A DNA stretch of 64,000 nt, taken from Erysipelotrichaceae bacterium (GTDB lineage Bacteria; Bacillota_I; Bacilli_A; RFN20; CAG-826). Below the pieces are notes generated by a model. The model worked only from the letters and a program-made list of their open reading frames with translations, was not told the DNA's origin and searched no databases. Within the stretch, counting starts at the first letter, position 1. The number at the start of each line of letters is the position of its first letter. The translations under genes and the position numbers were made by a program. Shown one piece after another: positions 1 to 64,000 of the stretch. Where the stretch lies: NCBI GenBank assembly GCA_015058945.1, contig SVBF01000014.1, positions 1 to 64,000 on the forward strand. The letters are read 5' to 3'.

Positions 1-24
1 AACTTATTTAAGGAGGACACAACA

Positions 25-336
25 ATGTTCAATCCCATCACCCTGGCCATCAGCGAAAAGGACCTCAACTCGGTCGTCAAGCCCCTCCTCGAGGTGCTCA
101 ACGTCCTCGTCCCGGTGCTCCTTTCCGTGGTCGGCGCCGTCGGCGCGATCTGGGTCATCTTCCTCGGCGTGAAGTACGCCAAGGCGGAGGAGCCGCAGGA
201 GCACGAGAAGGCGCGCAACAGCCTCAAGAACGCGATCATCGGCTTCGTGTTGATCTTCGTGTTGCTCATCGCGCTGCAGATCGGCCTCTCCCTCTTCACC
301 AACTGGTACAAGACCTACGAGCCGGTCAGCTTCTAA
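25..336 (+). CDS. VirB2/TrbC-like pilin-type small membrane protein of a conjugative element
   Basis: A 103-aa protein with two hydrophobic helices (about residues 32-52 and 72-95) separated by a short charged cytoplasmic loop with the motif KYAKAEEPQEHEKAR. This layout matches the small pilin-like or channel subunits that precede VirB6 and VirB4 genes in Gram-positive type IV secretion modules. An excellent AGGAGG lies at 11-16, so the start is secure. It is the first complete gene of the module, which continues off the left edge. The functional label rests on size, topology and neighbours; no catalytic motif exists to test it. Confidence 0.6.
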   Translation: MFNPITLAISEKDLNSVVKPLLEVLNVLVPVLLSVVGAVGAIWVIFLGVKYAKAEEPQEHEKARNSLKNAIIGFVLIFVLLIALQIGLSLFTNWYKTYEPVSF

Positions 337-356
337 TTCGCATTAGCGATTCCGAC

Positions 357-1073
357 ATGGCCATGAAAAAACGTCTCCTTCGCTTTCTTAGCCTCGCCTC
401 CGCCTGCTCTCTTTGCGCCTGTGCGGTGGATTTAGGCGTGTTTGAGAAGGAAGACGGTTACGCATCGTATTACGAATCTCTCGGCAAGGTCCGCGGTCTT
501 TATGACAATGGGGCCGATGGCGCGTATCACGAATATAGCGTCCAAGACTCCCTCTTCAACAGCAAGACCGTCGAGAAGATGGAGTGGGACGAAGGGAAGG
601 AAGTGGCGGAAGAGCAATACGTCTACCTGGTCATTCCGTTCAAAAAAGAACTGAAGATCCAGGAGATCGCCCTTTACGTCTACACCCCCCAGAACGTCTC
701 CATCACCGTGAACGCCTTCTATTTCGAGAGCGAATCCGAGGTGCCCAAGAAGATCAAATACCTGACTTCCCCCGACACCGAACCGATCTACGACAGCAGC
801 ACCGGCGAACAAACCGGTGAGGTGGAAATCGATTACGACGACCCCCCGAAGGACATCTGCTCCGTCGGTGGCGACCTCACCCTCATCCGTGAGGAGTGGA
901 CGAGCTTTGTCCTTTCGAACTTCCGCCAGAGCGGCTACGTCGATGGCTATCTTCGCACCGGAGAGGATAGTTACCTATACCTTAGGTTTGAAAACAATTC
1001 CGGTTGGAACCGCGACAAAATGGTTCCGTTCACGTTCAAGTTCATCAATTTGATAATGCGAGCGGTCGAATAA
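357..1073 (+). CDS. Lipoprotein inside the conjugative module, unknown function
   Basis: A 238-aa protein beginning with a short basic N-terminus, a hydrophobic stretch and a lipobox (CSLCAC, about residue 20-24), so it is predicted to be lipid-anchored on the outer face of the membrane. The remainder is soluble, rich in Tyr, Glu and Asp, and beta-strand-like. I do not recognise a family. It sits between the pilin-like and VirB6-like genes, which suggests a surface component of the transfer machine. No Shine-Dalgarno precedes either ATG (357 or 363); the second gives a more typical signal peptide, so the start is uncertain by two codons. Confidence 0.6.
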   Translation: MAMKKRLLRFLSLASACSLCACAVDLGVFEKEDGYASYYESLGKVRGLYDNGADGAYHEYSVQDSLFNSKTVEKMEWDEGKEVAEEQYVYLVIPFKKELKIQEIALYVYTPQNVSITVNAFYFESESEVPKKIKYLTSPDTEPIYDSSTGEQTGEVEIDYDDPPKDICSVGGDLTLIREEWTSFVLSNFRQSGYVDGYLRTGEDSYLYLRFENNSGWNRDKMVPFTFKFINLIMRAVE

Positions 1074-1087
1074 GGAGGCAAAACTCT

Positions 1088-2491
1088 ATGTTTGGATTGT
1101 TTGATTGGATTTGGGGCCTACTCTACGGCATCTCCAAGTCTATGTACGCGATCATCGATAACCTTTTGGCATGCGCGAACATGCTTTGCGGCATTGAACC
1201 GATCCGTTACGCCGGAACCGAGATGGACTTCCTGACGTTCTTACTAAGGAACCAGAACATCTGGTACGCCTTCGTCGCGGCCGTCCTCATCGGCGTCGTG
1301 CTGGTCGTGGTCTTTGGCATCATCGCCATCATCCGCGCGATCCATTCGGAGAAAGTCGAAAAGACCCCGGCCCAGATCGCGGTGCAGATCGGCAAGACGA
1401 TGCTGATCTTCATCTTCATCCCCGCGGCGATGTTCCTCCTCATCTTCCTCACCAATCAAGTCATGCGTGTCCTCTATAGCGCGACCCTCGGCGGTTCGCC
1501 GGATGGCCTTGGACGATTCCTCGCCGGCGCGTTTGGCCAAAACGCGTTGAAGAGTGGCGTCGAACCGGATTTCTTCCTTAATCCGAGCTTCGACTATTCC
1601 TCCACGAGCAACGTCAAGAAATACCTCGACCTCTCCGATTACGACTATTTCTTCTCCTGGATCTCCGGCATCGTCATCATCATCAGCCTCGGCATGGCCT
1701 TGCTGATGTTCGTCGACCGCGCGATCGCCATGGTCATCCTCTTTGTGTTCTCCCCGATTTCCCTTTCGACCACGGTCCTCGACGACGGCGCCCGCTTCAA
1801 ACTCTGGCGCGACCAATTCATCGTCAAGTTCCTGACGGGTTATGGCTGTATCATCGCCATCAACATCTACGCCCTCATCATCGGCGCCATCAGCAACAAC
1901 AACCTCGTCTTCTTCGACAACAGGGTCCTCAACAACTTCATGAAGATCGTCATCATCGTCGGCGGCGGCGTGTCCATGACCCGCGTCATGGCGCTCGTGG
2001 GCAACCTCATCAGCGCCGGCGCCGGTTCGAACGAACTCCGCGACTCCGCGATCGCGGCCGGCAGCTTCGGCCGCATCATGGGTGGCGCGATCACCGCTCC
2101 CTTTAGAGCGACCCGTGGCGCGATTAACTTCACCCGTGACGTCGCCAATAACGGCCTCGCCTCCACCGTCGGCAGGCGCATGGGCTTCAACACCTCCGCC
2201 GATTATCAAAAGGAGAGGAACCTCCGTGGCCTCGGCTCGAAGCAATCTAGCGGCGCCGGCAACAACAAGACCAATAGTGTCTCTACCGGCTCCAACGCGG
2301 CCAAAAACGCGGTCTCCGGCGGCGCCAATCCCGGCGGCAACAAGGGCGGTGGCGGCGCGCCTTCCATCATCATGGGTGGCGCCAATCCTAGCGGCAACGC
2401 CAACAACAAGGCGCCGAATGGTCAGGGCAACAACATGGTCAACAACGCCATCGACAACTCCTTGCACAACAAAGGAGGTGACAATAAGTAA
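1088..2491 (+). CDS. VirB6/TrbL-like polytopic membrane protein of the type IV secretion module
   Basis: I place the start at ATG 1088, preceded by AAGGAGG at 1073-1079, rather than at the longer open frame from 1004; this gives 467 aa. There are about seven hydrophobic segments, including a loop-TM region around residues 180-225 and a paired segment ending in a VGGGVSMTRV-like motif near residue 300. The C-terminal ~100 residues are a hydrophilic Gly/Asn/Ser-rich low-complexity tail. Topology, size and position directly before a VirB4-type ATPase match the VirB6/TrbL-like proteins of Gram-positive and Mollicutes integrative elements. Its TAA overlaps the next ATG (TAATG), indicating translational coupling. 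Confidence 0.65.
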   Translation: MFGLFDWIWGLLYGISKSMYAIIDNLLACANMLCGIEPIRYAGTEMDFLTFLLRNQNIWYAFVAAVLIGVVLVVVFGIIAIIRAIHSEKVEKTPAQIAVQIGKTMLIFIFIPAAMFLLIFLTNQVMRVLYSATLGGSPDGLGRFLAGAFGQNALKSGVEPDFFLNPSFDYSSTSNVKKYLDLSDYDYFFSWISGIVIIISLGMALLMFVDRAIAMVILFVFSPISLSTTVLDDGARFKLWRDQFIVKFLTGYGCIIAINIYALIIGAISNNNLVFFDNRVLNNFMKIVIIVGGGVSMTRVMALVGNLISAGAGSNELRDSAIAAGSFGRIMGGAITAPFRATRGAINFTRDVANNGLASTVGRRMGFNTSADYQKERNLRGLGSKQSSGAGNNKTNSVSTGSNAAKNAVSGGANPGGNKGGGGAPSIIMGGANPSGNANNKAPNGQGNNMVNNAIDNSLHNKGGDNK

Positions 2492-5144
2492 TGAGAATCA
2501 TCCCAAAGACCACCAAGGTCAAAATCCAGTTTTTCCGCAACATCTCGATCGCCGACATCATCATCGCGTTCGCCTTTCTCGGTTTGATTGTCCTCTTGCT
2601 TTTGTCCAACCTCGGCGTGGCCCGCTTCATCTTCGCCTTGATCGTGCTCGTCATCGCCGTAGCGATGTATCTGCCGTTTGAAGGGGAACGCTTCTACCTC
2701 TTCCTCGTCCATTCGGTCAAATACGTCTTCGCGGTGAAGCGCTACACCAAAGGCGCCGGTAAATCCCAGACCAACATCGATACCTTCATGCCCTTCAAGG
2801 CCATCGAGGACAACTTCGTCGTCTTCAAGGACTATTACGCCGGCGTGTTGCAGATCGACCCGCGTGAGTTCGCCCTTCTCTCCGAGTTCCGCCAGGACCA
2901 GATGATCGAGGAGCACTTCGGCAAGATCATCCGCGAGATCGCGAACAAGACCCGCGCCTCCATCGTCAAGATCGACCGCAAGCTCAGCTTCGAATCCTAT
3001 GTCAAGGACGAGGAACGCAAGAAGGACGTCCTCTATAAGCTCTTTGAGCAAGGCGAGCTCACCAAGGATGAGTTCGATGCCCGCGCGAAGATCATCGACG
3101 ACCGCATCCGCACCTACTCGACCCTCACCGACGAGACCCCGATCAAGAAACCGTTCTATTACTTCGTCGTCTATGACGAGAGCAAGGAATTGATCAGCCA
3201 GATCCTCAACGACGCCATCCTCACCTTCCTCAACATCGGCATGACGAGCCACATCCTCGACCACCGCGAGCTCGGCATCTTCATGAAGTACAACTACTCG
3301 TCGAAGTTCGAGGAGAAGGACGTCGACTTGCTTAGCCCCGAGGAATTCATGTCCTGGATCTATCCCCAGACCATCGAATTCAAACCCCGTTCGACCATCA
3401 TCGACGGCGAGGAGTGCCACATCTTCACGGTGAAGAACTTCCCGATCTCCGTCCTTAACGCCTGGGGCTATCGCATCTTCAACATCCCCAACACCAAGGT
3501 CGTCATGAACCTCGCCCCGTTTGAGAAGGGCAAGGCCATCCATATGATCGACCGTTCGGTCCAAGAGCTCGCCTCGCAGTCCAACAACAGTTATCGCGCC
3601 TCGAGCATCATCGATAAGCAGACCCATATCGACACCCTCGTCGAGGTGCTCCGCATGCTCCAAAACGACAACGAGACCCTCTTCGGCGTCAACCTCCACG
3701 TCACTGTCTATCCGGACCCGAACGCCCGCAAGGACGCGAGACGCAGCGAGAAGAAACGCATCAAACGCATCTTCTCCGAGGAAGGCTTCGAGTTGGTCGA
3801 CAACTATTTCTGCCAGAACCTCGCGCTCATCTCCACCAACGTGTCGCGCCTCGACGCGATGACCAAGTTCCAGCGCGCCATCCATTCCAACTCCGTGGCC
3901 GCGTGCTTCCCCTTCGTCCTCTCCACCGTCATGGACAAGACCGGCTGCATCCTCGGCACCCAGAACGACTACCCGGTCATCCTCGACTTCTTCAAGCGCG
4001 ACTTCGAGCGCGTCAACTCCAACATGGTCGTCATCGGTAAGTCGGGCTCCGGCAAATCGTTCGCGACCAAGACGATTCTCTCCCAGCTATGCGCCGAAAA
4101 CTGCAAAGTGTTTATCCTCGACCCCGAGAACGAATACCAGTTCTTGGCCCAAAACCTCGGCGGGCGCCTCATCGACGTCGGCACCGCGAGGGAAGGACGC
4201 ATCAACCCCTTCCATGTCATCACCACGCTTGAGGGCGACGAGGAGGGCGAGGAGTCGAGCGTTAACAACTTCGCCGTCCACCTGCAGTTCCTCGAGGAAT
4301 TCTTCAAGGTCGCCTTAAGCGGCATCAGCGCCGACGCCCTCGAATACCTCAATAACCTCATCGTCACTCTCTATAAGACCAAGGGCATCACCTCCAGGAC
4401 CGACTTCTCCCTCTTGGGGCCGAAGGACTACCCGACCTTCGACGAACTCTATGCCTTGATCGACGAGAAACTCGAAACCGCGACCGTCGAATACGACATG
4501 ACGCAGCTACGCATCCTGCATAACTACATCTCCAAGTTCGCGGCGAGGGACGCAACGCCAACCTCTGGAACGGCGAGAGCACCCTCACCGTCAAGGAGAA
4601 CTTCACGGTCTTCAACTTCCAGAGCCTCCTCTCCAACAAGAACAACACCATCGCCAACGCCCAGATGCTCGTCGTCTTGAAATGGCTCGACAACGAGATC
4701 ATCAAAAACCGCGATTTCAACCTCAAGCACGGCACCAACCGCAAGATCGTCGTCGCGATCGACGAGGCCCACGTCTTCATCGATCCCAAATACCCGGTCG
4801 CGTTGGACTTCATGTATCAGCTCGCCAAGCGTATCCGTAAGTACAACGGCATGCAGATCGTCATCACCCAGAACATCAAGGACTTCGTCGGCAGCGAGGA
4901 CATCGTGCGCAAATCCACCGCGATCATCAACGCCTGCCAATACTCCTTCATCTTCTCATTGTCGCCTAACGACATGGACGACCTCTGCACCCTCTACGAC
5001 AAAGCCGGGCAGATCAACGAGGTGGAGCAGGACCAGATCGTCAACAACCCGCGCGGCAACGCCTTCATCATCACCTCACCCACCAACCGCACCAACATCT
5101 CCGTCATCGCCTCCCAGACCATGATGCGGATGTTCGGCGAATAA
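2491..5144 (+). CDS. VirB4/TraE-type conjugation ATPase, broken by a -1 frameshift near 4542
   Basis: This hexameric ATPase energises type IV secretion. Residues 20-62 form two membrane helices, like a PrgI-type membrane piece fused to the ATPase. A VirB4-type N-domain follows, then Walker A GKSGSGKS at about residue 515. The first frame runs to 4680, but after about nt 4542 it becomes Ser/Arg/Thr-rich nonsense. The -1 frame continues with GEGRNANLWNGEST, then the Walker B region VVAIDEAH (about nt 4755) and a VITQN sensor motif, ending at 5144. Both halves together give about 885 aa, normal for the family. No classical slippery heptamer is evident at TTCGCGGCGAGG. It is either a one-base sequencing or assembly deletion, or true inactivation. 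Confidence 0.8.
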
Positions 5145-5157
5145 CCGAATCATCGAT

Positions 5158-5196
5158 AACGCCCCACCGTTGCACATTTGTGACAAGTGGGGCGTT
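5158..5196 (+). other. Perfect 10-bp inverted repeat with 19-nt loop, intercistronic hairpin
   Basis: AACGCCCCAC at 5158-5167 pairs with GTGGGGCGTT at 5187-5196. Part of the loop (GCACA/TGTGA) can extend the stem. No T-run follows, so it is a poor intrinsic terminator. It may be an mRNA-stabilising or processing hairpin between the ATPase gene and the next gene. Confidence 0.6.
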
Positions 5197-5228
5197 AACA
5201 TTATCCCGATAGCAAAGGAGATCGAACC

Positions 5229-6890
5229 ATGCCTTACACCTTGACCGAACAAGAAAAAGAGCAAATCCGCCAGCAATACCGGCATAACATTGAGACCATC
5301 AACCGCTATATCGAGCAAGGCGCCGAGCGCAATGGCATCGACGCGGCCCCGTTCAAATACAAATTGGACATGGCGGGCCTAAACAAGAGGCTCAACGACC
5401 CCGAACAGGTTTACGTCTACAAGAGGAGCCTTGAGATCCTCGCCAGGGAGAACAAGCTCAAAGAAATCCAAGAAACGCTCCAAGCGAAATATAGGGGCCA
5501 AAGGGATCCGAACAAGGTCTATGCCCTCGACCGCCACATGCACACCGAGCTCATCCCAAGCGACGACCCCGAGGCGATGGCCTATAACGAGGCAATCTAT
5601 AAGCGTTACATCGAGCACCCCGAGGCGGTGGCTCAGGCCAAGTTGCAGCGTTTGTTCAACTCCAACGCCAAAGACCTCGATCTGATTGCCCAGAACAAAA
5701 ACCCCGACGGCCTCATGGTGGCGTGGGCGGACAAGAACTACGAGTTGGCGTTCACCTCCTTTGAAGCCTTTGGCACCATCAAGGACTTTCCTCAGAACTC
5801 GTTGACTCCGGCGATGCAGAAATACATGCATTCCGTCACCAGAAACTACGAGTCGATGATGGACGCCGGCGACAAGATGCACAACATCAACGACGCGTTC
5901 TTCATCGCCCCCCATACCCTCACCGATCAGCAGGAGAATCTTTTGGGCGCCACTAGTTTCGAGACCGATCATCCCGATGTCGCCGAAGCGCTGCGCAAAG
6001 GGGTCAAGAACCCCGCCCAGCACGCCGATATGAAGAAGCAGGGCTTCATCAAGTTCTACGGCACGCTCGACAAAAAGAACATCAACCTGGAAAAAGACGG
6101 CGCCTTGACCGAATACGTGGTCGAGACCAACGAGACCCGCCTCGACAAGAAGTACGCCTCCCTCGGCAAATGGATCAAGGGCGACGCCACGGGCGACCCC
6201 CAACTGAAGAAACTTTCCCCAGAGGAAGTGAAGGACTTCAAGAAGATCTTCAAGATCGATTACACCAAAGAGAAAGGCTTTGAGGACATCCCTTTCCCCG
6301 AGAAATTCAAAGAGCCCGCCTGGAAAGCGGCCCGCGACGAACTCATCTTCAAGCATGCGGTGAACAACAAACTGCCGATCTCCGAAGTCGATATCGGCGG
6401 CTTAGGCAAGGTCGCGAGCTATATCAAAGGCGGCTTCTTCGAACGTACCTTCCGCACCACCTCCCACGAATACAACAACTTCATCCAGACCATGGAGGCC
6501 TACGATAAGCCCAACCACGTGGATTACCATAACTCCAAGCCGGTGAAGAAAGCCGCGAACGACTACCTCCTCAAGAAGGGCGTCAAGACCAGGGAAGACG
6601 CGATGCGCCTCGGCTATCCGGAAAAGGATCGCGCCCTCCTTTGCCTCGACACCATCGAGACCTTCCAGAAGCATGAGCCCCTCGCCGAGGATAAGCTAAT
6701 CCCGGGCACCACCGAGGTCATCAAAGGTCCGAAGAAGGAGTGGCCGCCCGCGATCGATAACCCTAACGAGGTCAACGACCTGCCGGTCATCCCCAACGAG
6801 ATTGAACATAACGCCCCAAAGGTCGAAAAAGTCAAAGAGGCCAGCAACAACATCGAGCAGGAACCCGAGGCTCCGGAGATCAACCAATAA
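5229..6890 (+). CDS. Hydrophilic 553-aa protein of the conjugative module, unknown function
   Basis: Preceded by AAGGAG (5215-5220). There is no signal peptide or membrane segment. The protein is highly charged, mostly helical, with long Lys/Glu/Asn-rich stretches, and ends in a Pro/Glu/Asn-rich tail (about residues 490-553). I do not recognise a domain; the HxH-like pair RHMHTE near residue 103 is not enough to call a relaxase. Its place after the VirB4 gene with no intervening promoter signal suggests a cytoplasmic accessory or DNA-processing factor of the element. It may mark the right-hand end of the transfer genes, since the next gene has its own operator. Confidence 0.6.
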   Translation: MPYTLTEQEKEQIRQQYRHNIETINRYIEQGAERNGIDAAPFKYKLDMAGLNKRLNDPEQVYVYKRSLEILARENKLKEIQETLQAKYRGQRDPNKVYALDRHMHTELIPSDDPEAMAYNEAIYKRYIEHPEAVAQAKLQRLFNSNAKDLDLIAQNKNPDGLMVAWADKNYELAFTSFEAFGTIKDFPQNSLTPAMQKYMHSVTRNYESMMDAGDKMHNINDAFFIAPHTLTDQQENLLGATSFETDHPDVAEALRKGVKNPAQHADMKKQGFIKFYGTLDKKNINLEKDGALTEYVVETNETRLDKKYASLGKWIKGDATGDPQLKKLSPEEVKDFKKIFKIDYTKEKGFEDIPFPEKFKEPAWKAARDELIFKHAVNNKLPISEVDIGGLGKVASYIKGGFFERTFRTTSHEYNNFIQTMEAYDKPNHVDYHNSKPVKKAANDYLLKKGVKTREDAMRLGYPEKDRALLCLDTIETFQKHEPLAEDKLIPGTTEVIKGPKKEWPPAIDNPNEVNDLPVIPNEIEHNAPKVEKVKEASNNIEQEPEAPEINQ

Positions 6891-6909
6891 GTTCGATGTG
6901 GACGAAATT

Positions 6910-6943
6910 CCTAATGGGCAATACAATTGTAACGTCCATTAGG
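6910..6943. promoter_or_regulatory. Likely TetR operator: nested palindromes around a -10 box
   Basis: CCTAATGG (6910-6917) and CCATTAGG (6936-6943) form a perfect 8-bp inverted repeat. Between them lies a second perfect palindrome, TACAATTGTA (6922-6931), which contains a -10-like TACAAT. The right arm ends at the Shine-Dalgarno AGGAG of the adjacent TetR gene. This is a textbook layout for autorepression. Confidence 0.6.
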
Positions 6944-6951
6944 AGAACCCC

Positions 6952-7485
6952 ATGAACCAAAAGCAACTCGACACCCTTCGCAAAAACAATGAAGAATCCC
7001 GCGAATTCGTGAAGAGTTGCTTTCGTTTTGCCCTCATGGTCATCTTGAAAGACAAATCGAACAAGTCTTTGAGCGTCACGAGGCTTTGCGCCATCGCCGG
7101 CGTTTCCCGCATGGCGTTCTACCGTAACTACAATACCCTCGATGACGTCCTCGAAGACGAGATCCGCGACTTCGCGACCGACATCGCCAAGTCGATCGGG
7201 ACCGACGTCTATGACAACTGGCTCCGGCTCTTCGAGGCGACGGAGAAGCGGCGCGAGGATTTGGAGGCCATGATCGAGGCGGGATTTGAACATAAGATCC
7301 TCGAGGTGTTCCTTTCCCTTGCCCCCAAGGATGAGGAAAACCGCACGCTGCAAACCATTTGGCTCTCGCTTTTCTATACCTTGATGGTCAAGTGGCTCAA
7401 AGAGAAAAAACCCAAGAGGGCAGAGGACATGGCGCGCCTCGCCTTTAAATACACACGTCACTTGCCTTTGGTCACTTTGGATTAG
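6952..7485 (+). CDS. TetR/AcrR-family transcriptional regulator
   Basis: A 177-aa protein. The N-terminal 60 residues contain a TetR helix-turn-helix: SVTRLCAIAGVSRMAFYRNY, with the typical AGVSRxxFYRxY recognition helix. The remaining ~115 residues are the helical ligand-binding and dimerisation domain, of the DhaS-like short type. It is led by AGGAGA at 6941. It sits at the boundary between the conjugative module and chromosomal-looking genes, opposite the Fic gene, with which it converges. Its target beyond its own promoter cannot be read from the sequence; no transporter adjoins it. Confidence 0.85.
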   Translation: MNQKQLDTLRKNNEESREFVKSCFRFALMVILKDKSNKSLSVTRLCAIAGVSRMAFYRNYNTLDDVLEDEIRDFATDIAKSIGTDVYDNWLRLFEATEKRREDLEAMIEAGFEHKILEVFLSLAPKDEENRTLQTIWLSLFYTLMVKWLKEKKPKRAEDMARLAFKYTRHLPLVTLD

Positions 7486-7498
7486 GCGGAAGTGGAGG

Positions 7499-8464
7499 CT
7501 ACTTTGCTTCCCAGTGCCCGTTTTTCCTGCCGCCCACGCGTCGGATGGTTCCGTTTTGGGTTAACGCGGAGAGCAGGCTTTTGACCGTGCGTAAAGAAAC
7601 GCCAAGGTCATTCGCGATGTCTGCCGCTTTGACGGAAGGGTTGGCTTTGATCAGGGCGACGACTCTTGATTCTTTTGACGAAGATGTGGAGGAGGGGGTG
7701 ACGATACGTAAGTCTTTGTTGTTCAAAGCGTTGTCCTCACCTAAGAGAAGGTTTCGGAGAAATTTGATGAGGTAGCTCCGATCCTCGTAGATTCCTTTCG
7801 GGACATTGGAATAATTGGCCCTTACCAGCGCATTTCTGAAATACCATGCGTTTTCCGCGAAGGTGTCGTTGGTCACGTCAAACCCAAGGCTCCTCAGATA
7901 TTTGATTGCGAACACGGCGGTGGTCCGTGTGTTTCCCTCCTCAAAAACATGGATTTGCCACAAGTTGGCGATGAAGAGGGCCAAATGCTCAATGGTTTGG
8001 TCTATGGAAAGTCGCGCATAGTTGAAACGCCGTTCTTGCTCAAAATCGTATTGAAGGGTCATTTCGAGGTCGCGATAGTCGCCATAGACGACGGAAGCCC
8101 CATCGAGGACCCATTCTTTTTTGGAAAAGTTATAGCCGCGGGGCTCTCCGGGGTGTTCCAAGACTCCGTGAAAGAGGAACCGATGGATGGTCAAAAGTTG
8201 ACCGACGGTGAAGGAAAAGGAGTCATCGCTGATGAGCCTGGCGATTCGAATGGAGATCTTATCCGCCTCTTCGCTGCGTTCTATGACCGGCGGCTTGCTC
8301 TGATAATACGAAGTGATGATCTCTTCGAGTTCGTCTAACGTTATCTCCCCTTTAAGGTACCTTTCGGATTCCCGAACGAAATAAGGGGAGTTTTTCAGTT
8401 GATCGACGTCTTGGAGCCCAATACCGGTCGTTAAGACATAATGGTTTGAGTATTTGCTTTCCAT
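7499..8464 (-). CDS. Fic-domain protein with C-terminal winged-helix domain
   Basis: A 321-aa Fic/DOC-family AMP- or nucleotidyl-transferase. The Fic motif reads IHVFEEGNTRTTAVF (about residues 193-207), matching the HxFx(D/E)GNxR core, so it is probably active. The region around residues 100-150 has the usual Fic flap with GEPRGYNF. The C-terminal ~70 residues form an HTH: VKAADIANDLGVSLRTVKSLL. Fic-HTH proteins of this type often bind their own promoter. The upstream region holds a repeated half-site (separate entry). No clear inhibitory S/TxxxE(G/N) helix was identified, and no small antitoxin ORF adjoins. A ride-along with the conjugative element is possible. Confidence 0.85.
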   Translation of the reverse strand: MESKYSNHYVLTTGIGLQDVDQLKNSPYFVRESERYLKGEITLDELEEIITSYYQSKPPVIERSEEADKISIRIARLISDDSFSFTVGQLLTIHRFLFHGVLEHPGEPRGYNFSKKEWVLDGASVVYGDYRDLEMTLQYDFEQERRFNYARLSIDQTIEHLALFIANLWQIHVFEEGNTRTTAVFAIKYLRSLGFDVTNDTFAENAWYFRNALVRANYSNVPKGIYEDRSYLIKFLRNLLLGEDNALNNKDLRIVTPSSTSSSKESRVVALIKANPSVKAADIANDLGVSLRTVKSLLSALTQNGTIRRVGGRKNGHWEAK

Positions 8465-8470
8465 AGGAAA

Positions 8471-8498
8471 AAGATAGCAAATGGGTTTTAAAGTGCAA
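8471..8498 (-). promoter_or_regulatory. Promoter of the Fic gene, leaderless type
   Basis: Reading the minus strand: TTGCAC as -35 (8493-8498), 16-nt spacer, extended -10 TGC-TATCTT (8471-8479), then six bases (TTTCCT) to the ATG at 8464. No Shine-Dalgarno lies between. Confidence 0.55.
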
Positions 8499-8529
8499 CC
8501 TTAAAGTGCAATTGCACTTAAAATTGCAC
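8488..8529. promoter_or_regulatory. Four-half-site operator (GTGCAA) overlapping the Fic -35 box
   Basis: TTAAAGTGCAA occurs at 8488-8498 and again at 8501-8511. The second copy is half of a perfect 16-bp palindrome AAGTGCAATTGCACTT (8504-8519), and a further TTGCAC lies at 8524-8529. So there are two direct and two inverted copies of one half-site spaced 13 nt or less. The first overlaps the -35 element. Confidence 0.65.
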
Positions 8530-8535
8530 GAAAAG

Positions 8536-8553
8536 AAAACCACCAAAAGGTGG
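8536..8553 (-). terminator. Intrinsic terminator of the channel gene
   Basis: On the minus strand CCACC-TTTT-GGTGG is followed by TTTTCTTTT, a short strong hairpin with U-tract just after the stop codon of the gene at 8571-9545. Confidence 0.7.
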
Positions 8554-8570
8554 AATCTTTATGGCAGAGC

Positions 8571-9545
8571 TTATTTTTGCTCCGATTCCTCTTTGGATTC
8601 GGTCTCGGGCTTCGGACTTTCTTTGGCTTCGGGCTTTGGTTCTTCCTGCTCCGTTTTGCCATCCATGATCTCGCCCATGGTGAGGTGCTTGAAGGCCTTC
8701 GCGTCCGGTATGTTTTTGCTTGTTTCTTGATAGAAGTTGACGATGACCGAGGTGATGACCGCGACGACGATGATGCCGTAGATGCCGAGGATCACTGAGA
8801 GGATGCGGGCGAAGGGATCGGTGACGGTGAGGTCGCCGAAGCCGATGGTGGTGATGATGGCGAAGCAATACCATAGCCCGTCGGCGAAGGACTTGATGTT
8901 GTCGTCAAAGACGATGAAGAGCATGGAGAAGACGACGATGAGGGTGACCAAACCAAAGAGGATCTCGGCGACGTAAGTCCTTCTCATGATGCGCCACAAG
9001 ATGCCAAAACGGACGCGGGAGAAGGCGAGGGCGAGGATGTGGGCCACGCCGATCAGGGTCAAGACCAGGGTTAAGATCAGGTAATTGAGAGCCGGGACGG
9101 CGTAGTCGACGACCGACATCAAGATGAAGAGGACGAGGAAGATCATCGCGGCAAAGACGATGTGGCGGGGGCGATGATAATAGATGAGCCAAAGCACGCG
9201 CCTTAACGCGAGCAGCGAGAGAAAGGCCATATAAATGACGCCGAGGTGATAGGGGTCATGCAGGAACATGTAGACGACGCCTAAGGCGATGTTTGCGACG
9301 CCCGAGGCGATGTCCGTGATGGAGGCAGCGCGCCTTTGACGGCCAAAGACACCCCACTGGATATAGGTGAGGCCGAAGGCGATGAGGGCTCCCCCGGCAA
9401 AATAGGGGGTACCGCCCGAAAGTGAGGGCTCCGCCACGCTTAGGGAGTACTCGACGAGCACGGAAAGGGCGATGACGAGCACCCAAAGCACAGTCTCGTA
9501 TACAAAAGCGGGGACTTTGACTTTCTTCTTAGCGGCTTTTTCCAT
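8571..9545 (-). CDS. Two-pore-helix K+ channel-like membrane protein
   Basis: The start is ATG 9545 (324 aa); the open frame extends six codons further only by using TTG. Eight or so hydrophobic segments are visible. The last part, about residues 230-285, is a channel pore module: helix, pore loop with the selectivity filter TTIGFGD, then the inner helix. The filter is the K+-selective GFGD variant of GYGD. The four upstream segments lack an obvious Arg-repeat voltage sensor. The C-terminal ~45 residues are a Glu/Pro/Lys/Ser-rich cytoplasmic tail. A leaderless-type -10 (CATAAT) sits seven bases upstream. Likely a K+ channel; the gating signal is unknown. Confidence 0.8.
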   Translation of the reverse strand: MEKAAKKKVKVPAFVYETVLWVLVIALSVLVEYSLSVAEPSLSGGTPYFAGGALIAFGLTYIQWGVFGRQRRAASITDIASGVANIALGVVYMFLHDPYHLGVIYMAFLSLLALRRVLWLIYYHRPRHIVFAAMIFLVLFILMSVVDYAVPALNYLILTLVLTLIGVAHILALAFSRVRFGILWRIMRRTYVAEILFGLVTLIVVFSMLFIVFDDNIKSFADGLWYCFAIITTIGFGDLTVTDPFARILSVILGIYGIIVVAVITSVIVNFYQETSKNIPDAKAFKHLTMGEIMDGKTEQEEPKPEAKESPKPETESKEESEQK

Positions 9546-9552
9546 GTCCCTT

Positions 9553-9558
9553 ATTATG
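9553..9558 (-). promoter_or_regulatory. -10 box of the channel gene, leaderless type
   Basis: Minus strand CATAAT followed by seven bases and ATG (9545). The AAGGGA between them is only one base from ATG, too close for a normal ribosome site. Confidence 0.5.
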
Positions 9559-9641
9559 AACAAACATCACCGACTTTTCATTTAGATTTGTCGCGGGGAC
9601 GCGAAATGCCTTATCCTTGTTGCGGAAAACGGATCGTTTCG

Positions 9642-9869
9642 ATGAAAACCCTGAAGCTCTTATATAACGTCCTCGCCGTCTTGTGCCTCGTCTATGGCTT
9701 TCCGGTCGCCATCATGCAGGCGGGCAAGGAAGGTTTCGTGACCGCGCTCATCATCGGCATCGTCGGCGTGGTTCTGCTTTTGATCGAGGCCCTCTTCATC
9801 ATGTCTTGGCGGACCAAACATCCGAAGCAGGAACCAAACGACCAAAGCGGAAACGGCACTTACCGTTAA
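9642..9869 (+). CDS. Small two-helix membrane protein, unknown
   Basis: From ATG 9642 this encodes 75 aa with two hydrophobic segments (about residues 5-22 and 30-52) and a polar Lys/Gln/Asn-rich tail. The longer open frame from 9588 begins with Cys/Arg-rich sequence and is less likely. No Shine-Dalgarno is clear. The stop overlaps the stop of the convergent GH53 gene. The amino-acid pattern is plausible for a real small membrane protein but no family is recognised. Confidence 0.5.
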   Translation: MKTLKLLYNVLAVLCLVYGFPVAIMQAGKEGFVTALIIGIVGVVLLLIEALFIMSWRTKHPKQEPNDQSGNGTYR

Positions 9870-10999
9870 AGCGAATCGACGTAATCCTGGGTGAAGACAT
9901 CGATCGCCGGGGTGGCGTTGCCCTCGAAATCGAACAGGGTCTCGTTGGCCCAGTCGTTTTCGGCTTTGCCCGGCTCTAATCCGCAGTAGATCTGCCCGGC
10001 TTCTTTCGCCCAGGCGTTCCCTTGGACGAGCACCCAGGCGGGTTCCCAATAGAAAATCATGTCGACGCCGACGCGCTTCATGCGGGAAAGCAGCGCCTTA
10101 AAGTAATCCGCCTGTCCTTGCAACGTGTTGGGGTAGGGGATTCTGCCTTCGATGTTACCGACCTTGAACAAGTCTCCCTCTTGCCCCTCAAAGTCGTTAT
10201 GGTGGCCTTCCACGAGGGACTCTCCCCATTCATAACCGACTTCCACGAGCCAGACGGGCTTATGGAATATCTCTTTCAGGTTAGAGATGTTGGCCTCAAG
10301 TTCGGACAAGGTGCCGTGCCAATAGGGGTAATAGGATTCGCCGATCACGTCGAAATCGACGCCTTCCGCGAACAAATGGGTGAAATAGTCCTCTTGGAGG
10401 TATTTGGAAGCCGAATGCTCCAAGTGGCATAAGGTTAAGGCTTTGGGATAGATTTCCTTACAGGCGGAATAACCGGCTTTGAGTAGGCCCGCCAAACCTT
10501 GGAAACCCCCGCCTTCTTTAGAATCAAACTCCTTCCAGAGCTGGCCATAAGGGAAAAGCATGCCGTTGGTGATCTCGTTGCCGACTTGGATGGCATAGAG
10601 ATCGATGCCTTCCTCTTTGATCTTCAAAAGCGTGCCCCGCGTGTATTCATAAACGAGGCGGACGATCTCTTCGTAAGTCTTGCCTTCCCATGCCTTGGGG
10701 ACGCGTTGCCTGCCGGGATCGACGAAGAAGTCGCTGTAATGGAAATCGAGCATCACCTTCATGCCGGAGGCGACGGCTTTTTTGGCTAGACGGTAGAAGC
10801 AGGGGAGATCGTTGCCGCCTCCGCCATAGGGGTTGCCGTTTTCGTCATAGGGGTGATGCCATAACCTAAGGCGGGTCACCGCGGCGCGCGAATGCTCCGC
10901 GAAAAAGGAAAAGGGTTCGACGGGTCTCCCTTGGTAAAAGTATTTGGCTCCAAGCGGGAGGAGCTCATCGAGCATGGAGAGATCAACGCCAAGTTTCAT
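9866..10999 (-). CDS. ganB: Glycoside hydrolase family 53 endo-beta-1,4-galactanase
   Basis: A 377-aa GH53 barrel that hydrolyses beta-1,4-galactan side chains of pectin. Recognisable elements in order: GVDLSML at the N-terminus, VTRLRLWHHPY (beta-2), MLDFHYSDFFVDPGRQ, YAIQVGNEITNGMLFP with the acid/base Glu of VGNE near residue 178, IGESYYPYWHGT, and KPVWLVEVGYEW with the nucleophile Glu of the VEVGY strand near residue 255. There is no signal peptide, unlike most secreted GH53 enzymes, so it probably acts on imported oligogalactans. No transporter or beta-galactosidase adjoins it. The symbol is by family analogy. Confidence 0.85.
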   Translation of the reverse strand: MKLGVDLSMLDELLPLGAKYFYQGRPVEPFSFFAEHSRAAVTRLRLWHHPYDENGNPYGGGGNDLPCFYRLAKKAVASGMKVMLDFHYSDFFVDPGRQRVPKAWEGKTYEEIVRLVYEYTRGTLLKIKEEGIDLYAIQVGNEITNGMLFPYGQLWKEFDSKEGGGFQGLAGLLKAGYSACKEIYPKALTLCHLEHSASKYLQEDYFTHLFAEGVDFDVIGESYYPYWHGTLSELEANISNLKEIFHKPVWLVEVGYEWGESLVEGHHNDFEGQEGDLFKVGNIEGRIPYPNTLQGQADYFKALLSRMKRVGVDMIFYWEPAWVLVQGNAWAKEAGQIYCGLEPGKAENDWANETLFDFEGNATPAIDVFTQDYVDSL

Positions 11000-11005
11000 A
11001 TGCCA

Positions 11006-11011
11006 AGTTTA
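11006..11011 (-). promoter_or_regulatory. -10-like box of the GH53 gene, leaderless type
   Basis: Minus strand TAAACT, then six bases to ATG 10999. No Shine-Dalgarno. The hexamer matches TATAAT at four of six positions. Confidence 0.4.
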
Positions 11012-11089
11012 GCCGAGAAACAACTCGCATTCCTATCGATAAATCTATGTCTTTTTTCCATAAACGTTGGAAAAGGGCGAAAAGTCGGT

Positions 11090-11118
11090 TTGAATTGCCG
11101 CGTCGTCCTCTTTATCCT
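11090..11118 (+). promoter_or_regulatory. Sigma-70-type promoter for the gene at 11135
   Basis: TTGAAT (11090-11095), 17-nt spacer, TATCCT (11113-11118), followed by a short leader containing AAGGGA and ATG at 11135. Confidence 0.5.
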
Positions 11119-11134
11119 TTAAGGGACATAGATC

Positions 11135-11740
11135 ATGAACAAAAAAGCCACGTTGACCCTCACTTCCCTCATTGGCGTATCCGCCTTTGCTTTGGCATCA
11201 CTTTTCCTCACTAGGGGCAAAGCGCCGCAGAAAGTCATCGGTGACGCAAGTGTCGTCGAGCACACCATCGTCTTCGGCGCGAAGAACATTCAAGACATGA
11301 CCTATGATTCGGAAAACCTCCTCTATGAGGGGAAGCTCGTCGCCAAAACCGACGCCGGCAACACCTTCTCCACGGAGGAGCTCAAGGTCTATGACTGGGG
11401 CGACGAAGCGCCGGAAATCGGGACCTCAACCGATCCCTTCCTTTTCAAGTTCTATCAAGCCGGTTGGCCCTATTACGCGGACGACACCGACTGTTTGACC
11501 GTCTTCTTTGAAATGAACCTCGATATCGAGGACCAAGTCGAGGCCAGCGCGACCTGGACGACGTATTATGATGACGGGACAAACCAATCCACTTCCACGA
11601 ATACGTCGGACTTCGATATCGTCACCGAGGACAACATGAATTATCTATTGGAATACACGTTTTCCTTCGATGGCCTAAATCCCAACATAAAATACGCGAC
11701 GATCGACGCGTTGACGATTAAGTATTCCTGCTCGTACTAA
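11135..11740 (+). CDS. Exported or membrane-anchored protein, unknown
   Basis: A 201-aa protein. Residues 1-27 form an uncleaved-looking signal anchor (basic MNKK, then a hydrophobic stretch), with no lipobox. The rest is an extracellular acidic, beta-rich domain with a single C-terminal Cys near the end. I do not recognise it. It has its own promoter and is not obviously in an operon: the divergent GH53 gene lies upstream and the convergent PAQR gene downstream, six bases away with no terminator seen. Confidence 0.65.
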   Translation: MNKKATLTLTSLIGVSAFALASLFLTRGKAPQKVIGDASVVEHTIVFGAKNIQDMTYDSENLLYEGKLVAKTDAGNTFSTEELKVYDWGDEAPEIGTSTDPFLFKFYQAGWPYYADDTDCLTVFFEMNLDIEDQVEASATWTTYYDDGTNQSTSTNTSDFDIVTEDNMNYLLEYTFSFDGLNPNIKYATIDALTIKYSCSY

Positions 11741-11745
11741 GCGAG

Positions 11746-12654
11746 CTAAAAAACGAACAAATAGATGCCCGTCCACATCAGCAGTGAGCCGATGAGGACG
11801 CATAGGTGCCAGATAAAATGCGCCACGGGGCGCTTCTTTAAGGCGCCAAAGGGAATCATGCCTAGCGTATAAACGAGTCCGCCGGAAAGGATCCAAACAA
11901 AGAGATAGATGTCGTTTTGGATCCAACTCGGGATGAACATGATCGCGCTCCAGCCGATCGCAAAATAAAGCGAGAAATGCAAAGGACGCAACCTGCCGGG
12001 ACCAAAGACCCCGACGAAGGTGATGCCGGTGACGATGAGGGCCCATTGGATGGCGAAGAAGGTGACGCCGGCGGTGAGTCCCCACATCTTGTCGGTCATA
12101 TAGAGGAGATATAAGGGAGCGAAGGTACCGCCGATCGCGAGGTAGATGCTCGAATAGTCGAAGCGGCGGAAGATGCGCTTGACTCTCGTTCCGGCGCGAA
12201 AGGAGTGATAGAGGCAAGAAAAGAGCATCTGCAGCGTGAAGCAGGTCCCATAGATGATCGCGGCGGTCAGGGCGAGCGGACGATCGACCGATTTGAGGAT
12301 CATCAGGACCAAGCAGGCGATGCCGATTAATGCCCCGACGCCATGGGAGACGGCGTTGCCGATTTCCTCGAGGAGTTTACGTTTAGGGGCTTCGTTGAGG
12401 CGGCGGTGCTCTTTCCGTTTCTCGGCCTTGATGCGGTAACGCTCGGCCTTCATCGGTTTCTCGATGGAGAGTTTTTCGACGACATAGGCGTCATGAAGTT
12501 CCTCAATCTCGGCTTTCCTCGCGTCCTTGATGTCGTTCTTCTTACGGATATAGGAAAGTTTCAATGCCGTATAACGACGCCGGAGCTCCCGGTAGGCTTT
12601 CTTGTCGCCGGGGACGGTTTGCTCTTCGATGGATTTCAGTTCTTCGTCTTCCAC
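11746..12654 (-). CDS. PAQR/hemolysin III family membrane protein with N-terminal coiled coil
   Basis: GTG start at 12654, 302 aa. Residues 1-100 are a highly charged coiled coil (Lys/Glu/Arg heptads). The C-terminal ~200 residues are a seven-helix PAQR/TrhA domain: EIGNAVSHGVGALIG, then HSFRAG, FRRFDYSSIYLAI and HLCVLIGSLLMW carry the conserved Ser, Asp and His positions of the family's zinc site. Bacterial hemolysin III proteins are usually about 210 aa, so the coiled coil is an addition. The function is unsettled in the family; a membrane hydrolase or membrane-fluidity role has been proposed. Transcription probably starts at the GTG. Confidence 0.85.
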   Translation of the reverse strand: MEDEELKSIEEQTVPGDKKAYRELRRRYTALKLSYIRKKNDIKDARKAEIEELHDAYVVEKLSIEKPMKAERYRIKAEKRKEHRRLNEAPKRKLLEEIGNAVSHGVGALIGIACLVLMILKSVDRPLALTAAIIYGTCFTLQMLFSCLYHSFRAGTRVKRIFRRFDYSSIYLAIGGTFAPLYLLYMTDKMWGLTAGVTFFAIQWALIVTGITFVGVFGPGRLRPLHFSLYFAIGWSAIMFIPSWIQNDIYLFVWILSGGLVYTLGMIPFGALKKRPVAHFIWHLCVLIGSLLMWTGIYLFVF

Positions 12655-12661
12655 GGGCCTT

Positions 12662-12667
12662 ATTATA
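12662..12667 (-). promoter_or_regulatory. Consensus -10 box, leaderless, GTG start
   Basis: Minus strand perfect TATAAT, then seven bases (AAGGCCC) and the GTG at 12654. There is no room for a leader. Confidence 0.65.
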
Positions 12668-12738
12668 TGCGCACCCGCTTATGCGGCTAAATGAAAGTGC
12701 TTCGAAACGCCAATGTCGGGCAAGACAAAAAACCTCCG

Positions 12739-12748
12739 TTGGTATAAT
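12739..12748 (+). promoter_or_regulatory. Extended -10 promoter (TGGTATAAT)
   Basis: Perfect TATAAT at 12743-12748 preceded by a TG dinucleotide one base away. It drives the ATPase gene at 12774, which has its own AGGGGAG Shine-Dalgarno. Confidence 0.65.
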
Positions 12749-12773
12749 TAAAGGAACAATAGGGGAGAACCAT

Positions 12774-13430
12774 ATGGAAATCATCAAATCCGAAAAAGGC
12801 AGTCTGACCATTTTGACCGGCAAGACCGACATGGGTAAGTCCACGTTGACCGTCTATGACGCGAGCGAATACCTCAAGATCGGCTCCAACGTGATCTTCT
12901 TCTCTTACGAGTATTGCCAATCCATCATCTACAACAAACTGATTTCCCATTTCGACGTCGGCTGGGGGAACTTGTTCCAACTCAACATCGTCGACGCTTC
13001 CGGTTTGACCCTCAAGACCCTCGAGGAGATCGTCCGTTCCAAGAAGGGCAGCGTGGATGTGGTCTACGTCGATTACCTCGACTTGCTCAAGAACGCGACC
13101 TTCGGCGAGACGACTTCCGAGGAAGAGAACCTGAAGCAGATTCAGATCATCGTCGAGAGCCTCGCCTCCTTGGCCAAGGAGCTCAACATCGCCGTCGTCC
13201 TCCTTTCCCAACTCGGCTCCTCGGCGGATTTCGAAACCTGCATCGCAACCCTCAACTCCTTCGCCGCGAAGGCCAAGGGCAACAACGTCATCAAGATGTT
13301 CATCGGCAAGGGCAACATCATCGACGCCCGCATCAATTATGATGACATCGTCCACGTTATCTTGATCGACGGTTATGACCTCCGCCACTTCTCGTCGGTG
13401 AATATCCGCGAGATTTACAAGGATAAATAA
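12774..13430 (+). CDS. RecA-fold / DnaB C-terminal-like ATPase
   Basis: Start taken at ATG 12774 behind AGGGGAG; 218 aa. Walker A-like LTGKTDMGKST at residues 13-23, Walker B VDVVYVDYLDLL near residue 90, and a VVLLSQL motif near residue 140 give a compact RecA/DnaB-type motor core. There is no N-terminal primase-interaction domain and no zinc finger, so it is not a complete replicative helicase. It stands alone with its own extended -10 promoter and terminator. Possible roles include a phage-derived helicase or a KaiC-like regulatory ATPase; I cannot choose. Confidence 0.7.
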   Translation: MEIIKSEKGSLTILTGKTDMGKSTLTVYDASEYLKIGSNVIFFSYEYCQSIIYNKLISHFDVGWGNLFQLNIVDASGLTLKTLEEIVRSKKGSVDVVYVDYLDLLKNATFGETTSEEENLKQIQIIVESLASLAKELNIAVVLLSQLGSSADFETCIATLNSFAAKAKGNNVIKMFIGKGNIIDARINYDDIVHVILIDGYDLRHFSSVNIREIYKDK

Positions 13431-13444
13431 GCAATTTCGCCCTT

Positions 13445-13467
13445 AACGCGCGCTGATCCCGCGCGTT
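13445..13467 (+). terminator. Intrinsic terminator after the RecA-fold gene
   Basis: AACGCGC (13445-13451) pairs with GCGCGTT (13461-13467), followed by a run of T. Confidence 0.75.
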
Positions 13468-13494
13468 TTTTCTTCCCCATTCTTGGGAATTTGG

Positions 13495-13500
13495 GATAAT
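13495..13500 (+). promoter_or_regulatory. Extended -10 box of the nuclease lipoprotein gene
   Basis: TGG-GATAAT ends eight bases before ATG 13509. The GAGAGG between them could act as a Shine-Dalgarno only if transcription began within the -10, so leaderless initiation is more likely. Confidence 0.45.
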
Positions 13501-13508
13501 GAGAGGCG

Positions 13509-15575
13509 ATGAAAAAGAACCTGCTTCTAAGCTGTTTGGCCGCTTTGACGCTTTTCGCATGCGGCACTGCCCCAACCGCTTCTTCAAGCGCCGCCTCTTC
13601 GAGTGAGGCCGTTTCGTCGCAGCGGGAATCTTCCTTCATGCCGCCTTCTTCAAGCCAAACGGAACAGACGAGCAAGGAACAACCTTCCAGTTCAAAGGGA
13701 ACGTCTGAAACAGAGTCCTCCATCCCTTCTTCGGAGACTCCAAGCAGCGAACCACCTTCGTCCAGTGAGAAATCGTCCGACCCCGCCTCCAGCGAAGCGT
13801 CTTCTGAGACCCCTTCGTCCGAGCCCTCTTCCAGCGAGTCGTCCTCCACGCCGTCTTCCTCTTCGGCACCTTCCTCAAGCGAAACCTCTTCCGAAAGCAG
13901 CGAGGCTCCTTCTTCTAGCTCTTCCCAAAGCCAATCCTCCAGCAAAGAGGACACGTCTTTTGATCCCTCTGAGTATTATGGTGGCTATTATTCGAGCCTC
14001 GTTTCCTGGACCGATAGCGAGGACCTGATTTCCCAACTCCACGACATCATTTCCGGTGGCACGTATACGCCGATCACTTACGCCGGCACCATCACGAACT
14101 GGGCCTCCAATGCCGAGGCGGAGAAAGACCTCTTTGACCATTACATGATCGACCCCGTCTATACGGGAAGCCTGGTCGCGAACACGACGCTGACCCAACA
14201 GGTCAAATGGCAAAGGGAACACGCCTTCTGCGCCTCATTGATGACGGGTTCGACCACCGGTAACGCGGTGAAGATGCTCGGTAGGGCGACGGATTTCCAT
14301 AATCTCTTCGCTTCGGATGCTTCCGGCAACTCTTCGCGAAAAAACAAAAACTTCGGCGTCGCGGACAAGAACGCTTCCGGCTATACCGTCGTCGGCGATT
14401 TGATGACTGGGTACTCCTATGATGACGTCGTCTTTGAACCTGGCAATGCCGACAAGGGCAAATTGGCCCGCGCGATCTTCTACATGTGCACCATGTATAA
14501 CGAGGTGGTCGAGGACACCGCGAATAACGTCACCATGCAACCATTAAAGGTGGTGGAAGAAAACGTCCCTTATGTCGCTGGCGATGACTGTGCCTTTGCC
14601 ATCGGCCATAAATCCGAATTGCTCGAATGGGCCAGACGTGACGTCGATTTGCTGGAATATCAGCATAACGAATCCGTCTATTCTTATGCCCCCGCCGTCC
14701 ATAGTGATCCCACTAAAGACGTCGCGCAAGGCAACCGCAACCCCTTCGTCGATTATCCCGAACTCATCGATTATGCCTACGGCGACAAAACGGATCAGCC
14801 GGGCAGCCTATCCGCGTTGACCCCCTCTTACGAAACGTTGCATATCGGTGACGAAGGCGTAGCCTATTACGCCGTCGAAAGCGCCAAACGGCAATATGAC
14901 GACGACGAAATCTTCCATTTGTCCGACATATCCGTGGTCGCGGTGAACCATGACTTCACCAGCAGCGCCTTCACTTCGTTTACCGTGACGGGTGCGGTGG
15001 ATGGGCAACCGATTTCGTCGGACACCACGAAGATCACCGTGAAGACCCCGATCAACGACATCGTCTATGACGTAACCGTCGCGACCGATCCCATTGTCTC
15101 CGCCACCTATAGCCATCAATTGACTGGAAAGACCGGGGATTTCTCCGGCATCGCCGAAAACGCCGGTGTCCAAAACGCGTTGACCCTTGATGGTTTGAAT
15201 TGGAACGTCTGGTGGAAACAGGGCGCGGTTTCCAGCACCTACGCAGCCCTAGGCGCCAAGTTTGGCGCGAACGCGTCGAGTCCCGTGGACTCCATCACGT
15301 TTGAGACCGCCTCCGCTTTCTCTTATAAGAGCAAGACCAAGGTTTCCGCGATTTATCTCTCCGGCGCGCCTTCTTCCTCACAAAGCTTCACGGTCACCTT
15401 CTATCTCGATGGAACCCAAATCGGGCAAGAGACCATCACCTATCCCGGCGACGCGAAGACCGTGGTCACGGTAGGGGCGAAGGTCGCCACGGCCAAAGCC
15501 GGCAAGGTCAAGATCGCCATCACCGGCGCGAACAAGCCCATTTACATCAAAGCCATCGCCATCCACGCGGAATAG
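13509..15575 (+). CDS. Secreted lipoprotein with endonuclease I domain
   Basis: A 688-aa protein. It has a signal peptide with lipobox LFAC (Cys at about residue 18), then a ~130-residue Ser/Glu/Pro-rich linker (residues 22-155) that lifts the enzyme off the membrane. Residues 160-440 match the endonuclease I (EndA/Vvn) ββα-metal fold: QREHAF with the catalytic His near 237, FHNLFASD, RAIFYMCTMY, and QGNRNPFVDYPE near 415. These enzymes degrade DNA and RNA non-specifically outside the cell. The C-terminal 240 residues look like a bacterial Ig-like or adhesion domain plus a jelly-roll-like module. It is a likely nucleotide scavenger or biofilm-DNA degrader. Confidence 0.85.
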   Translation: MKKNLLLSCLAALTLFACGTAPTASSSAASSSEAVSSQRESSFMPPSSSQTEQTSKEQPSSSKGTSETESSIPSSETPSSEPPSSSEKSSDPASSEASSETPSSEPSSSESSSTPSSSSAPSSSETSSESSEAPSSSSSQSQSSSKEDTSFDPSEYYGGYYSSLVSWTDSEDLISQLHDIISGGTYTPITYAGTITNWASNAEAEKDLFDHYMIDPVYTGSLVANTTLTQQVKWQREHAFCASLMTGSTTGNAVKMLGRATDFHNLFASDASGNSSRKNKNFGVADKNASGYTVVGDLMTGYSYDDVVFEPGNADKGKLARAIFYMCTMYNEVVEDTANNVTMQPLKVVEENVPYVAGDDCAFAIGHKSELLEWARRDVDLLEYQHNESVYSYAPAVHSDPTKDVAQGNRNPFVDYPELIDYAYGDKTDQPGSLSALTPSYETLHIGDEGVAYYAVESAKRQYDDDEIFHLSDISVVAVNHDFTSSAFTSFTVTGAVDGQPISSDTTKITVKTPINDIVYDVTVATDPIVSATYSHQLTGKTGDFSGIAENAGVQNALTLDGLNWNVWWKQGAVSSTYAALGAKFGANASSPVDSITFETASAFSYKSKTKVSAIYLSGAPSSSQSFTVTFYLDGTQIGQETITYPGDAKTVVTVGAKVATAKAGKVKIAITGANKPIYIKAIAIHAE

Positions 15576-15593
15576 CCTTTCGATATATCGAAC

Positions 15594-15643
15594 GCCTTGT
15601 ATGGAATTATTGTGTTCCATAGGAAAAGGCTTTAAACTTTTTT
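15594..15643 (+). terminator. Interrupted-stem hairpin and T-run after the nuclease gene
   Basis: GCCTT/AAGGC (15594-15598 with 15626-15630) and TATGGAA/TTCCATA (15600-15606 with 15615-15621) stack into one hairpin followed by TTTAAACTTTTTT. Just upstream lies a perfect palindrome TTCGATATATCGAA (15579-15592). AGCCTTT (15574-15580) could compete for the same 3' arm. Confidence 0.55.
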
Positions 15644-15647
15644 CACC

Positions 15648-15926
15648 ATGAAAAACGTTACGATTCAAAAACGTGTCGGAGTTTTGGGTTGCCCCTCCGA
15701 TATCACCATTCTTTTCGATGAGCGCCCCAAAACCGTCCTGAAGAAGGACCAAGACGAAGTGGTTATCCCCGTCGCTTCCACCGAGGTGACGATCCAAGGC
15801 GAAATCGAATTAAACGGACGCGTGTATCGCTCCAACGCCTACTTTGTCCTCAACGGCAAATGCCCCAAGCTCCTCTTGGACATCAGCGGCGCCAAGATGG
15901 TCTTGTCCGTGAATAAAGGAGAATAA
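15648..15926 (+). CDS. Small beta-rich protein upstream of the Fe-S oxidoreductase
   Basis: A 92-aa protein without signal peptide or membrane segment. It has alternating hydrophobic/polar strands and a single CPSD near residue 15 and NGKCP near residue 70. I do not recognise a family. Its stop is three bases from the next ATG, and AAGGAG for that gene lies inside its 3' end, so the two are translationally linked. It may be a small partner of the oxidoreductase. Its own start lacks a clear Shine-Dalgarno. Confidence 0.6.
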   Translation: MKNVTIQKRVGVLGCPSDITILFDERPKTVLKKDQDEVVIPVASTEVTIQGEIELNGRVYRSNAYFVLNGKCPKLLLDISGAKMVLSVNKGE

Positions 15927-15928
15927 CC

Positions 15929-18667
15929 ATGAAATCCGGTGAAAACATCATCCTGTGGGAAGGCAAACCCGTCGCCGACGGGGACAAGCCTCTCCGTAAA
16001 AAGATCGTCAAGGTCGCCCGCATGATCGGCGGCCCCTCTGGCTTGCTCAACAAAATCGACGCCAACGCGCCGGAATATTACGCCCTCGCCGGCTCCGTCT
16101 CCGATGAGGAGTGCGATTTCCTCCTCTCCCTCGGCTTACGCAAGATCCGCACCGACGAATACGTCAGCGCCAAACTCGGCTGGGACATGGAGCGCGTCCA
16201 TAAGGTCGGCGCCCACCTCGGCTACCTCGGCGTCATCCGCGAAGACCTCATCGAATCCGACGGGCATTACGAATATTTCTGCCCGATCTTCGCCCCTGGC
16301 CTTCTCGAGATCATGGTCGTTTCGCCTAACGCGGAACTCCACCCCGAAATCCGCCGCGCCTTCAACCAGTACACCCATGACCGTCTCTCCACCATGGGCC
16401 CGATGCTCCCTAACGGCTATGGCTTGATGCGCGTCATCCCCATCGAGCGCGCCCTCCCCAAAGGAGAGAAGCCCGATGAGCGCGATACCCTTTCCTATTA
16501 CCTCGACAAATACGATTACTATTCCGTCGGCGAATGCTCCTGCCGTACCTGCCGCACCGAGATGGGCGAAGGCTGTGGCCACTTGGCCCACGACCGTTGC
16601 CTTAAGTTAGGCAAGGCCGCGAAGTTCTTCGTCCGTACCGGCAAGGACCGCGAGATCAGCCGCAAGGAGGTCGAGGAGATCCTCCATAACTGCGAAGAGG
16701 AAGGCTTGATGCATTGCATCCCCTCCATCGAAGGCCTAGGCGAAGGCAACACCACCGCCATCTGCGACTGCTGCGGCTGCGCCTGCTTCGGTTTGCGTCC
16801 GGTCGAGGAATTCAAGACCAATGAGGCCGTCGCCTCCAACTACCGCTGCGAAGTCAACACCGCCAACTGCGTCGCCTGCGGCAAATGCGTCGAGTATTGC
16901 CCGGTCAACGCCATCAAACTCGGCACCAAGCTCCCGCAGAAGGTCGAACCCAAGATCAAGATGCAGAAGGCCCTCGGTTCCCATACCGTCGCCGCCTCCG
17001 AGCGCAACGCCGACTATCGCTTCACCCGCAGCGACGTCATCCAAGAGACCGGCACCGCGCCGTGCAAAACCTGGTGCCCGGCCCATATCGGCGTCCAGGG
17101 CTACATCAAGATGGCGGCCAACGGCCGTTATCGCGAGGCCCTCGCCCTCATCAAACACGAAAACCCCTTCCCGGCCGTCTGCGGTCGCGTCTGCTACCAT
17201 CCGTGCGAACTCCATTGCACCCGTGGCTCCATCGACCAAGCCGTCGCCATCGACGACATCAAGAAATTCGTCGCCGAGCAGGAACTCAAGTCCGAAGAGC
17301 GTTTCATCCCGTGGAAGAGACACGACTATTCCGACAAGAAGATCGCCATCATCGGCGGTGGCCCGGCTGGCTTAAGCTGCGCCTATTACCTCGCCCAGGA
17401 TGGTTATGACATCACCGTCTTCGAGAAAGAGAAGAAGGTGGGTGGCATGATGACCTTCGGCATCCCCGGCTTCCGTCTTCAGAAAGACGTCGTCGACGCC
17501 GAAATCGACATTATCAAAGAAATGGGCGTCAAGTTCAAAACCGGCGTCGAAGTCGGCAAGGACATCACCATCGGAGAACTCCGCAAGGAAGGCTATAACG
17601 GCTTCTTCGTCGCCGTCGGCGCCCAGAAATCCCGTTCCCTCGGCTTGCCGGGCGAAGAGAACCCCGACGTCGTCGGCGGTCTCGACTTCCTCCGCGACGC
17701 CAATCTCGGCAAAGGCAAGAAACTTAGTGGCAATGTGATCGTCGTCGGTGGCGGCAACGTCGCCATGGACGTCGCCCGCACCGCCTTACGCCAAGGCGCC
17801 GACAAAGTCGACCTCTATTGCTTGGAACAGCGCAACGAAATGCCGTCCTCCGAAGATGAAATCAAAGAGGCCGAGGAAGAAGGAATCGTCATCCATAACG
17901 GCTTCGGCCCGAAGGAGATCGTCCTCGAGGGCAAGACCTTCAAGGGCATCCGTTTCAAGAAGTGCGTCTCCGTCAAAGACGAGAATGGTCGCTTCAACCC
18001 CAAATACGATGAGAACGAGGTCACCCTCGCCGAAGGCACCGCCGCGCTTCTAGCGATCGGGCAGGCCTTCGATTACGGCAAACTCTTCGAGGGTACCCTC
18101 GTCACCTTGTCCCCGCGCGGCACCGTCCTCGCCGACCCCAACACCTTGCAGACCGCCGACCCCGACATCTTCGTCGGCGGCGACTGCTACCATGGCGCCC
18201 GCTTTGCGATCGACGCCATCGCGACCGGCAAAAAGGCGGCCATCTCGCTCCATCGCCACGTCCAACCCGGCCAGTTGCTCGAAGCCGGACGCAACCTCCG
18301 CGACTTCAAGCAGATCGACCTCGATAACCTCAACAAAGAGGAACTCGGCTTCGATAACACGCCCCGCCAGATCCCGGCGGTCGGACCCGTGGACACCAAA
18401 TCCTATAAGGACAACCGTGGCATTCTCACCGAGGAGCAGATCAAGAAAGAGGCGGCCCGTTGCCTCAGCTGCGGCCGCGCCGTCGTCGACCCGAACCTCT
18501 GCGTCGGTTGTGGCCAATGCGTCATCAAGTGCCAATTCGACGCCGCCCACCTCGTGAAGAAGACCAACATCTACGGCAAAGACTTCTCCGCCATCCTCCC
18601 CAAGGCCGTCGGCCACACGATCAAGAGGTCCGTCAAGATCGCCCTTGGCGCCTTCAAGAGGGACTAA
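15929..18667 (+). CDS. Large Fe-S/FAD oxidoreductase, glutamate-synthase-beta/NfnB-like
   Basis: A 912-aa multidomain electron-transfer flavoprotein. Residues 1-300 include an N-terminal domain with Cys clusters CSCRTC (about 203) and CDCCGCAC (about 275). Next comes a ferredoxin motif CVACGKCVEYCP (about 316), then the glutamate-synthase small-subunit region CKTWCPAH and CGRVCYHPCE. FAD-binding GGGPAGLSCAYYL lies near 477 and NAD(P)-binding GGGNVAMDVART near 606. A final cluster CVGCGQCVIKC is near 857. Such proteins oxidise or reduce NAD(P)H against ferredoxin-like partners. It is followed after three bases by hypA, which hints at a hydrogen-metabolism or Ni-enzyme link. The true electron partner is not in the window. 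Confidence 0.8.
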   Translation: MKSGENIILWEGKPVADGDKPLRKKIVKVARMIGGPSGLLNKIDANAPEYYALAGSVSDEECDFLLSLGLRKIRTDEYVSAKLGWDMERVHKVGAHLGYLGVIREDLIESDGHYEYFCPIFAPGLLEIMVVSPNAELHPEIRRAFNQYTHDRLSTMGPMLPNGYGLMRVIPIERALPKGEKPDERDTLSYYLDKYDYYSVGECSCRTCRTEMGEGCGHLAHDRCLKLGKAAKFFVRTGKDREISRKEVEEILHNCEEEGLMHCIPSIEGLGEGNTTAICDCCGCACFGLRPVEEFKTNEAVASNYRCEVNTANCVACGKCVEYCPVNAIKLGTKLPQKVEPKIKMQKALGSHTVAASERNADYRFTRSDVIQETGTAPCKTWCPAHIGVQGYIKMAANGRYREALALIKHENPFPAVCGRVCYHPCELHCTRGSIDQAVAIDDIKKFVAEQELKSEERFIPWKRHDYSDKKIAIIGGGPAGLSCAYYLAQDGYDITVFEKEKKVGGMMTFGIPGFRLQKDVVDAEIDIIKEMGVKFKTGVEVGKDITIGELRKEGYNGFFVAVGAQKSRSLGLPGEENPDVVGGLDFLRDANLGKGKKLSGNVIVVGGGNVAMDVARTALRQGADKVDLYCLEQRNEMPSSEDEIKEAEEEGIVIHNGFGPKEIVLEGKTFKGIRFKKCVSVKDENGRFNPKYDENEVTLAEGTAALLAIGQAFDYGKLFEGTLVTLSPRGTVLADPNTLQTADPDIFVGGDCYHGARFAIDAIATGKKAAISLHRHVQPGQLLEAGRNLRDFKQIDLDNLNKEELGFDNTPRQIPAVGPVDTKSYKDNRGILTEEQIKKEAARCLSCGRAVVDPNLCVGCGQCVIKCQFDAAHLVKKTNIYGKDFSAILPKAVGHTIKRSVKIALGAFKRD

Positions 18668-18670
18668 CCC

Positions 18671-19015
18671 ATGCACGAACTCGGCTACGCGGTCGAAATC
18701 ATCCGCGCGCTCGAGGACTTCATGGAGGAGAACAAACTGACCGTCATCTCCGAAGTGACCCTCACGGTGGGCGAAGCGACCGGCATCGTGCCGCGCTTCA
18801 TGCAGGAATGCTGGCCCGCCGCCGTCGAGGACAGCGACAAGATCAAGGATTGCAAACTGAACATCAACTGGATCGAGTCCATCGGCGAATGCCATAACTG
18901 CGAGACGCAGTTCCCCATCGCCAAAAACAAACGCGTCTGCCCCAAATGCGGATGCGAGGATTACGACACCAAGACCGGTTACGAATTCGAGATCACCGAA
19001 ATCAAAGGACACTGA
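18671..19015 (+). CDS. hypA: HypA-family nickel metallochaperone
   Basis: A 114-aa protein. The N-terminal MHE motif supplies the Ni ligand His2. The zinc ribbon is formed by CHNC near residue 76 and CPKC near residue 96. Length and motif spacing match HypA/HybF, which hands nickel to [NiFe]-hydrogenase (and to urease in some bacteria). No hydrogenase, HypB or urease gene is present in the window, so its client is elsewhere or it serves a different metal enzyme. It is closely spaced behind the Fe-S oxidoreductase, probably the last gene of that operon, and is followed by a terminator. Confidence 0.9.
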   Translation: MHELGYAVEIIRALEDFMEENKLTVISEVTLTVGEATGIVPRFMQECWPAAVEDSDKIKDCKLNINWIESIGECHNCETQFPIAKNKRVCPKCGCEDYDTKTGYEFEITEIKGH

Positions 19016-19022
19016 GCCTTAT

Positions 19023-19046
19023 GCCCCGTTCCATTAGGAGCGGGGC
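19023..19046 (+). terminator. Intrinsic terminator after hypA
   Basis: GCCCCG (19023-19028) pairs with CGGGGC (19041-19046), followed by TTTCGTTTCGTTT. Confidence 0.7.
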
Positions 19047-19067
19047 TTTCGTTTCGTTTACCCATAA

Positions 19068-19073
19068 GATAAT
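19068..19073 (+). promoter_or_regulatory. -10 box of the phosphatase gene, leaderless type
   Basis: GATAAT ends nine bases before ATG 19083; the intervening ATCTACCCC has no Shine-Dalgarno. Confidence 0.5.
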
Positions 19074-19082
19074 ATCTACCCC

Positions 19083-19661
19083 ATGAGCATTTATTTGTTA
19101 CGCCACGGGCAGACCGACTGGAACAAGGCCGGTTGGGTCCAGGGGCGTTATGACACCGAACTGAACGATACCGGCAGGGAACAGGCCCGTCATGCTTACG
19201 AAGAATTGAAAGACGTCCGCATCGACGTCTGCTATTGCTCCCCGTTAAGCCGCGCGAAGGAAACCGCCGCGTTGGCCTTGGAGGGCAGGGGTGTCCCGAC
19301 CTTTTACGACGACCGCCTCGTCGAGATGGCCTATGGCGTCTATGAGGGGACGCATTGGAAAGGCGAGGACTACCAACATAACCGCCGGATGCTCGCGATG
19401 CGTTATCCCGGGGGCGAAAGCTATCTGGACGTCGCCCATCGCGCCTTCTCCTTTCTCGACGAAATCCAAGGTGAGGCGAAAGAGAAGAACATCCTCATCG
19501 TCTGCCATGGTGCGATCGCGAGGGTCATCAACAGTTATTTCATCGACGATGTGGACAACGATACCTTCGTCGATAGCATTTGCCCTAACGGCGGCATCCG
19601 TAAATACGAGCCGGTGGAGCGGTATATCCCGCCGGTCGTGCCGAACCCTAAACATCAATAA
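19083..19661 (+). CDS. Histidine phosphatase family protein (phosphoglycerate-mutase-like)
   Basis: A 192-aa protein with the RHG signature LLRHGQTDWN at residues 5-14 (phospho-His8), CYCSPLSRAKETA (Arg anchor) near residue 55, the acid residue in EMAYGVYEG, and the second catalytic His in IVCHGAIAR near residue 141. The length fits the cofactor-dependent PGM/CobC/PhoE superfamily. The substrate cannot be deduced; candidates are sugar phosphates or alpha-ribazole phosphate. It is a single-gene unit with a promoter and terminator. Confidence 0.85.
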   Translation: MSIYLLRHGQTDWNKAGWVQGRYDTELNDTGREQARHAYEELKDVRIDVCYCSPLSRAKETAALALEGRGVPTFYDDRLVEMAYGVYEGTHWKGEDYQHNRRMLAMRYPGGESYLDVAHRAFSFLDEIQGEAKEKNILIVCHGAIARVINSYFIDDVDNDTFVDSICPNGGIRKYEPVERYIPPVVPNPKHQ

Positions 19662-19662
19662 G

Positions 19663-19705
19663 AAAACCCGCAATTTCAAGGAAATCATCCCTTTTTGCGG
19701 GTTTT
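19663..19705. terminator. Bidirectional terminator
   Basis: AAAACCCGCA (19663-19672) pairs with TGCGGGTTTT (19696-19705), with A-run and T-run on either side. It serves the phosphatase (+) and the ABC operon (-). Confidence 0.8.
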
Positions 19706-19718
19706 TTCTATGCCTGAA

Positions 19719-20918
19719 TCAATAGTTTACTCTGCCATAAACCGCAGCCCCGGATAAGGCCATCATGACGATGAGCAGGACCAAGGTGGCGCCCATGACG
19801 GAAAGGTAGCAGACGAGGTCGGTCTTCGAAGGCTTGAAGCTATGACGCCACAAGGCGAGCAACGCAAAGTAGACGACTCCGAAGAGGAGATAGAGGAAGA
19901 TGGGCATGCCGAATTTGACAAGGGGCCCGGTGCCGGAGACGATGCCGACGAGGGAGAGGAGAATACCGATGGTTAAGGCAGCGCCATGAGGGATCATGGT
20001 GATGGCTTTGTTGCGCTGGGTGGCGACGTCGGCGAATTCGCCGCTTGGGTCGGGAATCATACTGGTCAAGACGCCTAGACCCGCACCGAAAAGCAGGTAA
20101 ATCGAGGTGGAGGCGATCGAGTGGATGAGAATGTTCGTCTCGTTCGCGTTATAGGTATAGACTCCGTTCGTGAGCCTTTCGATGGCAACGGTGTCCAAAT
20201 AGAAGGAACCGACCGGCCCAAACCCATAGGCGAGCACCTCATAGGGGAACGTCTTCAAACTGCCGCTGAGCTCGATGATGGCCACGAGATATAACGCGGG
20301 GCTAAAGATGCAGGCGACGAGGAGGATGTTACCAAAGAGCAACAGGAAGATCTGGTCGAGCATGTAGTTGCCTAGGCTCACCAAGAAGCAATTGATGAAA
20401 TATTGGGCGGTCATCGTCACCGCCGCGAGCAAATAGCCAAGGAAGAAACCGCCGAAATTGACGTTCAGACGGACATAGTCGGTATAGGGTAGCTCGCGTA
20501 GCTCTGGGGTGGCGAGGAAGCGGATGCCATAGATGATGAGACCCGTGATGAAACCGATGAGCAAGGCGAGGTGGAGGATGCCTAGGCCTGTGAACATGCG
20601 GACGCGCTTGACGGTCGTGGGCTTATAGGCGGCTTGGTAATAGACGTCGACGCTTTGCTTCCTCGTGCGGTAAGTGAAGACGAACAAGGACATGACCACC
20701 GAGCCGAGCAAGCCAAGGACCAATAGGCCGATGCCCGGGGCGATGGTCGCGGGAATCGTGGTCTGCCCGCCGTTAGGGTAATACATGATTTTGTAATAAG
20801 TGGGCAACATGAGGCAGGTGAGGCCAAAGACGACGGTGCAGATGATGCCGAAGATCAAAAGCATCGGCCACCAATGACGGATGGTGTAACGGATGTAACG
20901 TTTAGGCATTTTTCTCAT
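19719..20918 (-). CDS. ABC transporter membrane subunit
   Basis: A 399-aa polytopic protein with about ten hydrophobic segments. It begins MRKMPKRYIRYTIRHWWPML before the first helix. It overlaps the ATPase gene by 17 bases and is the third gene of a GntR-ATPase-permease operon on the minus strand. This resembles the YtrA/YtrB-type or ABC-2 exporters that are repressed by a GntR-type regulator and respond to cell-envelope stress. No substrate-binding lipoprotein is present, in agreement with export rather than import. Confidence 0.75.
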   Translation of the reverse strand: MRKMPKRYIRYTIRHWWPMLLIFGIICTVVFGLTCLMLPTYYKIMYYPNGGQTTIPATIAPGIGLLVLGLLGSVVMSLFVFTYRTRKQSVDVYYQAAYKPTTVKRVRMFTGLGILHLALLIGFITGLIIYGIRFLATPELRELPYTDYVRLNVNFGGFFLGYLLAAVTMTAQYFINCFLVSLGNYMLDQIFLLLFGNILLVACIFSPALYLVAIIELSGSLKTFPYEVLAYGFGPVGSFYLDTVAIERLTNGVYTYNANETNILIHSIASTSIYLLFGAGLGVLTSMIPDPSGEFADVATQRNKAITMIPHGAALTIGILLSLVGIVSGTGPLVKFGMPIFLYLLFGVVYFALLALWRHSFKPSKTDLVCYLSVMGATLVLLIVMMALSGAAVYGRVNY

Positions 20919-21795
20919 CTCCTTCCTTTTTGGCTAAGGCCATTTCCAGGGCGAGTATCTCGTCCGGGTCGAGGGCCACACGCTCAATGAATAACGGCTC
21001 CATCTTCTCTTTGATGATTTCCTCCGCGTCGGTCTTGCCGAGGATCACGAAGTGCGTGACCGAACCGACGACGCGGAAGGAGACGACGTTGAAGCCGAGG
21101 GATGAGATGTTTTCCTCGACGACGGGGAATTTGAAGGCGGCCTGGAATTTCACGAATTCGGTGCCGATGTCCTCGCTGGAGCCTTCTTTGGTGACCTTGC
21201 CCTTATGCAAGATGACGAAGCGGTCCACGAGGCGTTGCAAGGCGAAGATGTTGTGGGAGGAGATGACGATGGTCTTTCCTTCCTCGGCGGCGGCGATGAT
21301 CTCGCCTTTGATCGCGTCGACGACCAAGGGATCGAGGCCGTCGAAGGCTTCATCCAATAAGAGATGATCGGCTTTCATGGCGAGGGCGAGGGCGACGAAG
21401 ACCTGACGCCTCATGCCTTTGGAGAAGGTGTTGATCGGTTTATCCATCGGTAGGCCGAACGTTTTCACGATGCGGTAGAAGCGTTCCTCATCCACATCGA
21501 AGAGGCAGCCGTAGAACTCAAGCACTCCTGCGAGGGATACGCCTTTGGGGGCGAGGGGGTCGTCCGAGAGGAAGAAGACTTTGGCTTTGCCTTCTTGACT
21601 CGTGGCGTCGCAGCCATCGATGAGGACGCTGCCTCCGTTGGCGGGATAGATGCCCGCGATGGTGCGGAATAAGGTGGACTTGCCCGCGCCGTTATGACCC
21701 ACGAGACCGGTGATGCCGGGACGGAAGGTGAGGGTCAATCCGTCGACGGCCCTCGTCGAGCCGAATGTTTTGGTCAGATTTTGGATTTCAATCAT
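20902..21795 (-). CDS. ABC transporter ATP-binding protein
   Basis: A 297-aa protein with Walker A GHNGAGKSTLF near residue 34, Q-loop region, signature TFSKGMRRQVFVALAL near residue 128 (FSKGMRRQ for LSGGQ), Walker B HLLLDEAFDGLD near 148, and switch His in ISSHN near 184. The C-terminal ~80 residues are the extra domain common in ABC-2 exporter ATPases. It overlaps the upstream regulator by eight bases and the downstream permease by 17, so the three are co-translated. Confidence 0.9.
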   Translation of the reverse strand: MIEIQNLTKTFGSTRAVDGLTLTFRPGITGLVGHNGAGKSTLFRTIAGIYPANGGSVLIDGCDATSQEGKAKVFFLSDDPLAPKGVSLAGVLEFYGCLFDVDEERFYRIVKTFGLPMDKPINTFSKGMRRQVFVALALAMKADHLLLDEAFDGLDPLVVDAIKGEIIAAAEEGKTIVISSHNIFALQRLVDRFVILHKGKVTKEGSSEDIGTEFVKFQAAFKFPVVEENISSLGFNVVSFRVVGSVTHFVILGKTDAEEIIKEKMEPLFIERVALDPDEILALEMALAKKEGDEKNA

Positions 21796-22129
21796 GACGT
21801 TCTCCTTTGATTTCTTTTAAGGCGGAGAGGATGTCTTCTTCGCGGTAACCGGACGATAAAAGCGAGAGCAGCGCCTTCTTTAACGAGGCGTCCCGCTTCG
21901 GGGCGGAGGAGGTGACGAAATATCCTTTCTTCGGTAAGGATTCGACGAGCCCTTCCTCCACGAGCAAAGCGTAGGCGCGGACGACGGTGTTGGGGTTGAT
22001 GCGCTCGGCCAAAGCGACCTCGCGGACCGAGGGCAACGCATCGCCGGGCTTGATGACGCCGTGGGCGATCATCTTGCGGAAGTAGTCCGCGACGGCTTCG
22101 AATATCGGGGTGTTTCCGGTCAGAATCAT
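21788..22129 (-). CDS. GntR-family regulator, YtrA type
   Basis: Start placed at ATG 22129 (113 aa). The longer frame would use a TTG inside what appears to be promoter sequence. Winged-helix motif: ALPSVREVALAERINPNTVVRAYALLVEEG. There is only a short C-terminal tail, which is characteristic of the YtrA subgroup. Such proteins repress the ABC operon in which they sit. A perfect half-site pair, GTATT...AATAC, lies five bases upstream of the start. Confidence 0.85.
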   Translation of the reverse strand: MILTGNTPIFEAVADYFRKMIAHGVIKPGDALPSVREVALAERINPNTVVRAYALLVEEGLVESLPKKGYFVTSSAPKRDASLKKALLSLLSSGYREEDILSALKEIKGERHD

Positions 22130-22133
22130 ATCT

Positions 22134-22152
22134 GTATTAACTGTATCAATAC
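22134..22152. promoter_or_regulatory. Probable YtrA-type operator/promoter
   Basis: GTATTAACTGTATCAATAC is an inverted repeat with arms GTATT and AATAC. On the minus strand TTGCAA (22163-22168), a 17-nt spacer and TACAGT (22140-22145) form a plausible promoter, so repressor binding would cover the -10 region. Confidence 0.55.
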
Positions 22153-22182
22153 CTTTTGGGGGTTGCAAGAGTTCTCAAGGAA

Positions 22183-22210
22183 AAAAGACGCCGTTATTGC
22201 GACGTCTTTT
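22183..22210 (-). terminator. Terminator of the amylase gene
   Basis: AAAAGACG (22183-22190) pairs with CGTCTTTT (22203-22210). On the minus strand it is followed by TTCC after a six-T run. Confidence 0.75.
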
Positions 22211-22227
22211 GAGATGTGGTGGGCTAA

Positions 22228-24729
22228 TTACTTCGCAAAGCCGCTGCCGCCGACCTTCGTGCCGTTAAGGACGTAGACGCGGAGGTTGCCTTGTCCAGAG
22301 GCGCTCGCGGAGAAGGAGGTGCCGTTCTTCACGTCGCCAGTGACGAGGTCGACCCACTTGCCGTTAGGAAGACCAGAGAAGGAGGCGGAACCGCTCATGA
22401 CGACGCAGGCGATGGAGTCGATGCCACCCGCGGTGTAGCGGCGGACGAAGGCTTTGTTGCCGACGGAGGCGTATTGGCCCATCTGCAAGGCCGGGACCTG
22501 GAGACGGATCTTGTTGAGCATCTGGATGTGCTTGGATAAGGGGGTCTCCAACGTCTCTTTGACTTTGCCAGTGGCGTTCTTCGGACTACCGAAGGAGGAG
22601 GCGGTGACGTTGCCTTCGAGGTAATCGCCAAAGTAGGCGCGGCCACTTTCGGCGAGGGCGATGTTCGGGCCTTCGTCGATCTTCTTGCCGGCGCTAAGGC
22701 GAACCTCGGTGCCGTAATACATGCAGGGGATGCCGCGGAAGGTGAACATGAGGTTCATCTTCTCCGCCCATTCGGCTTCGGAGTATTCCGGCCTCATGCC
22801 GTCTTGGGGCTCGGGGGCGTAGTCGTGGGAGTCGACGTAGACGACGTTATAAGTCGCGTCGTTGAAGTGGCCGTCATCGCTTACGGCGTCGCGGTAGGCT
22901 TTGTCGATGTCGCCGAAGCTGCGGTGCATGCGGAAGTCGATGACGGAATTGCCGGACCACTGCGAATGGTCGGGGGCGTGGTAGGAATAGCCGCTGCCGA
23001 GGTAGGCGTTCCTCGTGGTCCTGGTGTCGCTATTTCCTTCCTTGTAGTCTTCGTAGTTCTTTTCCGCGGAGGCGTAGTTGGTCTCCTTGTCGCCCCAGGC
23101 ATAGGTCTTCTCTTCCTTCCAGGTGTAGAAGGAGGGGGAGAGGGCGGGGATGCCGTGGTTATAGAGTTCGGTGACGCGGGCGCAAACCTCGCCGAACATG
23201 AAGAAATAGTCGTCGCCGCGGCAACGCTTCGCGTATTCGTGAAGTGCCGGGAAGAAGTACTTGTTCAAAGTGAGGCGGTTGATGTGCTTCATCGTGTCGA
23301 TGCGGAAGGCGTCGACGCCCATGCGGATGAACTTGCCATAGGAATCCACGAGGTATTCCGCGACGCGGGGGTTCTCGGTGTTGAGGTCGACGCAGTCGCC
23401 GGCGATCTGGGCGACTTGCTCGCCCTGGGTCTCCCAGGAGAAGTTGCCGTAATGGTGATAGATGCCGTCGGGGTCGCCGTCGGCGGACTTCATGGTCTCG
23501 ATGCGGGCGTTATATTGGGCGCCGCCGTTCATGACCGCGTAGTTCGGAAACTTCTTGTAGAGCGGGCCGTTGAGGTTGAGCTGCATCTCGGCCATCATGT
23601 CGTCCGGGTCTTGGGTCGTGTCCTTGATGAACATCGGGAAGAGGGTCTCGTCGCCGAAGTTGCCGGTGTGGTTGAAGACGACGTCGAGGACGATCTTCAT
23701 GTCGCGCTTATGGGCTTCGTTGATGACGGTCTGGAAATCGACGTCCTCGCTCATGTTGCGGGTATCGACCTGCTGGAAGTTCAGCGAGTGGTAGCCGTGG
23801 TAGTCGTAGCCGGAGGCGTTGGAGACGATCGGGGTGATCCAGATGGCGGTGAAGCCCATCGCCTTGATGTAGTCCATCTTCTCGATGAGGCCTTTGAAGT
23901 CGCCGCGCCAGGCGGGGTCGCTCGCGGGGTTGTTCTTGTTGTCCCAGCATTCGGCGTCGTTATCCGGGTCGCCGTTATAGAAGCGACTCGTGATGGCGAA
24001 ATAGATGGATTCCTGGCGGAAATCTTTGCGGGAACCTTTGTATTTGTTGACGGTCTTCCAATAGGAAGCGGGGTATTCGTTCCAGAATTTGAACTTGGTG
24101 TAGTCGGAGGCGTTATCGACGCCACCGGCATAGGAGCCTGGGCCCTCGACCGTGCGCACTTCGGTGGAAGGGGCTTTGCCGCCGCCGGGATTGGGCATGG
24201 TGGCGGATTGAACGAAACCTTCACCTTTGGTGTACCAGTAGTAGCCGGCGCCGTTAACGACGTCTGTTAAGTCGGGGGTCTGGCCACCGTTGCCATTGAA
24301 GATGACGTTGAATTTGGTGATCTGGGGCGAGGTGAAGCGGTAGGAGTACCAATTGTCGTCGAAGCTATCCATCGCGTCTCCCGGCCAAGCCTTGGTGAGG
24401 ACTTGCGATGCGCTCACCCAAGCGTAGACGTTGGAGTAGCCGGTGTTCTTCGCGCAGAGGAGGACGATGTCGTTGGTCGCCGGCATCTCGGTGCCAGACC
24501 ATTCCTCGGAACTGGTCTTCTTCGAGCTGCTCGAGGAGCCGCCTTTGGACGAGGAGGACTCGCCGGGGAGGGCGGATGTATCAATCGGTTGGATCTCCGA
24601 AGAGCTTTCGCCGGGAGTGGAACCGCCACCAATGATGGAACTTAGGGTAGAGGATGTGGCCGTTCCGCAGGAACAGAGGAGTCCGGCCAAAGAAAGGGTT
24701 AGTAGGGCTTTAATCTGCGATTTTTTCAT
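22228..24729 (-). CDS. GH13 alpha-amylase lipoprotein with N-terminal starch-binding module
   Basis: An 833-aa protein. Lipobox LLCSC (Cys about residue 21), then a Ser-rich linker to about residue 78. Residues 85-175 form a CBM25/26-like starch-binding module (NVYAWV, AWPGDAM, WYSYRF, VIFNGNGGQTPDL). The GH13 barrel follows: DVVFNHTG, FRIDTMKH with the nucleophile Asp near 473, FMFGEV with the acid/base Glu near 511, and VDSHD with the third Asp near 633. A C-terminal beta domain ends the protein. It is a cell-surface alpha-amylase that opens starch outside the cell. It has no operon partner; uptake and debranching genes are not nearby. Confidence 0.92.
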   Translation of the reverse strand: MKKSQIKALLTLSLAGLLCSCGTATSSTLSSIIGGGSTPGESSSEIQPIDTSALPGESSSSKGGSSSSSKKTSSEEWSGTEMPATNDIVLLCAKNTGYSNVYAWVSASQVLTKAWPGDAMDSFDDNWYSYRFTSPQITKFNVIFNGNGGQTPDLTDVVNGAGYYWYTKGEGFVQSATMPNPGGGKAPSTEVRTVEGPGSYAGGVDNASDYTKFKFWNEYPASYWKTVNKYKGSRKDFRQESIYFAITSRFYNGDPDNDAECWDNKNNPASDPAWRGDFKGLIEKMDYIKAMGFTAIWITPIVSNASGYDYHGYHSLNFQQVDTRNMSEDVDFQTVINEAHKRDMKIVLDVVFNHTGNFGDETLFPMFIKDTTQDPDDMMAEMQLNLNGPLYKKFPNYAVMNGGAQYNARIETMKSADGDPDGIYHHYGNFSWETQGEQVAQIAGDCVDLNTENPRVAEYLVDSYGKFIRMGVDAFRIDTMKHINRLTLNKYFFPALHEYAKRCRGDDYFFMFGEVCARVTELYNHGIPALSPSFYTWKEEKTYAWGDKETNYASAEKNYEDYKEGNSDTRTTRNAYLGSGYSYHAPDHSQWSGNSVIDFRMHRSFGDIDKAYRDAVSDDGHFNDATYNVVYVDSHDYAPEPQDGMRPEYSEAEWAEKMNLMFTFRGIPCMYYGTEVRLSAGKKIDEGPNIALAESGRAYFGDYLEGNVTASSFGSPKNATGKVKETLETPLSKHIQMLNKIRLQVPALQMGQYASVGNKAFVRRYTAGGIDSIACVVMSGSASFSGLPNGKWVDLVTGDVKNGTSFSASASGQGNLRVYVLNGTKVGGSGFAK

Positions 24730-24735
24730 ATGTCT

Positions 24736-24744
24736 ATTCTCTCA
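24736..24744 (-). promoter_or_regulatory. Extended -10 box of the amylase gene, leaderless type
   Basis: Minus strand TGA-GAGAAT, six bases (AGACAT), then ATG 24729. The hexamer is a weak -10, partly offset by the TG extension. Confidence 0.35.
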
Positions 24745-24824
24745 AAAGCGCCCGCCGAATGCCATGAGAAGAACACGAGTCGAGGTTTTTTCTTTTCAGG
24801 GATTTTTTCCTTATTTTAAGTTAC

Positions 24825-24959
24825 GGACATGGAGAGCGTCTCATAAGAGACAAGTGGTCGAATCGTTCCTCGTTCATTTTGGCGTCGAGTGGCTCCGCGG
24901 TCTAGGCAACGCCTGGCGCTTCTCAGGACTACGCGCCAAATACGAAGGGGCGTTTTTTG
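24825..24959 (+). ncRNA. Candidate structured RNA or attenuator ending in a terminator
   Basis: This stretch has no ORF of its own but several complementary arms: GTCTC-ATAA-GAGAC (24838-24851) and TGGCGC/GCGCCA (24914-24919 with 24933-24938). AACGCC (24908-24913) pairs with GGCGTT (24949-24954), directly followed by TTTTG. AGGC-AAC-GCCT offers a competing hairpin. GAGTGGCTCCGCGG (24887-24900) resembles the T-box core at 11 of 14 positions, but a proper Stem I is not visible. No promoter of good quality was found. Confidence 0.35.
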
Positions 24960-24965
24960 TTCGCC

Positions 24966-24971
24966 TATGTT
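24966..24971 (+). promoter_or_regulatory. Possible -10 box of the small membrane peptide gene
   Basis: TATGTT followed by six bases and ATG 24978, immediately after the upstream terminator. It matches TATAAT at four of six positions. Confidence 0.3.
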
Positions 24972-24977
24972 CTCTTC

Positions 24978-25109
24978 ATGCTCGCCTTGGGCTTTGCCGT
25001 CTTTCTCTTCATGAAGAAGACCAAACGGGGCCTCGTCATCGCGAAACTCGAGGAAAAAGAACCCACGTGGGACGAAATCGACGCAGGTTCCAAACCCATT
25101 GAGGATTAA
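24978..25109 (+). CDS. Small single-helix membrane peptide, unknown
   Basis: A 43-aa ORF: one hydrophobic helix (residues 1-12), then MKKTKRG and a charged tail ending in SKPIED. The frame is open upstream to a TTG at 24957 (50 aa), where AAGGGG lies six bases before, but that TTG is inside the T-run of a terminator. The composition is clearly protein-like. A terminator follows at once. It lies between the amylase and the NRPS operon and is not obviously linked to either. Confidence 0.45.
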   Translation: MLALGFAVFLFMKKTKRGLVIAKLEEKEPTWDEIDAGSKPIED

Positions 25110-25130
25110 CCGACACATCGGCATGTAGCC

Positions 25131-25151
25131 CACGCGTTGCGTGCCTTTTTT
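25131..25151 (+). terminator. Terminator before the NRPS operon
   Basis: CACGC (25131-25135), loop GTT, GCGTG (25139-25143), CC, then six T. It isolates the NRPS operon from upstream transcription. Confidence 0.65.
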
Positions 25152-25165
25152 GGCGCGCGTAAAAT
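25137..25165 (+). promoter_or_regulatory. Possible NRPS operon promoter
   Basis: TTGCGT (25137-25142), 17-nt spacer, TAAAAT (25160-25165). The -35 overlaps the preceding terminator. A roughly 30-nt leader carries AAGGAG before ATG 25202. Confidence 0.4.
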
Positions 25166-25201
25166 ATCGTTACATATCCATTCGCTAAGGAGAGAACGGC
25201 C

Positions 25202-28200
25202 ATGAAAGAACGTTTTGCCCCGATTACGCCCGAAGAGCTTGGCATTTATCTGTCGTGCCAGACTCCGACTCTTGCCTATAACCTTCCTTTACTGATTCCC
25301 CTAGGAAAGAAGGCCGACGGCGCTTTGGTCAAAAAAGCGTTGGAGGAAATCTTGGCCGCGCACCCTGCGTTAAACGTCCGCTTTTCCTTAAACCAAGGCG
25401 ACATCGTGAAGTCGATCGTTCCCACCCCGTTAGCCTATGAGGAAAAGAAAGTCGGCGCCTTCGATAAAGAGGCGTTGGTCCGTCCCTTCGCCTTATTGGA
25501 TTCCCCGTTATACCGCACCGAGCTCATCCATGCGGAGGATGGCGATTATCTCTTCGCCGACTTCCATCACATCATCATGGACGGCTTCTCCCTCACGATG
25601 TTCCTTCGTGAGTTCGCGGACGCCTTAGGAGGCAAAAAACCCGAGGCGGAATCCTTCGATAGCCTCGATGACGCGATGAACAAGAAGGCCAAGCGCGAAG
25701 ACGAGGCTTCCTTCTTTGCGGACAAAGCCTATTTCCAAAACCTTTTCGGCGCGATCGACGTCGACTCTTCCTTAACCCTAGACAAACAAGACCCCGAACC
25801 GAGCTATGCCAAGATTCGCGTCGAACTAAAAGAGCTTAAGGACAAGGACGTCGCCGCCTCGTTATCCAAATATGGTGTCCGTCGTTCCTCGTTCTTCCTC
25901 GGCGCCTTCGCGTTGGCCTTGGGTCAGGCGACCTTCCTTGACGAAGCCTTCTTCCTCACCGTTAATAACGGCCGCGAGGAAAGGGCCAAACGTTCCTATG
26001 GGATGTACGTCAAGACAATCCCGATGTACGTGAATGGCCTAGCGGAGGGCAAGATCTCCGCCTTCCTCAAAGGCGTGGACGAACAACAACGCGATTCCAT
26101 CGCCCATTCGGCCTATTCCTATTCCGATTTGGTCGCGGATTGCTCCGTCTCCTCGGAGATGCTCTTCTCTTATCAAGGCGACTATTACTACCATCTGCCG
26201 TTGCTTGGCAAAGATACCGACGTCGAGGTCATCAAGACCAAAGACGGCAAAGAGAAACTCGCGGTCGAGTTATTCCGTCGCGACGGCGCTTTCTTCGCCG
26301 ACGTGGAATACCGCAGCGACCTCTATGAAGAAGACACGGTCCGTTCCTTCCTTCACCGCCTCGAGCATTTTGCCTTGAACCTCGCGAAGAAAGAGAACCT
26401 CGAGGACATCGACCCCTGCGATGAGGAAGACCGTCGCATCGTCTCTTCCTTCAACGACAAAGATTTATCCGGCTACGACCTCGACCACGATTTCGTCGAC
26501 GATATCCGCGCCCACATCGCCGCTAATCCGGAGAAAGAGGCGGTGATTTGTGGTAACGACCGCATCACCTATGGCGAACTTGGAAAGCTATCCGACGCCC
26601 TCGCGGATTATCTCCTCTCCTTCGGCGTAAAGAAGGACGAGGTGGTTTCAATCCTCATCGGCCGTTCCGTCTACATGGCCATCGCCCCCTTAGGCGTGCT
26701 TAAGTCCGGCGCGGCCTATCAGCCCCTCGACCCGAATTATCCCGACGAGCGCCTCGCCTTCATGATGGAGGACGCCTCGGCGAAACTTCTCATCTGCGAA
26801 CGCGGCTTGGAGGCGCGCGTCCCTTCTTACCATGGGCCGATCCTCTTCACGGACGAGATTCCGGGGCTGCCGCATCTCGGATTAGAGCAGCCCAAACCGG
26901 ACGGTCATGACCTTTACATCATGCTTTATACCTCCGGCTCCACCGGCAAGCCCAAAGGCGTCCAGCTCGAGCGTCATAACATCTCCGCTTTCGTGCAATG
27001 GCAAAGGAAATTCTACGAAATCGACGCAGATTCCCGCTTCTTTGCCTATGCATCCTTCGGCTTCGACGCGAACATGTTCGACCTTTATGGCGCGTTGACC
27101 AACGGCTTGCCTCTCTACGTCATCGACGAAGAGATGCGCCTCGATTTGAAACGCCTCAACGAATATTACGAGAAAAACGGGTTGACCCATGGCCTCATGA
27201 CCACGCAGGTCGGTCGTCAGTTCGTGGAAGATTACGAGAACCATAGCCTCCGTTACCTCACCGTCGGCGGCGAGAAACTCGTCCCCGTGGCCCCGCCGAA
27301 GAACTATCGTCTCATCAACGGCTATGGCCCGACCGAATGCACGATCGTCATCACCTGCTTCAGGGTGGAGAAGGACTATTACCGCGTCCCCATCGGACAA
27401 GGCTTCCCCATCAACCACCTCTATGTCCTCGACAAGAAGATGCGCCCTCTTCCCTATGGGGTGCCTGGCTTTCTCTATTGCGCGGGCCCTCAGGTCGCCC
27501 GTGGCTATCTCAACCGTCCCGAGGAGAACAAAAAGGCGTTTTTGGAGAACCCCTTCGAAGGCGGTCTCTTCCAAAAGATGTATTTCACCGGCGACGTGGT
27601 CCGCTTCCTCAAAGACGGCACGGTCGACTTCATCGGCCGTAAGGACGGCCAGGTCAAGATCCGTGGCTTCCGCATCGAGATGAGCGAAGTCGAACGCGTC
27701 ATTCGCGACTTTCCGTCAGTGAAAGACGCGACCGTGAACGCCTACCCTGCCTCTAGCGGCGGTTCGTTCCTCGTCGGTTACGTCGTCGCGGACGAGAAAC
27801 TCGACCTCGACGCGATCAAGGCCTTCATCGGCGAACGCAAACCCTATTACATGATCCCCGAGGTCATGATGCAGATCGACAAGATCCCCCTCAACCAAAA
27901 CAGCAAAGTCAATAAGCGCGCCCTCCCTCTTCCTAAACGCGACGAGAAGGAAGTGGTGCCTCCCGCGAACGAGACGGAGGCCAACTTGCTCAAGGTGGCC
28001 CAGAAAGTCCTCGGCTATGATGACGTCAGCGTCACCCTCGACCTCTTCGAAGCCGGACTCACCTCCATCTCCTCCATCAAGTTCATGACCCTCGCCTCCG
28101 AGGTGCTCGGCATCGACCTATCGACCTCGACCTTGAAGGAGAACGCCACGATCCGTGCCCTTGTCGCTATGTCCGGCGAGAAGGAAGAGGCGGTGGACGA

Positions 28201-31200
28201 AGACCGCTCCGACTATCCGTTAACGATGACCCAGAAGGGCATCTACGTCGAATGCGTGAGTCATCCTTCCTCCACGGTCTATAACATCCCCTTGCTCTAT
28301 CGCCTCGACCCCAAAGTCGATCTTGGCCGCTTAGTCGAAGCGGTGAAAGAGGCCATCGACGCGCATCCCTATCTCAAGGGCCATTTGATGATCGATGGTA
28401 GCGGCGACCCGCGCATGGTGCCTTGCCGTGAGGACAAGGCGAACGTCGAAGTGGTGGACCTCGCCTTGCCCGAGCCCTTCACCTTAAGGCCCTACGATTT
28501 GATGAAGGGGCCCTTCTATCAAGCCCGTATTTATCGCGCGAAGGACGCGAATTATCTCTTCCTCGACACCCACCACCTCGCAAGCGACGGCACCTCCCTC
28601 GCCGCGATGCTCGAGGACATCGAGGCTGCTTACCAAGGCCAGCCGATCCCCGCGGAAAAGCGCGACGGTTTTGCCGTGGCTTTGCTCGAGGAGAAAGAAG
28701 CGACTAAGGAAGCCAAAGAAAAGCAGAAGGCCTATTACGCCTCCTTCCTCGATGGCGTCGACTGCGTCTCCTTGCCGCGCAAGGAATACGATTTGCCTAA
28801 GGAGGAAAAGCCCCTTGAGGCGGACCATGACCTCCGCGTCGACAAAGCCAAAGTCCATGCCTTCCTTAAGGCAAACGGGTTGAACCTCAACGGCTTCTTC
28901 ACCTCGGTCTTCGCGATGGCCTTGGCCAAATGGGACGGCAACGAGGACGCCTTGTTCACCTCCATTTATTCCGGACGTGACTCGTCCTTCACCGCCCGCA
29001 CGATGACCATGATGGTCAAGACGTTGCCGGTCTATGCGAAGATCGATCCGAAGGCGAAGGCGGTCGATTACGTCCGCGCGCTTTCGGAGCAGCTATACAA
29101 GAGCCAGTCCAACACCCTATATTCCTTCGCCGAGATCAGCCGTGACTTCGGCGTGAAAAGCGACGTCATGTTCGCCTATCAGGGCGACGGCTTCTTGCCC
29201 GACCATATCGGCGGCTACCCCGCGACGCTCATCCACCTTAATGGGGATGAAGTGAAGGCCCCCTTCTCCGTCGATTGCCTCGAAGGGGAAAAGGCGTTCC
29301 GTTTGCATTTCGAATACCCGTCCAACCTCTACCGCGAGGAGACGATGGTCTATTTCACCCGCCTCTTCGACAAAATCGCGATGGGATTGATCGATAACCG
29401 CGCCTTAGGCGAAATCGAGCTCATCGATGGTCTGACCGCGAAGGAGATGGACGTCTTTAACCAAACCGACCACCCGTTGTCCAAAGGCACCTATCTCGAC
29501 CTCTTTGAGGAAGAAGTCCGTAAGCATCCGGATAAACCGGCCATCGTCGGCATCGACGAGACGCTTTCCTATCGCGAGATGGATCGCCGTATGAACCAAG
29601 TCGCGAACGCCTTGGCCAAACTCGGCTTAGGCAAAGACGACAAAGTGGTCGTCATGGTCCCGCGCATCGCCAATGCCTACGTCGCTAGGGAAGGCGTGAT
29701 GCGTTCCGGTGCCTGCTTCGTCCCGGTCGACCCCGCCTATCCCGATGAGCGCGTCCTCTATATCAGTGAGGATTCTGAGGCGAAGGCGATCTTGTGCACC
29801 AAAGAGATCTATGAGCAGCGCAAGGCAACCTTCGGTGAGAAGCGCTTCCTCCTATTGGAAGACATCCTCGCGCAGGAAAGCGACGCGCCGTTTAAGGCGA
29901 AGATCGATGGCGACGCCTTGGCCTATTGCATCTACACCTCCGGCTCCACCGGCAAGCCCAAGGGCGTCATGATCGAGCACCATAGCTTGCTCAACCTCGT
30001 CTACAAATCCCCCAAGAACTACATCGCCGAGGAATACGCGGACATCTGCTCCGTGACGGCGTCTTTGGCCTCGCTTAGCTTCGACCTTTCCATTCAGGAG
30101 GAGTTCGTCCCGTTCGCCAACGGCATGACCACCATGGTCGCGAGCGAGGATGAGATCCTCAACCCCGTCATGCTCGCCAAGCGCATGAAGCAAAACAAGG
30201 TCGACATCATCACCACGACCCCCTCCTACGTGAATAACGTCCTCGACATTGAGGAAGTTATGGACGCCTTCCGCGATCTGAAGGTGCTCGACCTCGGCGC
30301 CGAAGCCTTACCCGCCTCGATGATCCAGAAGATGCGCGAGAAGGGCATGAATTGCTTCATCCAAAACGGCTATGGTCCCACGGAGGCGACCGTCTCCTGC
30401 ACCATGGACCGCGTCACGAGCGACCGCATCACCATCGGCTTTCCCGACGCGAACTTCAAGACCTACATCATCGACGCGGAACGTCATCGCCTGCCCTTTG
30501 GGGCGATCGGCGAGCTCCTCATCGGCGGCGAAGGCGTCGCCAGGGGCTACATCCACCGCGACGATTTGAACAAGGACAAGTTCATCGACTTCGAGGGTGT
30601 CTATTCGTATCGCTCTGGCGACCTCGCCCGCATCAATTACGACGGGCGCATCGAGTTCTTCGGCCGTAAGGACAACCAGGTCAAACTGCGCGGCTTACGC
30701 GTCGAACTCGACGAAATCGAGAACAATTTGCAGTCTTTTCCGGGCATTTCCCGCGCGGTCGTGGTTGTGAAGGAAACCAAGGAAGAAGGTCAGTTCTTGG
30801 TGGGTTACTACCTCTCCAAAGAGGAATTCCCCGCCTCCGCGATCAAGGAGCATCTGGCCAAGACTTTGACCCCATATATGATCCCGAAGGTGCTCATGCA
30901 TCTCGATTCCATCCCCATGACCAATAACGGCAAGGTCAACAAGAAGGCCTTGCCTGACCCCGTCCTCACCTCAAAGGAAGGGAAGAAGAAAGTCCGCCTG
31001 CCCCGTAACGAGACACAGCAGATCATCTTCGACATCTTCCGTCACGTCCTCGGCGTCGAGGAGCTTTCCATCGACGACGACTTCTTTGACCTCGGCGGCA
31101 CTTCCCTTAGCGCCTCCAAGGTCACGATGCTCGCGATGGGCAAAGGACTCAACATCTCTTATTCGGACGTCTTCGATAACCCGACCGTCATCGACTTGGC

Positions 31201-32425
31201 TTCTTTGGCTTTGAACCAAAGCCGTCCCGCCGAAGCGAAGGTCGAAATCGAGGAGACTTCCCCCAAGGGACTGGAACATAACGTTGTCTCGGAAGTCGAC
31301 GGCATCACCGAAGGCCTAACGACCTTTCATTCCATCTTGCTCACCGGCGCGACCGGCTTCCTTGGCACGCATATTCTCCACGAACTCTTGGAGCATAGCG
31401 AGGCCAAGGTCATCGCCTTGGTCCGCGGCGGCAAGGGCATCAGTGGGGCCGAGCGTCTTCGTGGCTTGCTCGAATACTATTTCGATAACCCCTACGAGGA
31501 GGAGATGGGTCAGCGCGTGCGCGTCATCGAATCCGACGTCACGAGCCCTAGCCTCGTCGAGGAACTCAAGGACGAGGACTTTGACCTCATCGTCAACTGC
31601 GCCGCGGTGGTGAAGCATTTCTCCAATAGCGACGCGATCGAGAAGGTGAATCTCGGCGGGGTGAAGAACCTCATCGAAGTCGCCTTGAAGCACGGTTCCC
31701 GCCTGGTTCAGGTCTCCACCCTTTCCGTCGCCGGCGAAAACGTCGACGGCAAGTTCCCCGCGGAGAAGCGCATCCACGAGAACGAGATTTATTTCGGGCA
31801 AGACGTGTCCAACAAATACATCAATTCCAAGATCAAGGCCGAGGAGGCGTTAATCGAAGCGGTCAACGAGCGTGGCTTAGACGGCAAAATCGTCCGCGTC
31901 GGCAACCTCATGGGCCGCGCGAGGGATGGCGAATTCCAGGTCAACTCCTCCACGAACAACTTCATGGCCACGATCCGCGCCTACAAGATGCTCGGCGTCT
32001 TCCCCGTCTCGGCGGCGGATGGCACGATCGACTTCTCGCCGATCGACGAGGTCGCGAAGACCATCTTGATCCTCGCCCGCACCTCGAAGAAGTACACCAT
32101 CTTCCACAGCGCGAACTCCCACGAGGTCGAACTCGGCGACGTCATCGCCGCGATGAACGGCTACGGCTATGCCATCGAGATGGTCGACGACGACACCTTC
32201 ATGAAGCGTCTAAACGCCTATATGGAGGACGAGAGCAAGCAGATGGACGTCTCCTGCCTCATCTCCTATAACTCCTCCGACGCGGTGAAGCGCGAATACA
32301 TCCTCTCGGACAACACCTTCACGATCAAGGCCCTCTATCGCCTCGGCTACAAGTGGCCGATCACCGACGAGAAATACCTCGACCGTTCGATCTTGTCCCT
32401 CTCGACCCTTGGCTTCTTTGAGTGA
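25202..32425 (+). CDS. Dimodular non-ribosomal peptide synthetase with terminal reductase (C-A-T-C-A-T-R)
   Basis: A 2407-aa synthetase. C1: HHIIMDG at 122-128, intact. A1: YTSGSTGKPKG near 576-586, INGYGPTE motif. T1: GLTSIS with phosphopantetheine Ser955. C2: HHLASDG at 1124-1130, intact. A2: YTSGSTGKPKG near 1578, NGYGPTE. T2: GGTSL with Ser1968. R: NAD(P)-binding GATGFLG at 2049-2055, and catalytic Tyr2206/Lys2210 in YINSK. The starter C domain suggests N-acylation of the first residue. Reductive release gives a dipeptide aldehyde, which can cyclise to a pyrazinone. By hand alignment the pocket residues read about DAFLLVGIV (A1) and DLQTDGGVS (A2): both keep Asp235, and A1 looks hydrophobic. 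No phosphopantetheinyl transferase is in the window. Confidence 0.95.
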   Translation: MKERFAPITPEELGIYLSCQTPTLAYNLPLLIPLGKKADGALVKKALEEILAAHPALNVRFSLNQGDIVKSIVPTPLAYEEKKVGAFDKEALVRPFALLDSPLYRTELIHAEDGDYLFADFHHIIMDGFSLTMFLREFADALGGKKPEAESFDSLDDAMNKKAKREDEASFFADKAYFQNLFGAIDVDSSLTLDKQDPEPSYAKIRVELKELKDKDVAASLSKYGVRRSSFFLGAFALALGQATFLDEAFFLTVNNGREERAKRSYGMYVKTIPMYVNGLAEGKISAFLKGVDEQQRDSIAHSAYSYSDLVADCSVSSEMLFSYQGDYYYHLPLLGKDTDVEVIKTKDGKEKLAVELFRRDGAFFADVEYRSDLYEEDTVRSFLHRLEHFALNLAKKENLEDIDPCDEEDRRIVSSFNDKDLSGYDLDHDFVDDIRAHIAANPEKEAVICGNDRITYGELGKLSDALADYLLSFGVKKDEVVSILIGRSVYMAIAPLGVLKSGAAYQPLDPNYPDERLAFMMEDASAKLLICERGLEARVPSYHGPILFTDEIPGLPHLGLEQPKPDGHDLYIMLYTSGSTGKPKGVQLERHNISAFVQWQRKFYEIDADSRFFAYASFGFDANMFDLYGALTNGLPLYVIDEEMRLDLKRLNEYYEKNGLTHGLMTTQVGRQFVEDYENHSLRYLTVGGEKLVPVAPPKNYRLINGYGPTECTIVITCFRVEKDYYRVPIGQGFPINHLYVLDKKMRPLPYGVPGFLYCAGPQVARGYLNRPEENKKAFLENPFEGGLFQKMYFTGDVVRFLKDGTVDFIGRKDGQVKIRGFRIEMSEVERVIRDFPSVKDATVNAYPASSGGSFLVGYVVADEKLDLDAIKAFIGERKPYYMIPEVMMQIDKIPLNQNSKVNKRALPLPKRDEKEVVPPANETEANLLKVAQKVLGYDDVSVTLDLFEAGLTSISSIKFMTLASEVLGIDLSTSTLKENATIRALVAMSGEKEEAVDEDRSDYPLTMTQKGIYVECVSHPSSTVYNIPLLYRLDPKVDLGRLVEAVKEAIDAHPYLKGHLMIDGSGDPRMVPCREDKANVEVVDLALPEPFTLRPYDLMKGPFYQARIYRAKDANYLFLDTHHLASDGTSLAAMLEDIEAAYQGQPIPAEKRDGFAVALLEEKEATKEAKEKQKAYYASFLDGVDCVSLPRKEYDLPKEEKPLEADHDLRVDKAKVHAFLKANGLNLNGFFTSVFAMALAKWDGNEDALFTSIYSGRDSSFTARTMTMMVKTLPVYAKIDPKAKAVDYVRALSEQLYKSQSNTLYSFAEISRDFGVKSDVMFAYQGDGFLPDHIGGYPATLIHLNGDEVKAPFSVDCLEGEKAFRLHFEYPSNLYREETMVYFTRLFDKIAMGLIDNRALGEIELIDGLTAKEMDVFNQTDHPLSKGTYLDLFEEEVRKHPDKPAIVGIDETLSYREMDRRMNQVANALAKLGLGKDDKVVVMVPRIANAYVAREGVMRSGACFVPVDPAYPDERVLYISEDSEAKAILCTKEIYEQRKATFGEKRFLLLEDILAQESDAPFKAKIDGDALAYCIYTSGSTGKPKGVMIEHHSLLNLVYKSPKNYIAEEYADICSVTASLASLSFDLSIQEEFVPFANGMTTMVASEDEILNPVMLAKRMKQNKVDIITTTPSYVNNVLDIEEVMDAFRDLKVLDLGAEALPASMIQKMREKGMNCFIQNGYGPTEATVSCTMDRVTSDRITIGFPDANFKTYIIDAERHRLPFGAIGELLIGGEGVARGYIHRDDLNKDKFIDFEGVYSYRSGDLARINYDGRIEFFGRKDNQVKLRGLRVELDEIENNLQSFPGISRAVVVVKETKEEGQFLVGYYLSKEEFPASAIKEHLAKTLTPYMIPKVLMHLDSIPMTNNGKVNKKALPDPVLTSKEGKKKVRLPRNETQQIIFDIFRHVLGVEELSIDDDFFDLGGTSLSASKVTMLAMGKGLNISYSDVFDNPTVIDLASLALNQSRPAEAKVEIEETSPKGLEHNVVSEVDGITEGLTTFHSILLTGATGFLGTHILHELLEHSEAKVIALVRGGKGISGAERLRGLLEYYFDNPYEEEMGQRVRVIESDVTSPSLVEELKDEDFDLIVNCAAVVKHFSNSDAIEKVNLGGVKNLIEVALKHGSRLVQVSTLSVAGENVDGKFPAEKRIHENEIYFGQDVSNKYINSKIKAEEALIEAVNERGLDGKIVRVGNLMGRARDGEFQVNSSTNNFMATIRAYKMLGVFPVSAADGTIDFSPIDEVAKTILILARTSKKYTIFHSANSHEVELGDVIAAMNGYGYAIEMVDDDTFMKRLNAYMEDESKQMDVSCLISYNSSDAVKREYILSDNTFTIKALYRLGYKWPITDEKYLDRSILSLSTLGFFE

Positions 32426-32433
32426 GGTGAACC

Positions 32434-34236
32434 ATGAAAATCACGTATACCCGTAACGACAGAATCATCCGTCGCAAGTTCTACCAATACCTCATCCCGA
32501 CGGTGTTGATGGTTTTGGCGATGCAATTCGGTTCGCTCGCCGACTCGATCGTGGTCGGTCAGTTCTTGGGCGACCAAGCCCTCACCGCCTCCTCCCTCGC
32601 CTTGCCCGTCGTCTTCTTGGTCCAAATCCCCGCGATGATGATCGGGGGCGGTTCGGCGATCGTCGGGGCGAACTTACTCGGCAAACGCCTCGTCGACGAC
32701 GCCTCGAAGGTCTTCAAGTTATCGCTCTTCCTCGCCTTTACGATGAGTTTGGTGTTCGTGCCGCTTGGCATCTTCCTCTCCGAGCCCGTCGCGCGACTCT
32801 TCGCCGGCAATTTCCCCGACCTCATCCCGATGGTCTACCAATACATGCTCATCTACGCCTGCCAATCGCCAATCATCGCGGTGGGCATCGTGGTGGCGTA
32901 TTTCCTCCCTTCAGACAATAGCCCGAACCTCGGCGCCGCCTTCTTTGTCATTGGCAACGTCGTTCATTTGGCCTTCGAGATCATGCTCTGCCTCATCCTC
33001 GACCCGAGCGTCGCGATGTATGGCGCAGCCGCGAGCACGGGCATCGGCATGATCGCCGGCATGGTCGTCTTGATTCCCTATGCGCGTTCGAAGCGTCGCA
33101 TGGTCAATTTCAAGACGCCGCTACAGGGTGGGTTCCACTTCACGAAGGATTTGCTCCGTGCCGGGAGCGCGACGGGGGCGCAGACTGCGTTGCTGGCTTT
33201 ATTCACCGTGGTCTTGAACCTTGCCGCGACGGCTTATCTCACCGAGGCCGAGCTGCCGGTATATGCGATGCTGACGAATTTCTCGTTCGTGATCGATCTC
33301 TTCCTCCTGGGCATCTTGCAGATCATGCCTTCCGTCGTCTCCTCGCTTTATGGCGAGAAGGACTATTTCGGCGTGAAGTCGATCTGCCGTCGCGTGTTCA
33401 CTTTGGCGATGATCGTGACCGCCTTGCTGACGGCCATATCGATCATCTATCCCCAACTCTTCTTCTTCATCTTTGGCGTGAACCTCGATAGCGCGAAAGG
33501 CGGGGCGAACGATCCGTTGCTCGTCATTCGCACCTATTGTGTCAGTTTCCTCTTCTACGCGGTCAACAAATATTTTGTCTTCTATTACCCCTCCATCATG
33601 GTCAATGCGCCGGCGGTTGTCTCCAACGTCGTCCGCATCGGCCTAGCGGGACCTTTATCCGCCTACTTGCTCATGATGAGCCTTGGCGTCATCGGCTATG
33701 CCTACTCCGCCATCATCATGGAGGTCGTCGCGATTGTCGGTGCGTTCCTTGCGGTCTTCATCGGCAAAAAGACCAAGAAACTATCCGGTAACGGAATCCT
33801 GTTGCTGCCGAAAGAAGAGAAAGTCGCCGGTTACTTGGATATCTCCATCCCCGCCGAGAAGGCGGAAATCTCAAAAGTGGTGGAGGAATTGCAGGATTAT
33901 GCGGAGAAAAACTCTGGCGACAAGAAGGCCGCGGCCATGCTCGCTTTGGCCACGGAGGAAGTCCTCGACAACACGATAGCCTATGGTTACCGTCATAAGA
34001 TCGGGGCGCGTTACATCGACATCAACCTCACCACCAAGGAGGATGCCTTGCTCGTCCACATCCGCGACGACGGGCTCAACTTCGATCCGACCTCATTTGT
34101 GGCAAGCGACGACGAGGAGATGCGCTTCCACGGCATCGAGGTCGTGCGCAAGGTCGCGAGCGAATTCCGCTACTTGCGCGTTCTGAACATGAACAACACA
34201 ATTATGGAGATCACTACTTCAAAACGAGGAGCATAG
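32434..34236 (+). CDS. MATE-family exporter fused to an RsbW-like ATPase domain
   Basis: A 600-aa protein eight bases behind the NRPS, led by GAGGTG. Residues 1-445 are a twelve-helix MATE transporter (LADSIVVGQFLGDQALTA near the start, GGGSAIVGANLLG), a family that exports small molecules against Na+ or H+. Residues 460-600 are a GHKL/HATPase domain of the anti-sigma kinase type: N-box EEVLDNTIAYGY with the Mg-binding Asn near 512, and G1 box IRDDGLNFDP near 541-550. The fusion would place a Ser/Thr protein kinase or anti-sigma-like switch on the cytoplasmic face of the exporter. The STAS and phosphatase genes that follow are its natural partners. Confidence 0.92.
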   Translation: MKITYTRNDRIIRRKFYQYLIPTVLMVLAMQFGSLADSIVVGQFLGDQALTASSLALPVVFLVQIPAMMIGGGSAIVGANLLGKRLVDDASKVFKLSLFLAFTMSLVFVPLGIFLSEPVARLFAGNFPDLIPMVYQYMLIYACQSPIIAVGIVVAYFLPSDNSPNLGAAFFVIGNVVHLAFEIMLCLILDPSVAMYGAAASTGIGMIAGMVVLIPYARSKRRMVNFKTPLQGGFHFTKDLLRAGSATGAQTALLALFTVVLNLAATAYLTEAELPVYAMLTNFSFVIDLFLLGILQIMPSVVSSLYGEKDYFGVKSICRRVFTLAMIVTALLTAISIIYPQLFFFIFGVNLDSAKGGANDPLLVIRTYCVSFLFYAVNKYFVFYYPSIMVNAPAVVSNVVRIGLAGPLSAYLLMMSLGVIGYAYSAIIMEVVAIVGAFLAVFIGKKTKKLSGNGILLLPKEEKVAGYLDISIPAEKAEISKVVEELQDYAEKNSGDKKAAAMLALATEEVLDNTIAYGYRHKIGARYIDINLTTKEDALLVHIRDDGLNFDPTSFVASDDEEMRFHGIEVVRKVASEFRYLRVLNMNNTIMEITTSKRGA

Positions 34237-34240
34237 ACAT

Positions 34241-34534
34241 ATGGAAATCGTCAAAAACAAAGAAGGCGCGACCCTCTTGGTCGCCTTGAAGGGAAGGCTC
34301 GACACCAACACCTCCCCGGAACTCGAGGCCTCTTTGGAGAAAGAGGAGGGCTTCACCGATGTCCGCTTCGACTTCGGTCAGCTCGAATACCTTTCCTCCT
34401 CCGGCCTCCGTTTGCTCTTCTCCTGCCGTAAGAAACTCGGTGGCGCCGAACACGTCATCGTCGAAAACGCGAATGAGGTAGTGCGAGAGATCTTCCGCGT
34501 CACGGGATTCGATCGCCAGATCACCCTGAAATGA
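34241..34534 (+). CDS. STAS-domain protein (RsbV/SpoIIAA-like antagonist)
   Basis: A 97-aa single STAS domain. The conserved loop LEYLSSSGLRLL (Ser52-54) carries the Ser normally phosphorylated by an RsbW-type kinase and dephosphorylated by an RsbU-type phosphatase. GAGGAG precedes ATG. It lies four bases after the MATE-ATPase fusion, and its stop overlaps the next start (ATGA). In partner switching the unphosphorylated form binds the kinase domain, here the one attached to the transporter. Confidence 0.92.
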   Translation: MEIVKNKEGATLLVALKGRLDTNTSPELEASLEKEEGFTDVRFDFGQLEYLSSSGLRLLFSCRKKLGGAEHVIVENANEVVREIFRVTGFDRQITLK

Positions 34535-36585
34535 AAAAGAACCGACGCGTCAGCTTATCGATTGCGATTCTCGTCCCGACCATTCTGGCTTTCGTTTTAA
34601 GCCTTGGCGGGATTTACGCCGGCGCGTATTTCGTCTTGCAGGACGCGGCCTTCCAAATCGCCAGGGACGACGACGTCAAGGATTTAGTGACCGTCGATTC
34701 GCTTTATAGCGATGGCAATTACGGCCTGCTTGGCTATAGCCTCACCCCGATTTCTAAGGCGTATGAGGAAAACAAACCCGCCGCTCCCCTCACCCCCGGC
34801 AGCCCCGAGGAACGCGCCTACCGTACCCTCATCCAGACCGCGGCGTCTTCCTATTTGGCGAGCTCGACCTCGCGCATCTTGGAACGCTACGCCACGACCT
34901 TCATGGGCATTTTCTATGAGGACATGGCGGCCAACCGCATGGTTTTGGTCTGCTCTTCCAACAACGTAATCGACCCTTCGGAGCAGACTTCCCTCTACCT
35001 CGGTTCGTTCTTTGAGCGCAACGAATGGTTCGACGGGGATTCGTTCTATGGGGAGACCATCGTCGACAAAACCCTTGGGCGCATGTTCACTAGCGGCATC
35101 TTCCTCTGCGACGTCGCCCATCCGACTCTGGGCGGCCCGACTTACCGTTATTGGCTGATCCGCGAGACGAGCGAAAAAGATGTTTATTCCGCGACACCTG
35201 CGTTCACACGCTTGTTTGCCATCGTCGCGAGTGCGACGCTCGTCGTCTTAAGCGTCATCGCGTTCTTGCTTTTGTTCTTCCTGGTCATCCGTCCGACCAA
35301 GCGCCTTTCCGCTTCGGCGGGAGCTTATGTCGCCTCGGTTCAATCCGGCGTATTGGAAAGCAAGTTCGAACTATCGACGAGGCGTACCCGTAACGAGCTC
35401 ACCGAACTCAACGATTCCTTCTATTTCGCCCAAGAGGCCATCGCCGTCTATTCGGAGGAGATCCGTTCCTCCACGGCCTACAAGGAAAGGGTGAACGCCG
35501 AACTCGCCTTAGCGGAGCGCATCCAGGCCTCGATGGTGCCTTCCGAACCCTTATTCGGCGACGATTTCGAGATTCGTGGCCACATGCAGCCCGCGAAGGA
35601 AGTCGGCGGTGACCTCTATAACTATTTCCGCGTCGACGAGGACCATGTCGCCTTCTTCATCGGCGACGTTTCGGGCAAGGGCGTCCCCGCGGCCCTCTTC
35701 ATGGCGAAGACCAGCGCCGCATTGCGCCTTGGCCTAAAGGACCTCGACATCGATAACGTGAATAACTTCCTCTGTCAGAACAACGTCGAGAACTTCTTCG
35801 TCACTGCCTTCTTGGCCCTCCTTAACGTCAAGACGGGCGAGATGCGTTACGTCAACTGCGGCCACGAGCCGGTCTTCTATTACCATAACGGCGTCTATTC
35901 CGCCTTGCCCGAGAAGCCGAACTTCATGCTCGGCTGCCTCGATGATTTCAATTACGCCGCGGAAACCATCCGTCTCAAACCCGGCGACCGTCTCTTCCTC
36001 TATACCGACGGCATTTCCGAGGCGATGAACGAAGCGGGCGAACTCTATGGCAAAGAGCGCATCTTGGCCTGTTTGAACGCCCACGGTGGTTTGCCTAGCG
36101 GCGAAATCTTCCGCGCGATCGCAGAGGATGTCCGCCGCTTCGTCGGCAACGCCGAGCAAAGCGACGACGAATGCATGGTCGCGATGGATTTCGCTAGGGA
36201 GAAGGAATTGACCTTCTCCGCGGACCGGGAAGGGCTAGCCAATGTCCCTCCATTCGTGGACGCGTTCCTCGAGGGCAAAGGCGAAAGACTGATTTCGGAG
36301 CTGCAAATCGTCTTGGATGAACTCTGCTCCAACGCGGTCTTCTATTCGGACTCCGGCGATAAGCCCATTACGTTGATCTTACGCGACGACAAAGACGCGA
36401 TTCATTGCACCCTCATCGACCAAGGCACCCCCTTTAACCCGTTGACCGACAAACCGGAGAAGAAGGATGAGGACCAGCCCGGCGGCTTAGGCATCATCAC
36501 GGCGCTTGCGCTAACCGACGACATCTCCTATGAACGCCTCGATGACCGCAACGTCCTCTCCCTCGTCAAAAAGATCAAGTCCTAA
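34531..36585 (+). CDS. Membrane SpoIIE/RsbU-type Ser phosphatase with C-terminal ATPase domain
   Basis: A 684-aa protein. TM1 at residues 8-30, an extracytoplasmic sensor domain of about 200 residues, TM2 at about 228-252, and a HAMP-like linker with coiled coil to 330. A PP2C/SpoIIE domain follows at 340-548: GGDLYNY near 358, GDVSGKGVPAALF near 379, YTDGISEAMN near 490, and SDDECMVAM near 543 supply the metal-binding Asp residues. Residues 555-684 are an HATPase: N-box DELCSNAV, G1 IDQGTPFNP, G2 GGLGI. A phosphatase that also has a kinase-type ATPase domain could both set and reset the STAS protein. The outer domain is the presumed signal input. Confidence 0.9.
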   Translation: MKKNRRVSLSIAILVPTILAFVLSLGGIYAGAYFVLQDAAFQIARDDDVKDLVTVDSLYSDGNYGLLGYSLTPISKAYEENKPAAPLTPGSPEERAYRTLIQTAASSYLASSTSRILERYATTFMGIFYEDMAANRMVLVCSSNNVIDPSEQTSLYLGSFFERNEWFDGDSFYGETIVDKTLGRMFTSGIFLCDVAHPTLGGPTYRYWLIRETSEKDVYSATPAFTRLFAIVASATLVVLSVIAFLLLFFLVIRPTKRLSASAGAYVASVQSGVLESKFELSTRRTRNELTELNDSFYFAQEAIAVYSEEIRSSTAYKERVNAELALAERIQASMVPSEPLFGDDFEIRGHMQPAKEVGGDLYNYFRVDEDHVAFFIGDVSGKGVPAALFMAKTSAALRLGLKDLDIDNVNNFLCQNNVENFFVTAFLALLNVKTGEMRYVNCGHEPVFYYHNGVYSALPEKPNFMLGCLDDFNYAAETIRLKPGDRLFLYTDGISEAMNEAGELYGKERILACLNAHGGLPSGEIFRAIAEDVRRFVGNAEQSDDECMVAMDFAREKELTFSADREGLANVPPFVDAFLEGKGERLISELQIVLDELCSNAVFYSDSGDKPITLILRDDKDAIHCTLIDQGTPFNPLTDKPEKKDEDQPGGLGIITALALTDDISYERLDDRNVLSLVKKIKS

Positions 36586-36594
36586 GAAATCGTT

Positions 36595-38121
36595 ATGAAA
36601 AACCATTTGACCCTTACCTTACTCTGCGGCGCACTTCTTGCTTCCTGCGGCGCGCCGAGCGTTTCGTCATCCTCGGAAACCAATTCGTCCGAATCTCTTT
36701 CTAGCGAAGGAACGTCCTCCGTTGCCTCGTCTAGCTCTAGTTCAAAACCTGCCGAGACTTCCTCAAAGCCTGCGGAATCCAGCAACCTCAATCCTTCCTC
36801 GGAGGAAAGTTCGATTCCCTCGCGACAAGAACTCGATCCCATGGGCGAACCGATGGTTGGACGTCAGTATTACCTGAACCATATCGGCGACGTTTACGGC
36901 GCCTGGCAAAAATACCGGGGGCGTGGCATTACGATCGCCGTCATCGACGTTGGATTCAATCCGGACCATGAGGATTTCTTCTACGCCGACGGGACGAGCA
37001 AAGTGTCCGACAAATCGGCCTCTTTCGTCACCACCGGAACTAAGACGTCGACGCTCATTGGGAAAGACAAGGTCGTCAACATGGGCGAATCCCATGGCAC
37101 GTTTTGCGCGGGCGTCGCGGCTGCGGCGGCCAATGGCAAAGGTGTGACCGGCGTCGCGCCGGAAGCGGGGCTATTGCTCCTAAAGACTGATCTCAAGCCT
37201 AGATCCATCGCCCAGGCGTTCCGTTACGCCGCGGATAATGGGGCCAGGGTCATAACCATCTCCATCGGTTCTTATTACACCTATGGCGGGGACTTAATTG
37301 ACGATGGCTCCGATTTAGGCACCGTGTTCAACGCGCCGGTCAAATACGCTTACGACAAAGGCGTCGCCGTGATCTCCGCGGGAGGCAACGGTGGGCTCGA
37401 TGGAATGCCGACGGAATACACGTTCCCCGGCTGCGTCGATCATGTCATCGGCGTGGGTGGGCTCGCCGCGAATAGTTCGACCGAGATCTGGACCGGCTCT
37501 TCATACAACTCCTCTTCGAAATTCCAATCCATCGACGTCTTCGCCCCGGCGGACATGATGTATGGCTGCTGCCATTACGATGGCAAGAAATACGATGGGG
37601 GATGGAACGGGACTTCCTTCGCTTCGCCCACCGTGGCGGGCATGGCCGCGCTGTATTTCGAGGCGTTCCCCACGAAGAAGGCCGCCGACTTCGAAAAGGC
37701 TTTGTTCGGCTCTTGCCATAAGATAACCACCTCATCCATCGCGACTGCAGATCAGCTTGGTTATGGACGCGTGGACGTCGGCAAATTGCTTTCCCTCTCT
37801 TCTTCCGGCAACGTCACCGCGAAGATCAAAGCGAATTGGAGTTCTGGCTATGCCTATGTTTGGAATTCGGTCACGGGCAACTCTTTGTCCGCGTGGCCAG
37901 GCAAGGCGTTGACCAAGTCCGGAAGCGTGTTCTCAGTGACAATCGATTCGGGCAAATACGATTCGGTCATCTTCACCCAAACAAAAGATGGGCCTCAAAC
38001 CGTTGACCTTTCAGTGAATAGCTTCCTCACCGGGAAGACATTGGATTTGACGTCGGCGGCGAAAGAGTGCAACGCCTTGGTCGGGGCATATAATGCTAAC
38101 GGGTCTTTAACTTTTGTGTGA
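36595..38121 (+). CDS. Subtilisin-like (S8) protease lipoprotein with starch-binding-like C-terminus
   Basis: A 508-aa protein. Lipobox LLASC (Cys about residue 19), a Ser-rich linker to about residue 75, then a subtilase domain: AVIDVGFNPDHEDFF (Asp about 118), GESHGTFCAGVAA (His about 167), oxyanion SAGGNGG near 263, and NGTSFASPTVAGMAALYF (Ser about 341). All three catalytic residues are present. The last ~105 residues (AYVWN, AWPGKALT, VIFTQTKDGPQTVDL) resemble the CBM26-like module of the amylase at 22228-24729. It follows the phosphatase gene by ten bases without a visible terminator, so it may be part of or regulated with the NRPS operon. Confidence 0.88.
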   Translation: MKNHLTLTLLCGALLASCGAPSVSSSSETNSSESLSSEGTSSVASSSSSSKPAETSSKPAESSNLNPSSEESSIPSRQELDPMGEPMVGRQYYLNHIGDVYGAWQKYRGRGITIAVIDVGFNPDHEDFFYADGTSKVSDKSASFVTTGTKTSTLIGKDKVVNMGESHGTFCAGVAAAAANGKGVTGVAPEAGLLLLKTDLKPRSIAQAFRYAADNGARVITISIGSYYTYGGDLIDDGSDLGTVFNAPVKYAYDKGVAVISAGGNGGLDGMPTEYTFPGCVDHVIGVGGLAANSSTEIWTGSSYNSSSKFQSIDVFAPADMMYGCCHYDGKKYDGGWNGTSFASPTVAGMAALYFEAFPTKKAADFEKALFGSCHKITTSSIATADQLGYGRVDVGKLLSLSSSGNVTAKIKANWSSGYAYVWNSVTGNSLSAWPGKALTKSGSVFSVTIDSGKYDSVIFTQTKDGPQTVDLSVNSFLTGKTLDLTSAAKECNALVGAYNANGSLTFV

Positions 38122-38646
38122 ATGGATATCGAAAAAGCGCTGAAGAAGGCGATTAGAAGCGGCGACAAAGAGGAAACGCGTCGCCAGTTTGAACGTTTTT
38201 ATCAGGAAAACGTGAAGCTGGTGTATCGAGTATTGATTGACCGTTTCGGAAAAGTAGACGGCATCGATGACGACGTTCAAGAATCTTTCGTCGTTTTGAT
38301 GGGCTCTCCGGAACAACTCCTTGCCGTTGACCGCCTTCAGGACTACCTAATCACCACGGCGAAGCGCATTGCGCAAAGACGGATCTATGGGTTAAAAGTT
38401 TCTACCGAGGAAGTCGAGAATATTCCCGCGCCCGAACTCTTGATCCCGTCAGCGATTTCCGAGGCCGATTTTTTCCATCGCATGGAGCAAAGCCTCGGCC
38501 ATCCGGATTATGAGATCGTCGTCCTTCGCTTTGCCTATGGCTTTACGGAGAAAGAAATATCAAAGAGACTAGGAATAGGCGAAGACGCGGTGCATTACCG
38601 TTGCAAAAAAGGGATGGCGAAATTGCGAAAGGAGATTTCTCGATGA
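38122..38646 (+). CDS. ECF-type sigma-70 family factor
   Basis: A 174-aa protein. Region 2 is diverged: FERFYQENVKLVYRVLIDRF followed by VDGIDDDVQESFVVLM. Region 4 HTH is clear at residues 130-165: YEIVVLRFAYGFTEKEISKRLGIGEDAVHYRCKKGMAKLR. It begins directly after the stop of the protease gene with no Shine-Dalgarno and overlaps the next gene by ATGA. It is the classical two-gene pattern of an ECF sigma factor with its membrane anti-sigma factor. Its target promoters are not evident. Confidence 0.85.
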   Translation: MDIEKALKKAIRSGDKEETRRQFERFYQENVKLVYRVLIDRFGKVDGIDDDVQESFVVLMGSPEQLLAVDRLQDYLITTAKRIAQRRIYGLKVSTEEVENIPAPELLIPSAISEADFFHRMEQSLGHPDYEIVVLRFAYGFTEKEISKRLGIGEDAVHYRCKKGMAKLRKEISR

Positions 38647-39269
38647 GACGGAAGGATGTAGAAAAGAGAATCAAATCGGAAGCGGATCGATTAACTCCAG
38701 AGCAGCCGCCGTTTGAAGCCATCGCAAAGAAGATCGATTGGGATCGCGTCATGCAAAGGAAAACGCAAAGGAATCGGGGAAAGACGGCCGTACTTGCCAT
38801 ATCCGCCGGCGTTTTGGCCGTCGCATCTTGCATAAGCGGCGTCTTTGTTGGCCTTAGCATTTCCTCTCCAGTCCAAACCTCTGGCGAAACAGACACGATA
38901 ACCCTTGGTCAGTATCATGCCTATGCGTATTTGTTCTCTGGGGCGGATTCCGATGCGACGCATTTCAAAAACTCGTGGATCAATGTCGATGGCAAATCTG
39001 TCGGCAGCGGGGCCGGCAGGGCGGTTGTGCGAAAAGAGAATTCACAGATTTTCTGTTCCATGGAATTCAAAGCCAGTTCCTTTAGCTTCTTTGAATTCGA
39101 AGACTTCAAGCCAAACGGAACCCAATATGAAGGCATAGCCACCTATAATCAAAAACAATTCTCCATAGCCCTTTCCATCAGCAAGTGGCGGGGTGAGTGC
39201 TATATTTCTTTCACCGCCAAACTGGTCGGCGGTGATTTTACGGCTCAAGTCAGTTACGCGAATCGATAA
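38643..39269 (+). CDS. Single-pass membrane protein, likely anti-sigma factor
   Basis: Start at ATG 38643 (ATGA overlap with the sigma gene, AAAGGAG upstream); 208 aa. A cytoplasmic N-terminal segment of about 45 charged residues, one TM helix at about 48-70, and an extracellular beta-rich domain. No zinc-binding HxxxCxxC motif is seen, so it is not a ZAS-type anti-sigma. Its role as anti-sigma is inferred from coupling and topology only. Confidence 0.7.
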   Translation: MRRKDVEKRIKSEADRLTPEQPPFEAIAKKIDWDRVMQRKTQRNRGKTAVLAISAGVLAVASCISGVFVGLSISSPVQTSGETDTITLGQYHAYAYLFSGADSDATHFKNSWINVDGKSVGSGAGRAVVRKENSQIFCSMEFKASSFSFFEFEDFKPNGTQYEGIATYNQKQFSIALSISKWRGECYISFTAKLVGGDFTAQVSYANR

Positions 39270-39281
39270 AAAGTTGGCGGA

Positions 39282-39323
39282 AATTTGCCTCCTTAATGCA
39301 CTTAATTAATAGGAGGGCAAATT
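39282..39323 (+). promoter_or_regulatory. Hairpin that buries the Shine-Dalgarno of the next gene
   Basis: AATTTGCCTCCT (39282-39293) pairs with AGGAGGGCAAATT (39311-39323) with a single bulged G. The 3' arm is the Shine-Dalgarno plus every base up to ATG 39324. The loop is 17 nt and AT-rich. No T-run follows, so this is a translation-control structure rather than a terminator. Confidence 0.7.
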
Positions 39324-40349
39324 ATGTCTGTCGTACTATCACTTCTTCAAGTCACCTCATTAGCCATCGGATCCTCCGCGGAGAACACAGTACCTGTCGT
39401 CGAGGATCCCGCCGCGATTAACACTACCACTCAATTGGTCATGATGGATGACCATCAGTTTTTTAGCATTGACCCCTTAAGCAATGATTGTGAACTTACT
39501 ACCGAGCAACACGGTGCATTTTATTTACTTTCTGTATTAAATTATCTTGATGCTTTCATTTCAGATTCGGTGGTTTCTGAAGAAAACGACTTTACCACTA
39601 ATGACTTCTCGGTCGGCGATTCGGTGTACATTTATTCACCCGTTTTTTTCGTGGCCGCCGGTTCCCTATATTCTCAATTAACGATTAGTTGGCTCGAGAC
39701 CTTTTTATCGAACAATAATTTGACATACGACTATACAAACAACGCTCAGACATTTCCTTTGGCAGACGACCAGTTTTTCTATCAAGCATTCAATTTATAT
39801 CTAACATCCAGAGGTTTTGTTCAGGGGAACTCTGCTCTAGAAGGCGATTATTATATTGAGTATGGCCGCCAGCATTATTACCTTGGCGTCTGGTCGGACG
39901 AGCAAAGCGAAACTCTCATAGAGGCAGTTGACAATAATTGGCCTTGTATATTCACAATCAACGGCTTAGACCCACTATCCGTTTACCCGTATTTTTGCGT
40001 AGGTTATTACGTGACAACTTACTATGACCCGGTCAACGACCGAGACGAATCGTCATATCAATTCCTTGGGTATAATCCCGAAACAGGCTTGAGGATATTT
40101 AATCCAGATAAGTTGGTTAAGGCGTGTGTTGTGGATCTTCACGTTAGTCATTCCCACTCGAACAACCTATATTCGCCGGACACAGGACACAATTATTGCT
40201 ACTGTGGCCAAATAACTGGATGCGATACCCACAATTATCACTATGTTCGCCTAAATGCGTTGTATCATCAGGCTACGTGCGAGTATTGTGGATATTCTAT
40301 TAGGGAAACCCATTCTGGCCGTTACTGCATTTGCATGTTGCAAGATTAG
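39324..40349 (+). CDS. Exported Cys/His-rich protein, unknown
   Basis: A 341-aa protein. The N-terminal 20 residues look like a signal peptide (SVVLSLLQVTSLAIGSSA). The middle 250 residues are Tyr/Asn/Asp-rich and loosely resemble a papain-like C39-type fold (WPCIFTINGL, YFCVGYYV), but a catalytic triad cannot be assigned. The C-terminal 70 residues carry repeated His and CxxCG pairs (NYCYCG, CEYCGY) suited to zinc. Base composition is clearly more AT-rich than its neighbours, a sign of recent acquisition. Translation is probably gated by the upstream hairpin. Confidence 0.65.
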   Translation: MSVVLSLLQVTSLAIGSSAENTVPVVEDPAAINTTTQLVMMDDHQFFSIDPLSNDCELTTEQHGAFYLLSVLNYLDAFISDSVVSEENDFTTNDFSVGDSVYIYSPVFFVAAGSLYSQLTISWLETFLSNNNLTYDYTNNAQTFPLADDQFFYQAFNLYLTSRGFVQGNSALEGDYYIEYGRQHYYLGVWSDEQSETLIEAVDNNWPCIFTINGLDPLSVYPYFCVGYYVTTYYDPVNDRDESSYQFLGYNPETGLRIFNPDKLVKACVVDLHVSHSHSNNLYSPDTGHNYCYCGQITGCDTHNYHYVRLNALYHQATCEYCGYSIRETHSGRYCICMLQD

Positions 40350-40361
40350 GAGACAAAAGCG

Positions 40362-41417
40362 ATGCGCAAGTCAAAATTGTATTCTTTGGTTGGGCTCATT
40401 GTCCCCGCTTTGCTTGTCTCTTGTGGGCAAAATGTAACGCCAGAACTATTTTTATTCGACCACTACGATTTCTCAGAATTCGTTCCTAGCACCGAAGTCA
40501 CGAAAAAGCTTAAGAAGGGCCTAAGCGAAGAAAAACCGATCCTCCGTGAAGTGCACGATACCATCCTCTATGAAACAAGCGACCAAAGCGGGGCGTTTCG
40601 CTTAATGTCAAGAGTCCAGAAGACTGAGAATTACTTTGCCTTCGCCTATTCTTCTGCTTTTGAAATCCAAAGGAAAGAAGATGACGAGATCATAGCTAGA
40701 ATGGGATTTGGACTAAACGGCGCTTACGACGAAGATAGCGAGATGGTGACTTTCTCCGATAAAAGCAAAGACATATTGACGGTCCCCTATTCTCTAAAGG
40801 CAACGGATCTTTTCTTAGAGGATTTCTCTTCTCTGATATTGGGTCTAAAGGATGAAAGCGCAGAATATGACGAAGGGGGCGTCCACTATAAGGTTGGCGA
40901 TGCCGGTTACGAAAGATTGGGGGTGGAGTGGTACCACCTGACCGGCAATGAAGAAGGCCTGCTTTTCTCTGAAGGCAATTATATCCTTTATATTTCGAAA
41001 TCCACGGGGCTCGCAAGAGTTTATTCGGGTACCTTCGCTTCGAAGTATCAATACGGCGATTCTTCCTTTACTTGGTTCCGGTATTACGTTTTTTGGTACG
41101 AATTGCCAATTTCGGGCATACACTCCACCTCGCAAGAGATTAGGGACCCCAATTCAATCAACGGTTATAGCGTCGGGCCTAATGGGTTTGACATATCGCC
41201 GACTTATGAGGTCTCGAAGCTGATTTATGCCGCGAATGTACGACTAGGCAAAACGAATAAATTCACCGAGGATACCGCCTTGACCTCCCTTTATGACGGC
41301 GCGGTTACCTACGATAGGGAAGGCAAAGTCGTATTCACCTCCTCAATAAACGATGGGATTATCGGACGAATGGGCAAAGCCCCGCTTTCCGTCAAACAAT
41401 TCCTCGAAATGGTCTAG
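40362..41417 (+). CDS. Lipoprotein, unknown
   Basis: A 351-aa protein with signal peptide and lipobox LLVSC (Cys about residue 21), led by AGGAG at 40346. The body is soluble, mixed alpha/beta, and rich in Glu, Lys, Tyr and Phe. No domain is recognised. It is 12 bases downstream of the Cys/His-rich exported protein and shares its AT-rich composition, so the two are probably one operon and one acquisition. Confidence 0.7.
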   Translation: MRKSKLYSLVGLIVPALLVSCGQNVTPELFLFDHYDFSEFVPSTEVTKKLKKGLSEEKPILREVHDTILYETSDQSGAFRLMSRVQKTENYFAFAYSSAFEIQRKEDDEIIARMGFGLNGAYDEDSEMVTFSDKSKDILTVPYSLKATDLFLEDFSSLILGLKDESAEYDEGGVHYKVGDAGYERLGVEWYHLTGNEEGLLFSEGNYILYISKSTGLARVYSGTFASKYQYGDSSFTWFRYYVFWYELPISGIHSTSQEIRDPNSINGYSVGPNGFDISPTYEVSKLIYAANVRLGKTNKFTEDTALTSLYDGAVTYDREGKVVFTSSINDGIIGRMGKAPLSVKQFLEMV

Positions 41418-41455
41418 TGCCTCCGTTTTTCTTAATGAGTTCTTCGACGGTGTGC

Positions 41456-41461
41456 GTTAAT
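41456..41461 (+). promoter_or_regulatory. -10-like box of the aldo-keto reductase gene
   Basis: TGC-GTTAAT ends nine bases before ATG 41471; CTTTTTCCT between them has no Shine-Dalgarno. Confidence 0.35.
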
Positions 41462-41470
41462 CTTTTTCCT

Positions 41471-42586
41471 ATGGAACTAGAAAACGCGAAAAAGAGATTC
41501 GGCTTTGGCTGCATGCGCCTGCCGATGAAAGACGACCATGTCGATATCGAGGAATTCACCCGTATGGCAGATGCTTTTATCGCCAACGGATTCAATTACT
41601 TCGATACGGCGCACGGCTATATCGACGGCCAATCCGAAAAGGCGATCAAGGAAGTCGTGTCCTCCCGTTACCCACGGGACAAATACTTATTAACGAACAA
41701 ACTCACCGAGCCATATTTCCATAACGAGGAAGACATCGTCCCGTTCTTTAAGTCGCAACTCGAATTATGCGGCGTCGAATATTTCGACAACTATTTGATG
41801 CACGCCCAAAACGCGCGGAACTTCGAACACTTCAAACGCTGTAGGGCATACGAGACCGCCTTTGAACTTAAACGTCTGGGTTATATTCGTCATGTGGGCA
41901 TCTCTTTTCACGATACCCCCGAGGTGCTAGACCGCATCTTGACCGAATATCCTGAGATCGAGATGGTGCAGATTCAGTTCAATTACCTCGACTATGTTTC
42001 CGATACCGTCCAAAGTAAGGGTTGCTACGACGTCTGCGTCAAACACGGCAAGCCCATCATCATCATGGAACCGGTTAAGGGTGGAACACTGGTGAATCTT
42101 CCGGATGAGGCCAAAAAGGTTTTCGACGGCCTCCATAACGGCAGTTACGCGAGTTATGCGGTTCGCTTCTGTTTGCATCACCCTCAGGTCGCGATGGTGC
42201 TCTCCGGCATGTCCAACATGGAACAGATGGAGGACAACATCAAGACCACGAAAGACTTCGTCGACCTCTCGGATACCGAACTAAAAGCCATCGAACAAGT
42301 GCGGGACATCATCATCTCCAAGGACGCGATCCCTTGCACGCGTTGCCGTTATTGCGTCGAGGAAAGTCACTGTCCGAAGAACATTGAGATCCCTGAACTC
42401 TTCCGCGCCTATAACGCGAGAAAGGCGTTCCATGATTGGGGTGCAGGCGGGGTACACCGCAAAGCGATCGAAGGCAAGGGTTCTGCTTCGGATTGCATCA
42501 AGTGTGGCATGTGCGAACGCGTCTGCCCGCAAGGATTGAAGATCCGCGACTTGCTCGTCAAAGTCGCGGAAGAATTCGAAAAATAA
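41471..42586 (+). CDS. Aldo-keto reductase with C-terminal 2[4Fe-4S] ferredoxin domain
   Basis: Start taken at ATG 41471 (371 aa), where family similarity begins (FGFGCMRLPM). The AKR barrel holds Asp of FDTAHGY, Tyr of the same motif, Lys in LLTNKL and His in LMHAQN. The C-terminal ~90 residues hold two clusters: CTRCRYC...CPK and CIKCGMCERVCPQ. Such Fe-S AKRs are common in strict anaerobes and couple carbonyl reduction to ferredoxin-like carriers. The substrate is unknown. It shares a bidirectional terminator with folA. Confidence 0.88.
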   Translation: MELENAKKRFGFGCMRLPMKDDHVDIEEFTRMADAFIANGFNYFDTAHGYIDGQSEKAIKEVVSSRYPRDKYLLTNKLTEPYFHNEEDIVPFFKSQLELCGVEYFDNYLMHAQNARNFEHFKRCRAYETAFELKRLGYIRHVGISFHDTPEVLDRILTEYPEIEMVQIQFNYLDYVSDTVQSKGCYDVCVKHGKPIIIMEPVKGGTLVNLPDEAKKVFDGLHNGSYASYAVRFCLHHPQVAMVLSGMSNMEQMEDNIKTTKDFVDLSDTELKAIEQVRDIIISKDAIPCTRCRYCVEESHCPKNIEIPELFRAYNARKAFHDWGAGGVHRKAIEGKGSASDCIKCGMCERVCPQGLKIRDLLVKVAEEFEK

Positions 42587-42608
42587 CGCAAAATCCGCAC
42601 GAAAAAGA

Positions 42609-42634
42609 AAATAGCGCAGGGAATTGCGCTATTT
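42609..42634. terminator. Bidirectional terminator between AKR and folA
   Basis: AAATAGCGCA (42609-42618) pairs with TGCGCTATTT (42625-42634). It overlaps the last codons of folA. Confidence 0.85.
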
Positions 42635-43129
42635 TTTGTGGTAGATATGCAACTGCGTTTTGTAGCCGTTATCCTCAACGGGTTCTTTTGTTTCCGCCAA
42701 GAGGAAATCCTCTCGCGCGTCGATGTTTTCGAAGAAGACTTCCGCTTCCCCGTCCGCATCGACTTTGTTGAGCCATACCTCATCGGAATAGGGGAGTAAC
42801 TGACGATAGATGGAGGCGCCGCCGATGACGAAGACGTCGTCGGCTTTCTTAAAGAATTCGATTTGGGACAATAGGGCTTCCATCGTATGGACGTTGATGA
42901 CGCCGTCATATTCGTGGGTCGGGTCTTGGGACAAGACGACGTTGACGCGGTTTGGCAGCGGCTTCTTATTTGGAAAGGAGAGAAGGGTGTTCTCGCCCAT
43001 CACCACGACGTGGCCGGTCGTGGAGGCTTTGAAGAAGGCCATGTCCTTGGGCAAACGAAAGAGGAGGCCGTTGCGTTTGCCGATGCCGTATTTCTTATCG
43101 CAATTAAGAATTTCGATGAGGCGGTTCAT
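42629..43129 (-). CDS. folA: Dihydrofolate reductase
   Basis: A 166-aa DHFR that regenerates tetrahydrofolate. Motifs: YGIGKRNGLLFRLPKDMAFFK near the N-terminus (nucleotide and substrate loops), the Gly-rich HVVVMGENT, and VIGGASIYRQLLPYSDEVWL (NADPH site). It starts within four bases of the thyA stop (overlap), so the two are co-translated. This is the usual pairing, as thymidylate synthase oxidises the folate that DHFR reduces. Confidence 0.92.
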   Translation of the reverse strand: MNRLIEILNCDKKYGIGKRNGLLFRLPKDMAFFKASTTGHVVVMGENTLLSFPNKKPLPNRVNVVLSQDPTHEYDGVINVHTMEALLSQIEFFKKADDVFVIGGASIYRQLLPYSDEVWLNKVDADGEAEVFFENIDAREDFLLAETKEPVEDNGYKTQLHIYHKK

Positions 43130-43956
43130 ATGGCGACGGGAATCTTCTCCTCGAGGGTTTCATATTCGTAATCGATGATGTCGAAGTCCTCGACCTTGAA
43201 ATCATAGAAGTTCTTGATTTCGGGGTTGATCCAAAGTTTCGGGGCTTTGTGCATCGGCTTCTCGATCACTTTCTTCACGAGAGGGATATGGCGGTCGTAG
43301 ATATGCGCGTCGGCGATGACGTGGAGAAGCGTGCCGGGCTTTAATCCGCTGACTTGGGCGAACATGTGGAGGAGGAACGCGTATTGCAGCGTGTTCCAGT
43401 TATTCGCGGTGAGCATGTCGTTGCTGCGCTGATTGAGGATGCCGTTAAGGGTGTCGCCCGCGACGTTGAAAGTCATGGAATAGGCGCAGGGGTAGAGGTG
43501 CATCTCGTGAAGGTCTTCGAAGTTATAGATGTTCGTGAGGATGCGACGGGAGTGGGGGTTATGCTTCAAATCGTAGAGGACGCGGTCAACCTGGTCGAAT
43601 TCTCCCTCGGGGTAGATGGCTTTCTTGGCGAGTTGATACCCATAGGCCTTGCCGATGGAGCCGTTTTCGTCCGCCCAAGAATCCCAGATGTGGGGTTTGA
43701 GGTCATGGATGTTGTTGGACTTGCGTTGCCAGATCCAAAGAAGCTCGTCGAGGCAACTTTTCCACGGGATGCGACGCAAGGTCAAAATGGGCAGTTCCTC
43801 TTGAAGGTTATAACGGTTGGTGACGCCGAAAATCTTGATCGTATGGGCAGGGGTTCCATCCTCCCAATGGGGTCGGACGGGATAGTTCTCGTCGGAGACG
43901 CCGTGGTCGAGGATGTCCCGCATGTTCTGAATGAATATTTCGTCTGCTTTGCTCAT
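43126..43956 (-). CDS. thyA: Thymidylate synthase
   Basis: Start set at ATG 43956 (276 aa), because the frame upstream is not protein-like and a perfect TATAAT lies seven bases before this ATG. Catalytic Cys sits in HLYPCAYSMTF (about residue 155), the NQRSNDMLTANNWNTLQYAFLL region binds dUMP and folate, and IADAHIYDRH is the C-terminal signature. Here the classical PPCH is YPCA, a variant seen in distant ThyA forms. It makes dTMP for DNA synthesis, together with folA downstream. Confidence 0.93.
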   Translation of the reverse strand: MSKADEIFIQNMRDILDHGVSDENYPVRPHWEDGTPAHTIKIFGVTNRYNLQEELPILTLRRIPWKSCLDELLWIWQRKSNNIHDLKPHIWDSWADENGSIGKAYGYQLAKKAIYPEGEFDQVDRVLYDLKHNPHSRRILTNIYNFEDLHEMHLYPCAYSMTFNVAGDTLNGILNQRSNDMLTANNWNTLQYAFLLHMFAQVSGLKPGTLLHVIADAHIYDRHIPLVKKVIEKPMHKAPKLWINPEIKNFYDFKVEDFDIIDYEYETLEEKIPVAI

Positions 43957-43963
43957 GAGCAAA

Positions 43964-43981
43964 ATTATACGTGCCGGCACG
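43964..43981 (-). promoter_or_regulatory. thyA -10 box with adjoining 12-bp perfect palindrome
   Basis: TATAAT (43964-43969) is seven bases from ATG. Directly upstream CGTGCCGGCACG (43970-43981) is a perfect palindrome that fills the spacer region, a likely repressor site. Confidence 0.6.
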
Positions 43982-44039
43982 ATATTTCCCACCAAAAAAC
44001 ACAATGTAATTGTATTTTTCGTGGAAGTCGTTGGGCGTG

Positions 44040-44048
44040 TGCTAAAAT
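44040..44048 (+). promoter_or_regulatory. Extended -10 box, leaderless GTG start
   Basis: TGC-TAAAAT, six bases (TCACCC), then GTG 44055. No Shine-Dalgarno. Confidence 0.6.
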
Positions 44049-44054
44049 TCACCC

Positions 44055-45071
44055 GTGAAAAGCGGTGCATCCAAACTGTTGATCCCTTGTTCCCTGATGC
44101 TCTTTTCCTGCGGGGAAGCGCCGGCATCCTCCTCTTCTAGCGTCGCCTCTTCCTCGTCTGAACCTTTGCCTTGCGTCACGTTGACCGGCGGAGGGGATAT
44201 GTCTTTTTCCCTGGACGTCGCCATCGAAGGTGAAAGCTCCAACGTCTCGCTGTCTTTCGTAGGAATGGAATTTGCCATCCAAGACGACTATCCAATCGAA
44301 AAGCTGAGCGACCTCGTCGATTACACCTATTACGCCGAGGCGAACATGATCGGCGACCTTTCTTGCGAATCCATCTTCCTCACCCAAAGAAGAGGCAGGG
44401 GCAAAACCGAATATGAGTTCCCGACCGCCCATTTCCGCACCTATGTGACCGGCGGCGACATCTATCTCGACCTAAGTGAGATCGATTTGTCCGACTTGGG
44501 CGTGGAGACCAACAAGTATGTCTTCCGCGATGGCTTTGCCGCGCTTAAAAGCGAAGACGCGCAGCAGATCCGCGACCTCTTGTCCATCCCAGAGCTCGAC
44601 ATGCAGGCTTTGCTAAGCGCCTCCACCGAAAATGAGGTCATCGAAAACGCCATCCACATGGAACGTTATGACCGGGAACGTTATAACGTGTCCTTTGAAT
44701 TGAACAGCTCGACCATCGCCGAAGTCGTCGGCTATTTCGACGAGACCGCCAAGGTCGACGAGGTCAAAGCGCAGATCGATGAGTTCGTCACTTTTGGCGC
44801 AGGCACCGCCATCACCGCGCTTTATAACATGAAGGACAATTCCGTCAGCGGATTTGGGCTCGTCGGCACTTTAGGCCTTCCCATTGGTTCCCTCGAATAC
44901 GAAGAGACCTCCATCGACTTATCGAACACGAAGCTCAACGTCGATTTGAATATGGTTTGGAACTCTAGCGAAGCCTTTGCCCTCCCTCCCTTAGACGATT
45001 ACACGGAGGTGACGATCCCCAAGGAAACGGAAAGCACGTCCGAAGTGGGATCTTCAGAGGCCGTTGCATAA
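44055..45071 (+). CDS. Lipoprotein, unknown, GTG start
   Basis: A 338-aa protein. Lipobox LFSC (Cys about residue 18), a short Ser-rich linker, then an Asp/Glu-rich body resembling LppX/LolA-like beta-rich lipoproteins in length and texture, though no motif proves it. A Ser/Glu-rich tail ends the protein. The GTG at 44055 is required because there is no in-frame ATG before the signal peptide. Only one base separates its stop from the radical SAM gene. Confidence 0.7.
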   Translation: MKSGASKLLIPCSLMLFSCGEAPASSSSSVASSSSEPLPCVTLTGGGDMSFSLDVAIEGESSNVSLSFVGMEFAIQDDYPIEKLSDLVDYTYYAEANMIGDLSCESIFLTQRRGRGKTEYEFPTAHFRTYVTGGDIYLDLSEIDLSDLGVETNKYVFRDGFAALKSEDAQQIRDLLSIPELDMQALLSASTENEVIENAIHMERYDRERYNVSFELNSSTIAEVVGYFDETAKVDEVKAQIDEFVTFGAGTAITALYNMKDNSVSGFGLVGTLGLPIGSLEYEETSIDLSNTKLNVDLNMVWNSSEAFALPPLDDYTEVTIPKETESTSEVGSSEAVA

Positions 45072-45072
45072 T

Positions 45073-45768
45073 ATGGATTTCTCCGGTTTTGAAAAATTAT
45101 CCCTCGTCGATTATGACGACAACCTGACCGCCACGCTTTTCATGGCGGGATGCCCTTTTCGTTGCCCGTTTTGCCATAACGGGGAACTCGTCCTCCATCC
45201 CGAACGCGCGGCGACGATCCCTTGGGAGGAGATCGTGACCTACCTTAAGAAGCGACAAGGCGTCCTCGACGCGGTTTGCGTTTCCGGCGGTGAGCCGACG
45301 TTAATGCCAGACTTAGAAGAAAAGATCGCCGAGATCAAATCCCTCGGCTACAAAGTCAAACTCGATTCCAACGGCTTCCGACCCGAGGTCCTTAAGACTT
45401 TGGTGAGCAAAGGCCTATTGGACTACATCGCGATGGACATCAAAAACTCGAAGCTGAAATATGGCCTCACCTGCGGGGTCGCGGTCGATATGGAACAGAT
45501 CGAGGAATCGGTCCGTTTCCTTATGTCCTCGGGCATTCCCTATGAATTCCGCACGACCTGCATGGCCGAATTCCATGACGCCTCCGACTTCGCGTTGATC
45601 AGCGAATGGATCGCTGGGGCGGAGCGTTATTTTCTGCAACGCTACATCGATTCGGCGTCGTGCATCCAACATAATTTCCACGAAATTCCCCTGCAAAAAG
45701 CCAAGGAATACCTGGAAATCGTCCGCTCGACGATCCCAAGCGCAAAGCTAAGGGGCTACGACGAATAA
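45073..45768 (+). CDS. nrdG: Anaerobic ribonucleotide reductase activase-like radical SAM protein
   Basis: A 231-aa radical SAM enzyme. CPFRCPFC near residue 29 gives the CxxxCxxC cluster, VSGGEPTL the SAM-binding GGE, and LDSNG and MDIKN follow. Length and motif context fit the Thermotoga-type NrdG, which makes the glycyl radical on class III NrdD. nrdD itself is 3 kb further along on the opposite strand. I start it at ATG 45073; a TTG at 45064 is in frame but inside the previous gene's end. A pyruvate-formate-lyase-activase role is the main alternative. Confidence 0.8.
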   Translation: MDFSGFEKLSLVDYDDNLTATLFMAGCPFRCPFCHNGELVLHPERAATIPWEEIVTYLKKRQGVLDAVCVSGGEPTLMPDLEEKIAEIKSLGYKVKLDSNGFRPEVLKTLVSKGLLDYIAMDIKNSKLKYGLTCGVAVDMEQIEESVRFLMSSGIPYEFRTTCMAEFHDASDFALISEWIAGAERYFLQRYIDSASCIQHNFHEIPLQKAKEYLEIVRSTIPSAKLRGYDE

Positions 45769-45775
45769 GCGAAGA

Positions 45776-45809
45776 AAAAGACCGATGGCGATTGATGCCT
45801 CGGTCTTTT
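45776..45809. terminator. Bidirectional terminator
   Basis: AAAAGACCGA (45776-45785) pairs with TCGGTCTTTT (45800-45809), between nrdG (+) and the S41 lipoprotein (-). Confidence 0.85.
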
Positions 45810-45817
45810 CACTTGGC

Positions 45818-47737
45818 TTACTTGGCGGAGAAATGCTCGTTGAGGACGCGCTCGATGTCGGCGATGTCATAGAAGGCGCTGAAATCAAGGACGGTAGTTC
45901 CTTCCTGCTCCTTCGTCTTGATCTCGAACTTATGGTCGCAGGAACCTTCCCTCGCATCGTCGATCTTGCGACCGTTTTTGTCCACGGTGGCGTCGCAGGC
46001 ACTGCGGATGGTCCTTAGCCCGACGCCGGTATGCTGGCAGAGGACGGAACAGCTGCCGCCGCCGGAGATGTCGCCCATGGTGAAGATGCCGCGGTCATGG
46101 AGATAAATCGGGGAGATGCCGCCGCAGGAATAGCCGTTTTGCGACATGAGCACGGCGACGTTCTTTCCCTTCACGGGGTCGAAGACGGCGTCTTTTTCGT
46201 CGAACTTACGGTCAAGGTTACGGTCGAACTGCAAGGCCGCGGTGATGTGCTCGCCGGTGATGCGGTTCTCGAGGGAAAATTCGGTCTTGCCGATTTTGTT
46301 CTCAGTGAGGAGGGAAATGACATACATCATCTCGTCCACCGAACCGCCGGTGTTGCTCGCGAGGTCGACGACGACGTTTTTGACGGCAGGGTCCTTCTGG
46401 GCTTTGAGCAAGCCGTTATAGAGGGAGACCACGGAGCCGCCGACATGCTCGCCATAAGGTAGTTCGGCCGCGCCGGCATAGAATTCTTTCCATGACGCTG
46501 CGTTTTGGTATTCGCCCATGTAGTCGTCGATGAAGATGAAGGCGGTGTTATTGACCTTCAAATAGGTCTCCTCACCGCGAAGGTTGCCCGTGCCTTCTTT
46601 GGTTAACTTAAGGACGTCCTTACGATTGGTGCGAAGTTCCTCGTGGTGGTTATAGCTGGCCGCGTAATTCGATAGCTCTTCATAGCCGTCTCTGCGAATC
46701 TTGGTGACGTTCAACGAAACCTGCGGGAGGAGGGTTCGAGCCCAAGAAGGATAGGCTAAGGACTGGGTCGCTTCGTCATAGACGTAGCTGATGAACGGAT
46801 CTACTCTGGTATGGCCCGCGTCGGCGGTGAGTTGGCCAAACAAGTATAGGCCGGTCGCGTAGCCTAATACGGTGCCATCGGTGAGGTATTGCTTCGCTAA
46901 ACGGCCGAGGGGGCGGCTCTCCAATGCATGGTCAAGCCCTTTGGAGAGATCGTAATAACGTTCGAGGCTGCTGCGGCCGGGACGACCCAGGAAGACGTCA
47001 TAATCGAAGCAGAGCTCGTTATAGAGATAGGTCGCGTATTCTACGCCGAGGTCGGTTTTAAGGGCAGGCTCGTAGGTATCTTTGCCAAAGGAGTTGGTGC
47101 TTTCGTCCCCCGCGGAATAGATGAAGAGGTCCTGACGGTTATATAGGGAGGTCAACAAATCGGAATCGGAGAAGATGTCCTGCAGAGTGGGAAGAGGCAA
47201 GTAGAGGTCCTTGCCATCGCCATGAAGGTTGATGCCGTAATCGTCGAAATCGACAGTGGTGGCTTTGGCTTTGCCATCGACCTTGATTTCGCCCACTTTC
47301 ATCCAGGGCATGCCATCGGTGCCGAGCATCGCGCTGAGGCCGGAGGCGTAGGTTTTGGTCGAGGTGAAGAAGGGTAGATAATCAGAGGACATGATGTTGC
47401 CATCGACGTCAAAGGCGGCTTTGCCGTTGCTCGGGGAGGTGACGGTATAGACGCTGCCGTTAACCTTCACGTCGAGTTTGCTGCGCGCGGGATCGCTGCT
47501 TCTGCCTTTGAGCAGTAGGCCATAGAATTCCGCGATGGAGATATAAGGCACATCCTTGGAACCGGAATAGAAGCGGAGTTTCGTTTTCTGGTCCAGCTTT
47601 TTGTCGACGTAACGGACGCTGATTTCTTTCTCAGTGAAGGTTTCCGTCTCGGCGGAGGAGGAAGCTTCGCCGGAAGATTGACCGCCGCAAGCGAGCAACA
47701 TGGGTACGAGAACGAGTAGGGGGAAGGGACGTTTCAT
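45818..47737 (-). CDS. S41-family peptidase lipoprotein
   Basis: A 639-aa protein. Lipobox LLAC (Cys about residue 17) and a short Ser-rich linker, then a large N-terminal region without a clear PDZ domain. A C-terminal tail-specific protease (S41) domain follows: VVDLASNTGGSVDEMM, and VAVLMSQNGYSCGG, which holds the likely nucleophile Ser. A run of Cys residues (CGG, GGGSCSVLC, CDAT, SCDH) is unusual. S41 lipoproteins process or degrade secreted proteins or peptides at the cell surface. Similar ones are common in gut Bacilli. GAGG of the palindrome GAGGTACCTC is the ribosome site. Confidence 0.8.
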   Translation of the reverse strand: MKRPFPLLVLVPMLLACGGQSSGEASSSAETETFTEKEISVRYVDKKLDQKTKLRFYSGSKDVPYISIAEFYGLLLKGRSSDPARSKLDVKVNGSVYTVTSPSNGKAAFDVDGNIMSSDYLPFFTSTKTYASGLSAMLGTDGMPWMKVGEIKVDGKAKATTVDFDDYGINLHGDGKDLYLPLPTLQDIFSDSDLLTSLYNRQDLFIYSAGDESTNSFGKDTYEPALKTDLGVEYATYLYNELCFDYDVFLGRPGRSSLERYYDLSKGLDHALESRPLGRLAKQYLTDGTVLGYATGLYLFGQLTADAGHTRVDPFISYVYDEATQSLAYPSWARTLLPQVSLNVTKIRRDGYEELSNYAASYNHHEELRTNRKDVLKLTKEGTGNLRGEETYLKVNNTAFIFIDDYMGEYQNAASWKEFYAGAAELPYGEHVGGSVVSLYNGLLKAQKDPAVKNVVVDLASNTGGSVDEMMYVISLLTENKIGKTEFSLENRITGEHITAALQFDRNLDRKFDEKDAVFDPVKGKNVAVLMSQNGYSCGGISPIYLHDRGIFTMGDISGGGSCSVLCQHTGVGLRTIRSACDATVDKNGRKIDDAREGSCDHKFEIKTKEQEGTTVLDFSAFYDIADIERVLNEHFSAK

Positions 47738-47774
47738 GAGGTACCTCAGGCATCGTCGATGCCATTTCTAAGCG

Positions 47775-47783
47775 ACTATATCA
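47775..47783 (-). promoter_or_regulatory. Extended -10 box of the S41 gene
   Basis: Minus strand TGA-TATAGT; a roughly 30-nt leader with the inverted repeat GGCATC-GAC-GATGCC leads to ATG 47737. Confidence 0.5.
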
Positions 47784-47803
47784 AAGCATTTCCAAAAAGA
47801 AAA

Positions 47804-47862
47804 ACAACCGCTTTCCACATGAATCCCACCAAAACGGGGGAACTTTGCGGGGAAACGGTTGT
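47804..47862 (-). terminator. Terminator after trxB
   Basis: ACAACCG (47804-47810) pairs with CGGTTGT (47856-47862), with inner TTTCC/GGGGAAA support. On the minus strand it is followed by a T-run. Confidence 0.55.
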
Positions 47863-47871
47863 CGTTTGTTT

Positions 47872-48777
47872 CTACCTATTGAGGTAATTGGTGGCTTCCA
47901 CGGCCGCGACGGCGCCGTCGCAGGTGGCGGTGATGACCTGGCGGACCGTCTTTTGGGTGCAGTCGCCCGCGGCGAATAAACCCAGCACGCCCGTGCCCTG
48001 TTTTTTATCAACGACGATGAAGCCGCGCTCATCGAGTTCGACGATATCCTTGAAGGGTTCGTTATGGGGCTCTTGGCCGACGCAGATGAAGCATCCGGCG
48101 CAGGGGATGGTGACCTCTTCGCCGGTTTTGGTGTCCTCAAAGATGACGCCGGTGAGGTCTTTGTCCCCGAGGAATTCCTTCGTGGACAAGTTATGGCGGT
48201 AGGTGATGTTTGGGATCTTCTTCATGCGCTCGACGAGGATGGGGTCGGCGAAGAATTTGTCGAAGAGGGTCGCGACAAAGACGCTCTTGGAGGTCTCGGA
48301 GAGGGAAATCGCGTATTGAAGGGCGGTGTTCGCGTCACCGATGAGCAAGACGTCCTGATCGGCGAAGAAGGCGCCGTCGCAAGTGGCGCAATAGGAGATG
48401 CCATGGCCGGTGAGCTCTTCTTCCCTAGCGATGCCGAGGTGACGATGGTTGCAGCCGGTCGCGATGATGACGGTCTTCGCGTCATAGAGGTTGAAGTCGG
48501 TCTTCACGCGGAACATGTCGACGTCTTTGACGACGCTTTGGACGTCCTCGAGTTCGAATTCGGCGCCGAGGTCGGTGATCTGGTCGAAAAGATGGTCGCT
48601 CCAATCCGAGCCGGAGATGGTTTTGATGGAGGGGTAGTTTTCTAGGCGTGGGGACTTAGCGATCTGGCCGCCGATGGATTCCTTTTCGAGCAAGAGGACG
48701 GTTTTGCCGGCGCGCAAGAGATAGAGGGCGGCGGTCATGCCCGCCGGGCCACAGCCGATGATGATGCAGTCGTACAT
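47872..48777 (-). CDS. trxB: Thioredoxin reductase
   Basis: A 301-aa protein with N-terminal FAD site IIIGCGPAGMTAALYL, redox-active CATC in SYCATCDGAFF near residue 135, NADPH site VLLIGDANTALQYA (degenerate GxGxxA), and a C-terminal FAD motif GLFAAGDCT. AAGGAG precedes ATG. It follows nrdD on the same strand after 67 bases, suggesting that it feeds electrons to the redoxin domain fused to NrdD. No separate thioredoxin gene is in the window. Confidence 0.92.
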   Translation of the reverse strand: MYDCIIIGCGPAGMTAALYLLRAGKTVLLLEKESIGGQIAKSPRLENYPSIKTISGSDWSDHLFDQITDLGAEFELEDVQSVVKDVDMFRVKTDFNLYDAKTVIIATGCNHRHLGIAREEELTGHGISYCATCDGAFFADQDVLLIGDANTALQYAISLSETSKSVFVATLFDKFFADPILVERMKKIPNITYRHNLSTKEFLGDKDLTGVIFEDTKTGEEVTIPCAGCFICVGQEPHNEPFKDIVELDERGFIVVDKKQGTGVLGLFAAGDCTQKTVRQVITATCDGAVAAVEATNYLNR

Positions 48778-48800
48778 TTTCTTCTCCTTATAGAGGAATA

Positions 48801-48826
48801 AGGCCCCTTACGGGAAGAGGCCTTAG
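48801..48826 (-). terminator. Weak hairpin between nrdD and trxB
   Basis: AAGGCC/GGCCTT arms without a strong minus-strand T-run; partial read-through into trxB is plausible. Confidence 0.4.
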
Positions 48827-48844
48827 TCGTTGTTTCGTTTTGGC

Positions 48845-51229
48845 TTATTGGGCGATCTTCGCGGATTCGATGAAGCCTTTGATGAGGGAGGCGTTTTCGA
48901 AGGAGCGATAGCCGTTGCCCTCGGGAACGATGAGGGTCGGGGCCTGCTTGATGCCGAACTGCTCGACGAGCTCACGGTTGGTGGTCGCGTCGACGTTGGT
49001 GTAGTGGATGCCGGCCTTATCGAGGAGCATCTTGGCCATCTTGCAGTTGGGGCAGGCGGGGGAGGTGAAGAGGAGGAGGCCGTTCACCTCGAGCTTGGGC
49101 TCATGGTGTTCGTGTTCGCAAGCGCAGGCTTCGCCTACGGAGTGGACCGGTTCCTGGTTCTCGTCGATGACGTAGGTCTTACGCATGTTGAATTCCTGAA
49201 CCTTGCCGGCGTTCCAGTTCTTGACCGGACGGTAGTAACCGGTGATGCGGGAATAGACCTCAGTCTCCTTGCCGCAGGTCGGGCAGCGATACTGCTCGCC
49301 GGTGATGTAGCCATGGTCGGCGCAGACGGAGTAGGTCGGCGACATGGTGTAGTAAGGAAGCTTGTAGTTATAAGCGATCTTACGGACCAACTTCATGCAG
49401 GATTCCCAGTTGGGGAGGCGCTGGCCGAGGAAGGCGTGGAAGACGGTGCCGGAGGTGTAGAGGGTCTGGAAGCGATCCTCGATGTCGAGGGCGGCGAAGA
49501 TGTCTTCGGTGTAACCGACGGGCAAGTGGCTGGAGTTGGTGTAATAGGGGGTCTCACCGGCCTTGGAGGCGGTGATGATGTCCGGGAAACGCTGCTTGTC
49601 GTGCTTGGCGAGACGGAAGGCGGTGGATTCGGCCGGGGTCGCTTCGAGGTTATAGAGGTCGCCATATTGCTCCTGATAGTCGGAGAGGCGCTCCCTCATG
49701 TGGTTGAGGACTTCCACGGTGAAGTCCTGGGCCTCGGGGGAGGTGAGGTCCTTGCCGATCCAACGGGCGTTGAGGCAGGCTTCGTTCATGCCGACCAAAC
49801 CGATGGTGGAGAAGTGATTGTTGAAGGTGCCGAGGTAATGCTTGGTGTAGGGATAAAGACCGGCGTCGAGGAGTTTGGAGACGGTCTGACGCTTCACTTT
49901 GAGGGAGCGGGCGGAGATGTCCATCAAACGGTCGAGGCGGGAATAGAAGTCCGCCTTGTCGGTCGCGAGGTAAGCGATACGGGGCATGTTGATGGTGACG
50001 ACGCCGATGGAGCCGGTGGATTCGCCGGATCCGAAGAACCCGCCGGATTTCTTACGGAGTTCGCGGAGGTCGAGGCGGAGACGGCAGCACATCGAACGGA
50101 CGTCGCTGGGCTTCATGTCGGAGTTGATGTAGTTGGAGAAGTAGGGGGTGCCGTATTTGGCGGTCATCGTGAAGAGAAGCTTGTTGTTCTCGGTCGGGGA
50201 CCAGTCGAAATCGCGGGTGATGGAATAGGTCGGGATCGGGTATTGGAAGCCACGGCCGTTGGCGTCGCCTTCGATCATGGTCTCGATGAAGGCTTTGTTG
50301 ACCATCGCCATCTCTTCTTTGCAATCCGCGTAGGTGAAGTCCATTTCCTCACCGCCGACGATGGCGGGAAGGTTCGCCATGTCATCGGGGACGGTCCAGT
50401 CCAAGGTGATGTTGGTGAACGGGGATTGGGTGCCCCAACGAGAGGGGGTGTTGACGCCGTAGATGAAGGATTGGATGCACTGCTTCACCTCTTTATAGGT
50501 GAGACCATCCTTCTTCACGAAGGGGGCGAGGTAAGTATCGAAGGACGAGAACGCCTGAGCGCCAGCCCATTCGTTCTGCATGATGCCGAGGAAGTTGACC
50601 ATCTGGTTGCAGAGGGTCATGAGGTGACGGGCCGGGGAAGAGGTGATCTTGCCGGGGACGCCGCCGAGGCCTTCCTTGATGAGCTGCTTTAAGGACCAGC
50701 CCGCGCAGTAGCCGGTGAGCATGGAAAGGTCGTGGATGTGGATATCCGCGTTGCGGTGCGCGTCCGCGATTTCCTTATCGTAGACCTCAGAGAGCCAGTA
50801 GTTGGCGGTGACGGCGCCGGAGTTGGAGAGGATCAAGCCACCGACGGAATAGGTGACGGTGGAGTTCTCCTTGACGCGCCAGTCGGCGACGCGAAGGTAG
50901 GAGTCGACGACGTTCTTGAAGTCAAGGTTGGTGTTCTTGACGGTGCGAAGCGCGGCATGCTTGGCGCGATAGTCCATATAGGACTTGGCGACCTCGACGT
51001 AACCGGTCTGGATCAAGACGATTTCGACCGCGTCCTGGATGTCTTCGACGCTCACGACTTCGTTTTTGATCTTCTTGTTCAGCGTGCTGGTGACGCGAAG
51101 GGCCAAAAGTTCGATGACGTCCGGGGTGACTTCCTGGTGCTCCGCCTTGAAAGCGCGCTCGATGGCGCTTTCGATTTTCTTGAGGTCGAAGGCTACTAAC
51201 GAGCCGTCCCTCTTGCTTACTTGTAGCAT
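48845..51229 (-). CDS. nrdD: Class III anaerobic ribonucleoside-triphosphate reductase with fused redoxin domain
   Basis: A 794-aa protein. Residues 1-95 form an ATP-cone (VSKRDGSLVAFDLKKIESAI). The glycyl-radical barrel follows, then the zinc site CADHGY...CPTCG and the radical-bearing RITGYYRP near residue 665. After about residue 710 there is an additional ~80-residue glutaredoxin/thioredoxin-like domain: LLLFTSPACPNCKMAK (CxxC near 726) and QAPTLIVPEGNG (cis-Pro loop). Most class III enzymes oxidise formate; a subgroup uses redoxin as reductant. The fusion and adjacent trxB place this one in that subgroup by inference. GGAGG precedes ATG. Confidence 0.93.
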   Translation of the reverse strand: MLQVSKRDGSLVAFDLKKIESAIERAFKAEHQEVTPDVIELLALRVTSTLNKKIKNEVVSVEDIQDAVEIVLIQTGYVEVAKSYMDYRAKHAALRTVKNTNLDFKNVVDSYLRVADWRVKENSTVTYSVGGLILSNSGAVTANYWLSEVYDKEIADAHRNADIHIHDLSMLTGYCAGWSLKQLIKEGLGGVPGKITSSPARHLMTLCNQMVNFLGIMQNEWAGAQAFSSFDTYLAPFVKKDGLTYKEVKQCIQSFIYGVNTPSRWGTQSPFTNITLDWTVPDDMANLPAIVGGEEMDFTYADCKEEMAMVNKAFIETMIEGDANGRGFQYPIPTYSITRDFDWSPTENNKLLFTMTAKYGTPYFSNYINSDMKPSDVRSMCCRLRLDLRELRKKSGGFFGSGESTGSIGVVTINMPRIAYLATDKADFYSRLDRLMDISARSLKVKRQTVSKLLDAGLYPYTKHYLGTFNNHFSTIGLVGMNEACLNARWIGKDLTSPEAQDFTVEVLNHMRERLSDYQEQYGDLYNLEATPAESTAFRLAKHDKQRFPDIITASKAGETPYYTNSSHLPVGYTEDIFAALDIEDRFQTLYTSGTVFHAFLGQRLPNWESCMKLVRKIAYNYKLPYYTMSPTYSVCADHGYITGEQYRCPTCGKETEVYSRITGYYRPVKNWNAGKVQEFNMRKTYVIDENQEPVHSVGEACACEHEHHEPKLEVNGLLLFTSPACPNCKMAKMLLDKAGIHYTNVDATTNRELVEQFGIKQAPTLIVPEGNGYRSFENASLIKGFIESAKIAQ

Positions 51230-51345
51230 ATTGCTATCCTCCGATTTTCGCTTCCCGCAGCGAGGGCTTCAAAAACCATCGATAACGCACTCGGGGCGTT
51301 CTATGGCGGGGAGCAGTAGACCCTCCCTCGGGTCTTGTGCGGGGT
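51230..51345 (-). promoter_or_regulatory. Structured 5' leader of nrdD
   Basis: Three hairpins lie within 115 bases of the start: CGCT-TCCCGC-AGCG (51250-51263), AACGC/GCGTT (51284-51288 with 51296-51300), and AGACCC/GGGTCT (51318-51323 with 51330-51335). The element GCGGGG occurs on both sides of the last. No known riboswitch consensus was matched. Confidence 0.4.
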
Positions 51346-51553
51346 TAATGATAATTTGGCGTTTTCAAAAATCAATCCATACGCTTCGCGCGCCAAAATT
51401 CATATGAAAAAATACTCTTGCAAAATGACGTTCCACGCGAAGGTAGGCGTGCGGTCGGAACAAATCGGAAAACGTTAGTAGTTTTTTGGTGTCAACGGAA
51501 AAGAAAAAACGCCCAATAGGCAAATGCAAAATTCGTACACTGTATAAAATTTT
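51346..51553. other. Non-coding stretch between nrdD leader and candidate ncRNA
   Basis: It holds CACGC...GCGTG (hairpin near 51433-51452) and a perfect TTGACA on the minus strand near 51490, but no convincing matching -10 or ORF. The nrdD promoter is probably within it. Confidence 0.4.
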
Positions 51554-51689
51554 GATTTTCAGAGGTCACTCATATCCGTTCAAAAAGGCGTCTCTCTTTG
51601 GCGCCTTCCTGTTGTTTACACGCGCATATAGAGAAATAAGGCAAAGGGCTGTGCGATATGAACAAAGGGAGGGCTGACTTAGTGAAATC
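51554..51689 (+). ncRNA. Candidate long-hairpin non-coding RNA
   Basis: GATTT/AAATC (51554-51558 with 51685-51689), TCACT/AGTGA (51566-51570 with 51681-51685) and CATATC/GATATG (51571-51576 with 51655-51660) nest into one long interrupted stem. An internal hairpin AAGGCG/CGCCTT is at 51585-51607. A -10-like TATAAA (51543-51548) ends five bases before the first arm. The architecture with a large asymmetric bubble is reminiscent of 6S RNA. There is no terminator T-run. Confidence 0.3.
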
Positions 51690-51702
51690 GCTTCCCTCAT
51701 TA

Positions 51703-51730
51703 TTGAAAATGGCTTAAAGGAAGATAAAAT
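51703..51730 (+). promoter_or_regulatory. mscL promoter
   Basis: TTGAAA (51703-51708), 16-nt spacer, TAAAAT (51725-51730); AGGAGG follows at 51746. Confidence 0.65.
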
Positions 51731-51760
51731 CTTCATGATTCTTCAGGAGGAAACATTTAA

Positions 51761-52474
51761 ATGGCTAAATTAACGAAAGAAGAAAAAGCCGCTCGCAAAG
51801 CCGAAAGGAAGAAAGCGGGCAAAGGACTCTGGGCTGAATTCAAGGAGTTCATCAACCGCGGCAACGCGTTCATGCTCGCCGTTGGCGTCGTCATCGGCGG
51901 TGCGTTCTCCGCGATCGTCAACGCGTTCGTCAGCATGTTGATGTCTGTGACGACGTGGGGCGTCCCGGGAGGCCTTAAGGGTCTCGTCACCGTCCTTCCG
52001 GCCGCTAACGAAGTGCAGGCTGGTTTCAATCCCTCGATTGGTCTTGGACAAGCCTTCAACAAAGCCGACCTTCAGTCTCTAGCTGAAGCCCTCGCAAAAT
52101 TCAACTATGGTGATGAGCAGGTGGCTGCTAATCCGAACTTAATTGAATCCGCTAAGTCGACGATCATGGGTGTTTATACCCTTCATGGCACCACCTACAC
52201 CTATAACATGTCTGCCATCATCGACTGGGGCACCCTCATCAACGCCGTCATCGCCTTCATCATCATCGCGGTCGTTCTCTTCATCATCGTCAAGGTCGTG
52301 AACGCCGCCGCCGCCAAGAAGGCCGAAGCCGAAGCCAAGGCCCGCGAGCGCTACTACGAGAAGCACCCCGAAGAGCGTCCGGTCGAACCCGAGCCCGAAG
52401 CTCCGAAGCCGACCCAGGAAGAGCTCCTCTCCGGCATCCTCGCCGAACTCAAGAAGCAAAACGCCGCCAAGTAA
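51761..52474 (+). CDS. mscL: Large-conductance mechanosensitive channel, enlarged
   Basis: A 237-aa protein. Residues 22-60 match MscL helix 1: WAEFKEFINRGNAFMLAVGV followed by VIGGAFSAIVNAFV. The second helix (WGTLINAVIAFIIIAVVLFIIV) is near 170-195, followed by a charged C-terminal helix and EELLSGILAELKKQ. MscL is normally 130-150 aa. Here the periplasmic loop is expanded to about 105 residues, and an N-terminal Lys/Ala/Glu-rich extension is present. It releases solutes during hypo-osmotic shock. It has its own promoter and terminator. Confidence 0.92.
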   Translation: MAKLTKEEKAARKAERKKAGKGLWAEFKEFINRGNAFMLAVGVVIGGAFSAIVNAFVSMLMSVTTWGVPGGLKGLVTVLPAANEVQAGFNPSIGLGQAFNKADLQSLAEALAKFNYGDEQVAANPNLIESAKSTIMGVYTLHGTTYTYNMSAIIDWGTLINAVIAFIIIAVVLFIIVKVVNAAAAKKAEAEAKARERYYEKHPEERPVEPEPEAPKPTQEELLSGILAELKKQNAAK

Positions 52475-52492
52475 GCGGACGCAATGCGACAC

Positions 52493-52513
52493 ACGGGCGT
52501 CACAAGCGCCCGT
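52493..52513 (+). terminator. Terminator after mscL
   Basis: ACGGGCG (52493-52499) pairs with CGCCCGT (52507-52513), then TTTTC. Confidence 0.85.
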
Positions 52514-52532
52514 TTTTCTTTGCCGCTTAAGG

Positions 52533-52538
52533 TACAAT
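52533..52538 (+). promoter_or_regulatory. -10 box, leaderless start
   Basis: TACAAT, six bases (ATGCCC), ATG 52545. An ATG at 52539 directly abuts the -10 and would lie upstream of the transcript start, so 52545 is preferred. Confidence 0.6.
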
Positions 52539-52544
52539 ATGCCC

Positions 52545-53627
52545 ATGACAAAACAATTGCTCGAATCGATTCCGAACCTACGCGACCTCGCGTCCTATCC
52601 CTGCGCCTACGGCGAAATGACCAAAGGTCTCATCTATCGCAGTTCCTCGCCCTACTTTGCTTCTGACGAGGATTTAAAGCGCCTAAAGGAAGAAATCGGA
52701 ATCCGTTCGGTCCTCGATCTTCGCGGCGAGATTTCCAACCAAAGGAATCCGTCGCCCTTCATTAATGACCCCGAGGTCTATTGGAGACTATTCAACATCC
52801 CCAAAGGCGAAGTGATTCCCACGGATGGTGACGACATCCCTTCGTGGTATATGTCCTTCATCGCCGAACCCACCGCGATGCGCCCGATTTTCCGCGAAAT
52901 CCTTAACGCTCCCAAACCTTTGCTCTTCCATTGCGAGGCGGGCAAGGACCGTACCGGAACGGTCGCGTTGATCCTTGAACTCCTCAACGGCGTCAGCAAA
53001 GAAGACGTCTGCCGCGATTACAATCTATCTTTCGATGGTCGTTTGGACGTGGTGGAAAAGAGAACCAAAAGCTTCTATCCGGAACTCCCGGAATTCTTTT
53101 TCCATCCGCCGGTAGATGCAATCGCCCGCTTTGTCGATGCGTTCCTTGAACGATATGGCGATGCTCGCCAATACTTGGAGGCGATGGGCCTATCCGATTC
53201 CGAGATCGACGCGCTAGCGAACATCTTCGGCGTGCAGGAAGTTTCCGCCGGAGCCGTCGTCTTCCATAAGGATTATGTCTTGGTCGAGCATATGAAACTC
53301 GGCCATTACTCCATGCCGAAAGGCCACGTCGAGGAATCCGACGGCGGCCTAACGGAAACGGCCAGGCGCGAGATTTTGGAGGAGACCGGACTCGAGGTCG
53401 ACTTCATGCCGGGCTTCGAAAAAGTCACGGTCTATTCCCCAAAACCCGGTCACATCAAAAGAGTGCATTGGTTCGTCGCGGAGGCACGTTCCAAAGAGGC
53501 CAAGCCCCAGCCTGAGGAAGTAAGCGAGATCTATTTCCTTTCGCCCGCGGACGCGCTTCGTGTCCTCTCCCACGATGACGATCGCCGCGTTTGCTCCGAC
53601 GCCTGCTTCTTCTATTTTGACGAATAA
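52545..53627 (+). CDS. Tyrosine phosphatase-Nudix hydrolase fusion
   Basis: A 360-aa two-domain protein. Residues 1-235 are a Y_phosphatase3-type protein tyrosine phosphatase: NLRDLASYP, YRSSSPYFAS, SVLDLRG, and the P-loop LLFHCEAGKDRTG (Cys about 129). Residues 235-360 are a Nudix domain: KGHVEESDGGL then TARREILEETGLEV; the box has one extra residue and Asp in place of a usual Glu. Separately, such phosphatases act on phosphotyrosine or phosphoinositide-like substrates and Nudix enzymes on nucleoside diphosphate derivatives. The combination suggests one pathway for a nucleotide-linked phosphoester. It has a leaderless-type promoter. Confidence 0.88.
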   Translation: MTKQLLESIPNLRDLASYPCAYGEMTKGLIYRSSSPYFASDEDLKRLKEEIGIRSVLDLRGEISNQRNPSPFINDPEVYWRLFNIPKGEVIPTDGDDIPSWYMSFIAEPTAMRPIFREILNAPKPLLFHCEAGKDRTGTVALILELLNGVSKEDVCRDYNLSFDGRLDVVEKRTKSFYPELPEFFFHPPVDAIARFVDAFLERYGDARQYLEAMGLSDSEIDALANIFGVQEVSAGAVVFHKDYVLVEHMKLGHYSMPKGHVEESDGGLTETARREILEETGLEVDFMPGFEKVTVYSPKPGHIKRVHWFVAEARSKEAKPQPEEVSEIYFLSPADALRVLSHDDDRRVCSDACFFYFDE

Positions 53628-53674
53628 AAACCCCACAATTCTTCGCGAAATGCAGGGATTATTGCGAGGTTTTT
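53626..53674. terminator. Bidirectional terminator
   Basis: AAAAACC (53626-53632) pairs with GGTTTTT (53668-53674), with CAAT/ATTG as inner support, between two convergent genes. Confidence 0.6.
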
Positions 53675-54578
53675 AGATGCGATAGATCTCGTCGAAGATA
53701 TGGTCGGCGTAGACTTTTGCCACGTTGACCCCAGTGGTTTTTTCAATGCCTTGGAGGAAGGCGTTGGAGTTCACTTCACAAAGAATCGGTTCTTCGCGGA
53801 TACCGGACTCAAGCAGGTCGATGCCGCAATAATCGAGCTCGAGGGCTCGGGCGATGCGTTCGGCCGTTTCGATCTGGAACGGGCTCATGGTATGTTCCAC
53901 GCCAACCCCGCCTTGAGCGATGTTGCTGCGGAAATCATCGGATAGGGAAAGGCGCTTATATCCTGCGACATATTTGCCGCCGACGCAGACCAAACGGTAA
54001 TCAAATCCCTTGGAGGATTCGATGAACTCCTGATAGAGGCGCGGACGATAGGCGACCTTGGTCTCGATTTGCTTCAATTCCTCGTAGTCGTGGGCGAGGA
54101 AGACGTTTTCGCCCATCGACCCAAAGTTCCCTTTGACCACGATGGGGAATGGGATGACATTGATGAGGTTGCGAAGGAAGTCCTCATTGTCCAGCAAGGA
54201 ATAATGAAGCGGGCCGGACACCGTCTTTGGCATGCGGATGCCGAAATGCATCAGGTTCATGTACGTAATCATCTTGTCGTCGCAGGCGGCGATGGCCTTC
54301 GCTTTGTTAAAAAGGCGCATACCCGCTTGCTCGAGCAAATGGGAGATGTAACGATCCTTATCGAGGAAAAGGCAGAAGTCGTAGGGGAGGTCGGCGGAAT
54401 AAAGCTCGCCGTCGCTGCCGATGAAGGCATAGATCTCGGCGGCGGATTTGACTTCGAGTTCGACGTTTTTGTCCTTGAATTCAAAAGCCATGCGGTCGAT
54501 GAAATGCCTGATTGCGGGCAAAACATCGTAAGCGTTGACGACCACTAGGCCACGAAAGTGGCGATCCGTTCTAATCAT
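53673..54578 (-). CDS. RimK-like ATP-grasp ligase
   Basis: A 301-aa ATP-grasp enzyme. Features: KAIAACDDKMITYMNLMHFGIRMPKT (start of the ATP-grasp domain near residue 98), PIVVKGNFGSMGENVFL (Lys-loop), YQEFIESSKGFDYRLVCVGGKYV, and the metal site DLLESG...LCEVNSNAFLQGIEKTTG. This matches RimK/LysX-type ligases that add amino acids or peptides to a carboxylate. The acceptor is unknown; glutamylation of a protein tail or cofactor are options. Its promoter has a consensus -10 seven bases before ATG. Confidence 0.85.
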   Translation of the reverse strand: MIRTDRHFRGLVVVNAYDVLPAIRHFIDRMAFEFKDKNVELEVKSAAEIYAFIGSDGELYSADLPYDFCLFLDKDRYISHLLEQAGMRLFNKAKAIAACDDKMITYMNLMHFGIRMPKTVSGPLHYSLLDNEDFLRNLINVIPFPIVVKGNFGSMGENVFLAHDYEELKQIETKVAYRPRLYQEFIESSKGFDYRLVCVGGKYVAGYKRLSLSDDFRSNIAQGGVGVEHTMSPFQIETAERIARALELDYCGIDLLESGIREEPILCEVNSNAFLQGIEKTTGVNVAKVYADHIFDEIYRI

Positions 54579-54585
54579 GTGAAGA

Positions 54586-54594
54586 ATTATATCA
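54586..54594 (-). promoter_or_regulatory. Extended consensus -10 box, leaderless start
   Basis: Minus strand TGA-TATAAT, seven bases (TCTTCAC), ATG 54578. It is one of the clearest of the set. Confidence 0.65.
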
Positions 54595-54621
54595 TTGCTA
54601 AAGCAAGGGAATAGATAACAA

Positions 54622-54649
54622 TTGAATCTGCGCGCCTGGCCGTTAAAAT
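54622..54649 (+). promoter_or_regulatory. Promoter of the DUF2188 gene
   Basis: TTGAAT (54622-54627), 16-nt spacer, TAAAAT (54644-54649), then a leader with AAGGAG before ATG 54677. Confidence 0.65.
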
Positions 54650-54676
54650 ATTTTTAATAACCAAGGAGTTAAAATC

Positions 54677-54889
54677 ATGGCTGATGCAAAAAAGGTTTAT
54701 CACGTTTCCAAACGCGCCGAAGACGGTAAATGGGTGATTAAGTTCGCCGGCGGCGAAAAGGTCATCAAGACCTTCTCCACCAAGGACGAAGCCCTCGCCT
54801 ATGCGGACCAGCTCGCCGAGAACCAAGGCGGTACCGTCCTCTTCCACGCCTCCAAAGGCGCGAAGGCCGGCAAGATCCAAAAGCGTTAA
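54677..54889 (+). CDS. DUF2188-type small protein
   Basis: A 70-aa protein with the family pattern VYHVSKR...DGKWVIK...FSTKDEALAYADQLAENQGGTVLFH and a basic C-terminus. Such proteins are widespread small beta-alpha proteins of unknown biochemical role, often highly expressed, with possible nucleic-acid contact. A good promoter, Shine-Dalgarno and terminator make it a certain gene. Confidence 0.88.
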   Translation: MADAKKVYHVSKRAEDGKWVIKFAGGEKVIKTFSTKDEALAYADQLAENQGGTVLFHASKGAKAGKIQKR

Positions 54890-54901
54890 CCAAAATGAAA
54901 C

Positions 54902-54924
54902 AAAGGCGCCGACTCGGTGCCTTT
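54902..54924 (+). terminator. Terminator after the DUF2188 gene
   Basis: AAAGGC-G-CCG-ACT-CGG-T-GCCTTT with a single G:T mismatch pair, followed by T and C. Confidence 0.85.
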
Positions 54925-54950
54925 TTCTTCAGTTTTGAAGCGGAATCGTT

Positions 54951-54956
54951 CACAAT
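54951..54956 (+). promoter_or_regulatory. -10-like box of the DtxR gene, leaderless type
   Basis: CACAAT, six bases (TATCCC), ATG 54963; no Shine-Dalgarno. Confidence 0.4.
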
Positions 54957-54962
54957 TATCCC

Positions 54963-55325
54963 ATGGCAAAACCTACGAAATCCCAAGAAGACTTCCTCGA
55001 AGCGTTATTGATGCTCGAACAAGATGGGCTTCCTTTGGAAACCACGCGCGTCGCAAAACTTCTTAATGTCTCTAAGCCCGCGGTCCATCAAATGGGTCAC
55101 GAGCTCATCAACCACGGATGGATCACCCGTAAAGACTACGGGGACATGAAACTTACCGACGAAGGCCGGGCGATCGCGGAAGCGGTGCTCGAGCGTCACC
55201 ACGTCCTCAAAGAGTTCCTGCTCCGCCTTGGCGTGAGCGAGGAGGTAGCGGAAAACGATTGCTGCCTCATGGAACACATCCTATCGGACGAAACCTTCGA
55301 CGCCATTCGCAAAACCCTGAAGTGA
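54963..55325 (+). CDS. DtxR/MntR-family metal-dependent regulator
   Basis: A 120-aa protein. Winged helix at residues 8-65: SQEDFLEALLMLEQ, TTRVAKLLNVSKPAVHQM, LTDEGRAIA. The dimerisation and metal domain follows with the typical ERHHVLKEFLLRLGV and DCCLMEHILSDE (Cys, Glu and His ligands near residues 100-105). It lacks the C-terminal SH3-like domain, like MntR. It probably represses metal uptake with Mn2+ or Fe2+ as co-repressor. No metal transporter is in the window. Confidence 0.88.
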   Translation: MAKPTKSQEDFLEALLMLEQDGLPLETTRVAKLLNVSKPAVHQMGHELINHGWITRKDYGDMKLTDEGRAIAEAVLERHHVLKEFLLRLGVSEEVAENDCCLMEHILSDETFDAIRKTLK

Positions 55326-55351
55326 AAAACGATCCCCGCGAGGATCGTTTT
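55326..55351. terminator. Bidirectional terminator
   Basis: AAAACGATCC (55326-55335) pairs with GGATCGTTTT (55342-55351), directly after the DtxR stop. Confidence 0.85.
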
Positions 55352-55363
55352 CTTTATGCCGGT

Positions 55364-55975
55364 TTATTTGACGTCGACACGACGGAAGAGTTCTTCGTTT
55401 GCCTCGACGATTTTGGAGAGCATGTTGAGACGGACGCCCTCCATCGCCTGACGGATCTCAGTGTCGGATATTCCTTCGTCCACGAGCAAGAAGCAATCGA
55501 TGATGCGGAGCAGATTATCTTCCAAAATCTGATACACGTCCTTGTTAATCACGAGGTCGGATTTCGCAAGGGCCGCCAGGGCGTCTTCCCATAACGGGGT
55601 GATACCGGCTTTGATGATGCCTAAGAGGCGGTCATTGGCGTCCTTGTCGTTTTGGAGGCAATTCTCATAGCTGACCGGGATTTCGATGCCGCGGAGGGAG
55701 ACATATTCCTCCGTAAAACGGAGAACGTCGTAGGAGAAGACATCCATCGAACGGAGAAAGATGAGAAAATCGCGTTTCCTTTGTTGTGATTGAAGCGCGA
55801 TTTTGAGCATCTCGTACTGCAGGGCGAGATCGAAAGGCACGACGAGACGTTCGAACTTGTCGTCAAAGCGTTCAAAGCGGAGATCTTCGTCGAGTTGGTC
55901 GTAAATGACGCGCAACTCATCCACGATCGTCTCGTGGCTTTTGCGTGCGTCCAAGAGCAGTAGGGCGATGTTCAT
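55364..55975 (-). CDS. Helical 203-aa protein, unknown
   Basis: Start taken at ATG 55975 behind GGAGGT with seven-base spacing; the frame opens five codons earlier with GTG. Soluble, almost entirely helical, rich in Leu, Asp, Glu and Arg (VDELRVIYDQLDEDLRFERFDDKFERL). No motif is recognised. It is a monocistronic unit. Confidence 0.65.
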   Translation of the reverse strand: MNIALLLLDARKSHETIVDELRVIYDQLDEDLRFERFDDKFERLVVPFDLALQYEMLKIALQSQQRKRDFLIFLRSMDVFSYDVLRFTEEYVSLRGIEIPVSYENCLQNDKDANDRLLGIIKAGITPLWEDALAALAKSDLVINKDVYQILEDNLLRIIDCFLLVDEGISDTEIRQAMEGVRLNMLSKIVEANEELFRRVDVK

Positions 55976-56111
55976 CTTCTTTACCTCCACATAATCATAC
56001 TACTCGGGCGGATTTTTCCAGCCGATGTTTTATGCTCGGTTCTTAGAGAAAAGGACGGGTTGTTCTATGTTTTTGGACACGAAAGCGACAAAATAAATGC
56101 CGGAGCGAAAT

Positions 56112-57254
56112 ATGAAGGTCGGAATCGTTGGCGCATCGGCATCGGGAATCTATACCGCTTTATTTCTTTCTCGCGCCAAACCGGATGCCGAAATCGTCCT
56201 TTTCGACCGCATGGATAAGCCGGGCAAGAAACTTTTGGCCACGGGTAATGGCCATTGCAACCTTTTCCATACCCCCCTTTCGCCTAGCGCCTATAACCAA
56301 CCTGGCTTCGTGGAGTCGTTGCTCAAGCGATATGACGAGAAGGCATTATTGGATGGCTTAAGGAGCCTTGGGGTCGCCACGTTCAACAAGGGAGAACTTG
56401 TCTATCCGCTTTCCTATAGTGCCTCGGCTTATCTTTCCTATCTGCTATCGTTATGCGAAAAGGCGAGAATTAGCTTCCGACTCGAGGAAAAAGTCATCGG
56501 CGTTAACGAAAACGAGCTGAAGACAAATAAGGGTGAATACCATTTCGATCACATCGTTTTTGCCTTTGGCGGATGCAGCCAAGCGAACCTAGGGTCGGAC
56601 GGTTCTTTGTTCCCACTCCTTAGCTCGATCGGCTATCGCGTCAACGCCCCTCGTCCCGTTCTTTGCCCATTAAAAAGCCCCGATGTTCCGAAGTCTCTTT
56701 TTGGGGTACGTCACACAGCGAAACTCTTCTTAAAACGGAAGGGCAAAACGGTTTACGAAGAAGAGGGAGAAGTCCTATTTAAGAAGGATGGATTGTCCGG
56801 TATCGCGGTGATGAATGCCTCGAGTTTCGCGCGCCCCGACGATATCGTTCGCCTCGACCTTTTCCCCCACCTTTCCCTACCTGAACTGACCATGATGATC
56901 GCTGCTTCCGCATCAAGCTTGAAGCAAGGGTATCTATCTGCAATTTTGGAGCGGCCCTTAGCGGAATATATCGAAAAAAGAATCGGTATTTGCGATAAAA
57001 AAGATGAGAAATGCGAGAAAATCGCTGCTTTATTGAAATGCCTGGAATTTAAGGTTTCCGGTCTTTATGGCTTCGATTCCTCGCAGGTTAGCCGGGGCGG
57101 AATCGACCTAAATGAGGTGGATGAAAACCTTCGTTCCAAACGTTATCCGAATCATTGGTTCGTCGGCGAATGCCTTGACGTCGATGGACTATGCGGCGGC
57201 TATAACTTAGGGTTCGCCTTGCTCTCGGCGATGGTAGTGGGGAACGCGCTATGA
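56112..57254 (+). CDS. HI0933/BaiN-like flavoprotein
   Basis: Start at ATG 56112 (GGAG seven bases before) rather than 56097; 380 aa. N-terminal FAD site VGIVGASASGIYTALFLS, then the family signature PGKKLLATGNGHCNL near residue 40 and a C-terminal FAD motif HWFVGECLDVDGLCGGYNLGFALLSA. Members of the HI0933 family (YhiN, BaiN) are NAD(P)H-dependent reductases of uncertain substrate; BaiN acts on bile-acid intermediates in some gut Firmicutes. It overlaps the next flavoprotein by ATGA. Confidence 0.85.
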   Translation: MKVGIVGASASGIYTALFLSRAKPDAEIVLFDRMDKPGKKLLATGNGHCNLFHTPLSPSAYNQPGFVESLLKRYDEKALLDGLRSLGVATFNKGELVYPLSYSASAYLSYLLSLCEKARISFRLEEKVIGVNENELKTNKGEYHFDHIVFAFGGCSQANLGSDGSLFPLLSSIGYRVNAPRPVLCPLKSPDVPKSLFGVRHTAKLFLKRKGKTVYEEEGEVLFKKDGLSGIAVMNASSFARPDDIVRLDLFPHLSLPELTMMIAASASSLKQGYLSAILERPLAEYIEKRIGICDKKDEKCEKIAALLKCLEFKVSGLYGFDSSQVSRGGIDLNEVDENLRSKRYPNHWFVGECLDVDGLCGGYNLGFALLSAMVVGNAL

Positions 57255-58630
57255 AATACATCGTCGACCGTGTCGTTTTAAGTGCGGACGAAACCCCCGC
57301 CTCCCTAAGAAAAAAGATTGCCCTCAAGCTCGGCGTTTCCGTCGCCTCGCTGCATGTCAATGTGGTGCGAAGGACCTGGGTCAAAACCCACGAGGGCGGG
57401 CATATCGAAGTGCGCGCAGAGGCCGACACGAATGAGTTCATCCATAACACCGCCTATTACGTTTCGCTATTGGAAGGTGTTCCTTTACCTGAACCCAAAC
57501 GCAAAGAACGACCCGTCGTCGTCGGATTTGGAATCAAGGGCGTTATCGCCGCTTTCTTGTTAGCAAAGCAAGGGCTCAAACCCATTGTTTTGGAGAAAAA
57601 ACCAGAACTTCAAACCGGAGCTACCGAATCGGCTGTCGACGCGGGCATGCTTTTCTCCCCTGACGAATTGGATCCGGTGCTGAAGAGGGAATTGGAAGCG
57701 GTCGGCATCGTCTTCGAAGGTATCGATGCCCACGAATATCTCCCTCCGGCTTTTCTCCATTCCATTGCCCATAAGCTGTATTCCTATATCGAAAACGAAG
57801 GCGGACAGGTCCTTTTCAACGCGGAGTATTTGGAGACGAAGAAGCGCTTTGGCAGAGTCCGCGGCGTTTCCTTTGCCCATAACGGTGTCAAGACTTTCGT
57901 CAAAGCGAGGCAAGTCATCCTCGCTAGCGGAGCCACGGACGATTCGTATTACCTCGGCTGCGCCATCTCCTCCACGCCCCGTCTTTACCATGAGTACATT
58001 TACGGCAAATCCACCATCGACCCGAAGACGCCGAACTACTATTTGTCCATCAAAAAGACGTCAAAAAGCGGGATTCCGTTCCTTTTCCTCGTCGGTTTGC
58101 CTAAGGCAACGCTGCTTACGAATCGGCGGGAAGAACAGGTTTTGAGTCACGCGCTCGAATTCGCGGGAAAAGGCAAAAACGCGGTGAGCTATATCGGATG
58201 CGCGGTGACGCGAAAACAGTGGGAACAGATTTCCCGCGACGCTTATTTCGCGGTTCGAGACCAAAAGATCCCTTGCTGTACGTTGGACGACTTCTTTCAG
58301 CGAAAGGGCTCTTTGCGTTTAGGAAGCGTGAAACCGACGAACCCGCTAGGCGCTCAGCTCGTCTCCCTGTACGACGTTTTGGGGAAGGATGTTGGGGAAA
58401 AATTGAGGTCGACACTGAGTGATCTTTCCCGGCCGTTCCCGTTTTTGCAGGAGAAGGGGGCGCTGCTCAGTGGCCTTGTCTTGCTGCATGGCAGAAGCGA
58501 GGAAAAAACGGCGAAGTCCATCGAAAAACAAATACACGCCATCGCTGTTTCTCCAGAAAAAAGCATCGATTTCGCCTGCGTTGCCAGCGCGAGTTTGGCC
58601 GCCGTACGCGCCTTGCTTGAGGCGCTATAA
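57251..58630 (+). CDS. FAD-dependent dehydrogenase, COG2509-like
   Basis: A 459-aa protein. The N-terminal ~85 residues are a small alpha/beta domain (SADETPASLRKKIALKLGV...RRTWVKTHEG). The FAD site then reads RPVVVGFGIKGVIAAFLLAKQGLKPIVLEKK, matching the COG2509 pattern although shorter and with a less conserved C-terminus. Translationally coupled to the HI0933-like gene (ATGA), so the two flavoproteins probably act together. The substrate is unknown. Confidence 0.75.
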   Translation: MKYIVDRVVLSADETPASLRKKIALKLGVSVASLHVNVVRRTWVKTHEGGHIEVRAEADTNEFIHNTAYYVSLLEGVPLPEPKRKERPVVVGFGIKGVIAAFLLAKQGLKPIVLEKKPELQTGATESAVDAGMLFSPDELDPVLKRELEAVGIVFEGIDAHEYLPPAFLHSIAHKLYSYIENEGGQVLFNAEYLETKKRFGRVRGVSFAHNGVKTFVKARQVILASGATDDSYYLGCAISSTPRLYHEYIYGKSTIDPKTPNYYLSIKKTSKSGIPFLFLVGLPKATLLTNRREEQVLSHALEFAGKGKNAVSYIGCAVTRKQWEQISRDAYFAVRDQKIPCCTLDDFFQRKGSLRLGSVKPTNPLGAQLVSLYDVLGKDVGEKLRSTLSDLSRPFPFLQEKGALLSGLVLLHGRSEEKTAKSIEKQIHAIAVSPEKSIDFACVASASLAAVRALLEAL

Positions 58631-58719
58631 AAGCGCATTGACTATCTATCAAAGATAGACTTTAATATTGGGGCTGCTTTTTGCTCGTGCTTTTCGAGCA
58701 GGGCATAGGAGGTTTGGTC

Positions 58720-59670
58720 ATGAAGTATTCGTCTACCACCCGTCTGATCAATGTCATTATCTTCGCCGTTCTCGCCTTCGCGTTTGGCTTCCTCGGCATC
58801 TACCAGGGTTTCCTTGTCGCCCCTTTCCTCGCTTTGAGGAACGGCCCGGTTGGCAATGTTGAAATCGGCTATGGCCTCAGCGCCATGCTCGGCGTCACCG
58901 GCCTCGCTGGATTGCTCATCTCCGGCTATGGTCTTGTGACCGCGGTCCTAAGCTTGTTGCACGAAAAGGATGATCAAATCGTCCGTCGTAGCTTCGGTGC
59001 CTATATCGCCCTCGGCTATGCCGCCGCGATGTTCTTCTTCTTCAATGCGACCTGGCTCTATCGTCTCACCTCCACCAACATCGGTTACGACGAATTCGGC
59101 TTCGTCATCGCCGTTTATGCCATCCTCTTCCTCATCTCCATTATCGTGAGCAACATCCCCCTCATCCGCCTGTATGGCGAAAGCGAGGAACTCAACAGCA
59201 TCATGCGCATCATCGTCGGCTCCCTCCTCGCCGTCACCCTTTCCATCGCCCTCGTCTTCGGCGTTTCTTATTTCCTCTCGCTCAACAACAGCATCTACCA
59301 GCAGGCCGTCGTGAGCCGTCAGTTCCTCATCGGCGCCTTGGTCTTCCTCGTCGCCGCGTTGCTCGCCTGTGGCGCTTTCCTCGGCTATGGTCGTTCCGCC
59401 AAAGCGGGCACCATCTCCAAGCTCAACGGCCTCCTCTTTGAGGGATCCCTCATCTGCGTCGGTGGTGGCATCATTGCCGCCGGTGCGCTCGAGTACGTCA
59501 ACCAGAGCCCCAAGAAGCCGCTCGACGTCTCCTTCGTCACCAAGACCATGTTCAACACCAACGGCAGCTTCATGGAATTCAGCATCATGGCCTTCATCCT
59601 CGGCGGATTGATCGTCATCCTCGGACTCTTCCTCTGCTCCTCCACCCTCAAGGGCAGCAAGCAAAAATAA
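58720..59670 (+). CDS. Multi-pass membrane protein, unknown
   Basis: Start at ATG 58720 behind AGGAGG; 316 aa. About eight hydrophobic segments alternate with short loops; a cytoplasmic stretch LLHEKDDQIVRRSFG lies near residue 85. No transporter signature is visible. It is monocistronic with a strong bidirectional terminator after it. Confidence 0.7.
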   Translation: MKYSSTTRLINVIIFAVLAFAFGFLGIYQGFLVAPFLALRNGPVGNVEIGYGLSAMLGVTGLAGLLISGYGLVTAVLSLLHEKDDQIVRRSFGAYIALGYAAAMFFFFNATWLYRLTSTNIGYDEFGFVIAVYAILFLISIIVSNIPLIRLYGESEELNSIMRIIVGSLLAVTLSIALVFGVSYFLSLNNSIYQQAVVSRQFLIGALVFLVAALLACGAFLGYGRSAKAGTISKLNGLLFEGSLICVGGGIIAAGALEYVNQSPKKPLDVSFVTKTMFNTNGSFMEFSIMAFILGGLIVILGLFLCSSTLKGSKQK

Positions 59671-59678
59671 GGCAACAA

Positions 59679-59714
59679 AAAAACTTCGGGGCGTGGATTC
59701 GTTCCGAAGTTTTT
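59679..59714. terminator. Bidirectional terminator
   Basis: AAACTTCGG (59681-59689) pairs with CCGAAGTTT (59704-59712), flanked by A and T runs. Confidence 0.85.
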
Positions 59715-60198
59715 ATTTTGCCTTTCTGACGTTGTGGTATTGATCGACGATCAAATATTCGTCGTAGAGGTCGATGACGTCTTGGGTGGGCGATTCGAAT
59801 TCTTTCCGCAGCGATTCCATCGCGTCGTCAGGGACCACGCGGTCCTCGGTCCTCATGCGGTTTTGCTTAAGGCAAACATCGAAGGGGACGTCAAACAGGA
59901 CCAAGATGTGTTTATCGTATCCCGGCGTGTTTTGGAAGTAATAACGGCGATAGGCGTTTTGAAGATTCGTGGAATCGGCGATGACCGTGCAGTCTTCACA
60001 AGCGTGGGCGTTTAGCTCGGCGAGGAAGGTTTCCCACACCAGATGTTCGGCGTGAAAATGGTTGCATGCCCCGGCGACTCTCTTACGAATCTCGTCCGAG
60101 GCGACGATGTAGGTGTCGGGGTGCTTCTCTTGGTATTTCCTGGCCCAGGTGGATTTACCCGATCCAGGAATTGCGGAGAGCAGAATCAGCGTTCCCAT
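59713..60198 (-). CDS. P-loop kinase (polynucleotide-kinase-like AAA_33)
   Basis: A 161-aa protein. Walker A LLSAIPGSGKSTWA at residues 6-19, ASDEIRKRV near 35, VIADSTNLQNAYRRYY near 74, and a VLFDVPFDVCLKQN lid region. It fits the AAA_33/T4 polynucleotide-kinase-like family, which phosphorylates nucleic-acid ends or small molecules. It is a single-gene unit with a leaderless-type promoter. Confidence 0.8.
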   Translation of the reverse strand: MGTLILLSAIPGSGKSTWARKYQEKHPDTYIVASDEIRKRVAGACNHFHAEHLVWETFLAELNAHACEDCTVIADSTNLQNAYRRYYFQNTPGYDKHILVLFDVPFDVCLKQNRMRTEDRVVPDDAMESLRKEFESPTQDVIDLYDEYLIVDQYHNVRKAK

Positions 60199-60204
60199 GG
60201 GGCT

Positions 60205-60210
60205 ATCTTA
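60205..60210 (-). promoter_or_regulatory. -10 box of the P-loop kinase gene, leaderless type
   Basis: Minus strand TAAGAT (overlapping TATAAG), six bases (AGCCCC), ATG 60198. Confidence 0.45.
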
Positions 60211-60422
60211 TACTCCCGTCTTATCAATGCACAACACGCAATTTCTACGCAGAAACAAAAGACGCGATTAAATCGCGAGAATGGATTATTTACCGGACCG
60301 ACAGACCAATGTCCAACGTCGCGTTTTGTCAAAGGTAGATGAGATAAAAGGGGAAAAACGTCCAAGTACCCTTTCTTTGCGCGCACATTGAGCGCATTTG
60401 TTATCAAAAAGGGCACTAGATT

Positions 60423-60431
60423 TGTTACAAT
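60423..60431 (+). promoter_or_regulatory. Extended -10 box of the queuosine operon, leaderless start
   Basis: TGT-TACAAT, six bases (TTTCGC), ATG 60438. It drives the operon of kinase-like protein, tgt, queA, queH and the next gene. Confidence 0.6.
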
Positions 60432-60437
60432 TTTCGC

Positions 60438-62148
<1,711 letters not shown>

Positions 62149-62149
<1 letters not shown>

Positions 62150-63198
62150 TGGACATCAATTTATTCGATTTTTACCTTCCCGAGGAGCTCATTGCCCAAA
62201 GCCCATTAAAGGCTAGGGACATGGCGCGCCTTATGGTCATAGACCGGGAACATCAAACGTTGGAACACCGCGTCTTCCATGACCTTTTGGATTATCTAAA
62301 ACCCGGTGACGTCATGGTCCGCAACAACACCAAAGTCATCCCCGCGAGACTGCTCGGCGAGAAGGAGGAGACCCATGGCAAAGTCGAGGTCTTGCTCTTA
62401 CACGAAGTCCCGGAAGAAGGGGAGGACGTATGGGAATGCCTCGTCGGTTCGGCGAAGTCGGTGCGCGTCGGAACGCACTGCAAATTCGGGGACGGACGCC
62501 TCATCGCCGAATGCGTCGGCGTCTATGACGAAGGCATTCGCCACATGAAGTTCATCTATAAGGGTATTTTCCTCGAGGTCCTCGACCAGCTCGGCGTCAT
62601 GCCTTTGCCGCCGTACATCAAAGCCCAATGCGAGGACAAAGACGATTATCAAACCGTCTACGCCAAGGTCCCGGGATCCGTCGCCGCCCCGACGGCGGGG
62701 TTCCATTTCACCGAAGAACTCTTCGCCAAGATCAAGGCCAAAGGCGTCGAAGTGCTCGACGTCACTTTGAACATCGGCCTAGGCACCTTTCGCCCGGTGA
62801 AGGTTCAAGACACCAAGGACCACGTCATGCACGAAGAGACCTACACGATGGACCAAACGACCGCCGAAAGGCTGAACCTCGCGAAAAAGGAGGGGCGGCG
62901 CACCATCGCCATCGGCACCACCTCGGTCCGCACCCTCGAATCCGTCTATTCCAAGTATGGCTGCTTTAAGGCCGAGAGTTCCTCGACCTCCATCTTCATT
63001 TCCCCGGGCTATGTCTTTGGGGCGGTGGACGCGATGGTCACGAACTTCCATTTGCCTAAATCGACCCTCGTCATGCTCGTCAGCGCCTTCATGGGCCGGG
63101 AGTGGACGCTCCGTTGCTACGAAGAGGCGGTGAAGGAGCGTTATCGTTTCTTCTCGTTCGGGGACGCGATGTTCATCTATGGAAAACCCAGGCAATAA
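62149..63198 (+). CDS. queA: S-adenosylmethionine:tRNA ribosyltransferase-isomerase
   Basis: A 349-aa protein. It transfers the ribosyl part of SAM to preQ1-tRNA, forming epoxyqueuosine. FDFYLPEELIAQSPL at the N-terminus, VRNNTKVIPARLLGEKEETHGKVEVLLL, SVAAPTAGFHFTEELF and TLNIGLGTFRPV are family signatures. Both neighbours overlap its coding sequence. Confidence 0.95.
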
Positions 63199-63859
63199 AC
63201 CTAACGCCATCGTCAATTACCAACGGGCCTATGAAAAGACGGTCTCCGCATTGTCTTCACGCCCGTCTTTGTTGCTGCACGTCTGCTGCGGACCCTGCTC
63301 TTGCTATCCCTTAACGGAACTATGCCGGCATTTCGACGTCACGATCTATTACGCGAATTCCAATATCTATCCCGCGGAGGAATACGCCCATCGCCTCGCG
63401 ACCTTGAGGGAACTCCTCGCCTATCTCAAAAGGGATTACGGCTATGACGTCAAACTGATCGTCCCGCCTTACGAGAACGAGGCATATACACGCAAGCTCG
63501 CTCCGCTTAAGAATTGCCCCGAAGGAGGGGAACGCTGCTTCCTTTGCTACCGGTTGCGCCTAGAGGAAGGCTATGCCTATGCCGAAGAAAACGGCTATGA
63601 CTATTTCACGACCGTCATGACCGTATCCCGCCAAAAGAACTCTCAAAAACTCAACGCCATCGGGGCCGAACTCGAGGCGAAATACCCGCGGACTCACTAT
63701 TTATATAGTGATTTCAAGAAGAAGCGGGGGCTTGAGATCGGCACCGAGATCCGCAAGAAGTACGATTTGTATAACCAGGATTACTGCGGCTGCGTCTATT
63801 CCTACGAAGAGGCGTTAGAACGCAGAAAGAGGAACCAAGGGCAAACCCCGGAGGAGTGA
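63179..63859 (+). CDS. queH: Epoxyqueuosine reductase, QueH type
   Basis: A 226-aa Fe-S enzyme that completes queuosine by reducing epoxyqueuosine. LLLHVCCGPCSCYPL near residue 35 gives the CCxPC motif. GGERCFLCYRLRLEE near 115 and QDYCGCVYSYEEA near 200 supply further ligands. It belongs to the QueH (cobalamin-free) alternative to QueG. It begins 20 bases inside queA. preQ1 biosynthesis genes are absent here, as in salvage. Confidence 0.95.
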   Translation: MENPGNKPNAIVNYQRAYEKTVSALSSRPSLLLHVCCGPCSCYPLTELCRHFDVTIYYANSNIYPAEEYAHRLATLRELLAYLKRDYGYDVKLIVPPYENEAYTRKLAPLKNCPEGGERCFLCYRLRLEEGYAYAEENGYDYFTTVMTVSRQKNSQKLNAIGAELEAKYPRTHYLYSDFKKKRGLEIGTEIRKKYDLYNQDYCGCVYSYEEALERRKRNQGQTPEE

Positions 63860-63861
63860 TT

Positions 63862-64000
63862 ATGGCCAAAAAGAAAAAGCAAGGCGTCGCCGAAAGCGAG
63901 AACATCCAGCTCCGCCCGAACGAGAAAATCCTCAAGACCGCGCGCCCAGGCAGGGCAGCGGAACTTTATTTCATCGTTCCCGCGCTCGTGTTCTTCGGCA
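63862..64000 (+). CDS. Partial gene at the window end, membrane protein, unknown
   Basis: It starts ATG 63862 behind GGAG, three bases after queH. The visible 46 residues are Lys-rich (MAKKKKQG), then polar, then enter a hydrophobic segment (ELYFIVPALVFFG). YajC would be a common neighbour of tgt-queA, but this N-terminus does not match it well. Confidence 0.55.
   Translation, partial: MAKKKKQGVAESENIQLRPNEKILKTARPGRAAELYFIVPALVFFG

Follow-up and report, generated by a model that had tools for sequence, protein, structure and literature searches.

The four genes at positions 25202 to 36585 of the window, the whole 64,000-nucleotide stretch of DNA from an Erysipelotrichaceae bacterium of probable rumen origin, are best read, with modest confidence, as a partner-switching circuit whose predicted output is the MATE exporter itself. 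The domain fused to the exporter is of a kind that normally serves the control of transcription, and the matching switch proteins are often found beside such exporters in relatives; a familiar signalling circuit thus seems to have been connected to a transporter and not to genes. An external cue would be sensed by the membrane phosphatase, which together with the HATPase it carries would control whether Ser53 of the STAS protein is phosphorylated. Depending on that state, the STAS protein would presumably dock on the cytoplasmic HATPase of the exporter, and docking would then either open or close export, the likely substrate being the product of the nonribosomal peptide synthetase (NRPS).

Genes and domains of the unit

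The unit is confirmed as an NRPS, a MATE-HATPase fusion, a STAS protein and a SpoIIE-type membrane phosphatase, all on the + strand with intergenic gaps of 8, 4 and -4 nt, and coordinates and Pfam domains agree with a sequence-only reading that had proposed four packed genes of this kind, with an RsbW-like ATPase on the exporter. Shortly before the NRPS gene, a terminator-like hairpin with a T-run (25120..25145, + strand), which is a consensus match only, may form the 5' limit of the operon; the consensus scan found 21 terminator-like sites in the region with 16.6 expected, and a promoter scan of the region gave no excess (6 found, 6.1 expected).

The NRPS (25202..32425, 2407 aa) has the order C-A-T-C-A-T-Reductase, with two Condensation, two AMP-binding and two PP-binding stretches and one NAD_binding_4 in Pfam, and the HHxxxDG motif is present in both condensation domains (aa 122 and 1124). 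Two modules and a terminal reductase are shared with AusA and the gut dipeptide-aldehyde NRPSs (aureusimine, ruminopeptin), and the product is probably an (N-acyl) dipeptide aldehyde. The window NRPS differs from AusA in an extra N-terminal C domain, which AusA presumably does not have, and its best NCBIfam match, the AusA model NF047350, scores 1089.8 bits where the cut-off is 2500, so that it is not called an AusA equivalog. Ruminopeptin and the gut dipeptide aldehydes are taken here as passages of PMC12327764 describe them.

The exporter (32434..34236, 600 aa) matches MatE (PF01554, 82.2 bits) in two stretches, its best Foldseek matches are MATE structures such as 6fhz and 5c6n, and the 50 matches listed are MATE or other MOP-fold proteins. 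Its C-terminal HATPase_c_2 domain (aa 472-587, 33847..34194) scores 45.4 bits over a cut-off of 27.4; as the listed Foldseek matches cover the MATE/MOP fold, it is Pfam and the secondary-structure prediction that indicate a HATPase fold, and a PDB sequence search with the domain returned a weak match to VraS and a match to a designed protein only. The domain is conserved to much the same degree as the MATE part (0.64/0.36 and 0.65/0.34). A chance fusion or assembly artefact was rejected, because 13 genomes of the genus, counting that of the window, have the fusion (in some cases fragmented) and it recurs in further genera and in a second class.

Residues of the N-box and G1 box (E508, E509, N513, D545 and G547) are invariant across 13 exporters, with E509/N513 and D545/G547 marking the two boxes in the window. 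The G2 box is reduced to G567 and is two residues shorter than in a SpoIIAB-like protein; a two-column gap is present in 10 of the 11 aligned exporter rows and the eleventh, L096, is without the first Gly. The claim that all switch residues are present stands for the N-box, G1 and the STAS serine, but it overlooked the short G2 of the exporter.

The single-domain STAS protein (34241..34534, 97 aa) matches PF01740 with 49.2 bits, and S52, S53 and G55 are invariant in 11 STAS rows. Within Ser52-54 it is Ser53 (codon 34397..34399) that aligns with the phospho-serine column of SpoIIAA, a residue we take to be SpoIIAA Ser58, and Ser53 is accordingly named here as the predicted phospho-acceptor.

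The phosphatase (34531..36585, 684 aa) matches SpoIIE (PF07228) with 155.8 bits, and Pfam and the fold matches of a structure search place a PP2C domain at aa 369-554 (35635..36192). Behind it lies a HATPase_c_2 domain (aa 562-680, 36214..36570) that at 61.5 bits is stronger than that of the exporter, has N-box, G1 and G2 all present and found no match in a PDB sequence search. The operon therefore holds two RsbW-type domains, where only a single ATPase had been counted before, and the phosphatase may combine kinase and phosphatase in one chain. In the structure search the phosphatase has 3ke6, the RsbU and RsbW domains of Rv1364c of Mycobacterium tuberculosis, as its top match. PP2C followed by an RsbW domain is common to both, but Rv1364c also carries its own STAS domain, whereas in the window STAS is a separate gene and a further HATPase sits on the exporter.

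That both HATPases are equally canonical kinases is argued against by the motif alignment, in which the G2 of the exporter is short. Either of the two could act as the kinase: the window phosphatase HATPase has all three motifs, yet at L048, L052, L053 and L054 it is the phosphatase-borne HATPase that has lost the G1 Asp and the exporter HATPase that retains it.

The main rival explanation, though unlikely, starts from the same exporter. It would be a sensor-exporter, or transceptor, in which the HATPase would phosphorylate STAS with an activity that depends on how the MATE part is loaded with substrate or on its stage of transport, and the STAS protein would then report export status to the phosphatase-HATPase or to another target. 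Identical parts and linkage would be expected, the invariant N-box and G1 of the 13 rows suit it, and signalling fusions of transporter and kinase are known from the CbrA/CrbS-type SLC5-STAC histidine kinases, which likewise join both in one chain. Those proteins however belong to another transporter family and are histidine kinases with a response regulator, and the transporter part in the window matches MatE in Pfam and not an SSF/SLC5 domain. It also counts against a transceptor that the exporter G2 is short, that the genes next to the unit include no apparent downstream output, that most carriers tested have no SigB/F/G factor over cut-off, and that the phosphatase has a probable sensor region of its own. 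This region (about aa 34-225, 34630..35205), presumably extracytoplasmic, is fast evolving and in the window has no Pfam match.

Sigma factors and the output of the switch

The PP2C, the STAS protein with a serine at the acceptor position and HATPase_c_2 are all features that the unit has in common with the RsbU-RsbV-RsbW and SpoIIE-SpoIIAA-SpoIIAB systems of Bacillus. It differs from them in where the HATPases sit, one on a transporter and the other on the phosphatase, and in its predicted output, as no SigB/F/G-type sigma factor over cut-off was found in 17 of the 18 carriers tested. Using the TIGR02980 cut-off, none is found in G000 and none in 16 of the 17 other carriers, three of these 17 being only 59-74% complete. 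The exception is G572, with two SigB/F/G factors, one of them adjoining STAS and SpoIIAB-like genes. The four genes themselves contain no sigma factor, as had been said for a sigma-B-like factor, and a sigma factor as the real partner, one of the findings that the sequence-only reading had named as able to overturn it, did not emerge as a SigB/F/G factor over cut-off in those 17 carriers; on this ground a sigma-B-like partner was rejected.

Beyond a subtilase gene, 1.5 kb past the phosphatase gene, position 38122 marks the start of a gene for an ECF-like sigma factor. It was rejected as a member of the unit, no relative being found at 17 loci nor at 9 more (from genomes that are partly shared), and so was the subtilase, whose sole match at the scanned loci was one of 17 bits to the N-terminal part, in L031.

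RsbW and SpoIIAB domains classically bind sigma factors, and it could be imagined that a sigma factor or other regulator encoded elsewhere is held by one of the HATPases or by both, with the fusion serving only to anchor the kinase to the membrane. The ECF-like gene at 38122 would be one candidate, but it has no relative at the scanned loci of relatives, and with the SigB/F/G absences described above, G572 excepted, such a transcriptional switch appears quite improbable.

Linkage in the genus and beyond

The ordered unit of NRPS, MATE-HATPase, STAS and PP2C-HATPase is found at 11 loci in at least four genera (the window, L018, L020, L021, L022, L024, L048, L052, L053, L054 and L086), so that the linkage, whose absence from other genomes would have told against the sequence-only reading, extends beyond the genus. 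Elsewhere the set is split yet complete, with NRPS and MATE apart from STAS and PP2C in G003 and G012, and NRPS, STAS and PP2C apart from MATE in G017 and likewise, in fragments, in G023.

Among 61 related genomes, 12 have both exporter and STAS ortholog, 1 the exporter only, none STAS only and 48 neither (Fisher test 7e-12, kinship ignored), and as clusters are inherited as units this co-occurrence overstates dependence. An exporter without a STAS ortholog is found in G018, whose genome is 59% complete, and G025 and G010, where this exporter is missing, have STAS relatives of intermediate score (121 and 102 bits). The line between orthologs (150 bits and more) and other STAS proteins (121 and less) was drawn after the list was seen, and the STAS profile A5 contains the rows of G003, G012 and G011 themselves; a profile without these rows gives them 124, 118 and 129 bits, against 72-84 for three genus paralogs.

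The genome of L048 is from a class, apparently Clostridia, that probably differs from that of the window, as none of the genomes listed for it recurs in the searches of the window's relatives, and the fusion was followed in this class using all 20 full-length fusion rows and 20 loci chosen from the plain MATE rows. A STAS or PP2C gene lies within the retrieved stretch at 12 of the 20 MATE-HATPase loci and at 0 of the 20 plain MATE loci, though the loci are not independent (L082-L085 are near-copies, as are L091/L092), L048 had already been recognised as a quartet and two of the plain loci, L147 and L148, are short; without L048 the count is 11 of 19. The class-wide fusion counts are lower bounds because at most 3 candidates were scored per genome. 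In this class B fusion group, 10 of the 12 loci with STAS or PP2C nearby show no NRPS-domain match, thus the switch goes with the exporter and is not specific to NRPS operons, and the tie to an NRPS operon made from the window has to be changed.

Against the partner-switching reading, NRPS-linked fusions of this class are without STAS or PP2C nearby in 6 of 8 cases, four of these six being near-copies. In G811, G769, G847 and G678 STAS proteins of 94-96 bits are found elsewhere in the genome, G913 has an intact NRPS and MATE-HATPase with no A3-like STAS at E 1e-8, and L088 has kept the fusion and lost the N-box Asn. In favour of it, three NRPS-linked MATEs whose HATPase tail is vestigial (L097, L116 and L117, from a sample of 4 of the 6 short-tailed rows, with frames of 549-587 aa) have no STAS or PP2C in the retrieved stretch; in the tree that was built, which is of a quick kind with long branches, L097 alone represents the short-tailed rows.

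The fusions that lack a STAS gene nearby, G913 with no A3-like STAS at all and the short G2 would all fit an exporter HATPase that is an ATP-sensing or dimerising tail, with STAS and phosphatase serving another target and a co-inherited cluster explaining where they lie. This has the least probability of the readings weighed, since STAS and PP2C genes recur near NRPS-free MATE-HATPase genes and near none of the 20 plain MATEs, and the split clusters retain all of their parts.

For direct gating of the exporter by partner switching through a built-in kinase-type domain, a broader form is advanced tentatively. It would make such exporters a class of MATE proteins that spans Bacilli and Clostridia. 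One branch would export reductase-released NRPS peptides, with an external signal timing the release of the reactive peptide aldehyde after its synthesis.

Known systems and significance

ClbM, the MATE exporter of the colibactin pathway, where it adjoins an NRPS-PKS pathway, is a fold match to the window exporter (4z3n); its chain is 431 residues, which by length would leave no room for a C-terminal HATPase. The SypE-SypA system of Vibrio fischeri resembles the proposed role of the window phosphatase in that one kinase/phosphatase protein sets STAS phosphorylation, and SypA in turn acts on a protein target not yet known, but SypE is built of a kinase domain at the N terminus, a REC domain and a phosphatase domain at the C terminus, and the passages of PMC10120452 considered here describe no exporter fusion. 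In Bordetella, partner switching by BtrU-BtrV-BtrW affects type III secretion, a secretion process as is proposed here; this is however protein secretion and not a small-molecule exporter, and no transporter fusion is told of in the parts of PMC8256260 used, which also give the targets of the STAS proteins RbaV and HmpV as unknown. Among the literature matches listed, no title or abstract start has a MATE-HATPase fusion; PMC10663231 has HATPase_c_2 in a table and PMC9540692 is without the word MATE.

The fusion marks out a candidate STAS target, therefore a non-transcriptional output of partner switching becomes directly testable. The outputs so far linked to partner switching are sigma factors and a small number of other targets. 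MATE-HATPase fusions with STAS and PP2C genes provide a genome marker for finding more such clusters, and, if the proposed gating is true, the export of gut NRPS products of the dipeptide-aldehyde type would be gated by a signal.

Gene order and domains of the unit

The four + strand genes claimed by the sequence-only reading are confirmed at their coordinates, with gaps of 8, 4 and -4 nt between them. An NRPS gene (25202-32425, Pfam domain order C-A-T-C-A-T-R) is followed by an exporter (32434-34236) that joins MatE (82.2 bits) to HATPase_c_2 (45.4 bits), a STAS protein (34241-34534, Pfam STAS 49.2 bits) and a phosphatase (34531-36585) carrying SpoIIE (155.8 bits) and then a second HATPase_c_2 (61.5 bits). 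All the domains named in that reading are present, its main omission being the HATPase of the phosphatase. The AlphaFold2 model of the exporter (pLDDT 77.7, pTM 0.70) has MATE structures as its top Foldseek matches; the phosphatase model (pLDDT 72.9, pTM 0.53) is best matched by 3ke6, the RsbU-RsbW domains of Rv1364c; next come RssB, SiaA and SpoIIE phosphatases and, further down, SpoIIAB and RsbW.

A terminator-like hairpin (25120-25145) lies immediately 5' of the NRPS gene, and 3' of the unit are a subtilase-CBM26 lipoprotein gene and then an ECF-like sigma factor gene. CBM26 starch-binding modules are found in both operon-flanking genes, an alpha-amylase (22228-24729) and the subtilase lipoprotein (36595-38121). 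At the left edge of the window a TraG/VirB4-like P-loop ATPase has its N- and C-terminal parts in two frames (2491-4680 and 4665-5144) and is a broken or recoded conjugation ATPase; a 553-aa protein (5229-6890) has a weak ADP-ribosyltransferase match (18.2 bits, under the Pfam cut-off).

Linkage and co-occurrence across relatives

Conserved linkage in other genomes, the check that the same reading had set, was borne out, with the ordered four-gene set present in 11 loci: the window, L018 (genome G027), L020 (G002), L021 (G030), L022 (G024), L024 (G016), L048 (Clostridia), L052 (G137), L053 (G119), L054 (G431) and L086 (G676), the NRPS being cut by a contig end in L022, L048 and L053. The set spans the window's genus, two more genera (g29, g94) and at least one genus in the class of L048's genome. 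In L028 (G005) the stretch starts within the MATE gene and the remaining genes of the set are present, and in L026, L027 and L049 the contig stops at or just 3' of the exporter. Records of the relatives are Bacilli, Erysipelotrichaceae, Bacillales and Clostridia, with goat rumen (L040, L043, L047) and water-deer abomasum (L041) as sources.

The set is also found divided. L019 (G003) and L023 (G012) have only NRPS and exporter at the locus, a separate HATPase and PP2C being upstream of them in L019, and the STAS and PP2C-HATPase genes of these genomes are at other loci (L075, L074). G017 has the NRPS followed by STAS and PP2C-HATPase (L073), and its exporter is elsewhere without an NRPS (L025). 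G023 resembles the G017 split in fragments only: in L077 an NRPS read as two pieces and STAS precede a gene of which only the beginning fits on the contig, and in L029, likewise at a contig end, stand the last 159 exporter residues. The two pieces of the NRPS reductase end (L077 2-3826) reflect a sequence error or a broken gene. That opposite splits keep all the parts favours a working unit.

In 61 genomes the exporter (at least 160 bits) was found in 13 and a STAS ortholog (at least 150 bits, by a profile that itself includes three of the rows it finds) in 12, with both in 12, exporter only in 1 (G018, 59% complete), STAS only in 0 and neither in 48. The association (Fisher 7e-12; 9e-8 within the 31 genomes of the genus) is overstated in both cases, as kinship is ignored. 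G025 (121 bits) and G010 (102 bits) have STAS relatives and lack this exporter.

Switch sites and the wider fusion family

The HATPase domains were aligned with a SpoIIAB-like protein of G572 that adjoins a SigB/F/G-type gene. The N-box and G1 claimed for the exporter stand, the G2 box is shortened: it is 2 residues shorter than the reference in 10 of 11 exporter rows, and in the eleventh, L096, is ungapped with the first Gly absent. Invariant across 13 exporters are E508, E509, N513, D545, D546, G547, F550, D551, P552, G567 and N587-T589. The phosphatase-borne HATPase of the window has N-box, G1 and G2; in L048, L052, L053 and L054 Ser or Asn takes the place of the G1 Asp in this domain. STAS S52, S53 and G55 are invariant in 11 of 11 rows, and a profile of nine STAS proteins puts S53, which lies within the Ser52-54 of the first reading, in the phospho-serine column of SpoIIAA structures.

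Mean identities within the genus and to others are 0.64 and 0.36 for the exporter HATPase, 0.65 and 0.34 for its MATE part, 0.70 and 0.42 for STAS, 0.63 and 0.36 for PP2C, 0.39 and 0.14 for the phosphatase sensor part, and 0.45 and 0.21 for the phosphatase HATPase, which is thus below its PP2C. The HATPase and MATE parts of the exporter are thus conserved to the same degree. In three NRPS-linked MATEs (L097, L116, L117) the HATPase is vestigial, missing the N-box Asn and G1 Asp, with no STAS or PP2C within the fetched stretch; the tail of a fourth MATE, L118, is worn as well, and this one shows no NRPS match.

Full-length fusions are in at least 4 of 395 genomes of the window's class, its own included; for L048's class (391 genomes searched) the matches listed give 20 such loci, from 18 genomes or more. 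Of these 20, 12 have STAS or PP2C within the stretch retrieved (PP2C 10, STAS 9) versus 0 of 20 plain MATE loci (142-163 profile bits; Fisher 4.5e-5), divided as 10 of 12 class B loci, which have no NRPS-domain match, and 2 of 8 NRPS-linked loci. Genes found near class B fusions encode, among others, GNATs, a GH3 enzyme and STAS-APH-HATPase fusions. A quick tree built from 57 MATE parts groups the 20 class A fusions across one branch (support 72), with 19 of these starred at 99, sets the plain MATEs apart and splits class B three ways; the fusion may have arisen in one event or several.

L090 (5625-10541), L091 and L092, with no NRPS or STAS match in the stretch, are a different switch-exporter cluster, made up of MATE-HATPase, PP2C, a free HATPase and a further pair of genes; of the pair in L090, one is GNAT-like and the other weakly so. 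L030 (1427-3172; G036, another genus of the same family), a distant MATE placed among class B in the tree, ends in a degenerate HATPase-like tail and adjoins a gene that by eye resembles a PAS-cyclase. STAS is fused to APH-like kinases in L031 (5376-6548), L093 (6817-8025) and L095 (11701-13308), the last also carrying a HATPase.

Sigma factors and the proposed switch

A sigma factor as the real partner was one of the outcomes named beforehand as refuting the reading. Using the TIGR02980 cut-off, which the B. subtilis control passed, none of SigB/F/G type was found in the window's genome G000 (92% complete), nor in 16 of the 17 other carriers scanned, all outside class B; G027, G018 and G023 (59-74% complete) gave no match at all. 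The exception, G572, has two, one adjoined by STAS and SpoIIAB-like genes as in a spoIIA operon. G000 has a match of 137.8 bits, and 12 of the 17 have matches of 130-142 bits; these are probably housekeeping sigma factors. A hidden transcriptional target is distinctly unlikely. The test for the sigma feature came out negative, and for that reason the unit is not classed as an RsbW-sigma system. The ECF-like factor (38122-38646, TIGR02937 50.4 bits) lies directly 3' of the subtilase gene, had no relatives in two locus scans (17 and 9 loci), and is overlapped by the next gene, for a 222-aa protein without a Pfam match, possibly its anti-sigma factor.

We consider the most likely reading, and one a little likelier to hold than to fail, to be a partner switch in which an external cue would drive the phosphatase-HATPase to set STAS phosphorylation, and STAS would dock on the exporter HATPase and so gate export. 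Against gating, G913 has an intact fusion and no A3-like STAS at 1e-8, the exporter G2 is short, the N-box Asn is lost in the L088 fusion, and 6 of 8 NRPS-linked fusions of L048's class lack local STAS or PP2C, although G811, G769, G847 and G678 have STAS proteins of 94-96 bits elsewhere. That the exporter is instead a MATE transceptor is unlikely, and that its HATPase is an unrelated tail we think very unlikely.

Every component of the unit is already known, and in the parts of the open-licence literature covered, among the matches listed, no MATE-HATPase fusion is described and no system of this form, in keeping with what the first reading had supposed; we regard the unit as a new form of partner switching. 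Two further PP2C-HATPase genes of G000 adjoin transporters. In L008 (6391-15214) the order is C39-peptidase ABC exporter, ABC exporter, STAS, PP2C-HATPase, response regulator and radical SAM/SPASM, and in L007 (7321-11468) the gene lies between PTS_EIIC_2 transporter and MscS channel genes. In L009 (5136-8426) a free-standing HATPase_c_2 gene overlaps BioY, with tyrosine-phosphatase and plain MATE genes near. The L007 and L008 sets would fit a habit of this lineage of wiring partner switches to transport.

Follow-up and report, generated by a model that had tools for sequence, protein, structure and literature searches.

The window analysed here is a stretch of 64,000 nucleotides from an Erysipelotrichaceae bacterium and carries, at 32434..34236 (+), a gene for a 600-residue protein in which a MATE transporter is followed by a GHKL domain. 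The gene reads as a single open frame of 600 codons from ATG to TAG, without interruption; a GAGGTG ribosome-binding site precedes its start, and the stop of an NRPS gene (25202..32425, +) lies 8 nt upstream. On the other side, a gene for a 97-residue SpoIIAA/RsbV-like STAS protein (34241..34534, +) begins after a gap of 4 nt, and its last 4 nt are shared with the start of a gene for a 684-residue PP2C/SpoIIE phosphatase (34531..36585, +). Further downstream are a gene for a subtilisin-like protease that combines a CBM26 starch-binding module with a lipoprotein-like signal (36595-38121) and, directly after it, a weak ECF-like sigma gene of the sigma-70 family (38122-38646). The subtilase gene is not conserved beside the unit in relatives and was rejected as a member of it.

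The first-pass annotation had described the gene as a MATE transporter with a C-terminal anti-sigma-type domain in one chain, and this architecture is borne out by Pfam matches that both exceed their cut-offs within one frame, MatE with 82.2 bits (cut-off 24.9) and HATPase_c_2 over residues 472–587 with 45.4 bits (cut-off 27.4). It had named a missed stop and start between the two parts, or absence of the fusion from all relatives, as the observations that would speak against it. No stop or restart between the MATE and GHKL halves was found in the frame 32434-34236, and the same two-domain order recurs as one ORF in 63 genes. As these full-length, single-ORF fusions are of similar length, with 19–41 residues between the MatE and GHKL matches, a sequencing error, an assembly join or a missed stop/start is ruled out.

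The 63 fusions, found in many gut bacteria, are distributed over 61 loci in two lineages of Firmicutes. In the source genus the fusion was found in 13 of 31 genomes, some as contig-truncated pieces, and it is present in another genus of the same family at 34–36% identity as well as in four Lachnospiraceae-type MAGs at 32–34% identity. Within the Lachnospiraceae, matches at E 1e-30 were obtained in 19 of 299 genomes, almost all of them full-length, and counting full-length rows yielded at least 25 of 391 genomes for the Clostridia. A search of viral contigs returned no relative of the fusion. The open-access literature likewise gave no account of a MATE-GHKL fusion, which is weak evidence of novelty as most subscription papers are outside its coverage.

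The transporter part comprises residues 1–446 (32434..33771, +) with 12 helices, as delineated by Pfam, alignment, AlphaFold2, profile and Foldseek analysis. Asp37 in TM1 is shared by 41 of the 43 fusions that were aligned. A profile built from five fusion proteins matched MATE structures over residues 14–436, the best being DinF-BH (5c6o, 4lz6) and PfMATE, and SpoIIAB over the C-terminal part. The full-length AlphaFold2 model, calculated with five alignment rows as input, reached a low mean pLDDT of 54.5 and is too weak to reveal how the two domains are oriented towards each other. It shows 12 membrane helices before residue 446, in agreement with the earlier placement of the GHKL domain after helix 12, and a Foldseek search with this low-confidence model retrieved MATE structures (PfMATE 3vvo, E 2.4e-10). 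Both the profile score above cut-off and the 12-helix fold assign the protein to the MATE family (2.A.66.1), and judged from its sequence it is most likely a secondary exporter. The 12-helix fold and the TM1 Asp are shared with the exporters of the DinF/PfMATE branch (TC 2.A.66). ClbM, the MATE exporter of the colibactin cluster, provides a parallel for such an exporter within an NRPS cluster. Unlike DinF, PfMATE and ClbM, the protein in the window carries a GHKL domain of about 145 residues past helix 12.

This domain (HATPase_c_2 match at 33847..34194, +) was identified as SpoIIAB/RsbW-type by Pfam, profile and Foldseek analysis. It is predicted to be cytosolic, based on the even helix count and the basic residues just before it (KKTKK), consistent with positive-inside loops. 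For a five-sequence GHKL profile the best solved relatives were SpoIIAB structures (1tid, 1th8, 1til, 1l0o; E about 5e-5), and RsbW (6m36) also matched with an E value of 0.0014. The AlphaFold2 model of the GHKL domain alone, with a pLDDT of 67 and below 50 in the lid region, likewise gave SpoIIAB and RsbW as best Foldseek matches. Alignment located an N box (33958..33972, +) with E509 at the position of the catalytic base and N513 at that of the Mg-binding Asn (E509-xxx-N513), a G1 box DDGLNFDP (34066..34089, +; D545, G547, F550, P552) and a degenerate G2 or ATP-lid box (34123..34137, +), in which RFHGI replaces GGxG-I. The Mg-binding Asn and the DxGxxFDP box of the first-pass annotation are thus both present, as N513 and as the run from D545 to P552; the missing canonical G2 motif is a new observation relative to that annotation.

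Across the family the motifs have been retained to different extents. The catalytic Glu position is retained in all 63 fused domains and the Arg preceding the G1 Asp, common to SpoIIAB and absent from the unfused set, in 59 of the 63; the G1 Asp is found in 55/63 and the Mg-binding Asn in 49/63, the latter missing in 14/63. A canonical GGxG lid was not found in a single fused domain (0/63), whereas the unfused GHKL domains of the same neighbourhoods, whether PP2C-linked, free or STAS-linked, have both the GGxG lid and the Asn in 25 of 25 cases. Judged by these motifs, each complete unit contains two GHKL domains of different kinds, a canonical kinase domain on or beside the phosphatase and a derived one attached to the transporter. 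At one locus (L094:5134-6897(-)) we observed a 588-residue MATE protein with a C-terminal domain no longer recognised by the GHKL profile, possibly an end stage of decay.

The designation anti-sigma-type ATPase needs to be qualified accordingly. Its first part stands, since the profile match, the nearest structures, the N box and the G1 box all place the domain in the SpoIIAB/RsbW class, from which it departs by lacking the glycine-rich G2 lid. The word ATPase may be too strong, as the loss of G2 in all 63 members and of the Asn in 14 casts doubt on hydrolysis or kinase activity for some members of the family at least. An ATPase powering transport was rejected on account of the SpoIIAB/RsbW class and the lid motif, whose degeneration in every fusion argues against a power-generating enzyme. 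These features, together with the associated STAS and PP2C genes in the same operon, support the earlier proposal of a regulatory rather than an energising domain.

The adjacent NRPS has 2407 residues and seven domains in the order C-A-T-C-A-T-R with a terminal reductase (Pfam Condensation, AMP-binding, PP-binding, NAD_binding_4). It is AusA-like, with an additional N-terminal condensation domain; with 1089.8 bits it remains below the cut-off of 2500 for the aureusimine NRPS equivalog (NCBIfam NF047350). Two modules and a terminal reductase also make up the domain layout of the BGC0001686 and ruminopeptin clusters. The NRPS thus resembles those of the gut N-acyl dipeptide aldehyde clusters (BGC0001686, ruminopeptin) and AusA in its two modules ending in a reductase, and together with the N-terminal condensation domain it matches the layout of a dipeptide-aldehyde cluster. 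NRPS clusters of gut bacteria are known to produce acylated dipeptide aldehydes (PMC8518294). Reductase-terminated clusters of this class are defined by an N-acyl dipeptide aldehyde or a pyrazinone as product, and the predicted product of the NRPS in the window is most likely of the N-acyl dipeptide aldehyde type. What sets the locus apart from BGC0001686, ruminopeptin and AusA, as described in searchable papers on dipeptide-aldehyde clusters, is a co-operonic partner-switch set with a GHKL-fused exporter, an arrangement that those papers do not describe.

The two genes downstream of the fusion supply the remaining components of such a switch. The STAS protein, identified by Pfam STAS and NCBIfam ant_ant_sig, has Ser53 in the motif YLSSSGLR (codon 34397-34399, +), which by alignment to SpoIIAA/RsbV we take to be the phosphoacceptor; all 22 STAS proteins compared from fusion loci have this serine. 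The phosphatase scores with 155.8 bits to SpoIIE and 61.5 bits to HATPase_c_2, its C-terminal GHKL kinase domain has a canonical GGLGI lid, and by eye a hydrophobic segment is discernible at its N terminus. The PP2C metal-binding motifs are conserved across loci. Hence, with a GHKL domain, a STAS protein bearing the phosphoacceptor serine and a PP2C phosphatase encoded together, the partner-switching set is complete at the locus.

The unit of NRPS, MATE-GHKL, STAS and PP2C-GHKL genes recurs within the genus and the family (L031, L033, L034, L037, L039), and at three further loci in contig-truncated form (L035, L040, L043); a single Clostridia genome (L131) has it too. At the genus and family loci the genes on either side of the unit are unrelated, and within it no conserved sigma factor, transcription factor or other regulator was found. 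Within about 9 kb of the 61 fusion loci, some of which lie on short contigs, an NRPS is encoded at 35, a STAS protein at 29 and a PP2C phosphatase at 30, and one of the three is the immediate neighbour of the fusion in 45 of 63 cases. The control consisted of 20 ordinary MATE loci, taken from among the matches of the same class-level search; these exhibited one lone adenylation-type match and one GHKL match. At least one of NRPS, STAS and PP2C was thus present at 53/61 fusion loci versus 0/20 ordinary MATE loci (Fisher p 7e-13), and within the genus a reductase-ended NRPS was found in 13/13 genomes with the fusion versus 3/18 of the others, 15 of which lack an NRPS (p 3e-6), although the shared ancestry of related genomes means that both p-values overstate the independence of the cases. 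Several fusions (e.g. L126-L130, L132) have neither STAS nor PP2C within about 9 kb.

This association bears on the possibility that the fusion is a chance or decaying product, in which read-through from the transporter gene extends into what is left of an anti-sigma gene, without any function. The loss of N-box and G1 residues in some members, such as the L094 tail, is what such decay would leave behind. Against it stand the number of full-length fusions (63, from two lineages), the conservation of their spacing and of the Glu, which is invariant, and the significant association with STAS, PP2C and NRPS genes; we regard this explanation as barely credible, since the conservation of the fusion already contradicts it.

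Two further arrangements were observed at fusion loci. At L089:1751-4935(-) and L083:13039-16801(-), leader peptides that by eye are Nif11/NHLP-like, together with an ECF gene, lie near MATE-GHKL, PP2C and GHKL genes, which suggests a RiPP version of the same arrangement. At L139:12705-14333(-) and L140:10437-12038(+), a STAS domain, an APH-type kinase domain and HATPase_c_2 are joined in one chain near MATE-GHKL and PP2C; a shorter STAS-kinase-like protein is encoded on contig C17 of the genome of the window (G000).

The gene set recalls the Bacillus systems SpoIIAB-SpoIIAA-SpoIIE and RsbW-RsbV-RsbU, which likewise combine a GHKL protein with N and G1 boxes, a STAS protein with a Ser and a PP2C/SpoIIE phosphatase. 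In contrast to these switches, one of the GHKL domains here lacks the canonical G2 lid and forms a single chain with a transporter, and the accompanying genes include no conserved sigma factor. Proteins with sigma-70 region 2 in the source genome were only RpoD and two ECF-like proteins, and a SigB/SigF-type sigma was not found in this assembly, which at 92% completeness makes the absence less than absolute. The other GHKL and STAS genes of the genome include a STAS and PP2C-GHKL pair beside a peptidase-type ABC exporter; such a peptide exporter adjoins PP2C and GHKL genes, with STAS, at L112 (G000:C5) and PP2C and GHKL genes at L221 (G003:C119), which places partner-switch genes next to another type of metabolite exporter.

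We also considered that the partner switch controls an ECF-like sigma, in the window the product of the weak gene at 38122-38646, with the MATE fusion being incidental. Its position downstream of the unit fits this, as do ECF genes near MATE-GHKL in L075, L083 and L089. Overall, however, ECF genes occur in only 4 of the 61 fusion loci, and tblastn found no homologue of the ECF-like gene beside the unit in 18 related loci; on these two results the gene was rejected as a conserved target. To our knowledge, GHKL anti-sigma factors are known for SigB/SigF-type rather than ECF sigmas, which we also count against this explanation, and we consider it highly unlikely.

The arrangement is best accounted for, with a probability that we put at roughly 0.55, by an exporter for the NRPS product whose transport is controlled by the partner switch through docking of the STAS protein on the fused GHKL domain. 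The PP2C-GHKL protein would determine how far the STAS protein is phosphorylated, with the GHKL half adding a phosphate to Ser53 and the PP2C half taking it off. Unphosphorylated STAS protein would then dock on the degenerate SpoIIAB-like GHKL domain at the cytosolic C terminus of the MATE protein and thereby switch the exporter, either opening or locking it. The exported substrate would most likely be what the neighbouring NRPS makes, a compound of the N-acyl dipeptide aldehyde type. The transporter would thus take the circuit position that in Bacillus is held by the sigma factor and its anti-sigma factor. Fusions with neither STAS nor PP2C nearby, such as L126-L130 and L132, count against this account. 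The data establish the architecture and the gene associations; docking, gating, substrate and direction of control are what we infer from them.

The signal could also run in the opposite direction, with the transporter acting as a sensor. The MATE domain would read flux or substrate, the fused GHKL domain would be a STAS kinase following transport, and STAS and PP2C would relay the export status elsewhere, for instance to NRPS synthesis or to a transcription factor. With the invariant Glu, and the Asn in 49 of 63 domains, some fused domains may retain kinase activity, and because E509 and N513 are intact in the window, its own fused GHKL domain could still be an active kinase, which counts against a role in docking only. 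Moreover, one genome of 76% completeness (G001) has NRPS, STAS and PP2C-GHKL genes together with no MATE-GHKL gene found, and in two others (G017 and G023) the NRPS and phosphatase genes do not share a contig with MATE-GHKL, making a second target or a sensor role possible. On the other hand, the GGxG lid is absent from every fused domain and a canonical GHKL domain is available on or beside the phosphatase, pointing to an output or docking role of the fused one, and the unit has no conserved transcription factor as recipient. On balance we hold the sensor role to be rather unlikely.

Alternatively, the fused domain might be a passive anchor, bringing STAS and PP2C-GHKL together at the membrane without gating the transporter. 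The erosion of its motifs in part of the family, including the L094 tail, would be compatible with this. The invariant Glu and the strongly conserved G1 residues rather suggest a specific interface, and the hydrophobic N-terminal segment of the phosphatase would make an additional anchor superfluous, so that we see only a small chance for a purely anchoring function.

The proposed control of the exporter by STAS docking has counterparts in systems in which a transporter is joined to a domain of the partner-switch type, namely SLC26/SulP transporters with their STAS domain and MlaFEDB with MlaB. Without the STAS protein MlaB, the Mla ABC transporter neither assembles nor functions properly (PMC7367683). 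In SLC26/SulP and Mla it is the STAS side that resides on the transporter, whereas here it is the GHKL side, accompanied by a separate STAS protein and a phosphatase. In the SiaABCD and HsbR-HsbA-HsbD systems of Pseudomonas aeruginosa, a STAS-type protein is the common substrate of a kinase and a phosphatase, and the output is not only a sigma factor. Their output is a diguanylate cyclase, a target not physically joined to a GHKL domain, in contrast to the transporter of the present locus. The apparently new element, as read from the sequence, is the joining of an exporter to the predicted output domain of a partner switch.

A comparable extension was found in a second transporter family. Two SDF-family (sodium:dicarboxylate) symporters at L083:10922-12514(-) and L095:14583-16166(+) have an extra N-terminal domain of about 120 residues, in which the EE motif is retained and which gives a score against the GHKL profile. 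We aligned 17 such N-terminal domains (L083, L095, L181-L195), leaving out true GHKL rows; in pairwise hhalign comparison the alignment matched the GHKL profile with an E value of 4e-13 and a probability of 97.9, and gave no match to a STAS profile. Among 299 Lachnospiraceae genomes, about 15 have homologues whose match begins in the N-terminal domain, but STAS or PP2C genes lie near only 3 of the 17 loci. Its sequence characterises the domain as GHKL-like and strongly degenerate, more decayed than the MATE-fused GHKL, and suggests that GHKL-type regulatory domains were joined to secondary transporters more than once. More tentatively, at a confidence that falls a little short of even, the two families may represent a previously undescribed class of partner-switch-controlled secondary transporters, in which a GHKL domain with a degenerate lid, C-terminal on MATE and, in a separate lineage, N-terminal on SDF proteins, would provide a phospho-regulated docking site for STAS and act on transport instead of transcription.

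Textbook partner switches regulate sigma factors, and few non-transcriptional targets are known. If the proposed control holds, bacteria may switch the export of NRPS-type compounds directly, and a cassette with its own transporter target would make direct post-translational control of natural-product export testable. The MATE-GHKL gene could serve as a marker for reductase-ended NRPS clusters of gut bacteria, given an NRPS near 35 of 61 loci, and the combination of an invariant Glu with a lost lid motif would offer a natural test case for GHKL pseudo-kinases as docking modules.
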